From a virus: a DNA stretch of 32,695 nucleotides. How positions within the stretch are numbered: position 1 is the first letter of the stretch; every line of letters starts with the position of its first letter. The notes under the pieces are model-generated. The model was not told the DNA's origin. It did no database searches and was given only the letters and a program-made list of their open reading frames with translations. The position numbers and the translations under genes are program-made. The stretch spans positions 1-32,695 of IMG/VR virus record IMGVR_UViG_3300041417_000036, one strand, 5' to 3'. Positions 1 through 32,695 of this stretch are shown here, piece after piece.

Positions 1-45
1 GAGGTCCCGGTAGCCCTTGATCTTCTTGTGCTGATTGTCGACCAT
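1..45 (-). CDS. Acb2/Tad1-type cyclic-nucleotide sponge, N-terminus only
   Basis: Only the first 15 codons are in the window; the gene runs off the left edge. The visible peptide is MVDNQHKKIKGYRDL. The NQH-(K/R)-KI-x-GYR-(D/E)-L opening is, from memory, the hallmark of the small phage proteins named Acb2/Tad1-domain proteins. Acb2 is a hexamer that binds and sequesters the cyclic di- and trinucleotides made by CBASS defence systems. The ATG overlaps the stop of the 65-residue gene upstream as TGATG, so it is translationally coupled and is the last visible gene of the leftward operon. The assignment rests on a short motif; the helical body that would confirm it is missing. Confidence 0.55.
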   Translation of the reverse strand, partial: MVDNQHKKIKGYRDL

Positions 46-242
46 CAGATGAGTCCCTTCTCTTTCGCCAGCCACTCGGGCATGGTCACGGTGATATAGC
101 CCGCCTTGCTGGCGGGCTCGATTTCGATCTGGCTCCTGGGGAGCCACACCGCGTCCTTGTCGTCGCCGGTCTCGGAGAACCGGATGGCGCGCTCGGTCTC
201 GACGTGCTGGAAACCGAGGATGTCGATGAGGTTGGATTTCAT
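45..242 (-). CDS. Small conserved phage protein (65 aa), function unknown
   Basis: A 65-residue protein whose second half reads like a compact beta domain: WLPRSQIEIEP, then ITVTMPEWLAKEKGLI at the C-terminus. This SQIE...VT-(L/M)-PEWLA-x-EKGLI ending is familiar from small phage proteins encoded near nucleotide-metabolism genes, but I know of no assigned function. The start at 242 is chosen because ATG overlaps the TGA of the MazG-like gene as ATGA; a longer frame reaching 395 would lie inside that gene. Its stop overlaps the start of the Acb2-like gene. Confidence 0.7.
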   Translation of the reverse strand: MKSNLIDILGFQHVETERAIRFSETGDDKDAVWLPRSQIEIEPASKAGYITVTMPEWLAKEKGLI

Positions 243-544
243 TTCGGAAACTTCTTGCGAATCTCGGGGAGCTTCTCCTCCACGGCCTCGTCCAAATCGA
301 CCGAGAAACAACAGGCGAGCAGGTGCAGATAGACGCGGATGTCGGCCATCTCCTTGCGAACATCCGGCTCGATATCGATCGGATCGCCACGCCACTCCTT
401 CTTGATGAGGTTGGCCAACTCGCCCACCTCACCGGCCAGCGCGAGCGCCAGAAAACGCCGATCTTCAATCGAGAAGGGCAAGATGCCACTGCGCTTGATC
501 GCAAGCCGGTGAATCTGCTCGATCTCATGCTCCCAATCGGCCAT
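239..544 (-). CDS. MazG-like nucleotide pyrophosphohydrolase
   Basis: A 101-residue all-alpha protein of the MazG/dUTPase-2 type. The metal-binding pattern is visible: E39-x-x-E42 in ALAGEVGELANLIKKE, then E65-x-x-D68 in RKEMADIRVYL. Members hydrolyse (d)NTPs to the monophosphate and pyrophosphate. In phages they shape nucleotide pools, clear modified nucleotides or lower (p)ppGpp; which applies here cannot be told. Length fits a single-domain MazG-like protein. The ATG at 544 follows the upstream stop by one base and has an AAGGAAG Shine-Dalgarno sequence. It overlaps the next gene by four bases. Confidence 0.8.
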   Translation of the reverse strand: MADWEHEIEQIHRLAIKRSGILPFSIEDRRFLALALAGEVGELANLIKKEWRGDPIDIEPDVRKEMADIRVYLHLLACCFSVDLDEAVEEKLPEIRKKFPK

Positions 545-545
545 G

Positions 546-944
546 TCAGGACTTCCTTATGTTGACCGTAGTGTTGAACGAAATTCCCACCCCCGGCGGC
601 GGCCCGCCGTGCTCCTCGATCCACGCCTTCACGAAATCGACCTGCGGCGCCGCCAGCTGCAGCCCCTCCTCGTGCCCGTCGAGCGCGAAGTCGAGCCACA
701 CGTCGCGATCCTCCACCTTGGCGGACATGGTGGTGGAACGATAGGCGGTGCCGGTGTCGACCCGCAAGCTCCACGGCTGGTGCGGGTCGCGGCTCTCGGC
801 GTTGGCGCGATGAAGGAGAATGTTTTGGATTTCCTGCATACGCTCGCGCTGGGGCTTGTAGTGCTCGCTCATGCGCTTGCTCTCGGCGGCGAGCCAGTCG
901 CGCAGGGAGAGGAACTCGGCGATGAGGGCGGCGGGGTCGGTCAC
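546..944 (-). CDS. Hypothetical phage protein (132 aa)
   Basis: Not recognised. The first 50 residues are charged and helical, possibly coiled coil (LRDWLAAESKRMSEHYKPQR, then RMQEIQNILLHRA). The rest looks like a beta-rich domain ending GVGISFNTTVNIRKS. The start is GTG at 944, overlapping the stop of the small membrane gene upstream as GTGA. It lies between the SNF2 helicase and MazG-like genes in one operon, so a role in DNA or nucleotide metabolism is possible, but nothing in the sequence proves it. Confidence 0.65.
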   Translation of the reverse strand: MTDPAALIAEFLSLRDWLAAESKRMSEHYKPQRERMQEIQNILLHRANAESRDPHQPWSLRVDTGTAYRSTTMSAKVEDRDVWLDFALDGHEEGLQLAAPQVDFVKAWIEEHGGPPPGVGISFNTTVNIRKS

Positions 945-1120
945 GTCAGCGCCTCGCGCACCTGTTGCAAGATGTTCCTGGCAAGCAGCAGTACGCCAAC
1001 ATCCCGCAATCCAACACCGACGCCGACGAGTGCGCCGAACCAGCCGAATTGCTCGTAAAGCCCTAAGACGATAAATGCGATCCCGCTACCGTGACAAATT
1101 CCGCTCAGGTCGGTTTTCAT
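941..1120 (-). CDS. Small membrane protein (59 aa)
   Basis: A 59-residue reading frame linked to both neighbours by four-base overlaps: its ATG at 1120 overlaps the helicase stop (ATGA) and its TGA overlaps the GTG of the next gene (GTGA). It holds hydrophobic stretches around residues 13-22 (GIAFIVLGLY) and 27-47 (GWFGALVGVGVGLRDVGVLL), so one or two membrane passes are likely. No family is recognised. The double overlap is strong evidence that it is real despite its size. It could be a holin-like, exclusion or accessory membrane protein. Confidence 0.65.
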   Translation of the reverse strand: MKTDLSGICHGSGIAFIVLGLYEQFGWFGALVGVGVGLRDVGVLLLARNILQQVREALT

Positions 1121-2712
1121 AACTCTCCCCTTCTCACAGCATCGAGCAGCGCGCCCTGCAGCGACTCGTTCGCCCCAAGGCGCCGATAAATCTCACGCTC
1201 CAGCGGGTTGCTCACAATCTGTACCACGGTAACGGGGAACTTCTGCCCAGGTCGATGGGCACGCTTGTTCGCTTGCAGATATAGCTCAGTTCGATCGACG
1301 CATCCGTACCACACCACTGTGCGAGCCGCCCAAAGGTCCAGTCCGTGCGCCATTGTCCCGGGATCAGCAAGCAAAACTCGCGGCTCGGGCTCGCACTGGA
1401 AAGCCGAAAATATCCGGGAGCGATCCTTTTGCGAGACATTGCCGTTGACCACCGCGTGGCTGACATTCGTGAGTTTCTTGCTTATCATGTCTATGACGGA
1501 CGTCAAGGGGATGAAGACAAGAATCTTTCCGGGCGCCTCCTCAATCACGGCGCGCAGCTCGGCCAATCGCGGCTCTGCGTCCACCGCATGCCAGCTATGC
1601 GCCGCGTCGTAGACGGCGCCGAGGCTGATCTGCAGGAACTTGGTGCGCGCGGCCGCCTCGTTCGTCGCCGAGATCGGCTCGCCGGACTTGAGCACAATCT
1701 GCAGGTCCTGCTTCAAGGCGTGCATGAGCGCCTTCTGCTGCGCCGTGAGCGGCACCTCGCGCTGCTGCACAGTCAGCTCGGGGCCGTCCCACACGTCCTT
1801 GATGTCGAACCGGATCGAGGGCGTGAGCAGCCTGCGCGCCTTCTCGTAGCCGTCGCGCTGTGGCTTCCACTTGAAATTCGTTATCTTGATCATGGTGTTG
1901 TCGCGGAACGCGCCGAACGACAGGCCCTGCGCACCGTTCACCATCTTGGCGAGGCCGTAGGCGTCGGTCGGGGCGTTCGGGGTCGGCGTCCCGGTCATCA
2001 TCCACAGGTACGGACGGTCGCCGATCACGCGCTGCGCTACCTTCCACCGGCGAGTCTGTGAATCGCGGTAGGCGCTCGCCTCGTCGACGACGCAGATGCG
2101 AATGTCCTCGCGCTCGGCCAGCGCCTTGGAGAAGCCGTCGAGCTCCAGGCGCTTGCGGGTGTGCGCGCCGACGGTCACGCCGTCGTGGTTGACTATGTAC
2201 CAGTCGGCTGGGCGCGCGAGCGCGGCTATGCGCTTCTCGGCGCTGCCATGCAGGATCTCAATCTTCCGACTCGACAGGAACGTCTTGAAGATCGCGTCGG
2301 CCCACACGCGTTCCATGATGGACAGCGGGCAAACCACCAGCGCTCGCGTGCCGGGGGCAGCGCGCATCAGGAACTCGGCGGCCCAGATCGCGCTCATGGT
2401 CTTGCCCACACCCATGTCCGAGAGGTTGAAGCAACGCGGGTGCAGCACCATGAAGTTGGCGGCGAGCTTCTGCGTCTCGTAGGGGTGGTCGATATGAGGC
2501 GGGCGCGGCCAATCGAACGTCGTGTCGGTGACGACCGGCGCCACAGGCAGCCCCAGCCACCGCAACACCTGGCTGGTGCGGAGCGTGCGCGGCACGGCGA
2601 GCAGGGAGCCGTTGATGGGTCGCGCCTCGGGGATGTAGTGCTGGACGCGCAGCGCGGCGGGGCTCACGGGGTAGAGCAGGAGGTTGCGCGTCGTGTCGTG
2701 GTAGAAGGTCAA
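1117..2712 (-). CDS. SNF2-type superfamily 2 helicase
   Basis: A 531-residue ATP-dependent DNA translocase/helicase. Visible motifs: Walker A DMGVGKT (99-105), motif II VVDEAS (208-213, a DEAS variant of DEAH), motif III MMTGTPTPN (from 238), and C-terminal motifs V/VI in GLDLWAARTVVW and QANKRAHRPGQ (near 480-495), typical of SNF2 and phage SSL helicases. Phages often pair this enzyme with a VRR-NUC nuclease, as here: the nuclease lies immediately upstream. It probably acts in replication, recombination or fork restart. The start is TTG at 2712 (TTGA overlap with the nuclease stop); no in-frame ATG occurs before residue 88, so the rare start is probably genuine. Confidence 0.88.
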   Translation of the reverse strand: MTFYHDTTRNLLLYPVSPAALRVQHYIPEARPINGSLLAVPRTLRTSQVLRWLGLPVAPVVTDTTFDWPRPPHIDHPYETQKLAANFMVLHPRCFNLSDMGVGKTMSAIWAAEFLMRAAPGTRALVVCPLSIMERVWADAIFKTFLSSRKIEILHGSAEKRIAALARPADWYIVNHDGVTVGAHTRKRLELDGFSKALAEREDIRICVVDEASAYRDSQTRRWKVAQRVIGDRPYLWMMTGTPTPNAPTDAYGLAKMVNGAQGLSFGAFRDNTMIKITNFKWKPQRDGYEKARRLLTPSIRFDIKDVWDGPELTVQQREVPLTAQQKALMHALKQDLQIVLKSGEPISATNEAAARTKFLQISLGAVYDAAHSWHAVDAEPRLAELRAVIEEAPGKILVFIPLTSVIDMISKKLTNVSHAVVNGNVSQKDRSRIFSAFQCEPEPRVLLADPGTMAHGLDLWAARTVVWYGCVDRTELYLQANKRAHRPGQKFPVTVVQIVSNPLEREIYRRLGANESLQGALLDAVRRGEL

Positions 2713-3014
2713 ATGCGGCGTCCAGTCACAGCGATGAATTGACCTTCCACTGCACGCCGAATCTCCCCAATATTATCACCCCATGTGACGATTCCACCCG
2801 CCGCAATTATCGCCCTCATGCACGCCTCCTGCCGCGGCGTCGGCACCTTCCCCTCGGCCTTGGTCTCGATGCCAACGAACCGCCCGTTGATGCAGCACAG
2901 GAAGTCGAGCGTCTGCGCGCCGTAGCCGGCGGGCACGGGCATGTAGGTGTAGGCGTTGAGCGACTTGAGCCACGCCTTCACCTCGTCCTTGAGCTTTGAC
3001 TCGGGGCCTTTCAT
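2709..3014 (-). CDS. VRR-NUC domain nuclease
   Basis: A 101-residue PD-(D/E)XK nuclease of the VRR-NUC family. The catalytic core is D37 in QTLDFLCCINGRFVGIETK, followed by E50-x-K52, with PTPRQEACMRAI after it. Stand-alone phage VRR-NUC proteins are structure-selective nucleases and commonly accompany an SNF2/SSL helicase, as in this operon. The start at 3014 is preferred over an in-frame GTG at 3044: it has a GGAGGG Shine-Dalgarno about seven bases upstream and overlaps the preceding stop as ATGA. Confidence 0.85.
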   Translation of the reverse strand: MKGPESKLKDEVKAWLKSLNAYTYMPVPAGYGAQTLDFLCCINGRFVGIETKAEGKVPTPRQEACMRAIIAAGGIVTWGDNIGEIRRAVEGQFIAVTGRRI

Positions 3015-3130
3015 CTGCACACCCTCCAAATGCCCGGCAAGCACTTCGGGACGCGCATGTCGTGGGTGGACGCCACCAGGATGGTGGCGACGAGGGCGAC
3101 GGCGAGGAGGATTTCGCGGAGGGTTGTCAT
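3011..3130 (-). CDS. Tiny membrane/secreted peptide (39 aa)
   Basis: A 39-residue peptide starting MTTLREILLAVALVATILV, a charged N-terminus then about 15 hydrophobic residues, followed by a short basic tail with two cysteines. It could be a single membrane anchor or a signal peptide. It is linked by ATGA overlaps on both sides: to the 33-residue membrane ORF upstream and to the VRR-NUC start downstream. GGAAA lies about five bases before the ATG. A longer version starting at 3244 in the same frame is possible, but would run antiphase through the 33-residue ORF. Confidence 0.5.
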   Translation of the reverse strand: MTTLREILLAVALVATILVASTHDMRVPKCLPGIWRVCR

Positions 3131-3228
3131 CGGTTTTCCAAAATACTGCGAATCATCAAAACGATAAACGCAGCAACGAAAACCAGCACTGCTAACTGCT
3201 CTGGGCTTAAATGGGGACTTATATGCAT
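3127..3228 (-). CDS. Tiny transmembrane peptide (33 aa)
   Basis: A 33-codon frame: a polar start with HLSPEQ, then a hydrophobic run LAVLVFVAAFIVLMI (residues 12-26), then the basic end RSILENR. This is the layout of a single-pass membrane peptide. Its TGA overlaps the ATG of the next small membrane gene (ATGA). The Shine-Dalgarno is weak (GGAATGG at a long spacing). Function unknown; the tandem arrangement resembles paired lysis or exclusion peptides, but no family is recognised. Confidence 0.45.
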   Translation of the reverse strand: MHISPHLSPEQLAVLVFVAAFIVLMIRSILENR

Positions 3229-3245
3229 GAGTCCATTCCGTCATT

Positions 3246-3842
3246 TCAAGCCGCCAAACGGTAGATAAACCGATGTTTCGACACGCGCGCAATTCGCTTG
3301 ATCGTGACGCCTTCCGGCACATGCCCTCGTCGGCTGTACCGCTTGCCGGCGTCGGCGTCGGCGTAGTCGAAGCGTGGCGTCTTGCGCTCTTGGTCCGTGC
3401 GACCGTCCGCAATCCAGTTGGCGGCCTTGTAGATCGTGCCGCCATGGCCCGCCGAAGGATCAGCATAGGAAACCAGAACCCGAACCAGCGGGCAGTTCTG
3501 CCGGATGTATTTGACGGCCTTGGCGATCAACCAGGTTTCGGCGTTCTGCGGAACCGAATCGTCAAGCCAGAGCCGAGCAAGTTCCCATGTCTTCCCGCCG
3601 TATCGCTTCGAGGTTTCGCGCGGCGGCAACGCAAAGACCACGATGCCGATAAATTCGTTCCATGCGTCTTTCTTCCGCATTCCGAGGATCAGCGTACAGA
3701 CGCCGGGCCATTTGCCGATGTAATGGCGCTTAATCATCGCGTCGCCTTCGACGCGCCCGATGCGCTCAATCAGGCAGTCCGCCCGCCACGCCTTATCGAA
3801 TACCGGACAATCAGGCTTCACGTTTTGCCGCCTTCCGCGCAT
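3246..3842 (-). CDS. mom: Mom-like DNA modification protein
   Basis: A 198-residue protein resembling phage Mu Mom, the GNAT-fold enzyme that converts adenine in DNA to N6-(methylcarbamoyl)adenine and so blocks many restriction enzymes. Family signatures: HYIGKWPG (40-47), GIVVFALPP (66-74), ELARLWL (87-93), PQNAETWLI (98-106) and the characteristic SYADPSAGHGGTIYKAANW (125-143). The start at 3842 has a clear AAGGGG Shine-Dalgarno. No Com-like translational activator is seen beside it, unlike Mu, so control would differ. It sits alone between two nuclease genes of the replication operon with a 19-base gap upstream. The family call is strong; the exact base modification is inferred. Confidence 0.8.
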   Translation of the reverse strand: MRGRRQNVKPDCPVFDKAWRADCLIERIGRVEGDAMIKRHYIGKWPGVCTLILGMRKKDAWNEFIGIVVFALPPRETSKRYGGKTWELARLWLDDSVPQNAETWLIAKAVKYIRQNCPLVRVLVSYADPSAGHGGTIYKAANWIADGRTDQERKTPRFDYADADAGKRYSRRGHVPEGVTIKRIARVSKHRFIYRLAA

Positions 3843-3861
3843 ATAAGTCCCCTTAAATGCG

Positions 3862-4563
3862 TCATGCTCGCCTCCCGTTGTTCTCGCAAGACAGCACGTC
3901 GCAATGCTTCTGGCACAGCCCGCTGCGCCGCTTCTCCCACTCCCTCGCCGCCAGATCGCGCTCGATGTCGGCGGCGAGCGCGCGCACCTTGAGCAGCGTC
4001 GCCTTCACGTCCGACAGGTCGTAGGGGGCCGACAAGCCGGTCTCGTAGCAGTAGTGCCCGACGACCTTGCTGCGCATGCCCTCGTTGCACGCCAGCAACA
4101 GCGCGCCGATCTCCAGCTCGAACGGGTCCTCGTACTTGCTGCTGCCGGACTTCCAGTCGAGCAGGAAGGCATGGTTGTCGCTCAGCAGGGTCACGTCGAG
4201 CTTGCCGCGCAGCCACGCCGCGTCATCCCAGAAGTCGCACCCCGCCCCGCCGGCCGTGATGGCGAGGCGTTGCTCGACCTTGGGACGACGGCCGTCGAAC
4301 GGCGCCGCCCAGCGCTCCCACGCCGCCATGTCGTCGGGGAGAGGTTTACCCGCCGCCAGGCGGGCCTCGAGGGCGGCGTGCACGGCGTTGCCGCGCTTCA
4401 TCGCGTCGGTCTCGACGAAGGGTAGGGACTTGAGCACGTAGCGCTGCTGGAACTGCTCGGGGCACGTCTGGTAGCCCTTGAGGTTCGAGAAGGTGTAGAC
4501 AAGGCGCTTGCCCGCCTTTGGCGGGCGGCGGTCGAGGGCGGCGGGGATGTCGGGCATGGTCAT
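3862..4563 (-). CDS. Cas4-like PD-(D/E)XK exonuclease, probable Fe-S protein
   Basis: A 233-residue RecB/Cas4-type nuclease. Visible in order: FSNLKGYQTCPEQFQQRY (25-42), RGNAVHAALE (57-66, with the motif H62), LRGKLDVTLL (D123), and LLDWKSG with D136-x-K138 as the D/E-x-K pair. Cysteines at 34, 217, 221 and 226 form the one-plus-three pattern that holds a 4Fe-4S cluster in Cas4 and AddB. A role in end resection or recombination fits its place next to the DNA polymerase. The start is ATG at 4563, overlapping the stop of the 49-residue gene (ATGA), rather than a more distal in-frame start at 4599. A 17-base CCCGCC/GGCGGG palindrome lies in its coding region. Confidence 0.82.
   Translation of the reverse strand: MTMPDIPAALDRRPPKAGKRLVYTFSNLKGYQTCPEQFQQRYVLKSLPFVETDAMKRGNAVHAALEARLAAGKPLPDDMAAWERWAAPFDGRRPKVEQRLAITAGGAGCDFWDDAAWLRGKLDVTLLSDNHAFLLDWKSGSSKYEDPFELEIGALLLACNEGMRSKVVGHYCYETGLSAPYDLSDVKATLLKVRALAADIERDLAAREWEKRRSGLCQKHCDVLSCENNGRRA
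4510..4526. repeat. GCCCGCC-nnn-GGCGGGC palindrome, coding copy
   Basis: Perfect seven-base arms with loop TTT, inside the Cas4-like nuclease gene. It is one of at least eight related palindromes dispersed in the window (see 8032, 8085, 8119, 13614, 17659, 20656 and 21338). Confidence 0.6.
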
Positions 4564-4709
4564 TTGGGTACCACCATCTTGCACGCACACGGCCAGCACA
4601 TGATGACCGAGTAGGGGTTGCGGTAGCGATCGGCGAACATCCAGCCGAGCGCGAGGTAGGAAGGGACGAGGGCGTGGGGGACGTAGCGTAGGTATCGCTC
4701 ACTTCTCAT
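4560..4709 (-). CDS. Small phage protein (49 aa)
   Basis: A 49-codon frame between polymerase and nuclease. It begins inside the last codons of the polymerase gene (11-base overlap) and ends in an ATGA overlap with the nuclease start. The peptide is aromatic and basic (ERYLRYVPHALVPSYLALGW, then ADRYRNPYS) and ends with the cysteine-rich CWPCACKMVVPK. It contains C38, C41 and C43, which could bind a metal, or a weak amphipathic/membrane segment. No family is recognised. Coupling to both neighbours supports its reality. Confidence 0.6.
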   Translation of the reverse strand: MRSERYLRYVPHALVPSYLALGWMFADRYRNPYSVIMCWPCACKMVVPK

Positions 4710-6573
4710 AACAATCCCCCAACCCACCGTCACAATCCAGCGGGAGCCCGGGGAGCCACGCCACCTCGCGCGTCATCTCCCGCTTGCACGCTTCGAGCGT
4801 GCGCTCCGCGTCCGGCCCCTTGGGGATGAGCAGCAGCAGCTCATCGTAGGGATAGTTGAGCGTGCGGATGCCCATCTGCCTGATGCGCACCATCGCCTGG
4901 GTAACGATCACGCGGCTCACGGCCTCGCAGATGTTCTGCACGAGCTTCGAGCCCCACATCGCCTTCCACCCTTGGCGCACGCGCACCCGCCAGTAGCCGC
5001 CGCGCTCGTGCTCGCGACAGGGCTCGCCTTCCTCGGGGACGTGATACTCCAAGGTATCGTAGACGACGCAGCAGCCGTTGGGAAGGTAGAGGCGGTGGTC
5101 CTTGACGAGCAGCGGACCCCATTGCAGCGGCTCGCCGCCGGCTAGGCGCGCGATCATCTTGTTGGCCTGCGCCCAGTACCCGGTGCGCGGCGCGCATACC
5201 GACGGGGTATCCTCACGGTAGAGGCGCACGAACTCGGTCGCGTCCTCGATGCTCATGTCGACGGGCGGACCGTAGAGGCCGTTCTTGGCGGTCTTCTTGA
5301 ACTGCTTGGCGCCGGCGCCGTAGCCACACATGAGCCGGCCCTGCTTGCCCATGCCGCGCTTGGCCTCCATCTCGGCCTTACGAGGGTCGTCGGCTTTGGG
5401 CTTGTAGATCGGCTCGCCGTAGAACTTGGTGGCGATGTCGGCGTAAGGATCCTCGTGGTTGCGGAACTTCTGCAGCACGGGCTCGTCAGGGCCGCCCGCG
5501 AGGTAGTGAAGGACGCGGCACTCGATCTGAGCGGCATCGATCGGCGCCAGCCAATAGCCCTCGGGCGCGAGGAGCGCGCGGCGAATCGGGCTCTGCCGCT
5601 TCATGTTGAGGAAGTTCGTCTTGTCACCCCCCGAAGGTCGCAGCGTCCCGGCGCCCGAGTAGTTGAGATAGACGCACAACGGCCCCCTGCTCGCCATCCA
5701 CCCGAGCGTGGCGGCACGCGTCTGCATGATGGTGGACTTCTCGCCGAGCCGCGCCTCGGCCAGCGCGCGCACGCGATCGTCGGCGTCGTCGAGCAGGTCG
5801 CGCATGAAGTCGTCGGTCTTGGCGAACGCCGGGATCGGGCCGTTCTTGCCGGCCTTGTACTCGATCTCCACCCCCTCGGCCTCGAGGAGAGCAGCGAAGC
5901 GCTCGGCGCTCTGGAGCTCGGCGGGGTCGATGCCGAGATTGGCGGCTCGGGTGCTTTTAGCACCCTCCTCGGCCTCCCATATCTGGCGCAGCAGCGGGCG
6001 GTCGGCGCGCAGAACGGGCTCGGTGAACATCTTGAGGGTCTCGTCGAGGACGAAAAACTCCTCCGCAGGAAAATCCTTGGCGAACATGCCGAATAGCTTG
6101 TAGATGCTCTCCACCTCGTCGCAGCAGCCGTCGGCCACCTGTTGGCGCGTGTCGGCGCTCATCTCGTTCCAGCGCTTGCCGCGGAACAGGTTGTAGGGCG
6201 TGGTCTTGGGCGCGAGCCCGAAGTAACCGCGCACCTTGTCGAGCGCCGCGCTGCGCCACGTCCCGTGCAGCATGCGGAACATCGCCATCGGGCAGATGAG
6301 GAGCTTGGGGTGGACGTCGTAGTGGTGGGAGAGGATGAGCCCGTCGAATTGTGCGTGCCACATGACGAGCGCCACGTCACTCCAATCCTCCTGCGCCAGC
6401 ACCCACCGCAGTTGCGGCTCGTCGTACCAGCGCGCGTCGACGCTCGGGCTCCACTTGATCGCGGCGCCGTGGGCCTGGAAGCGCTCGTCCCTGATATAGT
6501 GCTCAGTGGAGAGTCGCGACAAGGTGTAGTCGTCAGCAAAGAACGTCTCGAAGTCGAGGACGACCAACCTCAC
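4699..6573 (-). CDS. DNA polymerase, family A (Pol I/T7-like)
   Basis: A 624-residue replicative polymerase with a 3'-5' exonuclease domain and palm/fingers. ExoI is LDFETFF (D7, E9); ExoII is WHAQFDGLIL (D77); an ExoIII-like DEVESIYKLF lies near 152. Motif A is APIDAAQIECR (catalytic D346), motif B is KQGRLMCGYGAG (from about 410), and motif C is YPYDELLLL (D577, E578). In motif C, tyrosine replaces the usual histidine of HDE. The start is set at GTG 6573, which overlaps the upstream stop as GTGA and puts the exonuclease motif directly at the N-terminus; a longer frame to 6615 would add 14 unrelated residues. It works with the primase-helicase encoded divergently. Confidence 0.92.
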   Translation of the reverse strand: MRLVVLDFETFFADDYTLSRLSTEHYIRDERFQAHGAAIKWSPSVDARWYDEPQLRWVLAQEDWSDVALVMWHAQFDGLILSHHYDVHPKLLICPMAMFRMLHGTWRSAALDKVRGYFGLAPKTTPYNLFRGKRWNEMSADTRQQVADGCCDEVESIYKLFGMFAKDFPAEEFFVLDETLKMFTEPVLRADRPLLRQIWEAEEGAKSTRAANLGIDPAELQSAERFAALLEAEGVEIEYKAGKNGPIPAFAKTDDFMRDLLDDADDRVRALAEARLGEKSTIMQTRAATLGWMASRGPLCVYLNYSGAGTLRPSGGDKTNFLNMKRQSPIRRALLAPEGYWLAPIDAAQIECRVLHYLAGGPDEPVLQKFRNHEDPYADIATKFYGEPIYKPKADDPRKAEMEAKRGMGKQGRLMCGYGAGAKQFKKTAKNGLYGPPVDMSIEDATEFVRLYREDTPSVCAPRTGYWAQANKMIARLAGGEPLQWGPLLVKDHRLYLPNGCCVVYDTLEYHVPEEGEPCREHERGGYWRVRVRQGWKAMWGSKLVQNICEAVSRVIVTQAMVRIRQMGIRTLNYPYDELLLLIPKGPDAERTLEACKREMTREVAWLPGLPLDCDGGLGDCYEK

Positions 6574-6899
6574 GCCAGCCTCCCGATCCGATAGACCTTC
6601 CCACGCCCCGTCCACTCGCGGGTGACGGTCAACCCCAAGTGCACGATCGTCTTGCTCAGGCGGAACACCATGATGGGGATGATATACGGTCCCTTGAGCG
6701 GTCCGCCGGTCGGGTCATCGCGATAGAGCAGATCAAACAATTCGTCGCACGAATGCCCATCGCCGAGCAGCAAGTGGCAGAGAAGCTCGAACCTGATGTT
6801 GCGCGTGCGCCGCCCCTTGCTCATGAAGGTGTGACGGCGCACGCCGACATGCAGGATGTGACGTTGGCGGTCGAGACGCATGTTGCCATGACGAATCAC
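6570..6899 (-). CDS. Small winged-helix-like protein (109 aa)
   Basis: GTG at 6899 overlaps the HTH gene stop as GTGA; the stop overlaps the polymerase start. The C-terminal 75 residues match a plus-strand protein at 17009-17242 over its whole length: helix, then GHSCDELFDLLYRDDPTGGP against GLTCHELANLVYTDADGGP, then a second helix ending in LG, then a short beta pair before the end. This looks like a small winged-helix DNA-binding fold, but it is not a family I can name. The N-terminal 30 residues are basic. A regulatory or replication-accessory role is inferred from shape and neighbours. Confidence 0.6.
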   Translation of the reverse strand: MIRHGNMRLDRQRHILHVGVRRHTFMSKGRRTRNIRFELLCHLLLGDGHSCDELFDLLYRDDPTGGPLKGPYIIPIMVFRLSKTIVHLGLTVTREWTGRGKVYRIGRLA

Positions 6900-7150
6900 G
6901 ACTTTACCTCCCACTTGAACCCCTTCCCACTTCTCAGCATCGCGTCGACCGCCGCGCAGCTCGTCTTGTACCTGAGCCACGCCCACGGCGCGATGCGCGC
7001 GTCGCCCGCGTACCGTGCTGCGTTGGGGCGCTTGCCGCTCTCCATCCAGCACACCGCCTCGCGCGAGTAGCCCATGAGCTCGCCCAGCTCCTCCTGGGTG
7101 AGGCCCCACGACTCGCGCCAGGCGCGTGCCTGCTCGTATTCAGTGGGCAT
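6896..7150 (-). CDS. Helix-turn-helix (XRE-like) protein (84 aa)
   Basis: An 84-residue protein with an HTH near residues 10-45: RAWRESWGLTQEELGELMGY, then SREAVCWMESGKRPN, the Cro/CI pattern of a helix ending in GLTQEELG followed by a recognition helix. The C-terminus (IAPWAWLRYKTSCAAVDAML) resembles small phage XRE-type proteins encoded beside DNA polymerase. The ATG at 7150 has GGAGG eight bases upstream. It is probably a regulator of this operon. Its target is unknown. Confidence 0.75.
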   Translation of the reverse strand: MPTEYEQARAWRESWGLTQEELGELMGYSREAVCWMESGKRPNAARYAGDARIAPWAWLRYKTSCAAVDAMLRSGKGFKWEVKS

Positions 7151-7180
7151 TCGCGGCGCCTCCAGGTGGTGCGTCGAATG

Positions 7181-7810
7181 TCACGACACCCACCCCCTCA
7201 GCTTGGCGATCGCCTCGGCGTAGTCGAGCGCGGCGAGCACCTCGCGCCTGTTACCCTTGCCGGCCCAGTACGCGCGCCCTTCGGCCAGCGTCTTGTCCCG
7301 ACAGCCGACACGCACGCGCTGCTCGCCGGTCTCGAGGACGTAGGTGAGGGCGCACCAGCCGTTGGGATCGCCGAGTTGGAACAGGCCCTTGATCTTCCCA
7401 GTGCCCAGGTCCGCGCCGCGCAGGTCCGCGCCGCGCAGGTCCGCGCCGCGCAGGTCCGCGCCGCTCAGGTACGCGCCGCGCAGGTCCGCGCCGCGCAGGT
7501 CCGCGCCGCTCAGGTACGCGCCGCCCAGGTTCGCGGCGCTCAGGTACGCGCTGCGCAGGTACGCGCTGCGCAGGTCCGCGCTGCGCAGGTCCGCGCTGCG
7601 CAGGTCCGCGCCGCGCAGGTCCGCGCCGCTCAGGTACGCGCCGCTCAGGTCCGCGCTGCGCAGGTCCGCGCCGCTCAGGTACGCGCCGGATCCGACAGCC
7701 CAGCGCACAGCGAGGCCGCGCTTCGTTGCCTCGCTTGCGTCGTCGGCGCAATCGATGTCGGCGGTGAACTGCGTTTCGCCGCTGAAACGGTTCGTCACGT
7801 CGTATTTCAT
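7181..7810 (-). CDS. Pentapeptide-repeat protein (209 aa)
   Basis: Residues 42-141 are 20 consecutive pentapeptides of the form (G/S/A)-A-(D/Y/N)-L-(R/S/G), predicted to form a right-handed quadrilateral beta helix. Pentapeptide proteins such as Qnr and MfpA mimic B-form DNA and bind topoisomerases, but many have unknown roles. The flanking N-terminal 41 and C-terminal 68 residues are not recognised; the latter contains NGWCALTYVLETGEQRVRVG. ATG at 7810 has a strong AGGAGG Shine-Dalgarno. It is the first gene of the leftward operon, with a GC hairpin in its leader (7837-7856). Confidence 0.88.
   Translation of the reverse strand: MKYDVTNRFSGETQFTADIDCADDASEATKRGLAVRWAVGSGAYLSGADLRSADLSGAYLSGADLRGADLRSADLRSADLRSAYLRSAYLSAANLGGAYLSGADLRGADLRGAYLSGADLRGADLRGADLRGADLGTGKIKGLFQLGDPNGWCALTYVLETGEQRVRVGCRDKTLAEGRAYWAGKGNRREVLAALDYAEAIAKLRGWVS
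7388..7687 (-). repeat. 15-bp tandem repeat, 20 units, coding for pentapeptides
   Basis: Twenty near-identical 15-base units (on the plus strand like CAGGTCCGCGCCGCG), each encoding one pentapeptide. DNA identity is higher than the protein fold requires, with the same codons reused, which indicates recent expansion by slippage or unequal exchange. Copy number may vary among relatives. Confidence 0.9.
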
Positions 7811-7836
7811 GGCATCCCTCCTGTTGCGATGCGAAC

Positions 7837-7856
7837 GCCCCGGCTTTCACCGGGGC
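7837..7856. other. GC hairpin in the leader of the leftward operon
   Basis: GCCCCGG, loop CTTTCA, CCGGGGC: a perfect seven-base stem located 27-46 bases upstream of the pentapeptide gene. It has no T-tract in the leftward direction, so it is more likely a leader structure than a terminator. Confidence 0.5.
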
Positions 7857-7914
7857 AGCCTCGCATGTTCGCCTCCATCACCGTGTATGCAACAGCATAA
7901 CTCACAGTATGTAA

Positions 7915-7943
7915 ACGCTACATCACCCGTCAGGCACTGTCAA
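7915..7943 (-). promoter_or_regulatory. Possible leftward promoter of the replication operon
   Basis: On the minus strand TTGACA (7943-7938) is followed after 17 bases by TAGCGT (7920-7915). The -35 is perfect and the -10 poor (three of six), so activation or a different exact site is possible. It would transcribe the pentapeptide gene and everything to its left, for which no better promoter was seen in the interval. Confidence 0.35.
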
Positions 7944-7972
7944 GCGCATGGCAGGTATGCAGTAATTGCATA
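7928..7972. repeat. 45-bp palindromic element, intergenic copy
   Basis: The 36 bases 7937-7972 match 11836-11871 with one mismatch, and similarity extends to a shared CGTCA nine bases upstream. The element holds an inverted repeat (GTATGCA...TGCATA). On the minus strand it carries CGCTTGACA, a consensus -35. Seventeen bases further left on that strand is TAGCGT (7920-7915), a weak -10. This copy may therefore supply the promoter and operator for the leftward operon. The second copy interrupts a gene. Confidence 0.75.
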
Positions 7973-7988
7973 GGTGGGGAGGAAAAGG

Positions 7989-8174
7989 GAGCCCGCCGGG
8001 TGGAGCGGGCTCGAAGTCTTGGGAGGAAACACGCCCGCCAGAGGCGGGCGAGGAGAGCGTTGCACGTGCGGGTGGTGGGGTCAAGCCCGCCGCGAGGCGG
8101 GTCAAGGGGCTTGCCTTGCCCGCCGGGAGGCGGGAAGAATGCGAAACCCCGCCCGGGATGCCAGCCGGGCGGGG
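7989..8174. other. Array of five GC-rich hairpins between divergent operons
   Basis: Five perfect inverted repeats follow one another: 7989-8012 (GAGCCCGC arms, loop 8), 8032-8050 (CGCCCGCC, loop 3), 8085-8101 (core CCCGCC, loop 4), 8119-8134 (CCCGCC, loop 4) and 8147-8174 (CCCCGCCCGG, ten-base arms, loop 8). None is followed by a T-run. The stretch lies upstream of the primase-helicase gene; short frames through it are arginine/proline-rich and not convincing. It could be a structured leader RNA, a protein-binding site or a replication element. Confidence 0.7.
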
Positions 8175-8248
8175 CGCAACAGAGGGGTGCCTGACCAGGG
8201 CAGCCCCTAGGTAACACGGCCCGCCAGCCGCAACAAGGGGCTTCCCCC

Positions 8249-10483
8249 ATGCTTCCTCCCCAGATCGAGCGATATCTCGCCGCTGGCTGGCGCGTCCTGC
8301 CGCTGCACGCGCCCGGCGCGCCGTGGTGGAAAACCGACATCGAGGAGGACCAGATCGGCAAGCGGCCGTGCGTGTCGCGCGGCGCCGACCCGCTGTGGGG
8401 CTCGAGCAATCGCGACGAGGCGATTCGCTGGGCGCGGCGGTGGCCGGGGTGCAACTGGGGGCTCGGCACCGGCGCCGGCCTCGTGGTGCTCGACCTCGAC
8501 AGCGCCGAGCAATGGGCACAGTTGCGCGAGTTGACGCTGCGCAACGCGCCGCTCCCACCCACCGCGATCGCGGGCACCGGGCGCAACCCGCTCGCCGCTC
8601 ACATCTACTTCGCAGGGGACCTCGACCGCTCGCCGCACCTGGGCGACATCCTGGTGCGCGGTGCGCGCAGCTACGTGGTGGCGCCACCAAGCATCCACAG
8701 AACCGAACAACCCTATAGGTGGCTTACCAATTTCCCGGTCGCGCCGCTCCCAGACTGGCTCAAGTCCTGCATCGAAACGTATGAAAAGCCTACCAAAACC
8801 GTCGCACTCCCACCTCCACCCGATTATATCATACGGCGCCAGCAGCTTAGCGGTGCACCCTCGCTCCTCGCGCGCGAGATCGCGTGGACACAGAGCCCGC
8901 GCACCCCCGAGCTGGAGGCGGAAATCAAGAGCGCGCTGCAAGCCATCCCACCATCGATCAAAATGCTGCCGTGGCTCGGCGTCGGTATGGCGCTCCACTC
9001 GCTCGGGTGGGGCGACGACCCGTTCGCTTGGTGGGTGGCGTGGTCGCGGTCGTGCGAGGAGAAATTCAGCGAGGCACGCTGTGAGAGCGCGTGGCGCAGC
9101 TTCGGCCGACGGACCAAGGGAGCCATCGGAATCGGGACGCTCTGGTTCCTCGCGACACGTCACGGGTGGGTGCGGCCCAACGCCGCACTCGGCGCCGCGG
9201 CCACGCCCGCCAGCGCGCGGATCAACGGCCACCACACCCCAACCCTGCTCCCGCCGGCGACCGCGCTCGAGGCGATCGAGTTCGACGTCAACAAGCGCGG
9301 GGTGCTGCCGACGTGCGTCAACGCGCGCCGCGCGTTGCGCAAGCTCGAGATCGCGTGCCGCTACGACACGTTCCACGAGCGCCTGCACGTCGGCGGGCGG
9401 GTGCTAGGGCAGTGGGCGGGTGAGCTCAGCGACCACGCCGACCATATGCTACGGGTGATAATCCAAGAAAAGTTCGGTTTCGACCCCGGTATGCAAAACA
9501 TCCACGATGCGGCGGTGGAGGAGTGCCTTTTATCGCCGTTCGATCCCGTGGTGGATTATCTCGCGCGCGTGGAGGGCGCGTGGGACGGGCGGGCGAGGCT
9601 CGGCGGGTGGCTCCACGCCTATCTCGGATCGCCCGGGGATGGCCTCACGGGCGCGTTCGGGAGGCTCACGGTGCTGGCGGCGGTGCGGCGGGCGCGGAGG
9701 CCCGGGTGGAAGCACGACGCGATCCTGGTGCTCGAGGGACCGGAGGGACGCGGCAAGTCTGCGGCGATCGAGATGCTCGCGGGCGCGGACAATTTTTCCG
9801 ACCAAGCGATATTGCTGGCCGACGACCGCCACCAGCAGGAGCTGATCCAGGGAGTGTGGCTTTACGAGATCGCCGAACTCGTCGGCAAGTCGGCGGCCGA
9901 CATCGAGCGCGTGAAGGCGTTCGCGTCGCGCACCGTGGACCGGACCAGGCCGGCTTACGGGCGGTGCCGGGTGGACCGGCCGCGGCGGTGCGTGTTCGTC
10001 GCTACCACCAACAACGAGACGGGCACGTACCTGCGCGCGGAGGGCAACAGGCGGTTCTGGCCCGTGCCATGCGGTCGCATCGATCTGGAACGCCTCGCGC
10101 GCGATAGAGACCAGATATGGGGCGAGGCGGCAGCGCTGGAGGCGCGCGGCGCGACCACCACCCTTGATCCGACGCTGTGGGCGGCGGCGGGCGCGATGCA
10201 AGCGAGCAGGCGCGAGGCGGATCCCTGGGACGACCTGCTTGAAGTGCTCGACCTCAAGGGCACGCAGGGGGTGACGATCGCGCCAAGCGGCGATGGTCGA
10301 GGGCATGAACGACGCGTCAGCACCGGGGACATCTGGACGCTGCGGCTGCAGCTGGACCCCGGGCGCCTCACAACCGCAACATCGAAGCGCCTAGCGAGCG
10401 CGATGAAGCGACTCGGTTGGGACGGTCCAAAAAAGATACGCGGGCTGCTCGGCACGTATCGGGGGTATTCCAAACCGATCTGA
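8249..10483 (+). CDS. Primase-polymerase / VirE-type helicase
   Basis: A 744-residue replication protein. Residues 1-160 are a bifunctional primase-polymerase (Prim-Pol) domain: GWRVLPLH (13-20), WGLGTGAGLVVLDLDS with catalytic D82-x-D84, H118, and SYVVAPPSIH (141-150). A linker domain follows. From about 290 comes a VirE/D5-like superfamily 3 ATPase with Walker A LEGPEGRGKS (495-504), Walker B GVWLYEIAEL and a sensor-like CVFVATTNN. Such fusions prime and unwind at the origin. The ATG has AGGGG about nine bases upstream. It is the first rightward gene and is followed immediately by the iteron-rich candidate origin, a common arrangement. Confidence 0.9.
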   Translation: MLPPQIERYLAAGWRVLPLHAPGAPWWKTDIEEDQIGKRPCVSRGADPLWGSSNRDEAIRWARRWPGCNWGLGTGAGLVVLDLDSAEQWAQLRELTLRNAPLPPTAIAGTGRNPLAAHIYFAGDLDRSPHLGDILVRGARSYVVAPPSIHRTEQPYRWLTNFPVAPLPDWLKSCIETYEKPTKTVALPPPPDYIIRRQQLSGAPSLLAREIAWTQSPRTPELEAEIKSALQAIPPSIKMLPWLGVGMALHSLGWGDDPFAWWVAWSRSCEEKFSEARCESAWRSFGRRTKGAIGIGTLWFLATRHGWVRPNAALGAAATPASARINGHHTPTLLPPATALEAIEFDVNKRGVLPTCVNARRALRKLEIACRYDTFHERLHVGGRVLGQWAGELSDHADHMLRVIIQEKFGFDPGMQNIHDAAVEECLLSPFDPVVDYLARVEGAWDGRARLGGWLHAYLGSPGDGLTGAFGRLTVLAAVRRARRPGWKHDAILVLEGPEGRGKSAAIEMLAGADNFSDQAILLADDRHQQELIQGVWLYEIAELVGKSAADIERVKAFASRTVDRTRPAYGRCRVDRPRRCVFVATTNNETGTYLRAEGNRRFWPVPCGRIDLERLARDRDQIWGEAAALEARGATTTLDPTLWAAAGAMQASRREADPWDDLLEVLDLKGTQGVTIAPSGDGRGHERRVSTGDIWTLRLQLDPGRLTTATSKRLASAMKRLGWDGPKKIRGLLGTYRGYSKPI

Positions 10484-10484
10484 T

Positions 10485-10769
10485 GTTCCAGTGTGTTCCG
10501 CTACGCGCGAGCTAGTGGAACGTTGGAAGCCCTTGATAATGCAGGTATGTTCCACTTGTTCCTTTAGTTCCTTTTTATCTATAGAGGGGTATAGTAATAA
10601 GAGGATGTGGACATGTATACGTTACATACGTATGGTATGTGTAGTATATATACTATTCCCTACCCCTCATAGGAGATGGGGGGTAAAAGAGGCACTAATG
10701 GAACAAATGTGCGATTTCAATGGGTTATAGTGGAACATGGGGGGTGCCACAAGCGGAACCGAGTGGAAC
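10485..10769. other. Candidate replication origin with iterons
   Basis: Ten copies of GTTCC/GGAAC occur in 285 bases: 10485, 10495, 10517(-), 10549, 10558, 10567, then 10700(-), 10732(-), 10755(-) and 10765(-). Seen in one orientation the longer consensus is about TGTTCCACT. The left group mostly points right and the right group points left, flanking an AT-rich centre (10572-10690) with TATAC, ACGTAT and TATATATA stretches in an otherwise GC-rich genome. It directly follows the primase-helicase gene. A 79-codon frame through it has no matching composition or recognisable product. Confidence 0.6.
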
Positions 10770-10780
10770 ACAAAAGGCGC

Positions 10781-10810
10781 TTGACAACCCCTAAGTGGAG
10801 TGCCTACATT
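10781..10810 (+). promoter_or_regulatory. Early promoter TTGACA-N18-TACATT
   Basis: A perfect -35 (10781-10786) and TACATT -10 (10805-10810) with 18-base spacing, directly right of the candidate origin and ahead of the 10918 gene. Two more promoters of the same form lie at 12460 and 13630. Confidence 0.65.
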
Positions 10811-10917
10811 GCGTGAGCCCGCCAGACTACGCGCGAATCCAGCCGGCGCACCGCAAGGCGTTCGATGCGGCGCTGCGGCGCCAGAACAATCCTGGTGCGG
10901 CGTGACAGAGGCGGTAA

Positions 10918-11328
10918 ATGGAGGGGAACGTGAAACGCAAAGCTTTTAAGTCGATTACTCGCTCGGAATTGGCGGAAACAACGCGCAAGCGCAATGCTTG
11001 GCATGCGGTGAACAGTGCGGACCAGCCGAAGTTCTCTCAAAAGCCGGGGAGCGTTTTCGAGAACGAGCCGGAGCGAAGGTCGCGGATGAAAGCGAATCGC
11101 GCGTCGCGCGCGATCGTGCTCTATGCGGCCGAGCTCGGGCGCAAGCGTGGCGTCCTGCCCTACGATCTCAGCGCGTGGGAAGCCTCGCACAACTTCGATT
11201 ATTCGGGCTTCGACGCGCCGCAAGCGTCGGTCCTGGTGGTGTTTCGTGACGGCGTGTCCGAGGTGCCGATCCGCGTCGAGAACCTGGATTGGCAGCCAGC
11301 CGAGCCCGTCGAGGAGTGCGTCGAGTGA
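10918..11328 (+). CDS. Hypothetical early protein (136 aa)
   Basis: Not recognised. The first 55 residues are basic and polar (KRKAFKSITRSELAETTRKR) and look disordered or DNA-binding. The remainder is a mixed alpha/beta domain (IVLYAAELGRKRGVLPYDLS, later VLVVFRDGVSEVPIRVEN). ATG at 10918 has GAGG upstream; GTG at 10930 after GGAGGGG is an equally good start and would remove four residues. It is the first gene after the early promoter at 10781. Its TGA overlaps the next start as GTGA. Confidence 0.6.
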   Translation: MEGNVKRKAFKSITRSELAETTRKRNAWHAVNSADQPKFSQKPGSVFENEPERRSRMKANRASRAIVLYAAELGRKRGVLPYDLSAWEASHNFDYSGFDAPQASVLVVFRDGVSEVPIRVENLDWQPAEPVEECVE

Positions 11329-11474
11329 CTCGCACCCTACGCCTGATCCTGCTCGGCGCCGCATGGCTCGTGGTGCCCGGCAGCTCGCTCCTGCTCCTGC
11401 CCTACCTCGCATGGCGCTTGACACGGCGCGCTAAGAGGTGTAGGGATTGCATATCGATAACGAGAGGGGAATGA
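11325..11474 (+). CDS. Small membrane protein (49 aa)
   Basis: GTG at 11325 overlaps the preceding stop as GTGA. The 49-residue product is basic at the start (TRTLR), has hydrophobic residues 6-30 (LILLGAAWLVVPGSSLLLLP), and ends in a basic tail with CRDC, consistent with one membrane pass. It overlaps the region just before the next gene, whose ATG comes one base after this stop. A consensus TTGACA (11418-11423) lies in its coding sequence and may feed the next gene. Function unknown. Confidence 0.6.
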   Translation: MTRTLRLILLGAAWLVVPGSSLLLLPYLAWRLTRRAKRCRDCISITRGE

Positions 11475-11475
11475 C

Positions 11476-11970
11476 ATGAGGTACGATTGTCTTGCGGCTT
11501 TGGGTCGATTGGGGATCGCCCAGGACGACGCGGCGGCGCTGCGGCGCATTTCGATGACGCTGCATCGCTGGCACGAGCTCGAATGCGGCGACGGCAATGC
11601 GCACGGCTCCTGGGCGATCGTGCGCGGCCGCAAGGATTCGAAGGGGCGTTTCGTCCACGATGACGACGGGCGGCCCTACCTCGAGCACCATCACTATCGG
11701 CACGGCGCTGGCGAGGATACCGTCAGCCATGCGCTGCTTCCCGATCGCGAGCGGGGTGCGTTGAAGCGTCTTGCGCGGATCATGGATCGTTACGCGCCGC
11801 TGAGCTTCTACGTTCAGGGCGACAGTCGTCATGTGCTGTCAAGCGCATGGCAGGTATGCAGGAATTGCATACCGCGCGGTGCGGCGCTCTACGTGCTGCG
11901 GCCCGGTGACGTGCCCGCCGGCGAGGATCCGAGCTGCTACTACTCGCGCGGCATTGCGGTGTACCGATGA
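11476..11970 (+). CDS. Conserved phage protein (164 aa) with an in-frame repeat insertion
   Basis: It resembles a widespread phage protein of unknown function with the signatures LRRISMTLHRWHELECGDGN, then GRPYLEHHHY, PDRERGALKRLARIMDRY and RGAALYVLRPGDVPAGE. From memory of the family, YVQ-x-D-PRGAALY is normally continuous. Here 16 residues (117-132, SRHVLSSAWQVCRNCI), encoded by 11824-11871, separate D116 from P133. That segment is the second copy of the 45-bp palindromic element seen at 7928. The frame is kept, so the protein may still be made. GAGAGGGGA serves as Shine-Dalgarno. Confidence 0.7.
   Translation: MRYDCLAALGRLGIAQDDAAALRRISMTLHRWHELECGDGNAHGSWAIVRGRKDSKGRFVHDDDGRPYLEHHHYRHGAGEDTVSHALLPDRERGALKRLARIMDRYAPLSFYVQGDSRHVLSSAWQVCRNCIPRGAALYVLRPGDVPAGEDPSCYYSRGIAVYR
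11827..11871. repeat. 45-bp palindromic element, copy inside a gene
   Basis: Matches 7928-7972 (36 of the 45 bases contiguous with one mismatch). Contains the perfect inverted repeat GTATGCA-N5-TGCATAC when the following base is included. Its right end coincides with the point where the interrupted protein family sequence resumes. Confidence 0.75.
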
Positions 11971-12065
11971 CCAGGATCATCCTCTACCGCGCCGCGTTCG
12001 CGTGCGCCGGCCTCATGGGCACGTACTGGCTCCTCGTCGGCATCTTCGTGTGGCTGACGTGGTGA
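11967..12065 (+). CDS. Tiny transmembrane peptide (32 aa)
   Basis: A 32-codon frame with ATGA overlap to the preceding gene and GTGA overlap to the next. After MTRIILYR it is hydrophobic to the end (FACAGLMGTYWLLVGIFVWL), a single membrane segment. Double coupling argues that it is translated. Function unknown. Confidence 0.55.
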   Translation: MTRIILYRAAFACAGLMGTYWLLVGIFVWLTW

Positions 12066-12274
12066 CGCTGCGGATCTTCGTGGGTCGCGCCGAGCTGTAC
12101 CGGCGCGACACCACGCTCGAGGGCCTGTCGGCGTCGATCGACGCGCTGGCGAGCTCCATGCGCGCGTTAGCGGGCCGCCAGTGCGTCGTAGCGGTCGCGA
12201 CCGCCGGGAACCTGTCCCAGGTCCTGGGACGCATCAGCGGGCAGAAAAACGGGGTTGGCGATGGCATGGCGTGA
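12062..12274 (+). CDS. Hypothetical small protein (70 aa)
   Basis: GTG at 12062 overlaps the preceding stop (GTGA). The product begins with a beta-like TLRIFVGRAELYRRDT, then a helix GLSASIDALASSMRALAG, then CVVAVATAGN and a polar tail. Not recognised. The same frame is open further upstream but overlaps two well-supported genes there. Confidence 0.5.
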   Translation: MTLRIFVGRAELYRRDTTLEGLSASIDALASSMRALAGRQCVVAVATAGNLSQVLGRISGQKNGVGDGMA

Positions 12275-12479
12275 CCAGCTGCGGACGAAGCGCGTCGCGC
12301 GCGGGGCGGAAGCAATCGCAACGCGCGCCGGCTTGGTCGACGCGCCGTGGGCGCGCAAGAACGTGCACGCGTGGCAAGCCGTCATGTGCGGAGCGCTCGC
12401 GAGGCGTAGCGAGGGCGTGCAACGCTATTTGCGCATGCGTGCTATGCGTGGGGCGCATGTTGACATGGGGCGAGTGTAG
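12261..12479 (+). CDS. Hypothetical basic protein (72 aa)
   Basis: Begins MAWRDQLRTKRVARG and is rich in Arg and Ala throughout. It overlaps the preceding gene by 14 bases and has only a weak GGGG Shine-Dalgarno. The early promoter at 12460 starts inside its last codons. Arginine-rich composition is also what a GC-rich shadow frame gives, so confidence is modest. Confidence 0.4.
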   Translation: MAWRDQLRTKRVARGAEAIATRAGLVDAPWARKNVHAWQAVMCGALARRSEGVQRYLRMRAMRGAHVDMGRV

Positions 12480-12489
12480 GGGTTACATT
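12460..12489 (+). promoter_or_regulatory. Early promoter TTGACA-N18-TACATT
   Basis: TTGACA at 12460-12465, TACATT at 12484-12489, spacing 18. It is followed by a short leader with AGGAG before the ATG at 12525. Same form as those at 10781 and 13630. Confidence 0.7.
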
Positions 12490-12524
12490 TAGAGCGTAGC
12501 AACGCAAACCATAGGAGCCGTGAC

Positions 12525-12860
12525 ATGGCTTGGTCCTGGTCGCACTCGCCGGAAGCTTACAGCGACGCTTATGATAATCTGCACGATCAGCCGCACGCTT
12601 GGCTCGCCGAATGTCTCGCCGAGTGGCAAGCGTCGAAGCCCGGGCAGTATGGACAACGCCACTTGCGCCTCGCGCGCTGGGAAAAGAATCTCGCGTGGTG
12701 CACGCAACAGTCGGCGGACGTGCTCGCCGATATGATCTGGGAGAAAATGTCCGAGCAGCAGACGTGCGACAACGGCGGGTTTAACGCGTGGGCGTGCCCG
12801 TTCGGCTGCCACAAAGTCTCGTTTTCGTGCTCGGAAGTCGAGGGGGCGTACCGACAATGA
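12525..12860 (+). CDS. Conserved hypothetical phage protein (111 aa)
   Basis: Starts MAWSWSHSPEAYSDAYDNLH, an opening seen in small early phage proteins of unknown role. It is helical, with many Trp and Gln residues in the first 75, and has five cysteines in total, three of them close together in NAWACPFGCHKVSFSC near the end, which might bind a metal. AGGAG lies eight bases before ATG. It has its own early promoter and is coupled to the next gene by ATGA. Confidence 0.65.
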   Translation: MAWSWSHSPEAYSDAYDNLHDQPHAWLAECLAEWQASKPGQYGQRHLRLARWEKNLAWCTQQSADVLADMIWEKMSEQQTCDNGGFNAWACPFGCHKVSFSCSEVEGAYRQ

Positions 12861-13228
12861 ATCGGATCCACCCGCAACGGGACTATGAGCAAGCGCTAGC
12901 CGTTCAGGCGCAATTGGAGTCCGCGGTGTCCCGTGCCAGCGCCGCACTGGCAATCTTTCCGCGACTCCCCAACGGCTTGACTCCGGACCATGTCAAGGCG
13001 AGTCCGGAATATCGGGCGGCAAAACTGCAGTACGATACCGCTTTCGGCAAGCTCCGGACGTTCAACGCGTCGTTTGTGAAAAGCTTTAGGGCCGAATTGC
13101 GCCGAGACCGGACCATGAAACGGCTTGCAGCGGCGCGGAATAACCCGAATCATCCCTATGGCGTCCTATGTCGGGTGGTATCGCAAGGGACTCCGATTGC
13201 TGGCATACCGGAAACCGAAACCGAATAG
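12857..13228 (+). CDS. Hypothetical protein (123 aa)
   Basis: ATG at 12857 overlaps the preceding TGA (ATGA). An alpha-helical, probably coiled-coil protein (YEQALAVQAQLESAVSRASA, later SPEYRAAKLQYDTAFGKLR), basic in its second half (FRAELRRDRTMKRLAAARNN). Not recognised. An in-frame extension upstream to 12788 would run antiphase through the previous gene. Confidence 0.6.
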   Translation: MNRIHPQRDYEQALAVQAQLESAVSRASAALAIFPRLPNGLTPDHVKASPEYRAAKLQYDTAFGKLRTFNASFVKSFRAELRRDRTMKRLAAARNNPNHPYGVLCRVVSQGTPIAGIPETETE

Positions 13229-13241
13229 GGAGTCAACGGCC

Positions 13242-13444
13242 ATGCGCAATAGCGATTTTGTGGATTTCGGCGCAGTACATTCCGCCGCCACCACGCACGC
13301 AAACCGGGTGACTCGCTCACCCGGGATCTTTTCGGCGATTCGTTCTCCGAGACCGGCGGATTCCTGTCATCCGGAGCGGCCGAGCAAGCCAAGGCGCGAG
13401 GCGTGGAACAATCGGCCGAGCTCGCGCCACGTGTTTCAAGGTGA
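13242..13444 (+). pseudogene. Possible frameshifted small gene
   Basis: ATG at 13242, with GGGAG upstream, opens MRNSDFVDFGAVHSAATTH. That frame soon becomes arginine-rich, like a shadow. From about 13307 another frame (-1) looks coding: GDSLTRDLFGDSFSETGGFL, continuing to a TGA at 13442-13444 that overlaps the GTG of the next gene. The second frame has no ATG, GTG or TTG start after its upstream stop at 13250-13252. The simplest reading is one gene of about 65 codons broken by a frameshift, or a programmed -1 shift; no classic slippery heptamer is visible. Confidence 0.35.
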
Positions 13445-13614
13445 CATTCCAGAACGGCTCAGAGTTCGGCGAGACGTGCGAGCGTTGCGGCTCGCACTAC
13501 AACACGCGGGTAGGCGGCACCGCCGCTGTCTACTGCTACCCGACGAGTGCATGGCGCGCGGCGCATCCCGAGGACGACGGACTGCTCGGCGAGTCGCGCA
13601 CCGTTTTCGGTTGA
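13441..13614 (+). CDS. Small CxxC protein (57 aa)
   Basis: GTG at 13441 overlaps the stop of the frame before it (GTGA). The 57-residue product has CERCGSHYNT (C13, C16) and C32, a partial zinc-ribbon pattern, then an acidic tail. It was chosen over the overlapping longer frame because its codons are typical of this genome, whereas the other frame is arginine-rich. No family recognised. Confidence 0.5.
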   Translation: MTFQNGSEFGETCERCGSHYNTRVGGTAAVYCYPTSAWRAAHPEDDGLLGESRTVFG

Positions 13615-13630
13615 CCCGCCTGCGGCGGGT
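13614..13630. repeat. ACCCGCC-nnn-GGCGGGT palindrome
   Basis: Perfect seven-base arms, loop TGC, between the CxxC gene stop and the next promoter; its last base is the first T of TTGACA. A member of the dispersed palindrome family. It may terminate or insulate but has no T-run. Confidence 0.6.
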
Positions 13631-13659
13631 TGACAACGCCTAAATGAAGGCGTTACATT
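13630..13659 (+). promoter_or_regulatory. Early promoter TTGACA-N18-TACATT
   Basis: TTGACA at 13630-13635 and TACATT at 13654-13659, spacing 18. The spacer shares ACNCCTAANTGNAG with the promoter at 10781. It drives the 13692 gene. Confidence 0.7.
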
Positions 13660-13691
13660 TGGGGCGTTGAGAGCAAACAAGGGGAAGTGAC

Positions 13692-14147
13692 ATGAAATAC
13701 GCATCGCTTGGTTCGATCAGCTCGGGAACGTTGCGAACCGAGGACTTGCTGGTCGCGTTCGCGGATGAACTTGAGCATCACGTGCAGCGCAACGCCGAGG
13801 AGTGGTGTTCCCGACGTGGGCGCAAGCGGCGCGACGAGTTGCTGGCGCTCGTTACCGAAACCCGCGATGGCAGCATCGAAGACGAAGGCGATTTGGCCGA
13901 CGCCGTGCTCGAGGAGTTGCAGGACGCACTCGGCGAGTTCGCACCGCCCTATACGTATTTCGGCGCTCATGAAGGTGACGGCGCGGATTTCGGTTACTGG
14001 CCGGCGTGGGATGCGATTGAGGAGCTGCCGCAAGTCGAGGATGGCGACGAAGCGAAGGCACTCGGCGAGGATTGCCGATTCGTGAACGATCATGGCAACG
14101 TGACGATTTACGGTGGTGACGGCTCGGTCATTTGGGCTTGCGTCTGA
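13692..14147 (+). CDS. Conserved hypothetical phage protein (151 aa)
   Basis: Begins MKYASLGSISSGTLRTEDLL, an opening I associate with a small early phage protein family of unknown function. Very acidic overall (many Glu and Asp), with a helical first half (ADELEHHVQRNAEEW) and a C-terminal CRFVNDHGNVTIYGGDGSV that looks like a beta hairpin. Strong AAGGGGAA Shine-Dalgarno. Transcribed from its own promoter at 13630. Confidence 0.7.
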   Translation: MKYASLGSISSGTLRTEDLLVAFADELEHHVQRNAEEWCSRRGRKRRDELLALVTETRDGSIEDEGDLADAVLEELQDALGEFAPPYTYFGAHEGDGADFGYWPAWDAIEELPQVEDGDEAKALGEDCRFVNDHGNVTIYGGDGSVIWACV

Positions 14148-14165
14148 AGCAGAGGAACGACTGAC

Positions 14166-14363
14166 ATGACCCCGGAAATCCTCGCCGAACTGTCCCGTAT
14201 CCGCAAGGCTATGGTCGCCGCCCTCCGCGAAAAGCCGAAGAACATCGCCCTGTACCATCGACTCGCGGATCAGCACCGCTGCACCCTGCACGCAGCCAAC
14301 CCCGCGATGAAAGCGGCATGGGAAGGCTGCCACATGCAGACCTATGGCAAGGTGCCGGGGTGA
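14166..14363 (+). CDS. Hypothetical small helical protein (65 aa)
   Basis: A 65-residue basic helical protein (LAELSRIRKAMVAALREKPK). It is not recognised. AGAGGAA lies ahead of ATG. It follows the 13692 gene after 18 bases and is the last gene before the strong terminator at 14377. Confidence 0.6.
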   Translation: MTPEILAELSRIRKAMVAALREKPKNIALYHRLADQHRCTLHAANPAMKAAWEGCHMQTYGKVPG

Positions 14364-14376
14364 TCGAGCCAACTTG

Positions 14377-14407
14377 AACCGGCCCTAACGGGGCCGGTTT
14401 TTCTTTG
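14377..14407 (+). terminator. Strong intrinsic terminator
   Basis: AACCGGCCC, loop TAACG, GGGCCGGTT: a perfect nine-base stem followed by TTTTTCTTT. It ends the early transcript 13 bases after the 14166 gene. Confidence 0.92.
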
Positions 14408-14524
14408 TAACAATTCGTGATTATACAATTGCCAAATGTAGGCGCTTCATATCATCACAATCTGATCTGGGAATGTCTCAAGACGAGGCCGGGATATTAC
14501 CGGCGAGCAGACAAGGGGAAAGCC

Positions 14525-14725
14525 ATGCACGTCTCACAACTCACTATCACGTCTCGCAAGCTGGTCGACGGCCGCTACGTCGGGGACCTGCAAAACCAAG
14601 CGGGGCGCACGCTGCACTACGTCGAAAGCGATTGTCACACTGGCGTAGTCGCCGAGATGTTCAAGCAATACATCTTGACCACGCTTCGCGGCAAGCGCGT
14701 TCACGTCGAAACGGAGATTGCTTGA
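14525..14725 (+). CDS. Hypothetical small protein (66 aa)
   Basis: The start at 14525 has AAGGGG eight bases upstream; the same frame is open further up to 14417 but without a ribosome site. Beta-rich opening (VSQLTITSRKLVDGRYVGDL), then a helix (VVAEMFKQYILTTLRGK). Not recognised. Its stop overlaps the next start (TGATG). Confidence 0.6.
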   Translation: MHVSQLTITSRKLVDGRYVGDLQNQAGRTLHYVESDCHTGVVAEMFKQYILTTLRGKRVHVETEIA

Positions 14726-14925
14726 TGAAATGGCGCAAGGGTACTTGGGGCGAACGCCTAGCCGCTGACAAGCGGTTTCTGGCGTTCGTCGAAACGTTGC
14801 CGCCAACCGAGCAAAACAAAGCCCGGTTGGTTGCAGCGCGACAAGCGGTCGATCGGTACGAGATCGAGCGCAAAGCCGTAGCTAAACTGAGAGTTTCGAA
14901 CCCCTTGTCGCCTAAGCGGAGGTAG
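14725..14925 (+). CDS. Hypothetical small basic protein (66 aa)
   Basis: Coupled to the preceding gene through TGATG. A basic helical protein (ERLAADKRFLAFVETLPP, ending VAKLRVSNPLSPKRR). The last codons form one arm of an 11-base hairpin (14904-14933). Not recognised. Confidence 0.6.
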   Translation: MKWRKGTWGERLAADKRFLAFVETLPPTEQNKARLVAARQAVDRYEIERKAVAKLRVSNPLSPKRR

Positions 14926-14963
14926 GCGACAAGCGAACCGGCCCTAGCGGGCCGGTTTTTCTT
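14904..14963 (+). terminator. Tandem hairpins: 11-bp stem, then intrinsic terminator
   Basis: First CTTGTCGCCTA, loop of eight, TAGGCGACAAG (14904-14933), spanning the stop codon of the 14725 gene. Then AACCGGCCC, loop TAGC, GGGCCGGTT (14936-14957) followed by TTTTTCTTTG. The second stem is the same sequence as the terminator at 14377. It stops rightward transcription facing the convergent HTH gene. Confidence 0.88.
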
Positions 14964-15291
14964 TGCGCAGCTCCGAGGCAATCCACAGCATGTGTCGCGC
15001 TTTCTGCTCGAGGTGATTCGCCATGAGCTCGTTAGCCCAGCTCGGCGGAACCCGATCGCCAAGCGTCCAGGCCGTGACGCTAGACCAGCTCACGCGATCG
15101 CCGAGCACGGCTAGGACGCTGGCGTGCCGTCCGAGGTAGCTTTCCGCTTCGCGCCTGCCGCCGGCCGGCGCTCGAGGCCATAGGCGCACGGCGATATGCC
15201 AGATTGACGGTCTCACGACGCGCCCATGACCCAAATCAGGGTGCCCGATTGGTGCGTGCTCCACACTAGGCGCGCTGTCGAGCTCGAACAT
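14944..15291 (-). CDS. Probable HTH DNA-binding protein (115 aa)
   Basis: A convergent gene whose last 55 residues look like a phage HTH: VLAVLGDRVSWSSVTAWTLG, then PPSWANELMANHLEQKARHM and LWIASELRKEKPAR. This pattern (pseudo-HTH, then a helix with KARHML-x-IASEL) is seen in small phage transcription regulators. Start at ATG 15291 (MFELDSAPSVEH), with GGGAGTAGG some distance upstream; an in-frame GTG at 15336 is less likely. Its stop lies inside the rightward terminator. It may control the flanking early genes. Confidence 0.65.
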   Translation of the reverse strand: MFELDSAPSVEHAPIGHPDLGHGRVVRPSIWHIAVRLWPRAPAGGRREAESYLGRHASVLAVLGDRVSWSSVTAWTLGDRVPPSWANELMANHLEQKARHMLWIASELRKEKPAR

Positions 15292-15683
15292 GGCGCCGAG
15301 CCTACTCCCGCGATCGAGGCGCGCTAGCCTGTGCACCGCGCCGCGGCGCTTTTCAGATCAAATTATTGTGATAGACACCGCGCCAGCGCACGGTACGCCC
15401 TTAAAGCGCTGTACCTTGGTTTCGAGCTCCCAGGCGCAAAGACCTTAGCTGCGTCAAGCGGTTAGCGGCGCGCGACGCGCCTGGTGCGCTTTCGATCGAG
15501 GCTCGGAGGGGCAAAACCGTTCGACCGAATCGCGCCTGTGACCTACCGTTCTGTACACAGGCTAAGGGTGCATGCCGCAGCGTAAAGCCCGCACCGATCG
15601 GCCCACGCGCAAGTGCGTATGAAGGCACCCCAACGTGTATCCCCTCCCCGGAAATTTTCTTTTTGATAGGTATCCCGCTACGC
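15292..15683. other. Intergenic region without a convincing gene
   Basis: About 390 bases between the leftward HTH gene and the promoter of the methyltransferase. The minus strand is open for 99 codons (15401-15700), but it lacks a ribosome site and overlaps the methyltransferase promoter. It contains several self-complementary stretches (for example GGCGCGCGACGCGCC at 15461-15480). No tRNA or terminator was recognised. It should hold the leftward promoter of the HTH gene; no good consensus was found. Confidence 0.5.
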
Positions 15684-15712
15684 TTGCCTCCCCGCCCCAT
15701 GTGCGCTACAAG
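15684..15712 (+). promoter_or_regulatory. Promoter TTGCCT-N17-TACAAG, possibly leaderless start
   Basis: The -35 is at 15684-15689 and the -10 at 15707-15712. The predicted transcription start falls on or next to the A of the ATG at 15720, and no Shine-Dalgarno precedes that ATG. Related sites occur at 16658, 17592, 21681 and 25065. Confidence 0.55.
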
Positions 15713-15719
15713 CGACTAC

Positions 15720-16661
15720 ATGCCCACCCCGTACCTGATCGCCACCGGCGACTGTCGCGCCTTGCTCCCACGCATGGCGCCCGAGTGCATAAATTGCATC
15801 GTCACGAGCCCACCTTATTGGGGCTTGCGCGATTACGGCGTCGCCGGCCAGATCGGGCTCGAAGCCAAGCCCGACGACTATGTTGCCCAACTAACCGCCA
15901 TCTTCCGCGAAGCGCGACGCGCCTTGCGCCCTGATGGGACGCTCTGGCTAAATCTTGGAGACAGCTACGCGGGAAGCGCTAAAGGTGGCAACCCTGGGCA
16001 CTCGGAGCATATCAAGCAAAAAATTAACGAGGGATCACTAACTGTGCGAGATCGCGTGCAGTTAACGCCCGAATTAAAACCCAAAGACCTCTGCGGCATC
16101 CCCTGGCGCGTCGCGTTCGCCCTCCAGGCCGACGGGTGGTATTTGCGGCAGGACATCATCTGGCACAAACCCAATCCCATGCCTGAGAGCGTCATGGATC
16201 GCTGCACCAAGGCGCACGAGTATTTGTTCTTGCTAAGCAAGAGCGAGAAGTATTACTATGATGCGCAGGCGGTAAAGGAAGATGCCGCGCCCGCTAGCGC
16301 TGCTCGTTATAATTACGCTTTTGGCGGTGCTAAATCCGAACAGCTAACCGCAGAGGAAGCAGCTGGCCCGGGGACGCGCACGCACCCGATTGGGGAGCGA
16401 AAATCGGATGGCAAGCGCAACAAGCGCAGCGTCTGGACCGTCGGCTCGGCTCCCTTCCGTGAAGCTCACTTTGCCACCTTCCCGCCCGCCCTCATCGAGC
16501 CCGCGATCCTCGCTGGCTGCCCACCCGGTGGCGTCGTCCTCGACCCCTTTGGCGGCGCCGGCACCACCGCCCTCGTGGCGACCCGCCTCGGCCGCCGCTC
16601 GATTACGATGGAGCTCAACCCCGCCTACGTCGAGATGGCCGAGCGCCGACTGGCTCGTTGA
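15720..16661 (+). CDS. DNA methyltransferase, N6-adenine/N4-cytosine, beta class
   Basis: A 313-residue amino-methyltransferase. The catalytic motif IV TSPPYWGLRDYG comes first (near residue 29) and the SAM-binding motif I DPFGGAGTTALVA comes near the C-terminus, so the order is that of the beta class, as in many stand-alone phage enzymes (DNA_methylase family). It would transfer a methyl group from SAM to an amino group of A or C in DNA and could protect phage DNA or tune expression. No partner restriction gene is present. Start at 15720 (MPTPYLIATGD); an upstream in-frame ATG at 15699 overlaps the promoter. Confidence 0.9.
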   Translation: MPTPYLIATGDCRALLPRMAPECINCIVTSPPYWGLRDYGVAGQIGLEAKPDDYVAQLTAIFREARRALRPDGTLWLNLGDSYAGSAKGGNPGHSEHIKQKINEGSLTVRDRVQLTPELKPKDLCGIPWRVAFALQADGWYLRQDIIWHKPNPMPESVMDRCTKAHEYLFLLSKSEKYYYDAQAVKEDAAPASAARYNYAFGGAKSEQLTAEEAAGPGTRTHPIGERKSDGKRNKRSVWTVGSAPFREAHFATFPPALIEPAILAGCPPGGVVLDPFGGAGTTALVATRLGRRSITMELNPAYVEMAERRLAR

Positions 16662-16686
16662 CGCCCCCACCCTGATGCGCTACAAC
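16658..16686 (+). promoter_or_regulatory. Promoter TTGACG-N17-TACAAC
   Basis: The -35 (16658-16663) overlaps the methyltransferase stop; the -10 is at 16681-16686. It is followed by a leader with AGAGGAG before ATG 16714. Confidence 0.6.
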
Positions 16687-16713
16687 CGACTACCCCTTAG
16701 AGGAGCAACGCGC

Positions 16714-16947
16714 ATGGCCCGACTCACCCTGGTGATCGAAACCGAGATCGTCCGCGGCAAAGGCACCAACGCCGATCCCCTGCGCCGCATCACGCAATAC
16801 TGGGCCGTCGATGGTGTGGAGCGCCTGCTCGCCGAATCGGACGACCCGTGCGCGCCGCACAAGATGCCGGCCGGTTTACGCGACGATCCTGTGCGCACAG
16901 CAAATCAGTTTGCGGAGTCCGTGCTCGCCGAGACTCACGGCGCATGA
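16714..16947 (+). CDS. Hypothetical small protein (77 aa)
   Basis: AGAGGAG stands ahead of ATG 16714. Starts with a beta strand (MARLTLVIETEIVRGKGT), then PLRRITQYWAVDGVERLLAE, and ends with a helix (QFAESVLAETHGA). This resembles small phage proteins of unknown function with an opening that reads like a ligand-binding strand. Its stop overlaps a 22-codon frame (ATGA). Confidence 0.6.
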   Translation: MARLTLVIETEIVRGKGTNADPLRRITQYWAVDGVERLLAESDDPCAPHKMPAGLRDDPVRTANQFAESVLAETHGA

Positions 16948-17012
16948 CTCGTCTCCGCGACGCCCTGTGGCTCATCCTCCAGGCCGTCAAGCAGTGGCTG
17001 GGGCGGCGATGA
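16944..17012 (+). CDS. Micro-ORF (22 aa)
   Basis: ATG at 16944 overlaps the preceding TGA and its own TGA overlaps the next ATG, both as ATGA. The peptide MTRLRDALWLILQAVKQWLG plus two arginines is a short amphipathic or membrane-active helix. Its coding status is suggested only by the double overlap; it might simply couple translation of the next gene. Confidence 0.4.
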   Translation: MTRLRDALWLILQAVKQWLGRR

Positions 17013-17242
17013 CGAAAATCGAACGCATCTTCCACGCTTGCTTCACCCACCGCCACGGCCTCACCTGTCATGAGCTGGCGAACCTCGTCTACACCGACGC
17101 CGACGGCGGTCCTTTAGGCGCCACGCAGTCCATCGAGGTTCTCACCCACTATCTCAACAAGCGCTACCTGCGCCCTCTCGGCTGGCAGATCGCCGCTGAG
17201 CACGGCGGCTCGGGCGCCAAGCGGAGGCTGGTGAAGCTATGA
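17009..17242 (+). CDS. Small winged-helix-like protein (77 aa), paralogue of 6570-6899
   Basis: Shows the same pattern as the C-terminal 75 residues of the minus-strand protein at 6570-6899: RIFHACFTHRHGLTCHELAN against RFELLCHLLLGDGHSCDELF, then YTDADGGPLG against YRDDPTGGPLKG, then a helix ending LGWQI against LGLTV and a closing basic strand. It is probably DNA-binding. ATGA overlaps connect it to both neighbours. Two copies in opposite modules suggest duplication and different targets. Confidence 0.6.
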   Translation: MTKIERIFHACFTHRHGLTCHELANLVYTDADGGPLGATQSIEVLTHYLNKRYLRPLGWQIAAEHGGSGAKRRLVKL

Positions 17243-17583
17243 CGCTGACCGACGCCCAATTCTTCGCCCAGCACCCCGACCGCCAGGCGCGCATCCGCCT
17301 GCCCGAGGGTCTCATCACTACCGACAAGCGCACCCACCACACCTCCGTCACCCACGAGTGCGAGCTCGATTTCCGGCGGCTCGGCCCGCACGACCGTAAC
17401 CGCCGGCGCATCCTGGTGTGGCGCGTGCCTCACAATCACCCCACGCACCCCGACCACATGATGCGCATCCCCTTCCTGCTGTTCGCCGATGAGAGCGTGG
17501 AGGACGACGACGCCACCCTGCTCCCCATCCTTTCCGAGATCATGAGGAACGCGGCGAAGGAGCAGAATGCGAGCCTCATCTAA
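17239..17583 (+). CDS. Hypothetical protein (114 aa)
   Basis: Not recognised. Reads as a compact alpha/beta protein: MTLTDAQFFAQHPDRQARIR, then CELDFRRLGPHDRNRRRILV, and a C-terminal helix. The opening QFFAQHPDRQARIRLP is reminiscent of small phage proteins of unknown role. Coupled to the preceding gene by ATGA; ends just before a promoter. Confidence 0.6.
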   Translation: MTLTDAQFFAQHPDRQARIRLPEGLITTDKRTHHTSVTHECELDFRRLGPHDRNRRRILVWRVPHNHPTHPDHMMRIPFLLFADESVEDDDATLLPILSEIMRNAAKEQNASLI

Positions 17584-17591
17584 AATAGTTC

Positions 17592-17620
17592 TTGCCCCCC
17601 GCACTACCTAGTGCTACATC
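17592..17620 (+). promoter_or_regulatory. Promoter TTGCCC-N17-TACATC of the sugar island
   Basis: The -35 is at 17592-17597 and the -10 at 17615-17620. The leader runs about 115 bases to the RHH gene and contains the palindrome at 17659. It would transcribe the RHH gene and the glycosylation island. Confidence 0.55.
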
Positions 17621-17658
17621 CACACTCGCTCGCGTTGTTCCCCCCTGTCGCGAGCAGC

Positions 17659-17675
17659 GCCCGCCTTCGGCGGGC
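17659..17675. repeat. GCCCGCC-TTC-GGCGGGC palindrome in a leader
   Basis: Perfect seven-base arms, flanked on both sides by GCAGCGCC-like sequence. In the untranslated leader between the 17592 promoter and the RHH gene; a member of the dispersed family. Confidence 0.6.
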
Positions 17676-17738
17676 AGCGCCCCGGCGGAGGTCCCTCACC
17701 TAACCCCCCACCCGCCGGGGCGCATCGAGGAGCGAACG

Positions 17739-17912
17739 TTGCCCAAGGACCGCCCGACCTCCTTCCGCCTCCCAGCCGACATCAAGCAGGGCTTGAAGGA
17801 GGCGGCGAGCGAGCAGCGCGTGGCGCAAGCGTATTTGATTCGCGAGATCATACGCTATTGGCTGGCTGCGAGGAAACGGCAGAAGAAGCGGATCGAGATA
17901 GGGAAGCCATAA
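17739..17912 (+). CDS. Ribbon-helix-helix (Arc/CopG-like) regulator
   Basis: TTG start at 17739 with GAGGAG six to seven bases upstream. The 57-residue protein has the RHH layout: strand PTSFRLPADI, helix KQGLKEAASEQ, then RVAQAYLIREIIRYWLAARK and a very basic tail (KRQKKRIEIGKP). RHH proteins bind operators as dimers through the N-terminal strand. As the first gene after the promoter at 17592 it may autoregulate the sugar island. Confidence 0.75.
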   Translation: MPKDRPTSFRLPADIKQGLKEAASEQRVAQAYLIREIIRYWLAARKRQKKRIEIGKP

Positions 17913-17922
17913 GGAGCCCACC

Positions 17923-18135
17923 ATGAAGTACGTGATGATCGCAATTCTGATGAACTCTCTCATCGCCTCTCTGCACGACAGCAAGGAGGCGTGCGAAGGC
18001 CGCGCCGCGATCGTGCGCGAGAAGGTCGGCAACGCCAAGTGCGTGGAAGCGCCGGGTGTCTCAGGGTTCGCGTCGAGCTATTCAGGATCTTTGCTTTGCT
18101 TCGACAGCACCGGGCACGTCTCGGAGTGCAAATGA
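17923..18135 (+). CDS. Small exported protein (70 aa)
   Basis: AAGGAG precedes the ATG. An N-terminal hydrophobic segment (MKYVMIAILMNSLIASL) can act as a signal peptide or anchor; four cysteines follow (C24, C40, C59, C69), possibly disulphide-bonded in the periplasm. Not recognised. It is coupled to the glycosyltransferase by ATGA. Confidence 0.6.
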   Translation: MKYVMIAILMNSLIASLHDSKEACEGRAAIVREKVGNAKCVEAPGVSGFASSYSGSLLCFDSTGHVSECK

Positions 18136-19214
18136 AAATCGCCGTAGCCACCACAACGATCCGAGTCCCCGTGGCGATGCGCGCGCTGGCGGCCTGCGCC
18201 CCGGCTGTTCGCTTCTTCGTTGCCGGTGACCGCAATAGCCCGCATGCCGAGATCGAGGCGCTGTGTCGTGAGATCGGCAATGCCGAGTATCATGGCCCGA
18301 CGAAGCTATCCGACATGACCAGCATACGCGATCTGACAGCGCGTCCCTACGCCCCATACTTCTCATCGTGCCGCCGCAACATCGCCCTGCTCGCTGCGCT
18401 CAAGTGGGCCGCTGATGTCATCGTGCTGTGGGACGACGATAATTTGGCGATCGACTCGGACTACTTCATCAACTTCGAGACGCTGTTTCAGCGGTGGGAC
18501 CGCCCTGATACCCATCGCCCATGGCACGGCCTCCAAGCCACCGGCCCCTGGTTCGATCCCGGCTCCCTCACCCTTCCCCCCGTCCACCACCGCGGGTTCC
18601 CCCATGCGTACCGGGTACGTGGCGATAGCCCCCCTTGTGACGTGCCATCCGTACTGCGCCCAGTCACGGGCGCGAAGGTGGGTGTTGCGGCGGGTCTATG
18701 GCTCGGAGATCCTGATATCGATGCCTGCGACCGCATTGCCGGTGCCCCTCGCGTTCACGGCATCGCCGAGATTGCCCGAGCAGGCGTGGTGGTGGACCCC
18801 AAGCAAACCTGGACGGTGTTCAACAGCCAGAACACCGCGTTCGTGCGCGAGCTCGCCCCCGCCATGATGATGCTCCCCGGCGTCGGGCGCCACGAGGACA
18901 TCTGGGCGAGCCTGATCACCCAGCGCGTGATGCGCGAGTTGGGCTACGTCACGCACTTTGGCCTGCCGCTGGTTTACCAGGAGCGAAACCCCCACGACCT
19001 GCACGACGATCTCGCCGCCGAGACCTTCGGCATGCGCCACACGCTCGACTTTGCAGCGTGGCTGGACGGGTTGTCATGTTCCGGCTGGCCCACCGCGTCG
19101 GTCGTGCAGATCCTGAGCGACATTTACGCGGCGATGCGCGATCTGCCGTGGATGCCCCCGCAGGTCCGCGAGGCGGGCCTCGCGTGGTGCGACGACGTGG
19201 AGAAGGTCCTATGA
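18132..19214 (+). CDS. Glycosyltransferase-like protein, RGP/STELLO type
   Basis: A 360-residue GT-A-fold protein. Visible: RRNIALLAALKWAADVIVLW, then DDDN (101-104, the DXD metal/nucleotide site), GLWLGDPDIDA (188-198), NSQNTAF (231-237) and GRHEDIWAS (252-260). These match the pattern of reversibly glycosylated polypeptides and STELLO-like transferases (GT75-related), which act on UDP-sugars. In a phage it may glycosylate DNA, a virion protein or a surface polymer. ATG at 18132 overlaps the preceding stop; an in-frame start at 17991 is not supported. It is the first of three transferases in the island. Confidence 0.75.
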   Translation: MKIAVATTTIRVPVAMRALAACAPAVRFFVAGDRNSPHAEIEALCREIGNAEYHGPTKLSDMTSIRDLTARPYAPYFSSCRRNIALLAALKWAADVIVLWDDDNLAIDSDYFINFETLFQRWDRPDTHRPWHGLQATGPWFDPGSLTLPPVHHRGFPHAYRVRGDSPPCDVPSVLRPVTGAKVGVAAGLWLGDPDIDACDRIAGAPRVHGIAEIARAGVVVDPKQTWTVFNSQNTAFVRELAPAMMMLPGVGRHEDIWASLITQRVMRELGYVTHFGLPLVYQERNPHDLHDDLAAETFGMRHTLDFAAWLDGLSCSGWPTASVVQILSDIYAAMRDLPWMPPQVREAGLAWCDDVEKVL

Positions 19215-19393
19215 GCGACAGGCTGAACAAGTTCTTTGTTGGTTCGCAGGGTGACGGCTTGCGGATTCTCAACCCGCCACGCGGCATCATCTCTCATGAT
19301 GATGCGATCGAACTCGCCGCGTGGTTGGTGCTGCTGGCCGGGGATTTCGACGGCGAGAAGTTCATGGCCGTGCTCGAGGACTTGAAGAAATGA
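19211..19393 (+). CDS. Small phage protein (60 aa)
   Basis: ATGA overlaps on both sides place it between two glycosyltransferases. The sequence LRILNPPRGIISHDDAIELA, then AWLVLLAGDF, resembles small phage proteins with a conserved ...AL-x-LAAWLV-x-LAD pattern of unknown role. An accessory or regulatory role in the operon is possible. Confidence 0.6.
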   Translation: MSDRLNKFFVGSQGDGLRILNPPRGIISHDDAIELAAWLVLLAGDFDGEKFMAVLEDLKK

Positions 19394-20679
19394 ACCGCAT
19401 CGCCCTCGCGTTCCTCACCAAGGATAAAGTCGACCTCTCGGTCCAGTCGATCGAGCCCCTTCTCGACATCCCCGGCGTGGACAGCTGGTGGATCGACGGC
19501 AGCGATACCGTGGCGGGGCAGAAGCTGCCCCTGATGTACCCGGTGGTGCGCGCGGTGCGCAGCAACATCCGCGGCGGTCCTGATGCCGCTGTCTGCTACG
19601 CTTTGACCGAGATGCTCGCGCAGAGTTGGGACGGCAAGGGCAACGGCGTAGGCTATGACTACGTCGGCATCGTGGAGAACGACGTCCTCCTTGACCCCAA
19701 CTGGTTCCCCGACACCTTCTCTTTGTTCGAGCGCGCCCGCGACTTCGGCCTCGAGGCCGGCATGGTGAGCGCTCGCGCTTACGAGGACCGCGTGCTCGCT
19801 CAGGTCGACGATACCTTCGCCCTGATGCACAACCTCGGCTACGGCATGTTCATCGCCACGCGCCAAGCGGCTCAACTCTGGCTGCGTCATTTCCGCACCT
19901 GCCAGGCGATCGAGAACCGCCGCATGTTCGCCCAGCTCGCCGGCGTCGACATCGCGTCGTTCTGGGCGTTCGGCGCCCAGCAGTGCGGCCTCGTGAGCGA
20001 CTGGCACGTCGGCACGGTGCTCGCCGCCCACGGCCTCGCGTGCCTCGCCCTGACCCCTGCGCGCTGCCGCATGATCGGCCAGGACCCGCCGCTCGATGAG
20101 CAGGGCCTCGTGCTCGCCACCGGCCCCGTGCATCACGACATCATGTACGGTCCCGAGCCGATCGTTCGGCGTTTCGGGATCCGTACCGCGCGCATCCGCG
20201 CATGTGTCGAGATGCTGGATGGAAGGCAGGTGGCGGGGACGTGGCGCCCCGGCGGCGCCGACCTGCACCAGCCCCAGCCCGACGGCACCACCGTGATCTT
20301 CGCCCATCAGCTCGCCGGCCTGGGTGCCGAGTGGAGCGACAGCTGGCGACTCGCTCGTGGTCCCGGCCCGTTCTCGTGGCGCGCCGCCGAGCCCGAGGCT
20401 ACCCTGCAGGTCGAGCTCTGCGGCCCCATCGTCTTCCTGCTCTCAGGCCCCGGCCGCGCCGCTATCACGCAAGCCGGCTACGAGACCAAGCCCGACCTGC
20501 CAGAGGGCGACATCGCCAGCGTCCTGCTCCCCGCCGCCGTGTCGTGCCGCCCCGTGATGCTCACGGCGCTCGACGCCGGGGTGACGGTGCACGGCATCGT
20601 GGTGCGCGAGCCCCAACCCTCCATCCCCGGGTGGAGCTTCGATTGGAACGCTTTACCCGCCGCAGGCGGGGAGGAGTGA
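19390..20679 (+). CDS. Glycosyltransferase-like protein with C-terminal beta domain
   Basis: A 429-residue protein. The first 240 residues look like a GT-A transferase: NRIALAFLTKDKVDLSVQSI, later YDYVGIVENDVLLDPNWF, where E96-N-D98 takes the place of DXD. After residue 290 a beta-rich domain (SFDW, RLARGPGPFSW, ATLQVELCGPIVFLL) resembles a carbohydrate-binding or jelly-roll module. Start at 19390 is fixed by ATGA overlap. The last codons contain one CCCGCC/GGCGGG palindrome (LPAAGG). Which sugar and acceptor are used is unknown. Confidence 0.65.
   Translation: MNRIALAFLTKDKVDLSVQSIEPLLDIPGVDSWWIDGSDTVAGQKLPLMYPVVRAVRSNIRGGPDAAVCYALTEMLAQSWDGKGNGVGYDYVGIVENDVLLDPNWFPDTFSLFERARDFGLEAGMVSARAYEDRVLAQVDDTFALMHNLGYGMFIATRQAAQLWLRHFRTCQAIENRRMFAQLAGVDIASFWAFGAQQCGLVSDWHVGTVLAAHGLACLALTPARCRMIGQDPPLDEQGLVLATGPVHHDIMYGPEPIVRRFGIRTARIRACVEMLDGRQVAGTWRPGGADLHQPQPDGTTVIFAHQLAGLGAEWSDSWRLARGPGPFSWRAAEPEATLQVELCGPIVFLLSGPGRAAITQAGYETKPDLPEGDIASVLLPAAVSCRPVMLTALDAGVTVHGIVVREPQPSIPGWSFDWNALPAAGGEE
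20656..20670. repeat. CCCGCC-GCA-GGCGGG palindrome, coding copy
   Basis: Lies in the last codons of the 19390 gene, read in frame as PAAGG. Same frame phase as the copy at 21338 (PAEGG). Confidence 0.55.
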
Positions 20680-20680
20680 C

Positions 20681-21697
20681 ATGCGACGTTGCCTCGTCCT
20701 CGGCGCCAACGGCCATCTGAGCGTCGCCCTCGTCAACCACCTCAAGGCCGAGGGCGCTTTCGTGCGTGCCGTCGGCCGCGGCTCGGCCCGGCACCTGTCC
20801 GACGCCGACGAGTACAACCGCGCCGACCTGCGCTTCGATGCCCCGCCGCGTCACTTCGAGGATATCGACGAGGTCTATCAGCTGGCCGCCGAGGTGGGCG
20901 GTCTCGGCTACATCCAGGACCGGAGCAACGATCTCAAGATTTTAACCGCCAACACCCTGATCAATCTCAACGTGCTCGAGGCGTGCGTGAGCGCGCGCGT
21001 CGGCCGCGTGTTCTTCGCCTCGTCGGCGTGCGTGTATCCGGCGCTCTACGAGCCCGATGGCGTGCATTTTCATGCCGCAACCCTCTACATGAGGGATGGC
21101 AGCGTAGTGGAGAAGGATTTCGGACGCTACGCCGAGACCGATGCCTACCCCGCAAACCCGCAGAACGAGTTCGGCTGGAGCAAGCTCTACTGCGAGCGCA
21201 TCTACGACGCCTACAGCCGCACCTACCCGCTCCCCGTGCGCATCGGTCGGCTGCATCAGGTGTACGGCCCCAGGGCCGAGTGGCGCGAGCCGCGCGCCAA
21301 GGTCGTCGCCTCCCTGTGCCGCAAAATCGCCGAATTGCCCGCCGAAGGCGGGGAGGTCCCCATCTGGGGTGACGGCAGCCAGCAGCGCTCGCTCACCTAC
21401 ATCACCGACGCGGTGGAGGGGATCGTGCGCCTCATGCGCAGCGAGGTGATCGGGCCGGTGAACCTGGGGTCGGAGGAGGCGGTGGACGTCATGAACCTTG
21501 CCAAGGTGCTCGGCGCGATCGCAGGCAAACCCCTGCGGATCGTCCCATCGCCCGGTCCCGTCGGCGCCCGGGTGCGCTTGTGCGACGGCACCCTCGCGAA
21601 GGAAAAGCTCGGGTGGACCCCGAGCGTGCCGTTCTGCGACGGCCTCGTCTCCACCTACGACTGGGTGCAGCGACAGGTGCTTGCGCAACGCCGCTGA
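20681..21697 (+). CDS. NAD-dependent sugar-nucleotide epimerase/dehydratase
   Basis: A 338-residue extended SDR protein. The Rossmann motif is GANGHLS (8-14); QLAAEVGGLGYIQD matches GDP-mannose 3,5-epimerase-like enzymes; SSACVYP (114-120) holds the catalytic Ser/Cys region; ETDAYPANPQNEFGWSKL (152-169) matches the active-site helix. The YxxxK motif reads F164-GWS-K168, so the catalytic tyrosine is replaced by phenylalanine. Later GRLHQVYGP and GDGSQQRSLTYI are typical. It probably makes or alters the sugar nucleotide used by the neighbouring transferases, if still active. GGAGG lies before ATG. Confidence 0.85.
   Translation: MRRCLVLGANGHLSVALVNHLKAEGAFVRAVGRGSARHLSDADEYNRADLRFDAPPRHFEDIDEVYQLAAEVGGLGYIQDRSNDLKILTANTLINLNVLEACVSARVGRVFFASSACVYPALYEPDGVHFHAATLYMRDGSVVEKDFGRYAETDAYPANPQNEFGWSKLYCERIYDAYSRTYPLPVRIGRLHQVYGPRAEWREPRAKVVASLCRKIAELPAEGGEVPIWGDGSQQRSLTYITDAVEGIVRLMRSEVIGPVNLGSEEAVDVMNLAKVLGAIAGKPLRIVPSPGPVGARVRLCDGTLAKEKLGWTPSVPFCDGLVSTYDWVQRQVLAQRR
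21338..21352. repeat. CCCGCC-GAA-GGCGGG palindrome, coding copy
   Basis: Inside the epimerase gene, read in frame as PAEGG. A member of the dispersed family. Confidence 0.55.
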
Positions 21698-21709
21698 GCG
21701 TGCTACAAG
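21681..21709 (+). promoter_or_regulatory. Promoter TTGCGC-N17-TACAAG
   Basis: The -35 (21681-21686) is in the end of the epimerase gene; the -10 is at 21704-21709. A short leader with GGAGGGG leads to ATG 21734. It would let the recombinase and TPR transferase be transcribed apart from the upstream genes. Confidence 0.6.
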
Positions 21710-21733
21710 TGCGCTACATCGCAGGAGGGGATC

Positions 21734-21925
21734 ATGAAGCGCAACTTGGTTAAGCGGTACCAGCGACACCTGTGGGGAGGTTTTCTCAACGGACGCCTCG
21801 ATCTCCGTTTCGGGCATAGCGGTGATGCTGGTAGGGCTGTCCCGGCCGTTTATGTTTCTCGCCGTGAGGCCAAGAAGCACTACGCGGACGTGCGCCGCAT
21901 CAGCATCAAGGAACTCGCCCGATGA
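21734..21925 (+). CDS. Hypothetical basic protein (63 aa)
   Basis: A very basic 63-residue protein (MKRNLVKRYQRHLWGGFLNG, later RREAKKHYADVRRISIKEL). It is not recognised. A strong GGAGGGG site follows the promoter at 21681. It is coupled to the recombinase by ATGA, so it may be a recombination accessory or control factor; that is inference. Confidence 0.55.
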   Translation: MKRNLVKRYQRHLWGGFLNGRLDLRFGHSGDAGRAVPAVYVSRREAKKHYADVRRISIKELAR

Positions 21926-22641
21926 TCCTCGGTTATGTCAGGGTCTCAACGCAAGAGCAGGTGAGCGGCACCTCCCCCGAGGACCAGGAGCGCACGATCC
22001 GCGGCTACGCGATGATGCAGGGCGCCGACCAATACTCCGTTCTCATCTTCGCCGACCCGGCCGTGAGCGGCGCCACCCCGCTCGACCAGCGTCCCGCGGG
22101 TAAGGACCTGCTGCTCAACGTCCACCGCGGCGACACGGTCGTCGCCTCCAAGCTCGATCGCATGTTCCGCTCCGCGCTCGACGCCTTGCAGGTTGCCGAG
22201 GATTTCAAGCGCAAGGGGATCAGGCTGGTGCTCCTCGACATGGGCTCGACCCCGGTCACCGAGGGCGGAATGGCGGCGTGCTTTTTTGCAATGGCGGCCG
22301 CGTTCGCCCAGCTGGAGCGCGAGCGCATCAACGAACGAATGTCCGATGGGCGCGCCGCCAAGCGCCGCAAGGGCGGCCACCTCGGCGGCGACGCCCCGTT
22401 CGGCTTCCGCGTCGTCGGCGAGGGTAAGGAGGCGATACTCGAGCCCGTGCCCGACGAGCAGGTGGTGCTCGACGAGTGCCGCGTGTTCGCCCGCCAGGGC
22501 CGCTCGCCCCACCGCGCCGCCAAGACCCTCAATCGCAAGGGCTACCGCACGCGCAACGGTAAGCCCTTTCACTGCGCGCAGGTTCAGCGCATCATGCGGC
22601 GTGCCGTGCACGATGCGAGTGTGGGAGCGACGCATGGGTAA
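21922..22641 (+). CDS. Serine recombinase, resolvase/invertase type
   Basis: A 239-residue site-specific recombinase. The catalytic domain has YVRVST with the nucleophile S9, and the SKLDRMFRS motif with R80 and R83. Then comes the long E helix and a short Recombinase/HTH region (ending in RTRNGKPFHCAQVQRIMRR). It lacks the long C-terminus of large serine integrases, so resolution or inversion is more likely than classic integration. It sits between the epimerase and a TPR glycosyltransferase. No inverted crossover sites were recognised nearby. Start is ATG at 21922 (ATGA overlap). Confidence 0.88.
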   Translation: MILGYVRVSTQEQVSGTSPEDQERTIRGYAMMQGADQYSVLIFADPAVSGATPLDQRPAGKDLLLNVHRGDTVVASKLDRMFRSALDALQVAEDFKRKGIRLVLLDMGSTPVTEGGMAACFFAMAAAFAQLERERINERMSDGRAAKRRKGGHLGGDAPFGFRVVGEGKEAILEPVPDEQVVLDECRVFARQGRSPHRAAKTLNRKGYRTRNGKPFHCAQVQRIMRRAVHDASVGATHG

Positions 22642-24028
22642 CCGCGCACACGCCGAGCAGCTCCACGCCTCCGCGCGCGAGGCGATGGCCGATCCGAATC
22701 GCTCGCAGGCGCTGGTCGACCACGCCTTCGCGTCGTGCTGCTCGGCCTGCTTCGCCGACCCGACGTGGTGGAACGCCTTTTACCACCAGGGCAATCACGA
22801 GGGCGACCGCGGCTGCTACCCGGCGGCGATCGCTCACTATCGGCAGGCGCTAGCGTGCGACATCCCCGACGCGCGCGACCGCGCCAAGGTGCTGTGCAAT
22901 CTCGGCTGGCGGCTGCACCAGGTGGGGCAGACCGAGGAAGCTTACAACGCCAGCCGCCAGGCGATCGACATCGACCCCGAGCTCGTCTATGCGTGGGTCA
23001 ACCTGTCGCAGATTTGCGGCACCCTCGGGCGGCCCGCCGAGGGCGTGGCGGCGGGGCAGCGCGCCTTTGCCCTCTCGCCGGCCGAGCCGACGGTCGAGCT
23101 CGCGCTCGCCTTCGCGCTCCTGTTCAACCACAACTTCGCCGCCGGCCTCAAGCACTTCGAGGTGCGGTTCTACCAGGAGCTTCGGCAGTATTACCACTAT
23201 CACTACCCGCGCTGGCAGGGCGAGAAGGGCATGAGCGTGTTCCTGGTCGCCGACCAGGGCCTGGGCGACACGCTGTCCTTCGCCCGCTTCGTGCCGGCGG
23301 CGTGCGCGCGCGCCGGTCATGTCCACGCCTTCGTGCAGGGCGAGCTGATGCGGGCGTTCCAGCACGCCTTTCGCAAGATCCCGAACCTGACGCTCTCCCC
23401 GAGTCCGAGCCCCTTTCCGCCCGCTGATGCGTGGACGACGTTCGTCTCCCTGCCCTTCGCGTTGGGCCTGACCGACGAGCAGATCAGGAACGCCCCCAAT
23501 ATCGAGGTGGCGTCCAACCTGATGCGGCGCAGCCACACCCCGCCCGGCTGGATGGTCCCCGATCGCAAGCTCCACGTCGGTATCGCGTGGGCGGGCAGTC
23601 CCAAGAACCTGATCGACAAGCACCGCAACATCCCGGTCGAGTTCTTCTTCGAGCTGCTGCGCGTGCCCGGCGTGCAACTCTACAGCCTCCAGGTCGACAG
23701 CAAGAAGGCCATGCTGCACGAGGCCGGCGGCGCCGGGTTGGTGCGCGACCTGTCGGGGTATATCAGGGACGTGTGCGACACGTGGGGCCTGCTGCGCGAT
23801 CTCGACCTCGTCATCACGTGCGAGTCGGCGCTGGGGCACATCGCGGCCGCCGTCAACCACGAGTGCTGGGTGCCTTACTCCTACCTCGGACGCGACCATC
23901 GCATCGGTCTCGACGGGACCGACCGGCTGTGGACGCCGCAGCACAAGATCATCCCCCAGGGGCCGTCCATGCGGTGGGACCGCGCGTTCGAGAGCATCGT
24001 CGAGCTTTTGAGGGAGCGCGCGAAGTGA
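22634..24028 (+). CDS. TPR glycosyltransferase (GT9/GT41-like)
   Basis: A 464-residue protein. Residues about 35-165 form tetratricopeptide repeats (RDRAKVLCNLGWRLHQVGQT, EEAYNASRQAIDIDPELVYA). Residues 200-464 are a GT-B-like transferase: FLVADQGLGDTLSFARFVP matches the E-QGLGDT-x-QF-x-RY-x-P motif, VGIAWAGSPKN follows, then IRDVCDTWGLLRDLDLVITC and ESALGHIAAAV. Such TPR transferases often glycosylate proteins. ATG at 22634 overlaps the recombinase by eight bases. Third transferase of the island. Confidence 0.8.
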   Translation: MGNRAHAEQLHASAREAMADPNRSQALVDHAFASCCSACFADPTWWNAFYHQGNHEGDRGCYPAAIAHYRQALACDIPDARDRAKVLCNLGWRLHQVGQTEEAYNASRQAIDIDPELVYAWVNLSQICGTLGRPAEGVAAGQRAFALSPAEPTVELALAFALLFNHNFAAGLKHFEVRFYQELRQYYHYHYPRWQGEKGMSVFLVADQGLGDTLSFARFVPAACARAGHVHAFVQGELMRAFQHAFRKIPNLTLSPSPSPFPPADAWTTFVSLPFALGLTDEQIRNAPNIEVASNLMRRSHTPPGWMVPDRKLHVGIAWAGSPKNLIDKHRNIPVEFFFELLRVPGVQLYSLQVDSKKAMLHEAGGAGLVRDLSGYIRDVCDTWGLLRDLDLVITCESALGHIAAAVNHECWVPYSYLGRDHRIGLDGTDRLWTPQHKIIPQGPSMRWDRAFESIVELLRERAK

Positions 24029-24204
24029 AACCCTCATGGGAGCGCTGGCCCCCCAACTGCTGCGAGACCTGCGTCGGTCCGTGGAAGCGAACGGATGAGC
24101 ACGTCGGCACCTGCGGCAACGCTGCCTCCCTCGAATACGGCCTCGTCACCGATTCGCGGTTCCGCTGCCCGAGCTTCCAGAGGAAGCCCGATGACCAAGG
24201 ATGA
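24025..24204 (+). CDS. Small cysteine-rich protein (59 aa)
   Basis: GTG at 24025 overlaps the transferase stop (GTGA). The protein begins MKPSWERWPPNCCETC and has five cysteines (12, 13, 16, 30, 48), consistent with one zinc site. Not recognised. It overlaps the next gene by 14 bases. Confidence 0.6.
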   Translation: MKPSWERWPPNCCETCVGPWKRTDEHVGTCGNAASLEYGLVTDSRFRCPSFQRKPDDQG

Positions 24205-24427
24205 GTTCAAGCGCATCTGCAAGTCCCAGCGCATGACGCAGCAGCAGATGTGCGCGCTCTTCGGGCACAACAGGAACATGGGCTACTACGGATTCCCGAA
24301 GCTCGCCGTGGTCATGCTTCGCCTGCTCGACGACGGCACGATCACGCCGGCCGACATCAGGAGGGCATCCAATGGCGTGGAGCCGCGACGTCTTCTCGAC
24401 GATGATCCAGTCCGTCGGGCACAATGA
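24191..24427 (+). CDS. Small HTH-like protein (78 aa)
   Basis: ATG at 24191. Residues 3-45 (DEFKRICKSQRMTQQQMCAL, FGHNRNMGYYGFPKLAVVM) have the spacing of an HTH, and LRLLDDGTI follows as in minimal XRE-like phage proteins. The C-terminal 25 residues overlap the next gene by 56 bases and may be dispensable. A regulatory role is inferred. Confidence 0.55.
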   Translation: MTKDEFKRICKSQRMTQQQMCALFGHNRNMGYYGFPKLAVVMLRLLDDGTITPADIRRASNGVEPRRLLDDDPVRRAQ

Positions 24428-24590
24428 GGACGAGGAGTCCCCCGAGATGACGATCGTGTTCGCCAAGGGCGGCACCTACGTCTACGAGGGCGTGCCCGAG
24501 GATGTGGCGGACCAGGGTTCACGCGCGCCGTCGGTCGGGCAATGGTTCTTGTCCGAGATTAAGGGGCGGTATCAGTTCAGGAAGCAATGA
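24372..24590 (+). CDS. KTSC domain protein (72 aa)
   Basis: Matches the KTSC pattern seen in many small phage proteins: a first strand, then MTIVFAKGGTYVYEGVPEDV and APSVGQWFLSEIKGRYQFRK. The function of the family is not settled. Coupled to the next gene by ATGA. Confidence 0.7.
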   Translation: MAWSRDVFSTMIQSVGHNEDEESPEMTIVFAKGGTYVYEGVPEDVADQGSRAPSVGQWFLSEIKGRYQFRKQ

Positions 24591-24808
24591 TGAAGTTTGA
24601 AGGACGATGCTACGACGGGCCTTGGCATGACCGGATGTACTCGTCGGATCGTCGGTACGTCCAAGTTACGATTCCCGAGTCTCTCGCCGTATGCAAGTAC
24701 GCATCGATGGCGCCGCCTGACACTTTGATGCTCTACACGGGCCTGTATGTTTGGAATGGCTCGATGAAGCTGTGGATTTGGTATCCGCCTGGAAAGTACC
24801 CAAGATGA
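24587..24808 (+). CDS. Hypothetical small protein (73 aa)
   Basis: Starts ATGATG at 24587, overlapping the preceding TGA; either Met could be used. Aromatic-rich, with beta-like stretches (RRYVQVTIPES, LMLYTGLYVWNGSMKLWIWY). It uses more A and T in third codon positions than its neighbours. Not recognised. Coupled to the next gene by ATGA. Confidence 0.55.
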   Translation: MMKFEGRCYDGPWHDRMYSSDRRYVQVTIPESLAVCKYASMAPPDTLMLYTGLYVWNGSMKLWIWYPPGKYPR

Positions 24809-25077
24809 CCTTCATCGAACGCCCCGCTGCCAACGACCCGGCCGACCCGTTCACCAAGATGGCGACCCGGATCACCCACAACACCGAGGGCGCCCGCTTC
24901 GGCGGCGCCGTCGTGATCGTGCCGCCGGACGGCGGCGGCGAGCCGATCGAGATCCTGTTCCTCGACCAGGCGGCCGATGCCGCGCTGTTCTGGTCGACGG
25001 TGCGCACCAAGATCACCGCGGTGCTGGAGGCGCTGGCCGAGAAGGAGCGGCAGGGAGGGTGGGGTGGACGGCGGTAG
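24805..25077 (+). CDS. Hypothetical protein upstream of terminase (90 aa)
   Basis: ATG at 24805 overlaps the preceding stop; an in-frame ATG at 24751 is inside the previous gene. The protein has a beta segment GAVVIVPPDGGGEPIEILFL and a C-terminal helix (AALFWSTVRTKITAVLEALA). Its place just ahead of TerL would suit a small terminase subunit, but no HTH is visible and I would not call it that. Confidence 0.55.
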   Translation: MTFIERPAANDPADPFTKMATRITHNTEGARFGGAVVIVPPDGGGEPIEILFLDQAADAALFWSTVRTKITAVLEALAEKERQGGWGGRR

Positions 25078-25093
25078 GCTTTAGTCCTACCCT
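25065..25093 (+). promoter_or_regulatory. Possible late promoter TGGACG-N17-TACCCT with hairpin
   Basis: The -35 is at 25065-25070 and the -10 at 25088-25093. Transcription would start at or beside the A of the terminase ATG (25100), which has no Shine-Dalgarno. A hairpin GGTAGG-N7-CCTACC (25073-25091) overlaps the -10 and could be an operator. Weaker match than the other promoters. Confidence 0.4.
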
Positions 25094-25099
25094 GCCCCC

Positions 25100-27013
25100 A
25101 TGGCAGGCTGGTCACGGCAGAAGCGGCTGAAAGTCGAGAGGGCATTCTACCTCTATCTCGACGCCTGCGTCATCAATTCCAAGGATCTCGGCCCGATCAA
25201 CCTCGGGGAGCACCTCTACGAGGGGCAGCGCCGCGTCATCACGCAGATTTTCGACGCGCTCGAGGCCGACATCCGCAACATCTGGATTCTGAAATCTCGG
25301 CAGCTCGGCATCTCCACCATCATCCGGGCGCTCGTCATCTTCCTTCTCGGCGTTCACCACGGCCTCAAGGGCGCGATCGTCTTCGACACCGACCCGAACA
25401 AGGCTGAAGCCCACGCCGAGATGGTGACGATGATCGGCGACCTGCCGCCGACTCTCGGCTTCCCGGCGATCAAGCGCGACAACGTGCGCCTCGGCACCAC
25501 GCTGGCGAACGACTCGAAGCTTCTGTTCATGTCGGCCGGCGTGAAGAAGACCAAGGGCAGCGGCACCCTCGGCCGCTCGGTCGGCATCACGATCGCCCAC
25601 CTGTCGGAGCTCTGTTCCTACGATAACGACGAGGGATTGGAAGCATTTCGCAATTCGCTTTCGGAGGTGCATGAGAACCGGCTCTACATCTACGAGTCCA
25701 CCGCTCGCGGACCAAATCGGTGGAAGCAGATGTGGGATGATGCGCGGCTCGACCCGGATCACAATTGCTGCATATTTCTTGGGTGGTGGTGCAAGCAGTC
25801 TCAGGCGATCGCCAAGACAGATCGGGATTTTCAGAAGTACGGCGTTTATGATGTGTCTGAGCGCGAGTTGGAAAAGATTAGGGCTGTCAAGGAAAAGTAC
25901 AATCACGATATAACGATCGAGCAACTTTCTTGGATCAGGAAGCACATGGATCCGTCGCTCCAGTCTACTGGAGTCGACGACATCGATTACGAGGGTAATC
26001 CGCTTCGCATTCAAGAGCAGCCGTGGACTGAGGATGAAGCGTTTCAGCAAACTGGATCGATCTTCTTTAGTGCACCTCGACTCACCGAGCAGACCAACAA
26101 CAACGTCTCGCACAAATGGACGGGGTACGTATTTAACATCGCCGATGAGTTCGATAGTCTCATAGTTGCTCACGCCGGCAATCATAAGAGCGTAGAGTTA
26201 AAGGTGTGGGAGCCTCCAGAACGCGGTGCCGTTTATGTCATGGGTATAGATACCGCCTATGGCGAGAATGACAAAAACGACTCGTCAAGCTTTCAAGTGT
26301 TGCGTTGCTTTGCAGACGGTATAGATCAAGTAGCCGAGTACAATTGGCCCTTGATTACTACCCAGCAGTATGCTTGGGTGATTGCTGCCACCATGGGGTG
26401 GTATGCGTCGGAGGGGTCCGAGATTCGCTACATTCTAGAGCTGAACGGCCCTGGTACTTCGGTCTACACTGAATTGCGCACGTTGCGACAGCGTATCGAC
26501 GCTGGGTATCGGCGTGCCGAGGTAGCCGAGAAGGGGTTGCAGAACATATTTGCGAACGTGCGCACTTTCGTCTATTCGCGGCCTGATTCGTTCGGCCCCG
26601 GGCATAATTTTCATTGGAAGACTCAAGTGCAGAACAAGGTCCCGTTGATGGAGGACTTGCGTAACTTCGTCTCCAACGGGCTCCTTCGCGTGCGCTCGCT
26701 CTCCGCGATTGAGGAGATGAAGAACGTGTCGCGGGACGGCGATTCGATCGGTGCTCAGGGTAGCATGCACGATGACCGGGTGTTCAGCCTCGGGCTGTCA
26801 TGCTATTATTGGAAAAATGCAATTCGCCAGGCCCTGATTTCGGGCCGGCGCACGCGGGAGGCCGAGGCCGCCAAGAAGCGCCTGAGCATCACCGATCAGG
26901 TTTACCTCTTTCAACAGTCGATGATGTCTGATTTCATGGCGCGGAAGCAGACGGTCCGGCGGCAGCAGGCGCAGGCCGCGCGGAACTGGCGGTCGGGCGC
27001 TAGGAGGTATTAG
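25100..27013 (+). CDS. terL: Terminase large subunit
   Basis: A 637-residue packaging motor/nuclease. The ATPase domain has a Walker A variant KSRQLGIST (65-73), Walker B GITIAHLSE (162-170) and the coupling motif YESTARG. The nuclease domain begins VMGIDTAYGENDKNDSSSFQ with D384 as a probable metal ligand. It cuts and pumps DNA into the prohead through the portal encoded downstream. From about 25620 to about 26640 codon choice shifts toward A/T endings relative to both ends, suggesting a recombinant segment. No Shine-Dalgarno precedes the ATG. Confidence 0.92.
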   Translation: MAGWSRQKRLKVERAFYLYLDACVINSKDLGPINLGEHLYEGQRRVITQIFDALEADIRNIWILKSRQLGISTIIRALVIFLLGVHHGLKGAIVFDTDPNKAEAHAEMVTMIGDLPPTLGFPAIKRDNVRLGTTLANDSKLLFMSAGVKKTKGSGTLGRSVGITIAHLSELCSYDNDEGLEAFRNSLSEVHENRLYIYESTARGPNRWKQMWDDARLDPDHNCCIFLGWWCKQSQAIAKTDRDFQKYGVYDVSERELEKIRAVKEKYNHDITIEQLSWIRKHMDPSLQSTGVDDIDYEGNPLRIQEQPWTEDEAFQQTGSIFFSAPRLTEQTNNNVSHKWTGYVFNIADEFDSLIVAHAGNHKSVELKVWEPPERGAVYVMGIDTAYGENDKNDSSSFQVLRCFADGIDQVAEYNWPLITTQQYAWVIAATMGWYASEGSEIRYILELNGPGTSVYTELRTLRQRIDAGYRRAEVAEKGLQNIFANVRTFVYSRPDSFGPGHNFHWKTQVQNKVPLMEDLRNFVSNGLLRVRSLSAIEEMKNVSRDGDSIGAQGSMHDDRVFSLGLSCYYWKNAIRQALISGRRTREAEAAKKRLSITDQVYLFQQSMMSDFMARKQTVRRQQAQAARNWRSGARRY

Positions 27014-27014
27014 G

Positions 27015-27554
27015 ATGCGTTACCGTTGCCCGGATTGCCGCGGCCTATTTCCCATGCCTGGCGGCGCCATCCTCGATTCCTGTCCGCTGTGCGGCTACGA
27101 CACCTCGGTGCCCGAGCGGGACGAGATTCAGCTTCCGGCGTTCCTCTCCCCGCGCGCCAAGAACGAGGACACCCTCTACCGCCAGGTCGAGGCCGGGAGC
27201 GAGGAGCGCGTGCGGCTCGCCGCGGAGGCGGCCGGCTGCGACGCCTCCGACATGGCGGGGCTCAAGATCACCAACATGCAGACCGGCAAGGGCGCGGAGC
27301 CGCTCACCCTGCCCGCCAACCCGGTCAGCCAGCGGATGGCCGAGATGGAGGCGCGCGGACTGCCCACGGGCTTCGGCGCCAACGCGCAGGGCGCGGCCGC
27401 ATCCCCGATGGTGCAGTCCGGCCCCTACCCCAACGCCGGCGCCCACTTCCAGTCGGCGCTGCGCGAGCATCACGGGAAGGTCACCAATTACACGGCGGTC
27501 GGCGATAACCCGGCCGTCGAGGTGATGCAGCCCGGGTACAGGAGGCGTGCGTGA
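27015..27554 (+). CDS. Zinc-ribbon phage protein (179 aa)
   Basis: An N-terminal zinc ribbon MRYRCPDCRGLFP, with CPLCG after it (C5, C8, C23, C26). The rest is Ala/Gly/Pro-rich and probably flexible, with a helical stretch near 65-75 and a conserved-looking C-terminal AGAHFQSALREHHG. It lies between TerL and portal with a one-base gap and a GTGA overlap, so a role in packaging or head assembly is likely but unproven. Confidence 0.7.
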   Translation: MRYRCPDCRGLFPMPGGAILDSCPLCGYDTSVPERDEIQLPAFLSPRAKNEDTLYRQVEAGSEERVRLAAEAAGCDASDMAGLKITNMQTGKGAEPLTLPANPVSQRMAEMEARGLPTGFGANAQGAAASPMVQSGPYPNAGAHFQSALREHHGKVTNYTAVGDNPAVEVMQPGYRRRA

Positions 27555-29284
27555 TCCCAGTCCCGTCCGACGAGCGCGACATCCTGGCGCTCGCTCAGGA
27601 CCTGATCGAGAAGTGCCGCGTGAGCGTGGGGGCGCGCTCGACCTACTACCGCCTGATGAGCACGATCGCCGAGACCGGTCGGTACGACGGCTCGAAGTCC
27701 CTGCTCAACATGATGCAGAAGCACCTGACCGACACGGCGGCGCACATCTTCTCGCCGGTCGAACTCAAATTCATCGTCGACTTCGAGCACGAGTACCCCA
27801 AGAACATCGTCGAGCGCGGCCGCGTGGTGGGCAACACGCTCACGCGCGCGTGGGAGCGCACGTCGACCGACATGCTGTTCGGGCAGGGCGTGTTCGAATC
27901 CCTCAAGCTCGGGTGCGGTATCCTCAAGCAATGGCCGGAGGAGAGCGGATCCGAGGACGCCCGCAAGCTCACCGTGCATGCGAAGCTCGTGCCGCCATGG
28001 AGCTTCGGCGTCTACCGCGAGGACCTGTGCGAGCTCGACGCCCAGGAGTGCTTGTGCGAGACGGTGACGCTGACCGGCCCGGAGGTGTGGCAGCGCATCT
28101 ACCACATGCCGAACGCCAGGAAGCTGCACGAGAAGATCATGGTGCACGCCAGGACCGGCGAGGCGCAGGCCAACCCCTTGAGCTTCTTCCACCAGCTGCT
28201 CTCGACCAGCCAGCTCAACACCGGGCTTTCGGGCGCCTTGACGCCGCAGCCGGGTGGGATCGTTTCGCTGTCGGGCGATCCGAACTACCCGATCATGGGG
28301 CCGGTCGTGGCGGCGCCGACCGTGCAGATGCACGAGCTGTGGGTCAAGGACGAGAACGACTACACGACCATCCAGGTGATCGAGGACCAGCTTCTTCTGG
28401 CGCCCAAGTTCAAGAAGCAGAACCTGTTCATCAAGGACAGCCAGATGCACCCCTATTCGCTGATCCAACCGAACCAGACGGCCGGGTGGTTCTGGGGGCG
28501 CAGCGATCTGGTCGACCTGATCGAGCCGCAGGGCCTGCTGTCGCAATGGTGCGACGATGCGCGGCGCCTCATGGGCCTGCAGATCGACAAGATCATCGCG
28601 TTCATCGGCGAGAACGGCATCACCGACGAGAAGTACGACGACTTCCGCCGCAGCGGCTACATGAACCTCTCGCAGGGCGCGAGCGTCGAGGACCTCACCC
28701 CCAAGTTCCCACCTGAGCTGCTGCCGATGATCAAGTGGCTCATCGAGACGATCAAGATCCTCGGCGGCTTCCCGCCGATCATGCAGGGGCAGGGCGACTC
28801 GGGCGTGCGGGCCGGGGTGCACGCCAACACCCTGCTCAAGACCGGCTCGCCGTCGACGCGCGATCGCTCGCTCCTGGTCGAGCGGCAGTGCGCGGTCGCC
28901 GCCGACAAGACCCTGTGCATCAAGGAAGCCAAGGAGGACAAGCGCTATTGGACGAAAGCCGAGACCCTGGAGGACGTCGAGGAGACGAGCTTTGCGCTCA
29001 CCGATTTGCCCGACGATTGGCGGGTCGGGGTCGACTCGCATTCGTCGTCCCCGATCTTCGCCGACGAAAACCAGCAAATGATCTTCGCCCTGCGCCGCAC
29101 CGGCGACGTCACCGGCGAGTATGTGATCGACAACCTGCCCATCCCCAACAAGGAAGCCGCCAAGATCGCGCTACGCGAGCGCGAGAAGAACAAGGCGCAG
29201 GAGATGCAGATGCTCCTGCAGAAGTTCCCCGAGGCGGCCGAGAAGGTGCTGGCGAAGCAGCTAGGGGGTGGCGGCAAACATTGA
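27551..29284 (+). CDS. Portal protein
   Basis: A 577-residue protein directly after TerL and the zinc-ribbon protein. Recognisable portal features: helical N-terminus (RDILALAQDLIEKCRVSVGA), repeated wing-like strands (VVAAPTVQMHELWVKDENDY), the long crown/stem helices around LLPMIKWLIETIKILGG, and a C-terminal charged coil (AAKIALREREKNKAQEMQML). It would form the dodecameric DNA gate and connector. GTG at 27551 overlaps the previous stop. Its last eight codons overlap a convergent minus-strand gene. Confidence 0.8.
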   Translation: MIPVPSDERDILALAQDLIEKCRVSVGARSTYYRLMSTIAETGRYDGSKSLLNMMQKHLTDTAAHIFSPVELKFIVDFEHEYPKNIVERGRVVGNTLTRAWERTSTDMLFGQGVFESLKLGCGILKQWPEESGSEDARKLTVHAKLVPPWSFGVYREDLCELDAQECLCETVTLTGPEVWQRIYHMPNARKLHEKIMVHARTGEAQANPLSFFHQLLSTSQLNTGLSGALTPQPGGIVSLSGDPNYPIMGPVVAAPTVQMHELWVKDENDYTTIQVIEDQLLLAPKFKKQNLFIKDSQMHPYSLIQPNQTAGWFWGRSDLVDLIEPQGLLSQWCDDARRLMGLQIDKIIAFIGENGITDEKYDDFRRSGYMNLSQGASVEDLTPKFPPELLPMIKWLIETIKILGGFPPIMQGQGDSGVRAGVHANTLLKTGSPSTRDRSLLVERQCAVAADKTLCIKEAKEDKRYWTKAETLEDVEETSFALTDLPDDWRVGVDSHSSSPIFADENQQMIFALRRTGDVTGEYVIDNLPIPNKEAAKIALREREKNKAQEMQMLLQKFPEAAEKVLAKQLGGGGKH

Positions 29285-29539
29285 CTCCTCGTCGTCGCAA
29301 GGCGGGCGAAGGGAGCGCCCCGGTGGGTATTTCAGAAGTGCCTCGCGAACGAAATCCTCGTAGGTTTCAACAAACGGAGCGGTGAATCCACCGCCGTAGC
29401 CTACGTATCGCATTCCTCCCGCTCTCAGCGGAATGGATTCGACGGTCGTCTCGGATGCTGCGGGCAGCGCGGCATCCGGTTTCACAACCGCGGTAGCCGC
29501 GCCGAGTCCGAGCAGTTTGAGCAGGTCTCGGCGTTTCAT
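29261..29539 (-). CDS. Tat-signal protein (92 aa) in the antisense cassette
   Basis: The N-terminus MKRRDLLKLLGLGAATAVV is a classic twin-arginine export signal (RRDLLK, then a moderately hydrophobic run), followed by AALPAAS, a possible cleavage site. The mature part of about 65 residues contains GGMRYVGYGGGFTAPFVETY. No enzyme family is recognised. Minus-strand export protein within a structural operon is unusual for a phage. The start overlaps the upstream stop as ATGA; the 3' end overlaps the portal gene by 24 bases. Confidence 0.7.
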   Translation of the reverse strand: MKRRDLLKLLGLGAATAVVKPDAALPAASETTVESIPLRAGGMRYVGYGGGFTAPFVETYEDFVREALLKYPPGRSLRPPCDDEESMFAATP

Positions 29540-29883
29540 GAGAACCTCGGCATCATCCCAGGCGACAGCACCGCCGGCCCGTGCGCGGCGTGCCGCAGGC
29601 TGCTGTCCCGCGACGCCTTCGCCTGTGCCTCGGCCTGGACCTTGGCGTTGTGGATCATGCGCTCGATCACCGCTTCCTTGCTCACATCGAGGTCCTCGAG
29701 GAGGAGGCCGTGAATCGAGTCGCGTCGGAGTGATACCGTCTGGCCGAAATCGTCGGAGACGTTCACTCGTGTCGACGAGTCCGCGTCATTCGTCAGAAAA
29801 TGGTAGGATGCGCCTGCCTTCTCCTCCGTCCTGAACATCAGGGTCCAGATCGCGGGGCCGACGATAACCGAGAGGCTATGCAC
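29536..29883 (-). CDS. Hypothetical protein (115 aa) in the antisense cassette
   Basis: Begins MHSLSVIVGPAIWTLMFRTE, a beta-like segment, then DFGQTVSLRRDSIHGLLLED and a long helix (KEAVIERMIHNAKVQAEAQA). Not recognised. It overlaps the HTH gene upstream by eight bases and the Tat protein downstream by four, so the three form one operon. Confidence 0.6.
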   Translation of the reverse strand: MHSLSVIVGPAIWTLMFRTEEKAGASYHFLTNDADSSTRVNVSDDFGQTVSLRRDSIHGLLLEDLDVSKEAVIERMIHNAKVQAEAQAKASRDSSLRHAAHGPAVLSPGMMPRFS

Positions 29884-30124
29884 GTTCGTTGTTTCCTTGT
29901 TTGGCCCACCGGATGAAGTCCTGGGTGGGGATGCGGATGCGGCAGGATGTGCCGGGCTTGCGGGTGTTCTTCTTGGGGATGCCGGGGATCCGATGGAGGG
30001 GCGGCCCGCCCTTGCGTGCCGGGATCTGGCACAATCGGTAGACCGTGCAAACGGACACCCGAAGATATCGGGCGGCCTCCTTCACGGTGAGGAACTCCTT
30101 GTCGGAGACGTCCAACCCGCTCAT
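29876..30124 (-). CDS. Excisionase/MerR-type HTH protein (82 aa)
   Basis: Contains EFLTVKEAARYLRVSVCTVY, then RLCQIPARKGGPPLHRIPG, the HTH_17 pattern of excisionases and small phage regulators, followed by RIRIPTQDFIRWAK. ATG at 30124 is preceded by AGG about six bases away, within an array of three TAGGC decamers (30130-30154), a likely operator for this protein. It is the first gene of the minus-strand cassette. It could act as a repressor or recombination directionality factor. Confidence 0.75.
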   Translation of the reverse strand: MSGLDVSDKEFLTVKEAARYLRVSVCTVYRLCQIPARKGGPPLHRIPGIPKKNTRKPGTSCRIRIPTQDFIRWAKQGNNERA

Positions 30125-30129
30125 CTGTG

Positions 30130-30154
30130 CCTATCTGCGCCTAAGAACGCCTAG
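30130..30154 (-). promoter_or_regulatory. Three 10-bp-spaced TAGGC repeats (operator)
   Basis: On the plus strand GCCTA occurs at 30130, 30140 and 30150, an exact 10-base period, so all copies face the same side of the helix. The array lies 6-30 bases before the HTH gene start, suggesting autoregulation. Confidence 0.5.
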
Positions 30155-30277
30155 TTGCGCGCAGGACCGTAGCTGGCGCCGATTGAAAAAACAAGGGATT
30201 TTCCAGAGCGTCGCAATCGGCTGCCCTCGGGCGGCCAACCCGTCACCCGATGGGTCGACGAACTGGAGAAGCACCCC

Positions 30278-30322
30278 ATGCCCGTCAAGCATCGGCGCGG
30301 CCGGCGTCACGGTCGGAAGTAA
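30278..30322 (+). CDS. Possible basic micro-ORF (14 aa)
   Basis: ATG at 30278 with GGAG nine bases upstream encodes MPVKHRRGRRHGRK then TAA. The peptide is almost entirely basic. It lies 12 bases before the next gene. Such short basic ORFs can be real in phage head regions, or chance. Confidence 0.3.
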   Translation: MPVKHRRGRRHGRK

Positions 30323-30334
30323 GGCACTTCGTCA

Positions 30335-30736
30335 GTGCCCGAAGGAATGACTCCTCAAACCCCTGCACCCCCCGGCGGCCAAGCCCCGGGGGGCCAGGGC
30401 CAAGCACCGTTCGGTCAGACCGGCGGCGCCACGACGGCCGTGCCGAACCGCGGCTACGAGGCGGCCGCGATGCAGAGCCTGGCGGTCATCGTCCAGCAGA
30501 TCGAGAAGCTGGTGCCGATGCTGGGGAGCACATCACCGAACGGCAAGATCATCGTCGACGTGCTTCAGAAGCTCACGAAGCTCGTGCCGCCGGGCAGTGC
30601 TTCACCGGCGGGGACCAAGAACCACGTCGAGAACCTGGCGTTGCAGAACGCCCAGCAGAGCCAGCAGATGCAGGCGCTGCGGCAGCAGCCTCCGGGCGGC
30701 GCCCAGCAGCAGAAACCCCCGGGTATGGCCGCATGA
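30335..30736 (+). CDS. Head-region protein with Pro/Gln-rich ends (133 aa)
   Basis: Starts GTG at 30335 (or ATG at 30347). Low-complexity N-terminus (P, G, Q), a central helix AAAMQSLAVIVQQIEKLVPML, then GKIIVDVLQKLTKLVPPGS, and a Gln-rich tail. Similar small proteins are common between portal and capsid genes in phages and may assist assembly; function is not proven. ATGA overlap with the next gene. Confidence 0.6.
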   Translation: MPEGMTPQTPAPPGGQAPGGQGQAPFGQTGGATTAVPNRGYEAAAMQSLAVIVQQIEKLVPMLGSTSPNGKIIVDVLQKLTKLVPPGSASPAGTKNHVENLALQNAQQSQQMQALRQQPPGGAQQQKPPGMAA

Positions 30737-30948
30737 ACATTCATCAGGACAAGACCGAGATGCTGCCCGATGCGGCCGGCCCGTCCGACTACGGGATCGC
30801 GGCCGCTCCCGCCGGCAACGCACCGTTCGCGGTGCGCACCATCCAGACCCCCGACCAGCAGCGGCTCGTCGCCGCGTCGAACTACCCCCGTCACGGCTGG
30901 GGCGACGTGCGCAACCTGGCGCCGATGCGCCGCGGCCACGGCTACTGA
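30733..30948 (+). CDS. Small head-region protein (71 aa)
   Basis: ATG at 30733 overlaps the preceding TGA. A polar 71-residue protein with PFAVRTIQTPDQQRLVAASN and a basic end; its fold is not recognised. Its place in the head module suggests a structural or assembly role. Confidence 0.5.
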   Translation: MNIHQDKTEMLPDAAGPSDYGIAAAPAGNAPFAVRTIQTPDQQRLVAASNYPRHGWGDVRNLAPMRRGHGY

Positions 30949-30959
30949 GGAGAGAGACC

Positions 30960-31145
30960 ATGACGAACATCTTCCAGAACAACGCCAAGTCGATCCCGAC
31001 CAGCGACGCTCAGATCGTGCGCGTCGACATGGAGCAGATCGATATCGGCGGCCGCAAGTCGCATCTGCCGGCGCAGATGAAGTCCGAGTCGATGGGCCTG
31101 AGCCACGTGCCGAACGCCGGCTCGAACGTCGGGGGCGCGAAGTAA
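30960..31145 (+). CDS. Small head-region protein (61 aa)
   Basis: GAGGAGAGAG precedes ATG 30960. The protein starts MTNIFQNNAKSIPTSDAQIV and contains RVDMEQIDIGGRKSHLPAQ; not recognised. The stop is followed directly by the GTG of the next gene. Confidence 0.55.
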   Translation: MTNIFQNNAKSIPTSDAQIVRVDMEQIDIGGRKSHLPAQMKSESMGLSHVPNAGSNVGGAK

Positions 31146-31730
31146 GTGCCCAAGGTCGAGGTCGACGAGGACGAGCTGGTTGCATCGCGCAGGTTGACGA
31201 CGCTCGTCAACGCGATGATGAAGAACCCGAAGGCCAAGCTCAAGCTCCAGGAAGCCGTCAAGGAGCACGACCCCAACTACGTGACCCCCGAGCTCGACTC
31301 GCAGCGCGCCGTGCAGGAGCCGATCGACGAGCTGCGCAAGGAGCTCGCCGCGGAGCGCAAGGCGCGAGAGGACGAGAAGGCCGAGCGTGAGCGGAACGAC
31401 AAGTTGCGCGCGCTCGACGGGCAGGTCGAGGCCGGGTTCGCGAAGCTCCGCAGCGAAGGGTACATGCAGCCGGGCCTCGACGAGGTTCGCAAGATCATGG
31501 ACGAGAAGGGCATTCTCGATCCGCTCATCGCCGCGGCCTACTGGGAGAAGCTGCACCCGCCGCCGACCGTGGTGACCCCGGTCGGCGCGATCGGCTCGTG
31601 GAACTTCACCGACACGTCCGACGGCAGCGACGACGTCAAGAAGCTGCTGGAGACGCAGGGCCGTTCGGAGCCGCTGGCCGACAAGATGGCGATGGCGGCG
31701 CTGGCGGACGTGCGGAATCAGAGGCGGTAG
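31146..31730 (+). CDS. Scaffold-like coiled-coil protein (194 aa)
   Basis: GTG at 31146 directly after the preceding TAA. Strongly charged and helical: PIDELRKELAAERKAREDEK, then AERERNDKLRALDGQVEAGF is a probable coiled coil, followed by a small C-terminal domain. Position between portal and the presumed capsid gene, together with this composition, suggests a scaffolding protein. The 3' end overlaps the antisense HNH gene by 95 bases. Confidence 0.55.
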   Translation: MPKVEVDEDELVASRRLTTLVNAMMKNPKAKLKLQEAVKEHDPNYVTPELDSQRAVQEPIDELRKELAAERKAREDEKAERERNDKLRALDGQVEAGFAKLRSEGYMQPGLDEVRKIMDEKGILDPLIAAAYWEKLHPPPTVVTPVGAIGSWNFTDTSDGSDDVKKLLETQGRSEPLADKMAMAALADVRNQRR

Positions 31731-32481
31731 GATGCGCGACGTCTCGCAATTCGACGCCGGCCGCCCGGGCAAATTCCGGGTAGAGCCGCAGCATGTCGAT
31801 TGCGAACGTCACCTTGTCGACGACGCGCTGGCCGGGACCGTGACGGCTGGAGAAAAGCTCCAGGTTGCTGAGATCGTTGTGCTGCCGGTTTCCGTCCCGG
31901 TGATGGACGGTCTCCTCGGGGTAGAGTTCGCGCCCGAGGTGCTGGGACATCACGTATCGGTGCTCCATGACGGCGTGCTTCTTGCCGGTCACGAGGGATG
32001 GCACCGAGATCCACACGTAGCCGTGGCGCTTGATGTGCCGGCTGAAGTTGCCAGCGTTGAAGCGGGCAAGAGCAACATCGCGCTGGTGCGCGGCTTTGCA
32101 CGCTTGACTGCAGTATTTTTGCTCTCGGTATATCCGGCCGCCCGGTTTGCGACTGCGTGTCAGCGTCTCGCCGCAACTGATGCACGTGAAGGTGTTGCGG
32201 GCAGTGGCGTCCTTTGTTCGACCGATGTCGGAACAGGGTCGGGAGCAGTACAGCGGGCCTCGTCCGTACTTCTTGATGTGCGCATTGAGGTACGCCCGCA
32301 TCATTCCGAAGGGTTTCCCGCACTCCTTGCACGTGAAGTTCACGACTTCACGGCCCGGTGCTGGAATCGACTTGTCGAAGCGAAACGCGCTTCGGCACGC
32401 AAGGCTACAGAAGCGCTGGTTGGCGCTTGGGTAGCTGGCAAACGTTGCACCGCAGTTCTCACAGTTCTTTTCGATCGGCAT
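31636..32481 (-). CDS. HNH endonuclease with three zinc fingers
   Basis: A 281-residue homing-type endonuclease. Three zinc fingers with CxxC...CxxxC pairs lie at 7-29, 51-83 and 100-128, followed by an HNH domain with VMEHRYVMSQHLGRELYPEE and TVHHRDGNRQHNDLSNLELF. Such free-standing genes spread by cutting alleles that lack them. ATG at 32481 is preceded by AAGGAG; a longer frame to 32595 is not supported. Opposite in strand and lower in GC than its neighbours, it separates the scaffold-like gene from the capsid-type gene. The C-terminal 30 residues are antisense read-through and may be unneeded. Confidence 0.88.
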   Translation of the reverse strand: MPIEKNCENCGATFASYPSANQRFCSLACRSAFRFDKSIPAPGREVVNFTCKECGKPFGMMRAYLNAHIKKYGRGPLYCSRPCSDIGRTKDATARNTFTCISCGETLTRSRKPGGRIYREQKYCSQACKAAHQRDVALARFNAGNFSRHIKRHGYVWISVPSLVTGKKHAVMEHRYVMSQHLGRELYPEETVHHRDGNRQHNDLSNLELFSSRHGPGQRVVDKVTFAIDMLRLYPEFARAAGVELRDVAHPTASDSARPPAPPSPSCRPAAPNGPASPAAS

Positions 32482-32552
32482 GGTTGGGCTCCTTTGTGTG
32501 GCAACGAGGGTAGCTTGACCATGTCGCTCGGCATTGTCAAGGAGGTTTGAAC

Positions 32553-32695
32553 GTGCCCCTTCCAGGTATCGGTGCGGTCCCTCCCGCTGGGTCACTCTAC
32601 CAGGAGTTGTCGGCCGTCACACGCAGGGCTTTCGTCCCTCGATTATTTGTACAAATTTACTATGGGTCACCGACTCTTTTCTACCTTACCGGGAA
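32553..32695 (+). CDS. Probable major capsid protein, N-terminus only
   Basis: GTG at 32553 with a strong AAGGAGG seven bases upstream opens a frame running off the right edge (47 codons visible). The opening MPLPGIGAVPPAGSLYQELS, then AVTRRAFVPRLFVQIYYGSP, resembles the N-terminal arm of phage capsid proteins, and the position after a scaffold-like gene fits. The assignment depends on the missing remainder. Confidence 0.55.
   Translation, partial: MPLPGIGAVPPAGSLYQELSAVTRRAFVPRLFVQIYYGSPTLFYLTG

Follow-up and report, generated by a model that had tools for sequence, protein, structure and literature searches.

A short palindromic element of an uncultivated phage is present in two places, once in a control region between two operons and once in frame inside a conserved protein gene. 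We put at about 0.5 the probability that a promoter/operator-type module was copied a single time into the gene starting at 11476, where it was tolerated because it lies in frame at a turn. The event gives the impression of control DNA that strayed once and turned into protein sequence, not of a spreading family of selfish elements. The window, i.e. the whole stretch of DNA analysed, comprises 32,695 nt (IMG/VR virus record IMGVR_UViG_3300041417_000036, positions 1 to 32,695). A repeat search of the window identified 7928-7972 and 11827-11871 as direct repeats with 41 of 45 bases identical. Their core (7937-7972 and 11836-11871) consists of 36 bases with one mismatch, in agreement with the original prediction, and both copies contain the exact 26-mer CTGTCAAGCGCATGGCAGGTATGCAG. 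Its chance origin is negligible (order of 1e-7, roughly estimated by dividing some 1e9 position pairs by 4^26). With the pentapeptide-repeat gene excluded, the pair of 45-base copies is the longest dispersed (non-tandem) repeat of the window together with a further 20 kb of this virus, and the copy number is two in about 54 kb. A second contig, IMGVR_UViG_3300017946_000042, overlaps the window at 10748-32695 and is at least 99.99% identical to it, so that it represents the same virus; it contains the gene copy with the insert and no further copy.

The recipient gene (11476-11970, plus strand) encodes a phage protein of 164 amino acids to which no function is assigned and which belongs to a WHELECGD...QGDPRG family with 32 homologous viral loci. 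This protein had no match in Pfam, PHROGs or INPHARED and no usable Foldseek match against the PDB. The homologue set consists of 31 IMG/VR loci besides the virus itself (L004-L034, 37-58% identical to the 11476 protein) and locus L107, and includes some near-identical pairs. In the alignment of these homologues, residues 117-132 (SRHVLSSAWQVCRNCI) are absent from 32/32 loci. They are encoded by 48 nt on the plus strand (11824-11871), of which 11827-11871 are the second copy of the element, and the only other sequence carrying them is the second contig of the same virus. It had been proposed from the sequence of the window that this segment adds 16 residues to a conserved phage protein before PRG resumes, and that it is palindromic DNA lying in frame inside the gene, with an alignment of homologues as the check on whether they lack residues 117-132; the alignment and the empty site described below bear this out. 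QGD (or QTD) runs directly into PRG in all homologues but that of L009 (5001-5453), which lacks about four residues of DPRG owing to a small deletion exactly at the insertion site. This turn therefore seems to be a place where insertions and deletions arise readily.

The empty site GGCGAC/CCGCGCGG in L010 matches the flanks in the window base for base, and the insertion can thus be delimited to 48 nt at the codon boundary GAC/CCG, without target duplication. Of the inserted nucleotides 45/48 match the intergenic copy, whereas the first three (AGT) do not. In the predicted structure of the L010 homologue the insertion site is a two-residue beta-turn joining strands 102-108 and 111-117. The AlphaFold model of the window protein has pLDDT values below 50 for residues 119-133, and the 16-residue insert is probably a disordered loop. 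The insert has a GC content of 50%, compared with 67% in the remainder of the gene, and its codons (among them AGT, TCA, GTA, AGG and ATA) are seldom used by the phage, placing it among the lowest 0.4% of 16-codon windows. Both features are expected of former non-coding DNA. We infer that the protein still works with the insert.

The intergenic copy (7928-7972, minus strand), delineated by the repeat search, a CGCTTGACA scan and dyad scans, lies in a divergent control region between a leftward replication operon and a rightward primase operon. The leftward operon encodes the pentapeptide protein, an HTH protein (6896-7150, minus strand) and the DNA polymerase. Read on the minus strand, the element has the order TATGCAATTACTGCATA - CCTGCCATG - CGCTTGACAG: a 17-bp dyad, TATGCA-N5-TGCATA, lies upstream of the -35 context CGCTTGACA (7946-7938 in the intergenic copy) and is followed by a 24-bp imperfect dyad centred on the -35 box (CGCTTGACAG). 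The control region has a dyad beside a -35-like box, as a promoter/operator feature. CGCTTGACA occurs four times in the window at a chance expectation of about 0.25, namely in both copies and at 10778 and 11415 on the plus strand, upstream of genes 10918 and 11476. The intergenic copy is located 12 bases upstream of a putative leftward promoter, TTTACA-N18-TGCATA (7915-7886, minus strand), recognized from the sequence and from the control regions of relatives; the same layout, TTTACA-N18-TRCATT, is seen in L005, L007 and L019. The relative G007 (L090/L091, about 1465-18370) carries six 17-bp dyads of its own, AGCTAC-N5-GTAGCT, three of them perfect and three with one substitution. Five adjoin CTTGACAG boxes and, judging from simple ORF calls, are sited where genes start. 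The G007 and window dyads have the same 6-5-6 geometry beside a -35 box with a different half-site, as would be expected if they were operators of repressors that diverge between phages, and those of G007 form a putative dispersed operator-like system that is worth its own study. These features suggest a regulatory role of the intergenic copy. The outward TTGACA that had been ascribed to this copy is indeed present but is not unique to it, since the minus strand of both copies carries the hexamer. The best -10 candidate following it in the intergenic copy is weak (TAGCGT at 17 nt, 3/6), no -10 hexamer is found at 16-18 nt in the gene copy, and a consensus promoter scan did not report the minus-strand TTGACA site. 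The plus strand of the element was also considered as the primase promoter; this was dropped, as comparison with L011 places that promoter nearer 8108.

Several other features of the window were recorded along with the control region. It is adjoined by about 18 tandem 15-bp repeats (7402-7685) within the gene of the pentapeptide-repeat protein (7181-7810, minus strand). Rightward promoter-like sites of the form TTGACA-N18-TACATT, matching the consensus at 10/12 positions, precede small genes at 10781-10810, 12460-12489 and 13630-13659. The dyad CCCGCC-N3-GGCGGG, possibly a dispersed terminator or hairpin family, is present seven times in the window and its extension (among others at 4511, 8034, 13615, 17660, 20656 and 21338), and the one at 13615 directly adjoins the -35 box belonging to the promoter at 13630. 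The phage further encodes a DNA-modification protein matching the Pfam Mom family (3246-3842, minus strand; 8.5e-30) together with a DNA methyltransferase (15663-16661).

In both copies the element comprises two hairpins. In the gene copy, hairpin 1 (11828-11851) is GTCATGTGCT-GTCA-AGCGCATGGC with 10/10 pairs, two of them G-U, and hairpin 2 (11853-11873) is GGTATGCA-GGAAT-TGCATACC with 8/8 pairs, its last two bases being part of the gene's own CCG codon; the two are separated by one base. The intergenic copy has an imperfect hairpin 1 (7929-7952; 8/10 pairs, 7 of them Watson-Crick), and its hairpin 2 is the 17-bp dyad (7956-7972; 6 pairs), which is fully kept in the gene copy and lengthened there to 8 pairs. 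The description of the element as palindromic was therefore correct but understated. As RNA, the gene copy has a predicted fold energy of -26.6 kcal/mol (z = -5.7), and none of 609 50-nt stretches with a GC content of at most 0.56, taken on a 10-nt grid from the plus strand of the window, folds as well. That the hairpins are more perfect in the gene copy is the opposite of the simple decay predicted for a copied, unselected insert. A more perfect dyad could be the ancestor of both copies, in which case the gene copy would not be a simply decayed descendant of the present intergenic copy.

Based on these observations we propose to regard the element as a small phage module of promoter/operator type, built from the 17-bp dyad and the imperfect dyad on the -35 box. 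Its original copy would be the one between the replication and primase operons, and the direction of copying would be from the control region to the gene. The second copy would have been pasted once into the gene at 11476 without target duplication, most likely via template switching during replication or via repair synthesis, helped by the two hairpins. With 48 nt, i.e. 16 codons free of stops, landing on a two-residue beta-turn, the insert would have survived and would now be translated as a probably disordered loop. Some observations do not fit this explanation readily. The AGT at the left junction is not accounted for, and there is no clear microhomology at the insertion junctions. Since D, P, R and G of the DPRG motif are near-invariant across the family, splitting the motif could harm the protein. 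The dyad TATGCA-N5-TGCATA is absent from the control regions of relatives, which also counts against a copied module, and it was not found in loci retrieved through the polymerase. Together with a control region in the window that is longer than those of relatives, this absence raises the possibility that the intergenic copy, too, was inserted.

The element was searched for with exact and degenerate patterns covering its left arm, middle and right arm. In IMG/VR these recovered this virus only, apart from chance-level matches, and in INPHARED phages the element was not found beyond chance. Matches in plasmids had E values of at least 3 and are noise, and Rfam returned no match. A single hit in GTDB genomes (L081), which appears to lie inside coding sequence, and a match in L080 were dismissed as chance. 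The motif GGTATGCANNNATTGCATA is present in 43 IMG/VR stretches, which is near chance for 16 fixed bases in AT-rich contigs, and the flanks are unrelated. In two of these stretches the match is somewhat longer: the unrelated AT-rich viral contigs L074 (about 2480-2530) and L078 (about 3180-3230) contain TTGCATGACAGGTATGCAGT-ATTGCATA, which comes close to the element's core, slightly above chance by a rough estimate (roughly 0.1 expected). The similarity is suggestive. A 15-base match is present in the relative G013. The sites attC, dif and protelomerase sites were also considered for the element and dropped, as they do not appear to resemble it in sequence. The original prediction had named failure to find the element elsewhere as an argument against its proposal; two copies in one virus lineage with chance-level matches in databases are a half-way outcome in this respect.

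These searches bear on a different reading, according to which the element is a mobile double hairpin, a non-autonomous stem-loop that inserts at new sites in the manner suggested for the double-hairpin elements of mitochondria and for MITEs, and both copies are insertions. The adjacent, near-perfect hairpins with their strong fold, the clean insertion at the turn, the expanded control region and the L074 and L078 pattern all agree with it. However, only two copies exist in one lineage, a target-site duplication is absent, the matches in IMG/VR, GTDB, INPHARED and plasmids are at chance level, and no comparable dispersed double-hairpin repeat was found in eight relatives examined. This mobile reading fits the anatomy as well as a copied module does and is the main alternative; we consider it rather unlikely and the copied module the best-supported explanation.

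Selection might instead have kept the gene copy because it serves regulation from inside the gene, as a further operator of a putative phage repressor or as a roadblock, much like the dispersed sites of other phages. Its dyad and -35 context are the same as in the intergenic copy, and the 17-bp dyad is wholly retained and even extended. Moreover, the relative G007 spreads its own dyad over six sites. On the other hand, simple ORF calls place the CTGTCAAG-linked dyads of G007 at gene starts and not inside genes, and the gene copy has no -10 box while its -35 points against the gene. An intragenic operator appears less probable still than a mobile element. More doubtful again is the broader idea of a minimal phage-borne cassette, a mobile double hairpin with promoter/operator function that inserts in frame at protein turns and converts regulatory DNA into new peptide segments.

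A programmed bypass or RNA-level skipping of the 48 nt, by which the residues would never be made, is very improbable. The gap of T4 gene 60 (50 nt, out of frame, with matched GGA codons and a stop after the take-off site, and bypassed; PMC5009743) is likewise a hairpin-bearing insertion of about 50 nt inside a phage gene, but the insert described here is in frame and open, its take-off codon GAC does not match the codon before resumption (ATA), and Rfam contains nothing similar; a T4-type bypass was rejected for the unmatched codons and the missing in-frame stop. An assembly or sequencing artefact is just as remote, for although the same reads could underlie the window and the second contig, the two contigs agree across the gene at 6220/6220 bases, the gene sequence is continuous on both flanks and four bases distinguish the two copies of the element.

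If a control module was indeed copied, it offers a clean example of regulatory, apparently non-coding DNA that has entered a conserved phage protein, and for this one event we can see the other copy and the insertion as well as the exact empty site and where it lies in the structure. Being one event in a single virus lineage, it is a curiosity and does not make a new class. Further cases, if found, would make it possible to measure how control DNA rich in hairpins gives rise to new segments of proteins.

The original prediction had likened the element to Rickettsia palindromic elements, which are about 150 bp long, occur in multi-copy genomic families and code for a conserved peptide (PMC10969869). 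The likeness holds for palindromic DNA that keeps the reading frame of a protein gene and sits where the protein tolerates it, but kinship is not supported: 45 bp are shared and 48 bp inserted, and there are two copies in a single virus lineage without a family, so that an RPE-like family was rejected on copy number and length. The element also differs from a MITE in that no target duplication is found at GGCGAC/CCGCGCGG and in that its inverted repeats are two internal hairpins, not one pair at the ends. PeSL cassettes are small phage cassettes that combine a promoter with a stem-loop, are linked to gene shuffling and are sited between genes. The element resembles them as a small phage cassette pairing a promoter-like site with a stem-loop, but one of its copies is inside a gene and it has no terminator U-tract. 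PeSL stands for promoter early stem-loop, and such cassettes of T4-type phages are cited in PMC4503421. Stoperators of cluster A mycobacteriophages are 13-bp asymmetric repressor sites with many copies per genome (PMC6550527, PMC9283540). Like the element, which is putatively regulatory, they are short and recur within a single phage genome, although here two sites and a 17-bp symmetric dyad are involved. Mitochondrial double-hairpin elements lie between genes and occasionally inside genes without causing a frameshift (PMC2800124). They are repeated within the genome and belong to another genetic system, and the likeness, two adjacent hairpins within a few tens of bases, is one of anatomy.

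Follow-up and report, generated by a model that had tools for sequence, protein, structure and literature searches.

Most hairpins clustered between divergent phage replication operons belong to a genome-wide family of short GC-rich inverted repeats

The DNA analysed here (the window) is a viral record of 32,695 bases that represents a partial genome of an uncultured phage. Between its divergent replication operons, at 7989-8174, lies an array of five hairpins. The main point beyond the earlier note on this region is that most stems of the array are members of a family of inverted repeats, CCCGCC-N3-5-GGCGGG, dispersed through the genome. In our best explanation, to which we give about an even chance, the array is where members of a phage-wide set of very short DNA hairpins lie clustered, each a folded site kept by selection. 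Dispersed palindromes have been noted in phages before, without explanation. Here, limited loop lengths, a loop consensus, compensated stems and the absence of any strand preference suggest that selection acts on a folded DNA hairpin. If true, this would add a hairpin-defined class of signal in double-stranded DNA phages and would show DNA structure acting as a constraint on coding sequence.

Five non-overlapping perfect inverted repeats are present in the array, as had been reported:

7989-8012, no strand assigned: hairpin 1, 8-bp stem, loop of 8; CCCGCC-GGGT-GG(A)GCGGG, a copy of the dispersed hairpin bulged by one base
8032-8050, no strand assigned: hairpin 2, 8-bp stem, loop of 3; exact copy CCCGCC-AGA-GGCGGG, stem lengthened by CG..CG
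8086-8101, + strand: hairpin 3, 6-bp stem, loop of 4; exact copy CCCGCC-GCGA-GGCGGG, GNNA loop on the + strand
8119-8134, + strand: hairpin 4, 6-bp stem, loop of 4; exact copy CCCGCC-GGGA-GGCGGG, GNNA loop on the + strand
8147-8174, - strand: hairpin 5, 10-bp stem, 8-base loop, then TTTCGCATTCTT on the - strand; terminator-like, facing the leftward operon

The claim that this is denser than random sequence should give was borne out: none of 5000 simulations of local composition reached five hairpins (mean 0.59), one of 60 whole-window Markov simulations did, and no other array-independent 186-base stretch of the window holds four or more. The folding check proposed at the time also came out positive, with none of 200 dinucleotide shuffles as stable as the region on either strand (z of -4.5 on the + strand and -3.95 on the - strand). 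Its location between divergent replication operons was likewise confirmed, with a Prim-Pol/VapE primase-helicase gene running rightward at 8249-10483 and a leftward operon on the other side, headed by a pentapeptide-repeat gene (7181-7810) and also encoding a family A DNA polymerase, a PD-(D/E)XK exonuclease, a Mom-like gene and an SNF2 helicase. The reported lack of any T-run holds for the + strand and not for the - strand, where three of the five hairpins carry short T-rich tails (TTTCGCATTCTT, TGTTTCCTCC, CCTTTTCCTC). No named phage showed DNA similarity to the array region.

An unbiased ranking of all 6-base arms placed CCCGCC/GGCGGG as the top inverted repeat both in the window and in the complete 64.9-kb genome G002, which has a 100-bp terminal repeat. 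The window holds 10 copies of CCCGCC-N3-5-GGCGGG against 0.14 expected, G002 holds 35 against 0.29, and a further relative, G001, holds 2; the three are colinear phages of one group. The reversed pattern, a control for composition, occurs in none of them (0 in each), and this control together with synonymous shuffles rules out plain enrichment through GC content or codon usage. The replication/early part of G002 is richer in copies than the rest (23 in 24.9 kb versus 12 in 40 kb, p=0.001 for a boundary picked after inspection). Outside the array, the copies in the window and one paired variant are:

100-116, no strand assigned: CCCGCC-TTGCT-GGCGGG, within a leftward ORF
4349-4364, + strand: loop GCCA, in the exonuclease gene, where most of 15 homologues align gap-free
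4511-4525, no strand assigned: loop TTT, near the exonuclease N-terminus, in an indel-prone stretch
13615-13629, - strand: loop TGC (GCA on the - strand), intergenic by the script's gene calls; also in G476
17660-17674, - strand: loop TTC (GAA on the - strand), intergenic
20656-20670, + strand: loop GCA, in the final codons of a rightward gene
21338-21352, + strand: loop GAA, in an epimerase-like gene, encoding PAEGG
30239-30254, no strand assigned: paired variant CCCGTC-ACCC-GATGGG

Inside called genes we counted 27 of the 35 copies in G002 and 5 of the 10 in the window, against 0.65 and 0.34 in synonymous-codon shuffles; genes were called by a simple script in place of a standard annotator, which makes the in-gene fractions approximate. 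The GNNA loop is on the coding (sense) strand in 16 cases and on the non-coding (antisense) strand in 18, and this missing strand bias speaks against a function of the family at the RNA level. The same random orientation sets the family apart from the stoperators of Cluster A mycobacteriophages, which are also many short dispersed phage sites but are oriented with transcription (PMC4351075).

Loop length is tightly bounded. Loops of 0-2 bases are absent, loops of 3-5 account for nearly all copies, and loops of 6-12 occur as one stray in the window and two in G002. Loops of the form GN..A/TN..C make up 28 of 35 in G002 (p=5e-20), 7 of 10 in the window (p=2e-5) and 5 of 8 in an unrelated viral record, G020. 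GNA loops with sheared G-A pairs are known to form very stable DNA mini-hairpins (PMC6479982 and references therein); the window shows no generic excess of GNA hairpins with any stem (3 of 34). The stems of the main family are almost all one sequence, and the evidence for stem covariation comes mainly from 8 variants and a 17-copy sister set in G002, not from the window. Single uncompensated stem mismatches in G002 are at chance (4 vs 3.2 expected), whereas single compensated pair changes are in excess (8 vs 0.97, Poisson p=8e-6). The sister set, CCCGC-N4-GCGGG with GNNA loops (L022-L025), has 17 copies against 0.44 expected; its outer neighbours are Watson-Crick in 14 of 17, with four pair types (0 of 20,000 shuffles were as good), and the pair beyond them is formed in only 4 of 17. 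The outer pair covaries, and total stem length thus stays at six. In the main CCCGCC family no extra covariation was seen at the 7th pair, which is slightly depleted in G002; there, 19 of 35 copies are flanked directly by a T on one side and a C on the other (12.9 expected, p=0.03), which makes the 7th position prone to mismatch.

The unit we propose is a 6-bp, near all-GC stem with a loop of 3-5 bases, mostly GNA or GNNA on one strand. The site would act as DNA, folding when strands separate in replication, in recombination or in a supercoiling-driven cruciform, and a putative phage or host protein may recognise the stem together with the sheared G-A loop. Such recognition of the folded form would have selection keep the hairpin exact. 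Between the divergent primase and polymerase operons, the array could group several such sites, at high occupancy, next to a conserved terminator-like hairpin, and replication, recombination and packaging are candidates for the process served. A fuller version, in which the sites are written in DNA shape and a protein of replication or recombination reads them folded on either strand, with selection on them shaping coding sequence, is one that we offer tentatively, as possible and still less probable than the cluster reading itself. The promoters of the phage N4 virion RNA polymerase are short, small-loop DNA hairpins that are read as folded DNA. The CCCGCC family would resemble them in being a short hairpin read in folded form; nothing here pointed to a giant virion polymerase or to a promoter function.

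A primase search in viral contigs gave no relatives and a polymerase search gave 16. At 99.99% over 21.9 kb, G476 and the window represent one and the same phage; all four CCCGCC copies in the overlap are conserved, and the 21 kb past the window adds one. In the window and in G002 alike, the epimerase-like gene carries an exact hairpin copy at the same codons. In strain G478, which is 94-98% identical, an exact CCCGCC-ACCC-GGCGGG stands at window position 30239, where the window has the paired variant; the two differ by three substitutions, in the arms only, with the same loop and no indel, and pairing is kept if G-T is allowed. This change is what hairpin maintenance predicts, though at a single site and with a loop, ACCC, outside the GNNA type.

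Beyond the group, other viral records retrieved by motif pairs mostly have one or two copies. The only dense one is G020 (18 kb), with 8 copies including arrays of three; a protein search showed it to have no relation to the window. Its two arrays of three (L198, 6446-6578 and 13605-13695) lie among GTCCCTT repeats. Only three genomes are dense, and G001, with the same layout, has 2, so the hairpin site is not essential to the group. Nothing on a CCCGCC stem in phages was found in the open-access literature searched. In 398 sampled Pseudomonadota genomes the GN(N)A form reaches at most 12 copies per genome, and phage density is far higher. Inheritance from a host genome background was considered, and these counts argue against it, though the phage's own host may have a very high density. 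Some other bacteria have dozens of copies, among them the cyanobacterium SM2_1_6 (88 in 4.4 Mb) and an Oscillospiraceae genome (33 in 1.8 Mb). In SM2_1_6 (L054, L056, L066 and other loci) we observed MITE-like repeats of more than 50 bases with the core TTTCACCCGCC-GNA-GGCGGGTGAAA, and in Ignavibacteriales arrays of TTTCACCCGCCGCAGGCGGGCAAGCCACT.

In distribution, the closest known system is the 17-bp palindrome of Corndog (Cluster O mycobacteriophages), which has 34 invariant copies with a variable centre, about a third of them in coding regions, is unoriented to transcription and is of unknown function (PMC4351075). More than 30 copies with invariant arms and a variable centre are common to both (35 in G002, and 10 in the partial genome of the window). 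Corndog's spacer, however, is always 3 bp and its arms are 7 bp (TGTTCGG), whereas the CCCGCC family has loops of 3-5 with a GNA/GNNA consensus, tolerates compensated stem changes and has a second stem version.

The main rival to a selected hairpin is a REP-like palindrome, non-autonomously mobile or spread by gene conversion, parasitic and proliferating in some lineages, with the array formed by local duplication. Bacterial REPs are likewise short hairpins (stems of 5-13 bp) that occur in clusters and in many copies, some of them intragenic (PMC3733652). Copy number in the phages depends on lineage (2, at least 11 in the known parts of the window phage, and 35), and similar TTCA-flanked hairpins are repeated in bacteria, either MITE-like (SM2_1_6) or in arrays (Ignavibacteriales). 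Many in-gene copies sit in variable, indel-prone linkers, as expected of insertions; others align gap-free with homologues in conserved genes (window 4349, G002 54069 and 60435), which, with the in-place change between strains, speaks against insertion and for a site maintained where it stands. Decayed single-mismatch copies are not above chance, and the family sits in a phage. Its flanks are TGAA, CGAG, CAAG or similar and bear no GTAG or CGTC tag, CTAC abutting only two G002 copies, and its copies lie mostly in genes in G002 and half in genes in the window, whereas REPs are mainly extragenic. The RAYT/Y1 transposase (PF01797) is absent from the five records searched (G000, G001, G002, G020 and G025), the window being a partial genome. 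Together these points weigh against a REP-like element, which we regard as rather unlikely and yet the foremost of the alternatives.

Intrinsic terminators with CCCGCC/GGCGGG stems are known. The array might be a set of terminators or insulators that separate the divergent operons and for the most part face leftward, while the dispersed copies would serve as weak terminators or stabilise mRNA ends. The T-rich tails on the - strand of three array hairpins fit this, and hairpin 5, whose tail lies on that strand and which ends 75 bases before the primase start, resembles a terminator. Stems of the same kind, read by eye, face the same way upstream of the primase in both relatives: at 5941-5970 in G002 (AGGCCCCCGG..CCGGGGGCCT, then TCTTCTT) and at about 63590 in G001 (GCCCTGCC..GGCGGGGC, then TTTCTTTTTT). 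Most dispersed copies, however, have no T-tract, lie in genes and are unoriented to transcription, so that termination would account for hairpin 5 and not for the CCCGCC family, and as an account of the whole we find it improbable. On this comparison we take hairpin 5 to be a probable conserved terminator or insulator and the other four to be a cluster of the dispersed family. In the control region of the relatives the CCCGCC family is absent from G001, which has the same divergent layout, and present as one copy in G002, and the array is therefore not a conserved origin or leader. On the same grounds, a second replication element conserved in the group finds no support.

A protein-binding array comes nearest among the three functions that the earlier note had suggested. 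In its conventional form, the hairpins would be operators for a dimeric protein that binds double-stranded DNA, as has been proposed for the Corndog palindrome, and exact arms, a variable centre and a dispersed, partly intragenic distribution are shared with that system (PMC4351075). A spacer that varies from 3 to 5 would rotate the half-sites about the helix, which argues against a rigid dimeric operator, and neither the loop consensus nor the compensated stem changes are expected of a helical one. We consider this form highly unlikely; loops of 3-5 and kept pairing make the sites better read as hairpins in single-stranded or cruciform DNA than as double-helical operators.

A structured 5' leader RNA, acting as an attenuator or like a riboswitch for the primase operon, would suit the better-than-shuffled folding and would include the region if a promoter lies at about 7970, but an Rfam search with the array region gave no match, relatives have no homologous array, and the element occurs in genes in both orientations, leaving this suggestion very unlikely. 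Instead, the preservation of pairing and loop shape in genes and between them, whichever the strand, suggests a signal in the form of a DNA hairpin.

Several other features of the window were observed. First, the pentapeptide-repeat gene at the head of the leftward operon is built of 15-bp units, and G001 has a repeat-rich, unrelated-looking ORF near the matching place. Second, a 45-nt repeat containing the palindrome TATGCA-N5-TGCATA occurs at 7928-7972 and 11827-11871 in copies that are 91% identical; the copy in the control region adjoins a TTGACA-like leftward promoter box, the other sits within an ORF (11476-11970), and the repeat could be an operator or a captured piece of a gene. Apart from the window, the only record in the viral collection that contains its exact 25-mer core is another one of this phage. 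Third, two near-identical terminator-like stems (GAACCGGCCCTA..GGGCCGGTTTTTC) lie 559 bases apart, at 14376-14401 and 14935-14960. Lastly, the Mom-like DNA-modification gene (3246-3842) adjoins the exonuclease and polymerase genes, and a DNA methyltransferase gene is located at 15663-16661.
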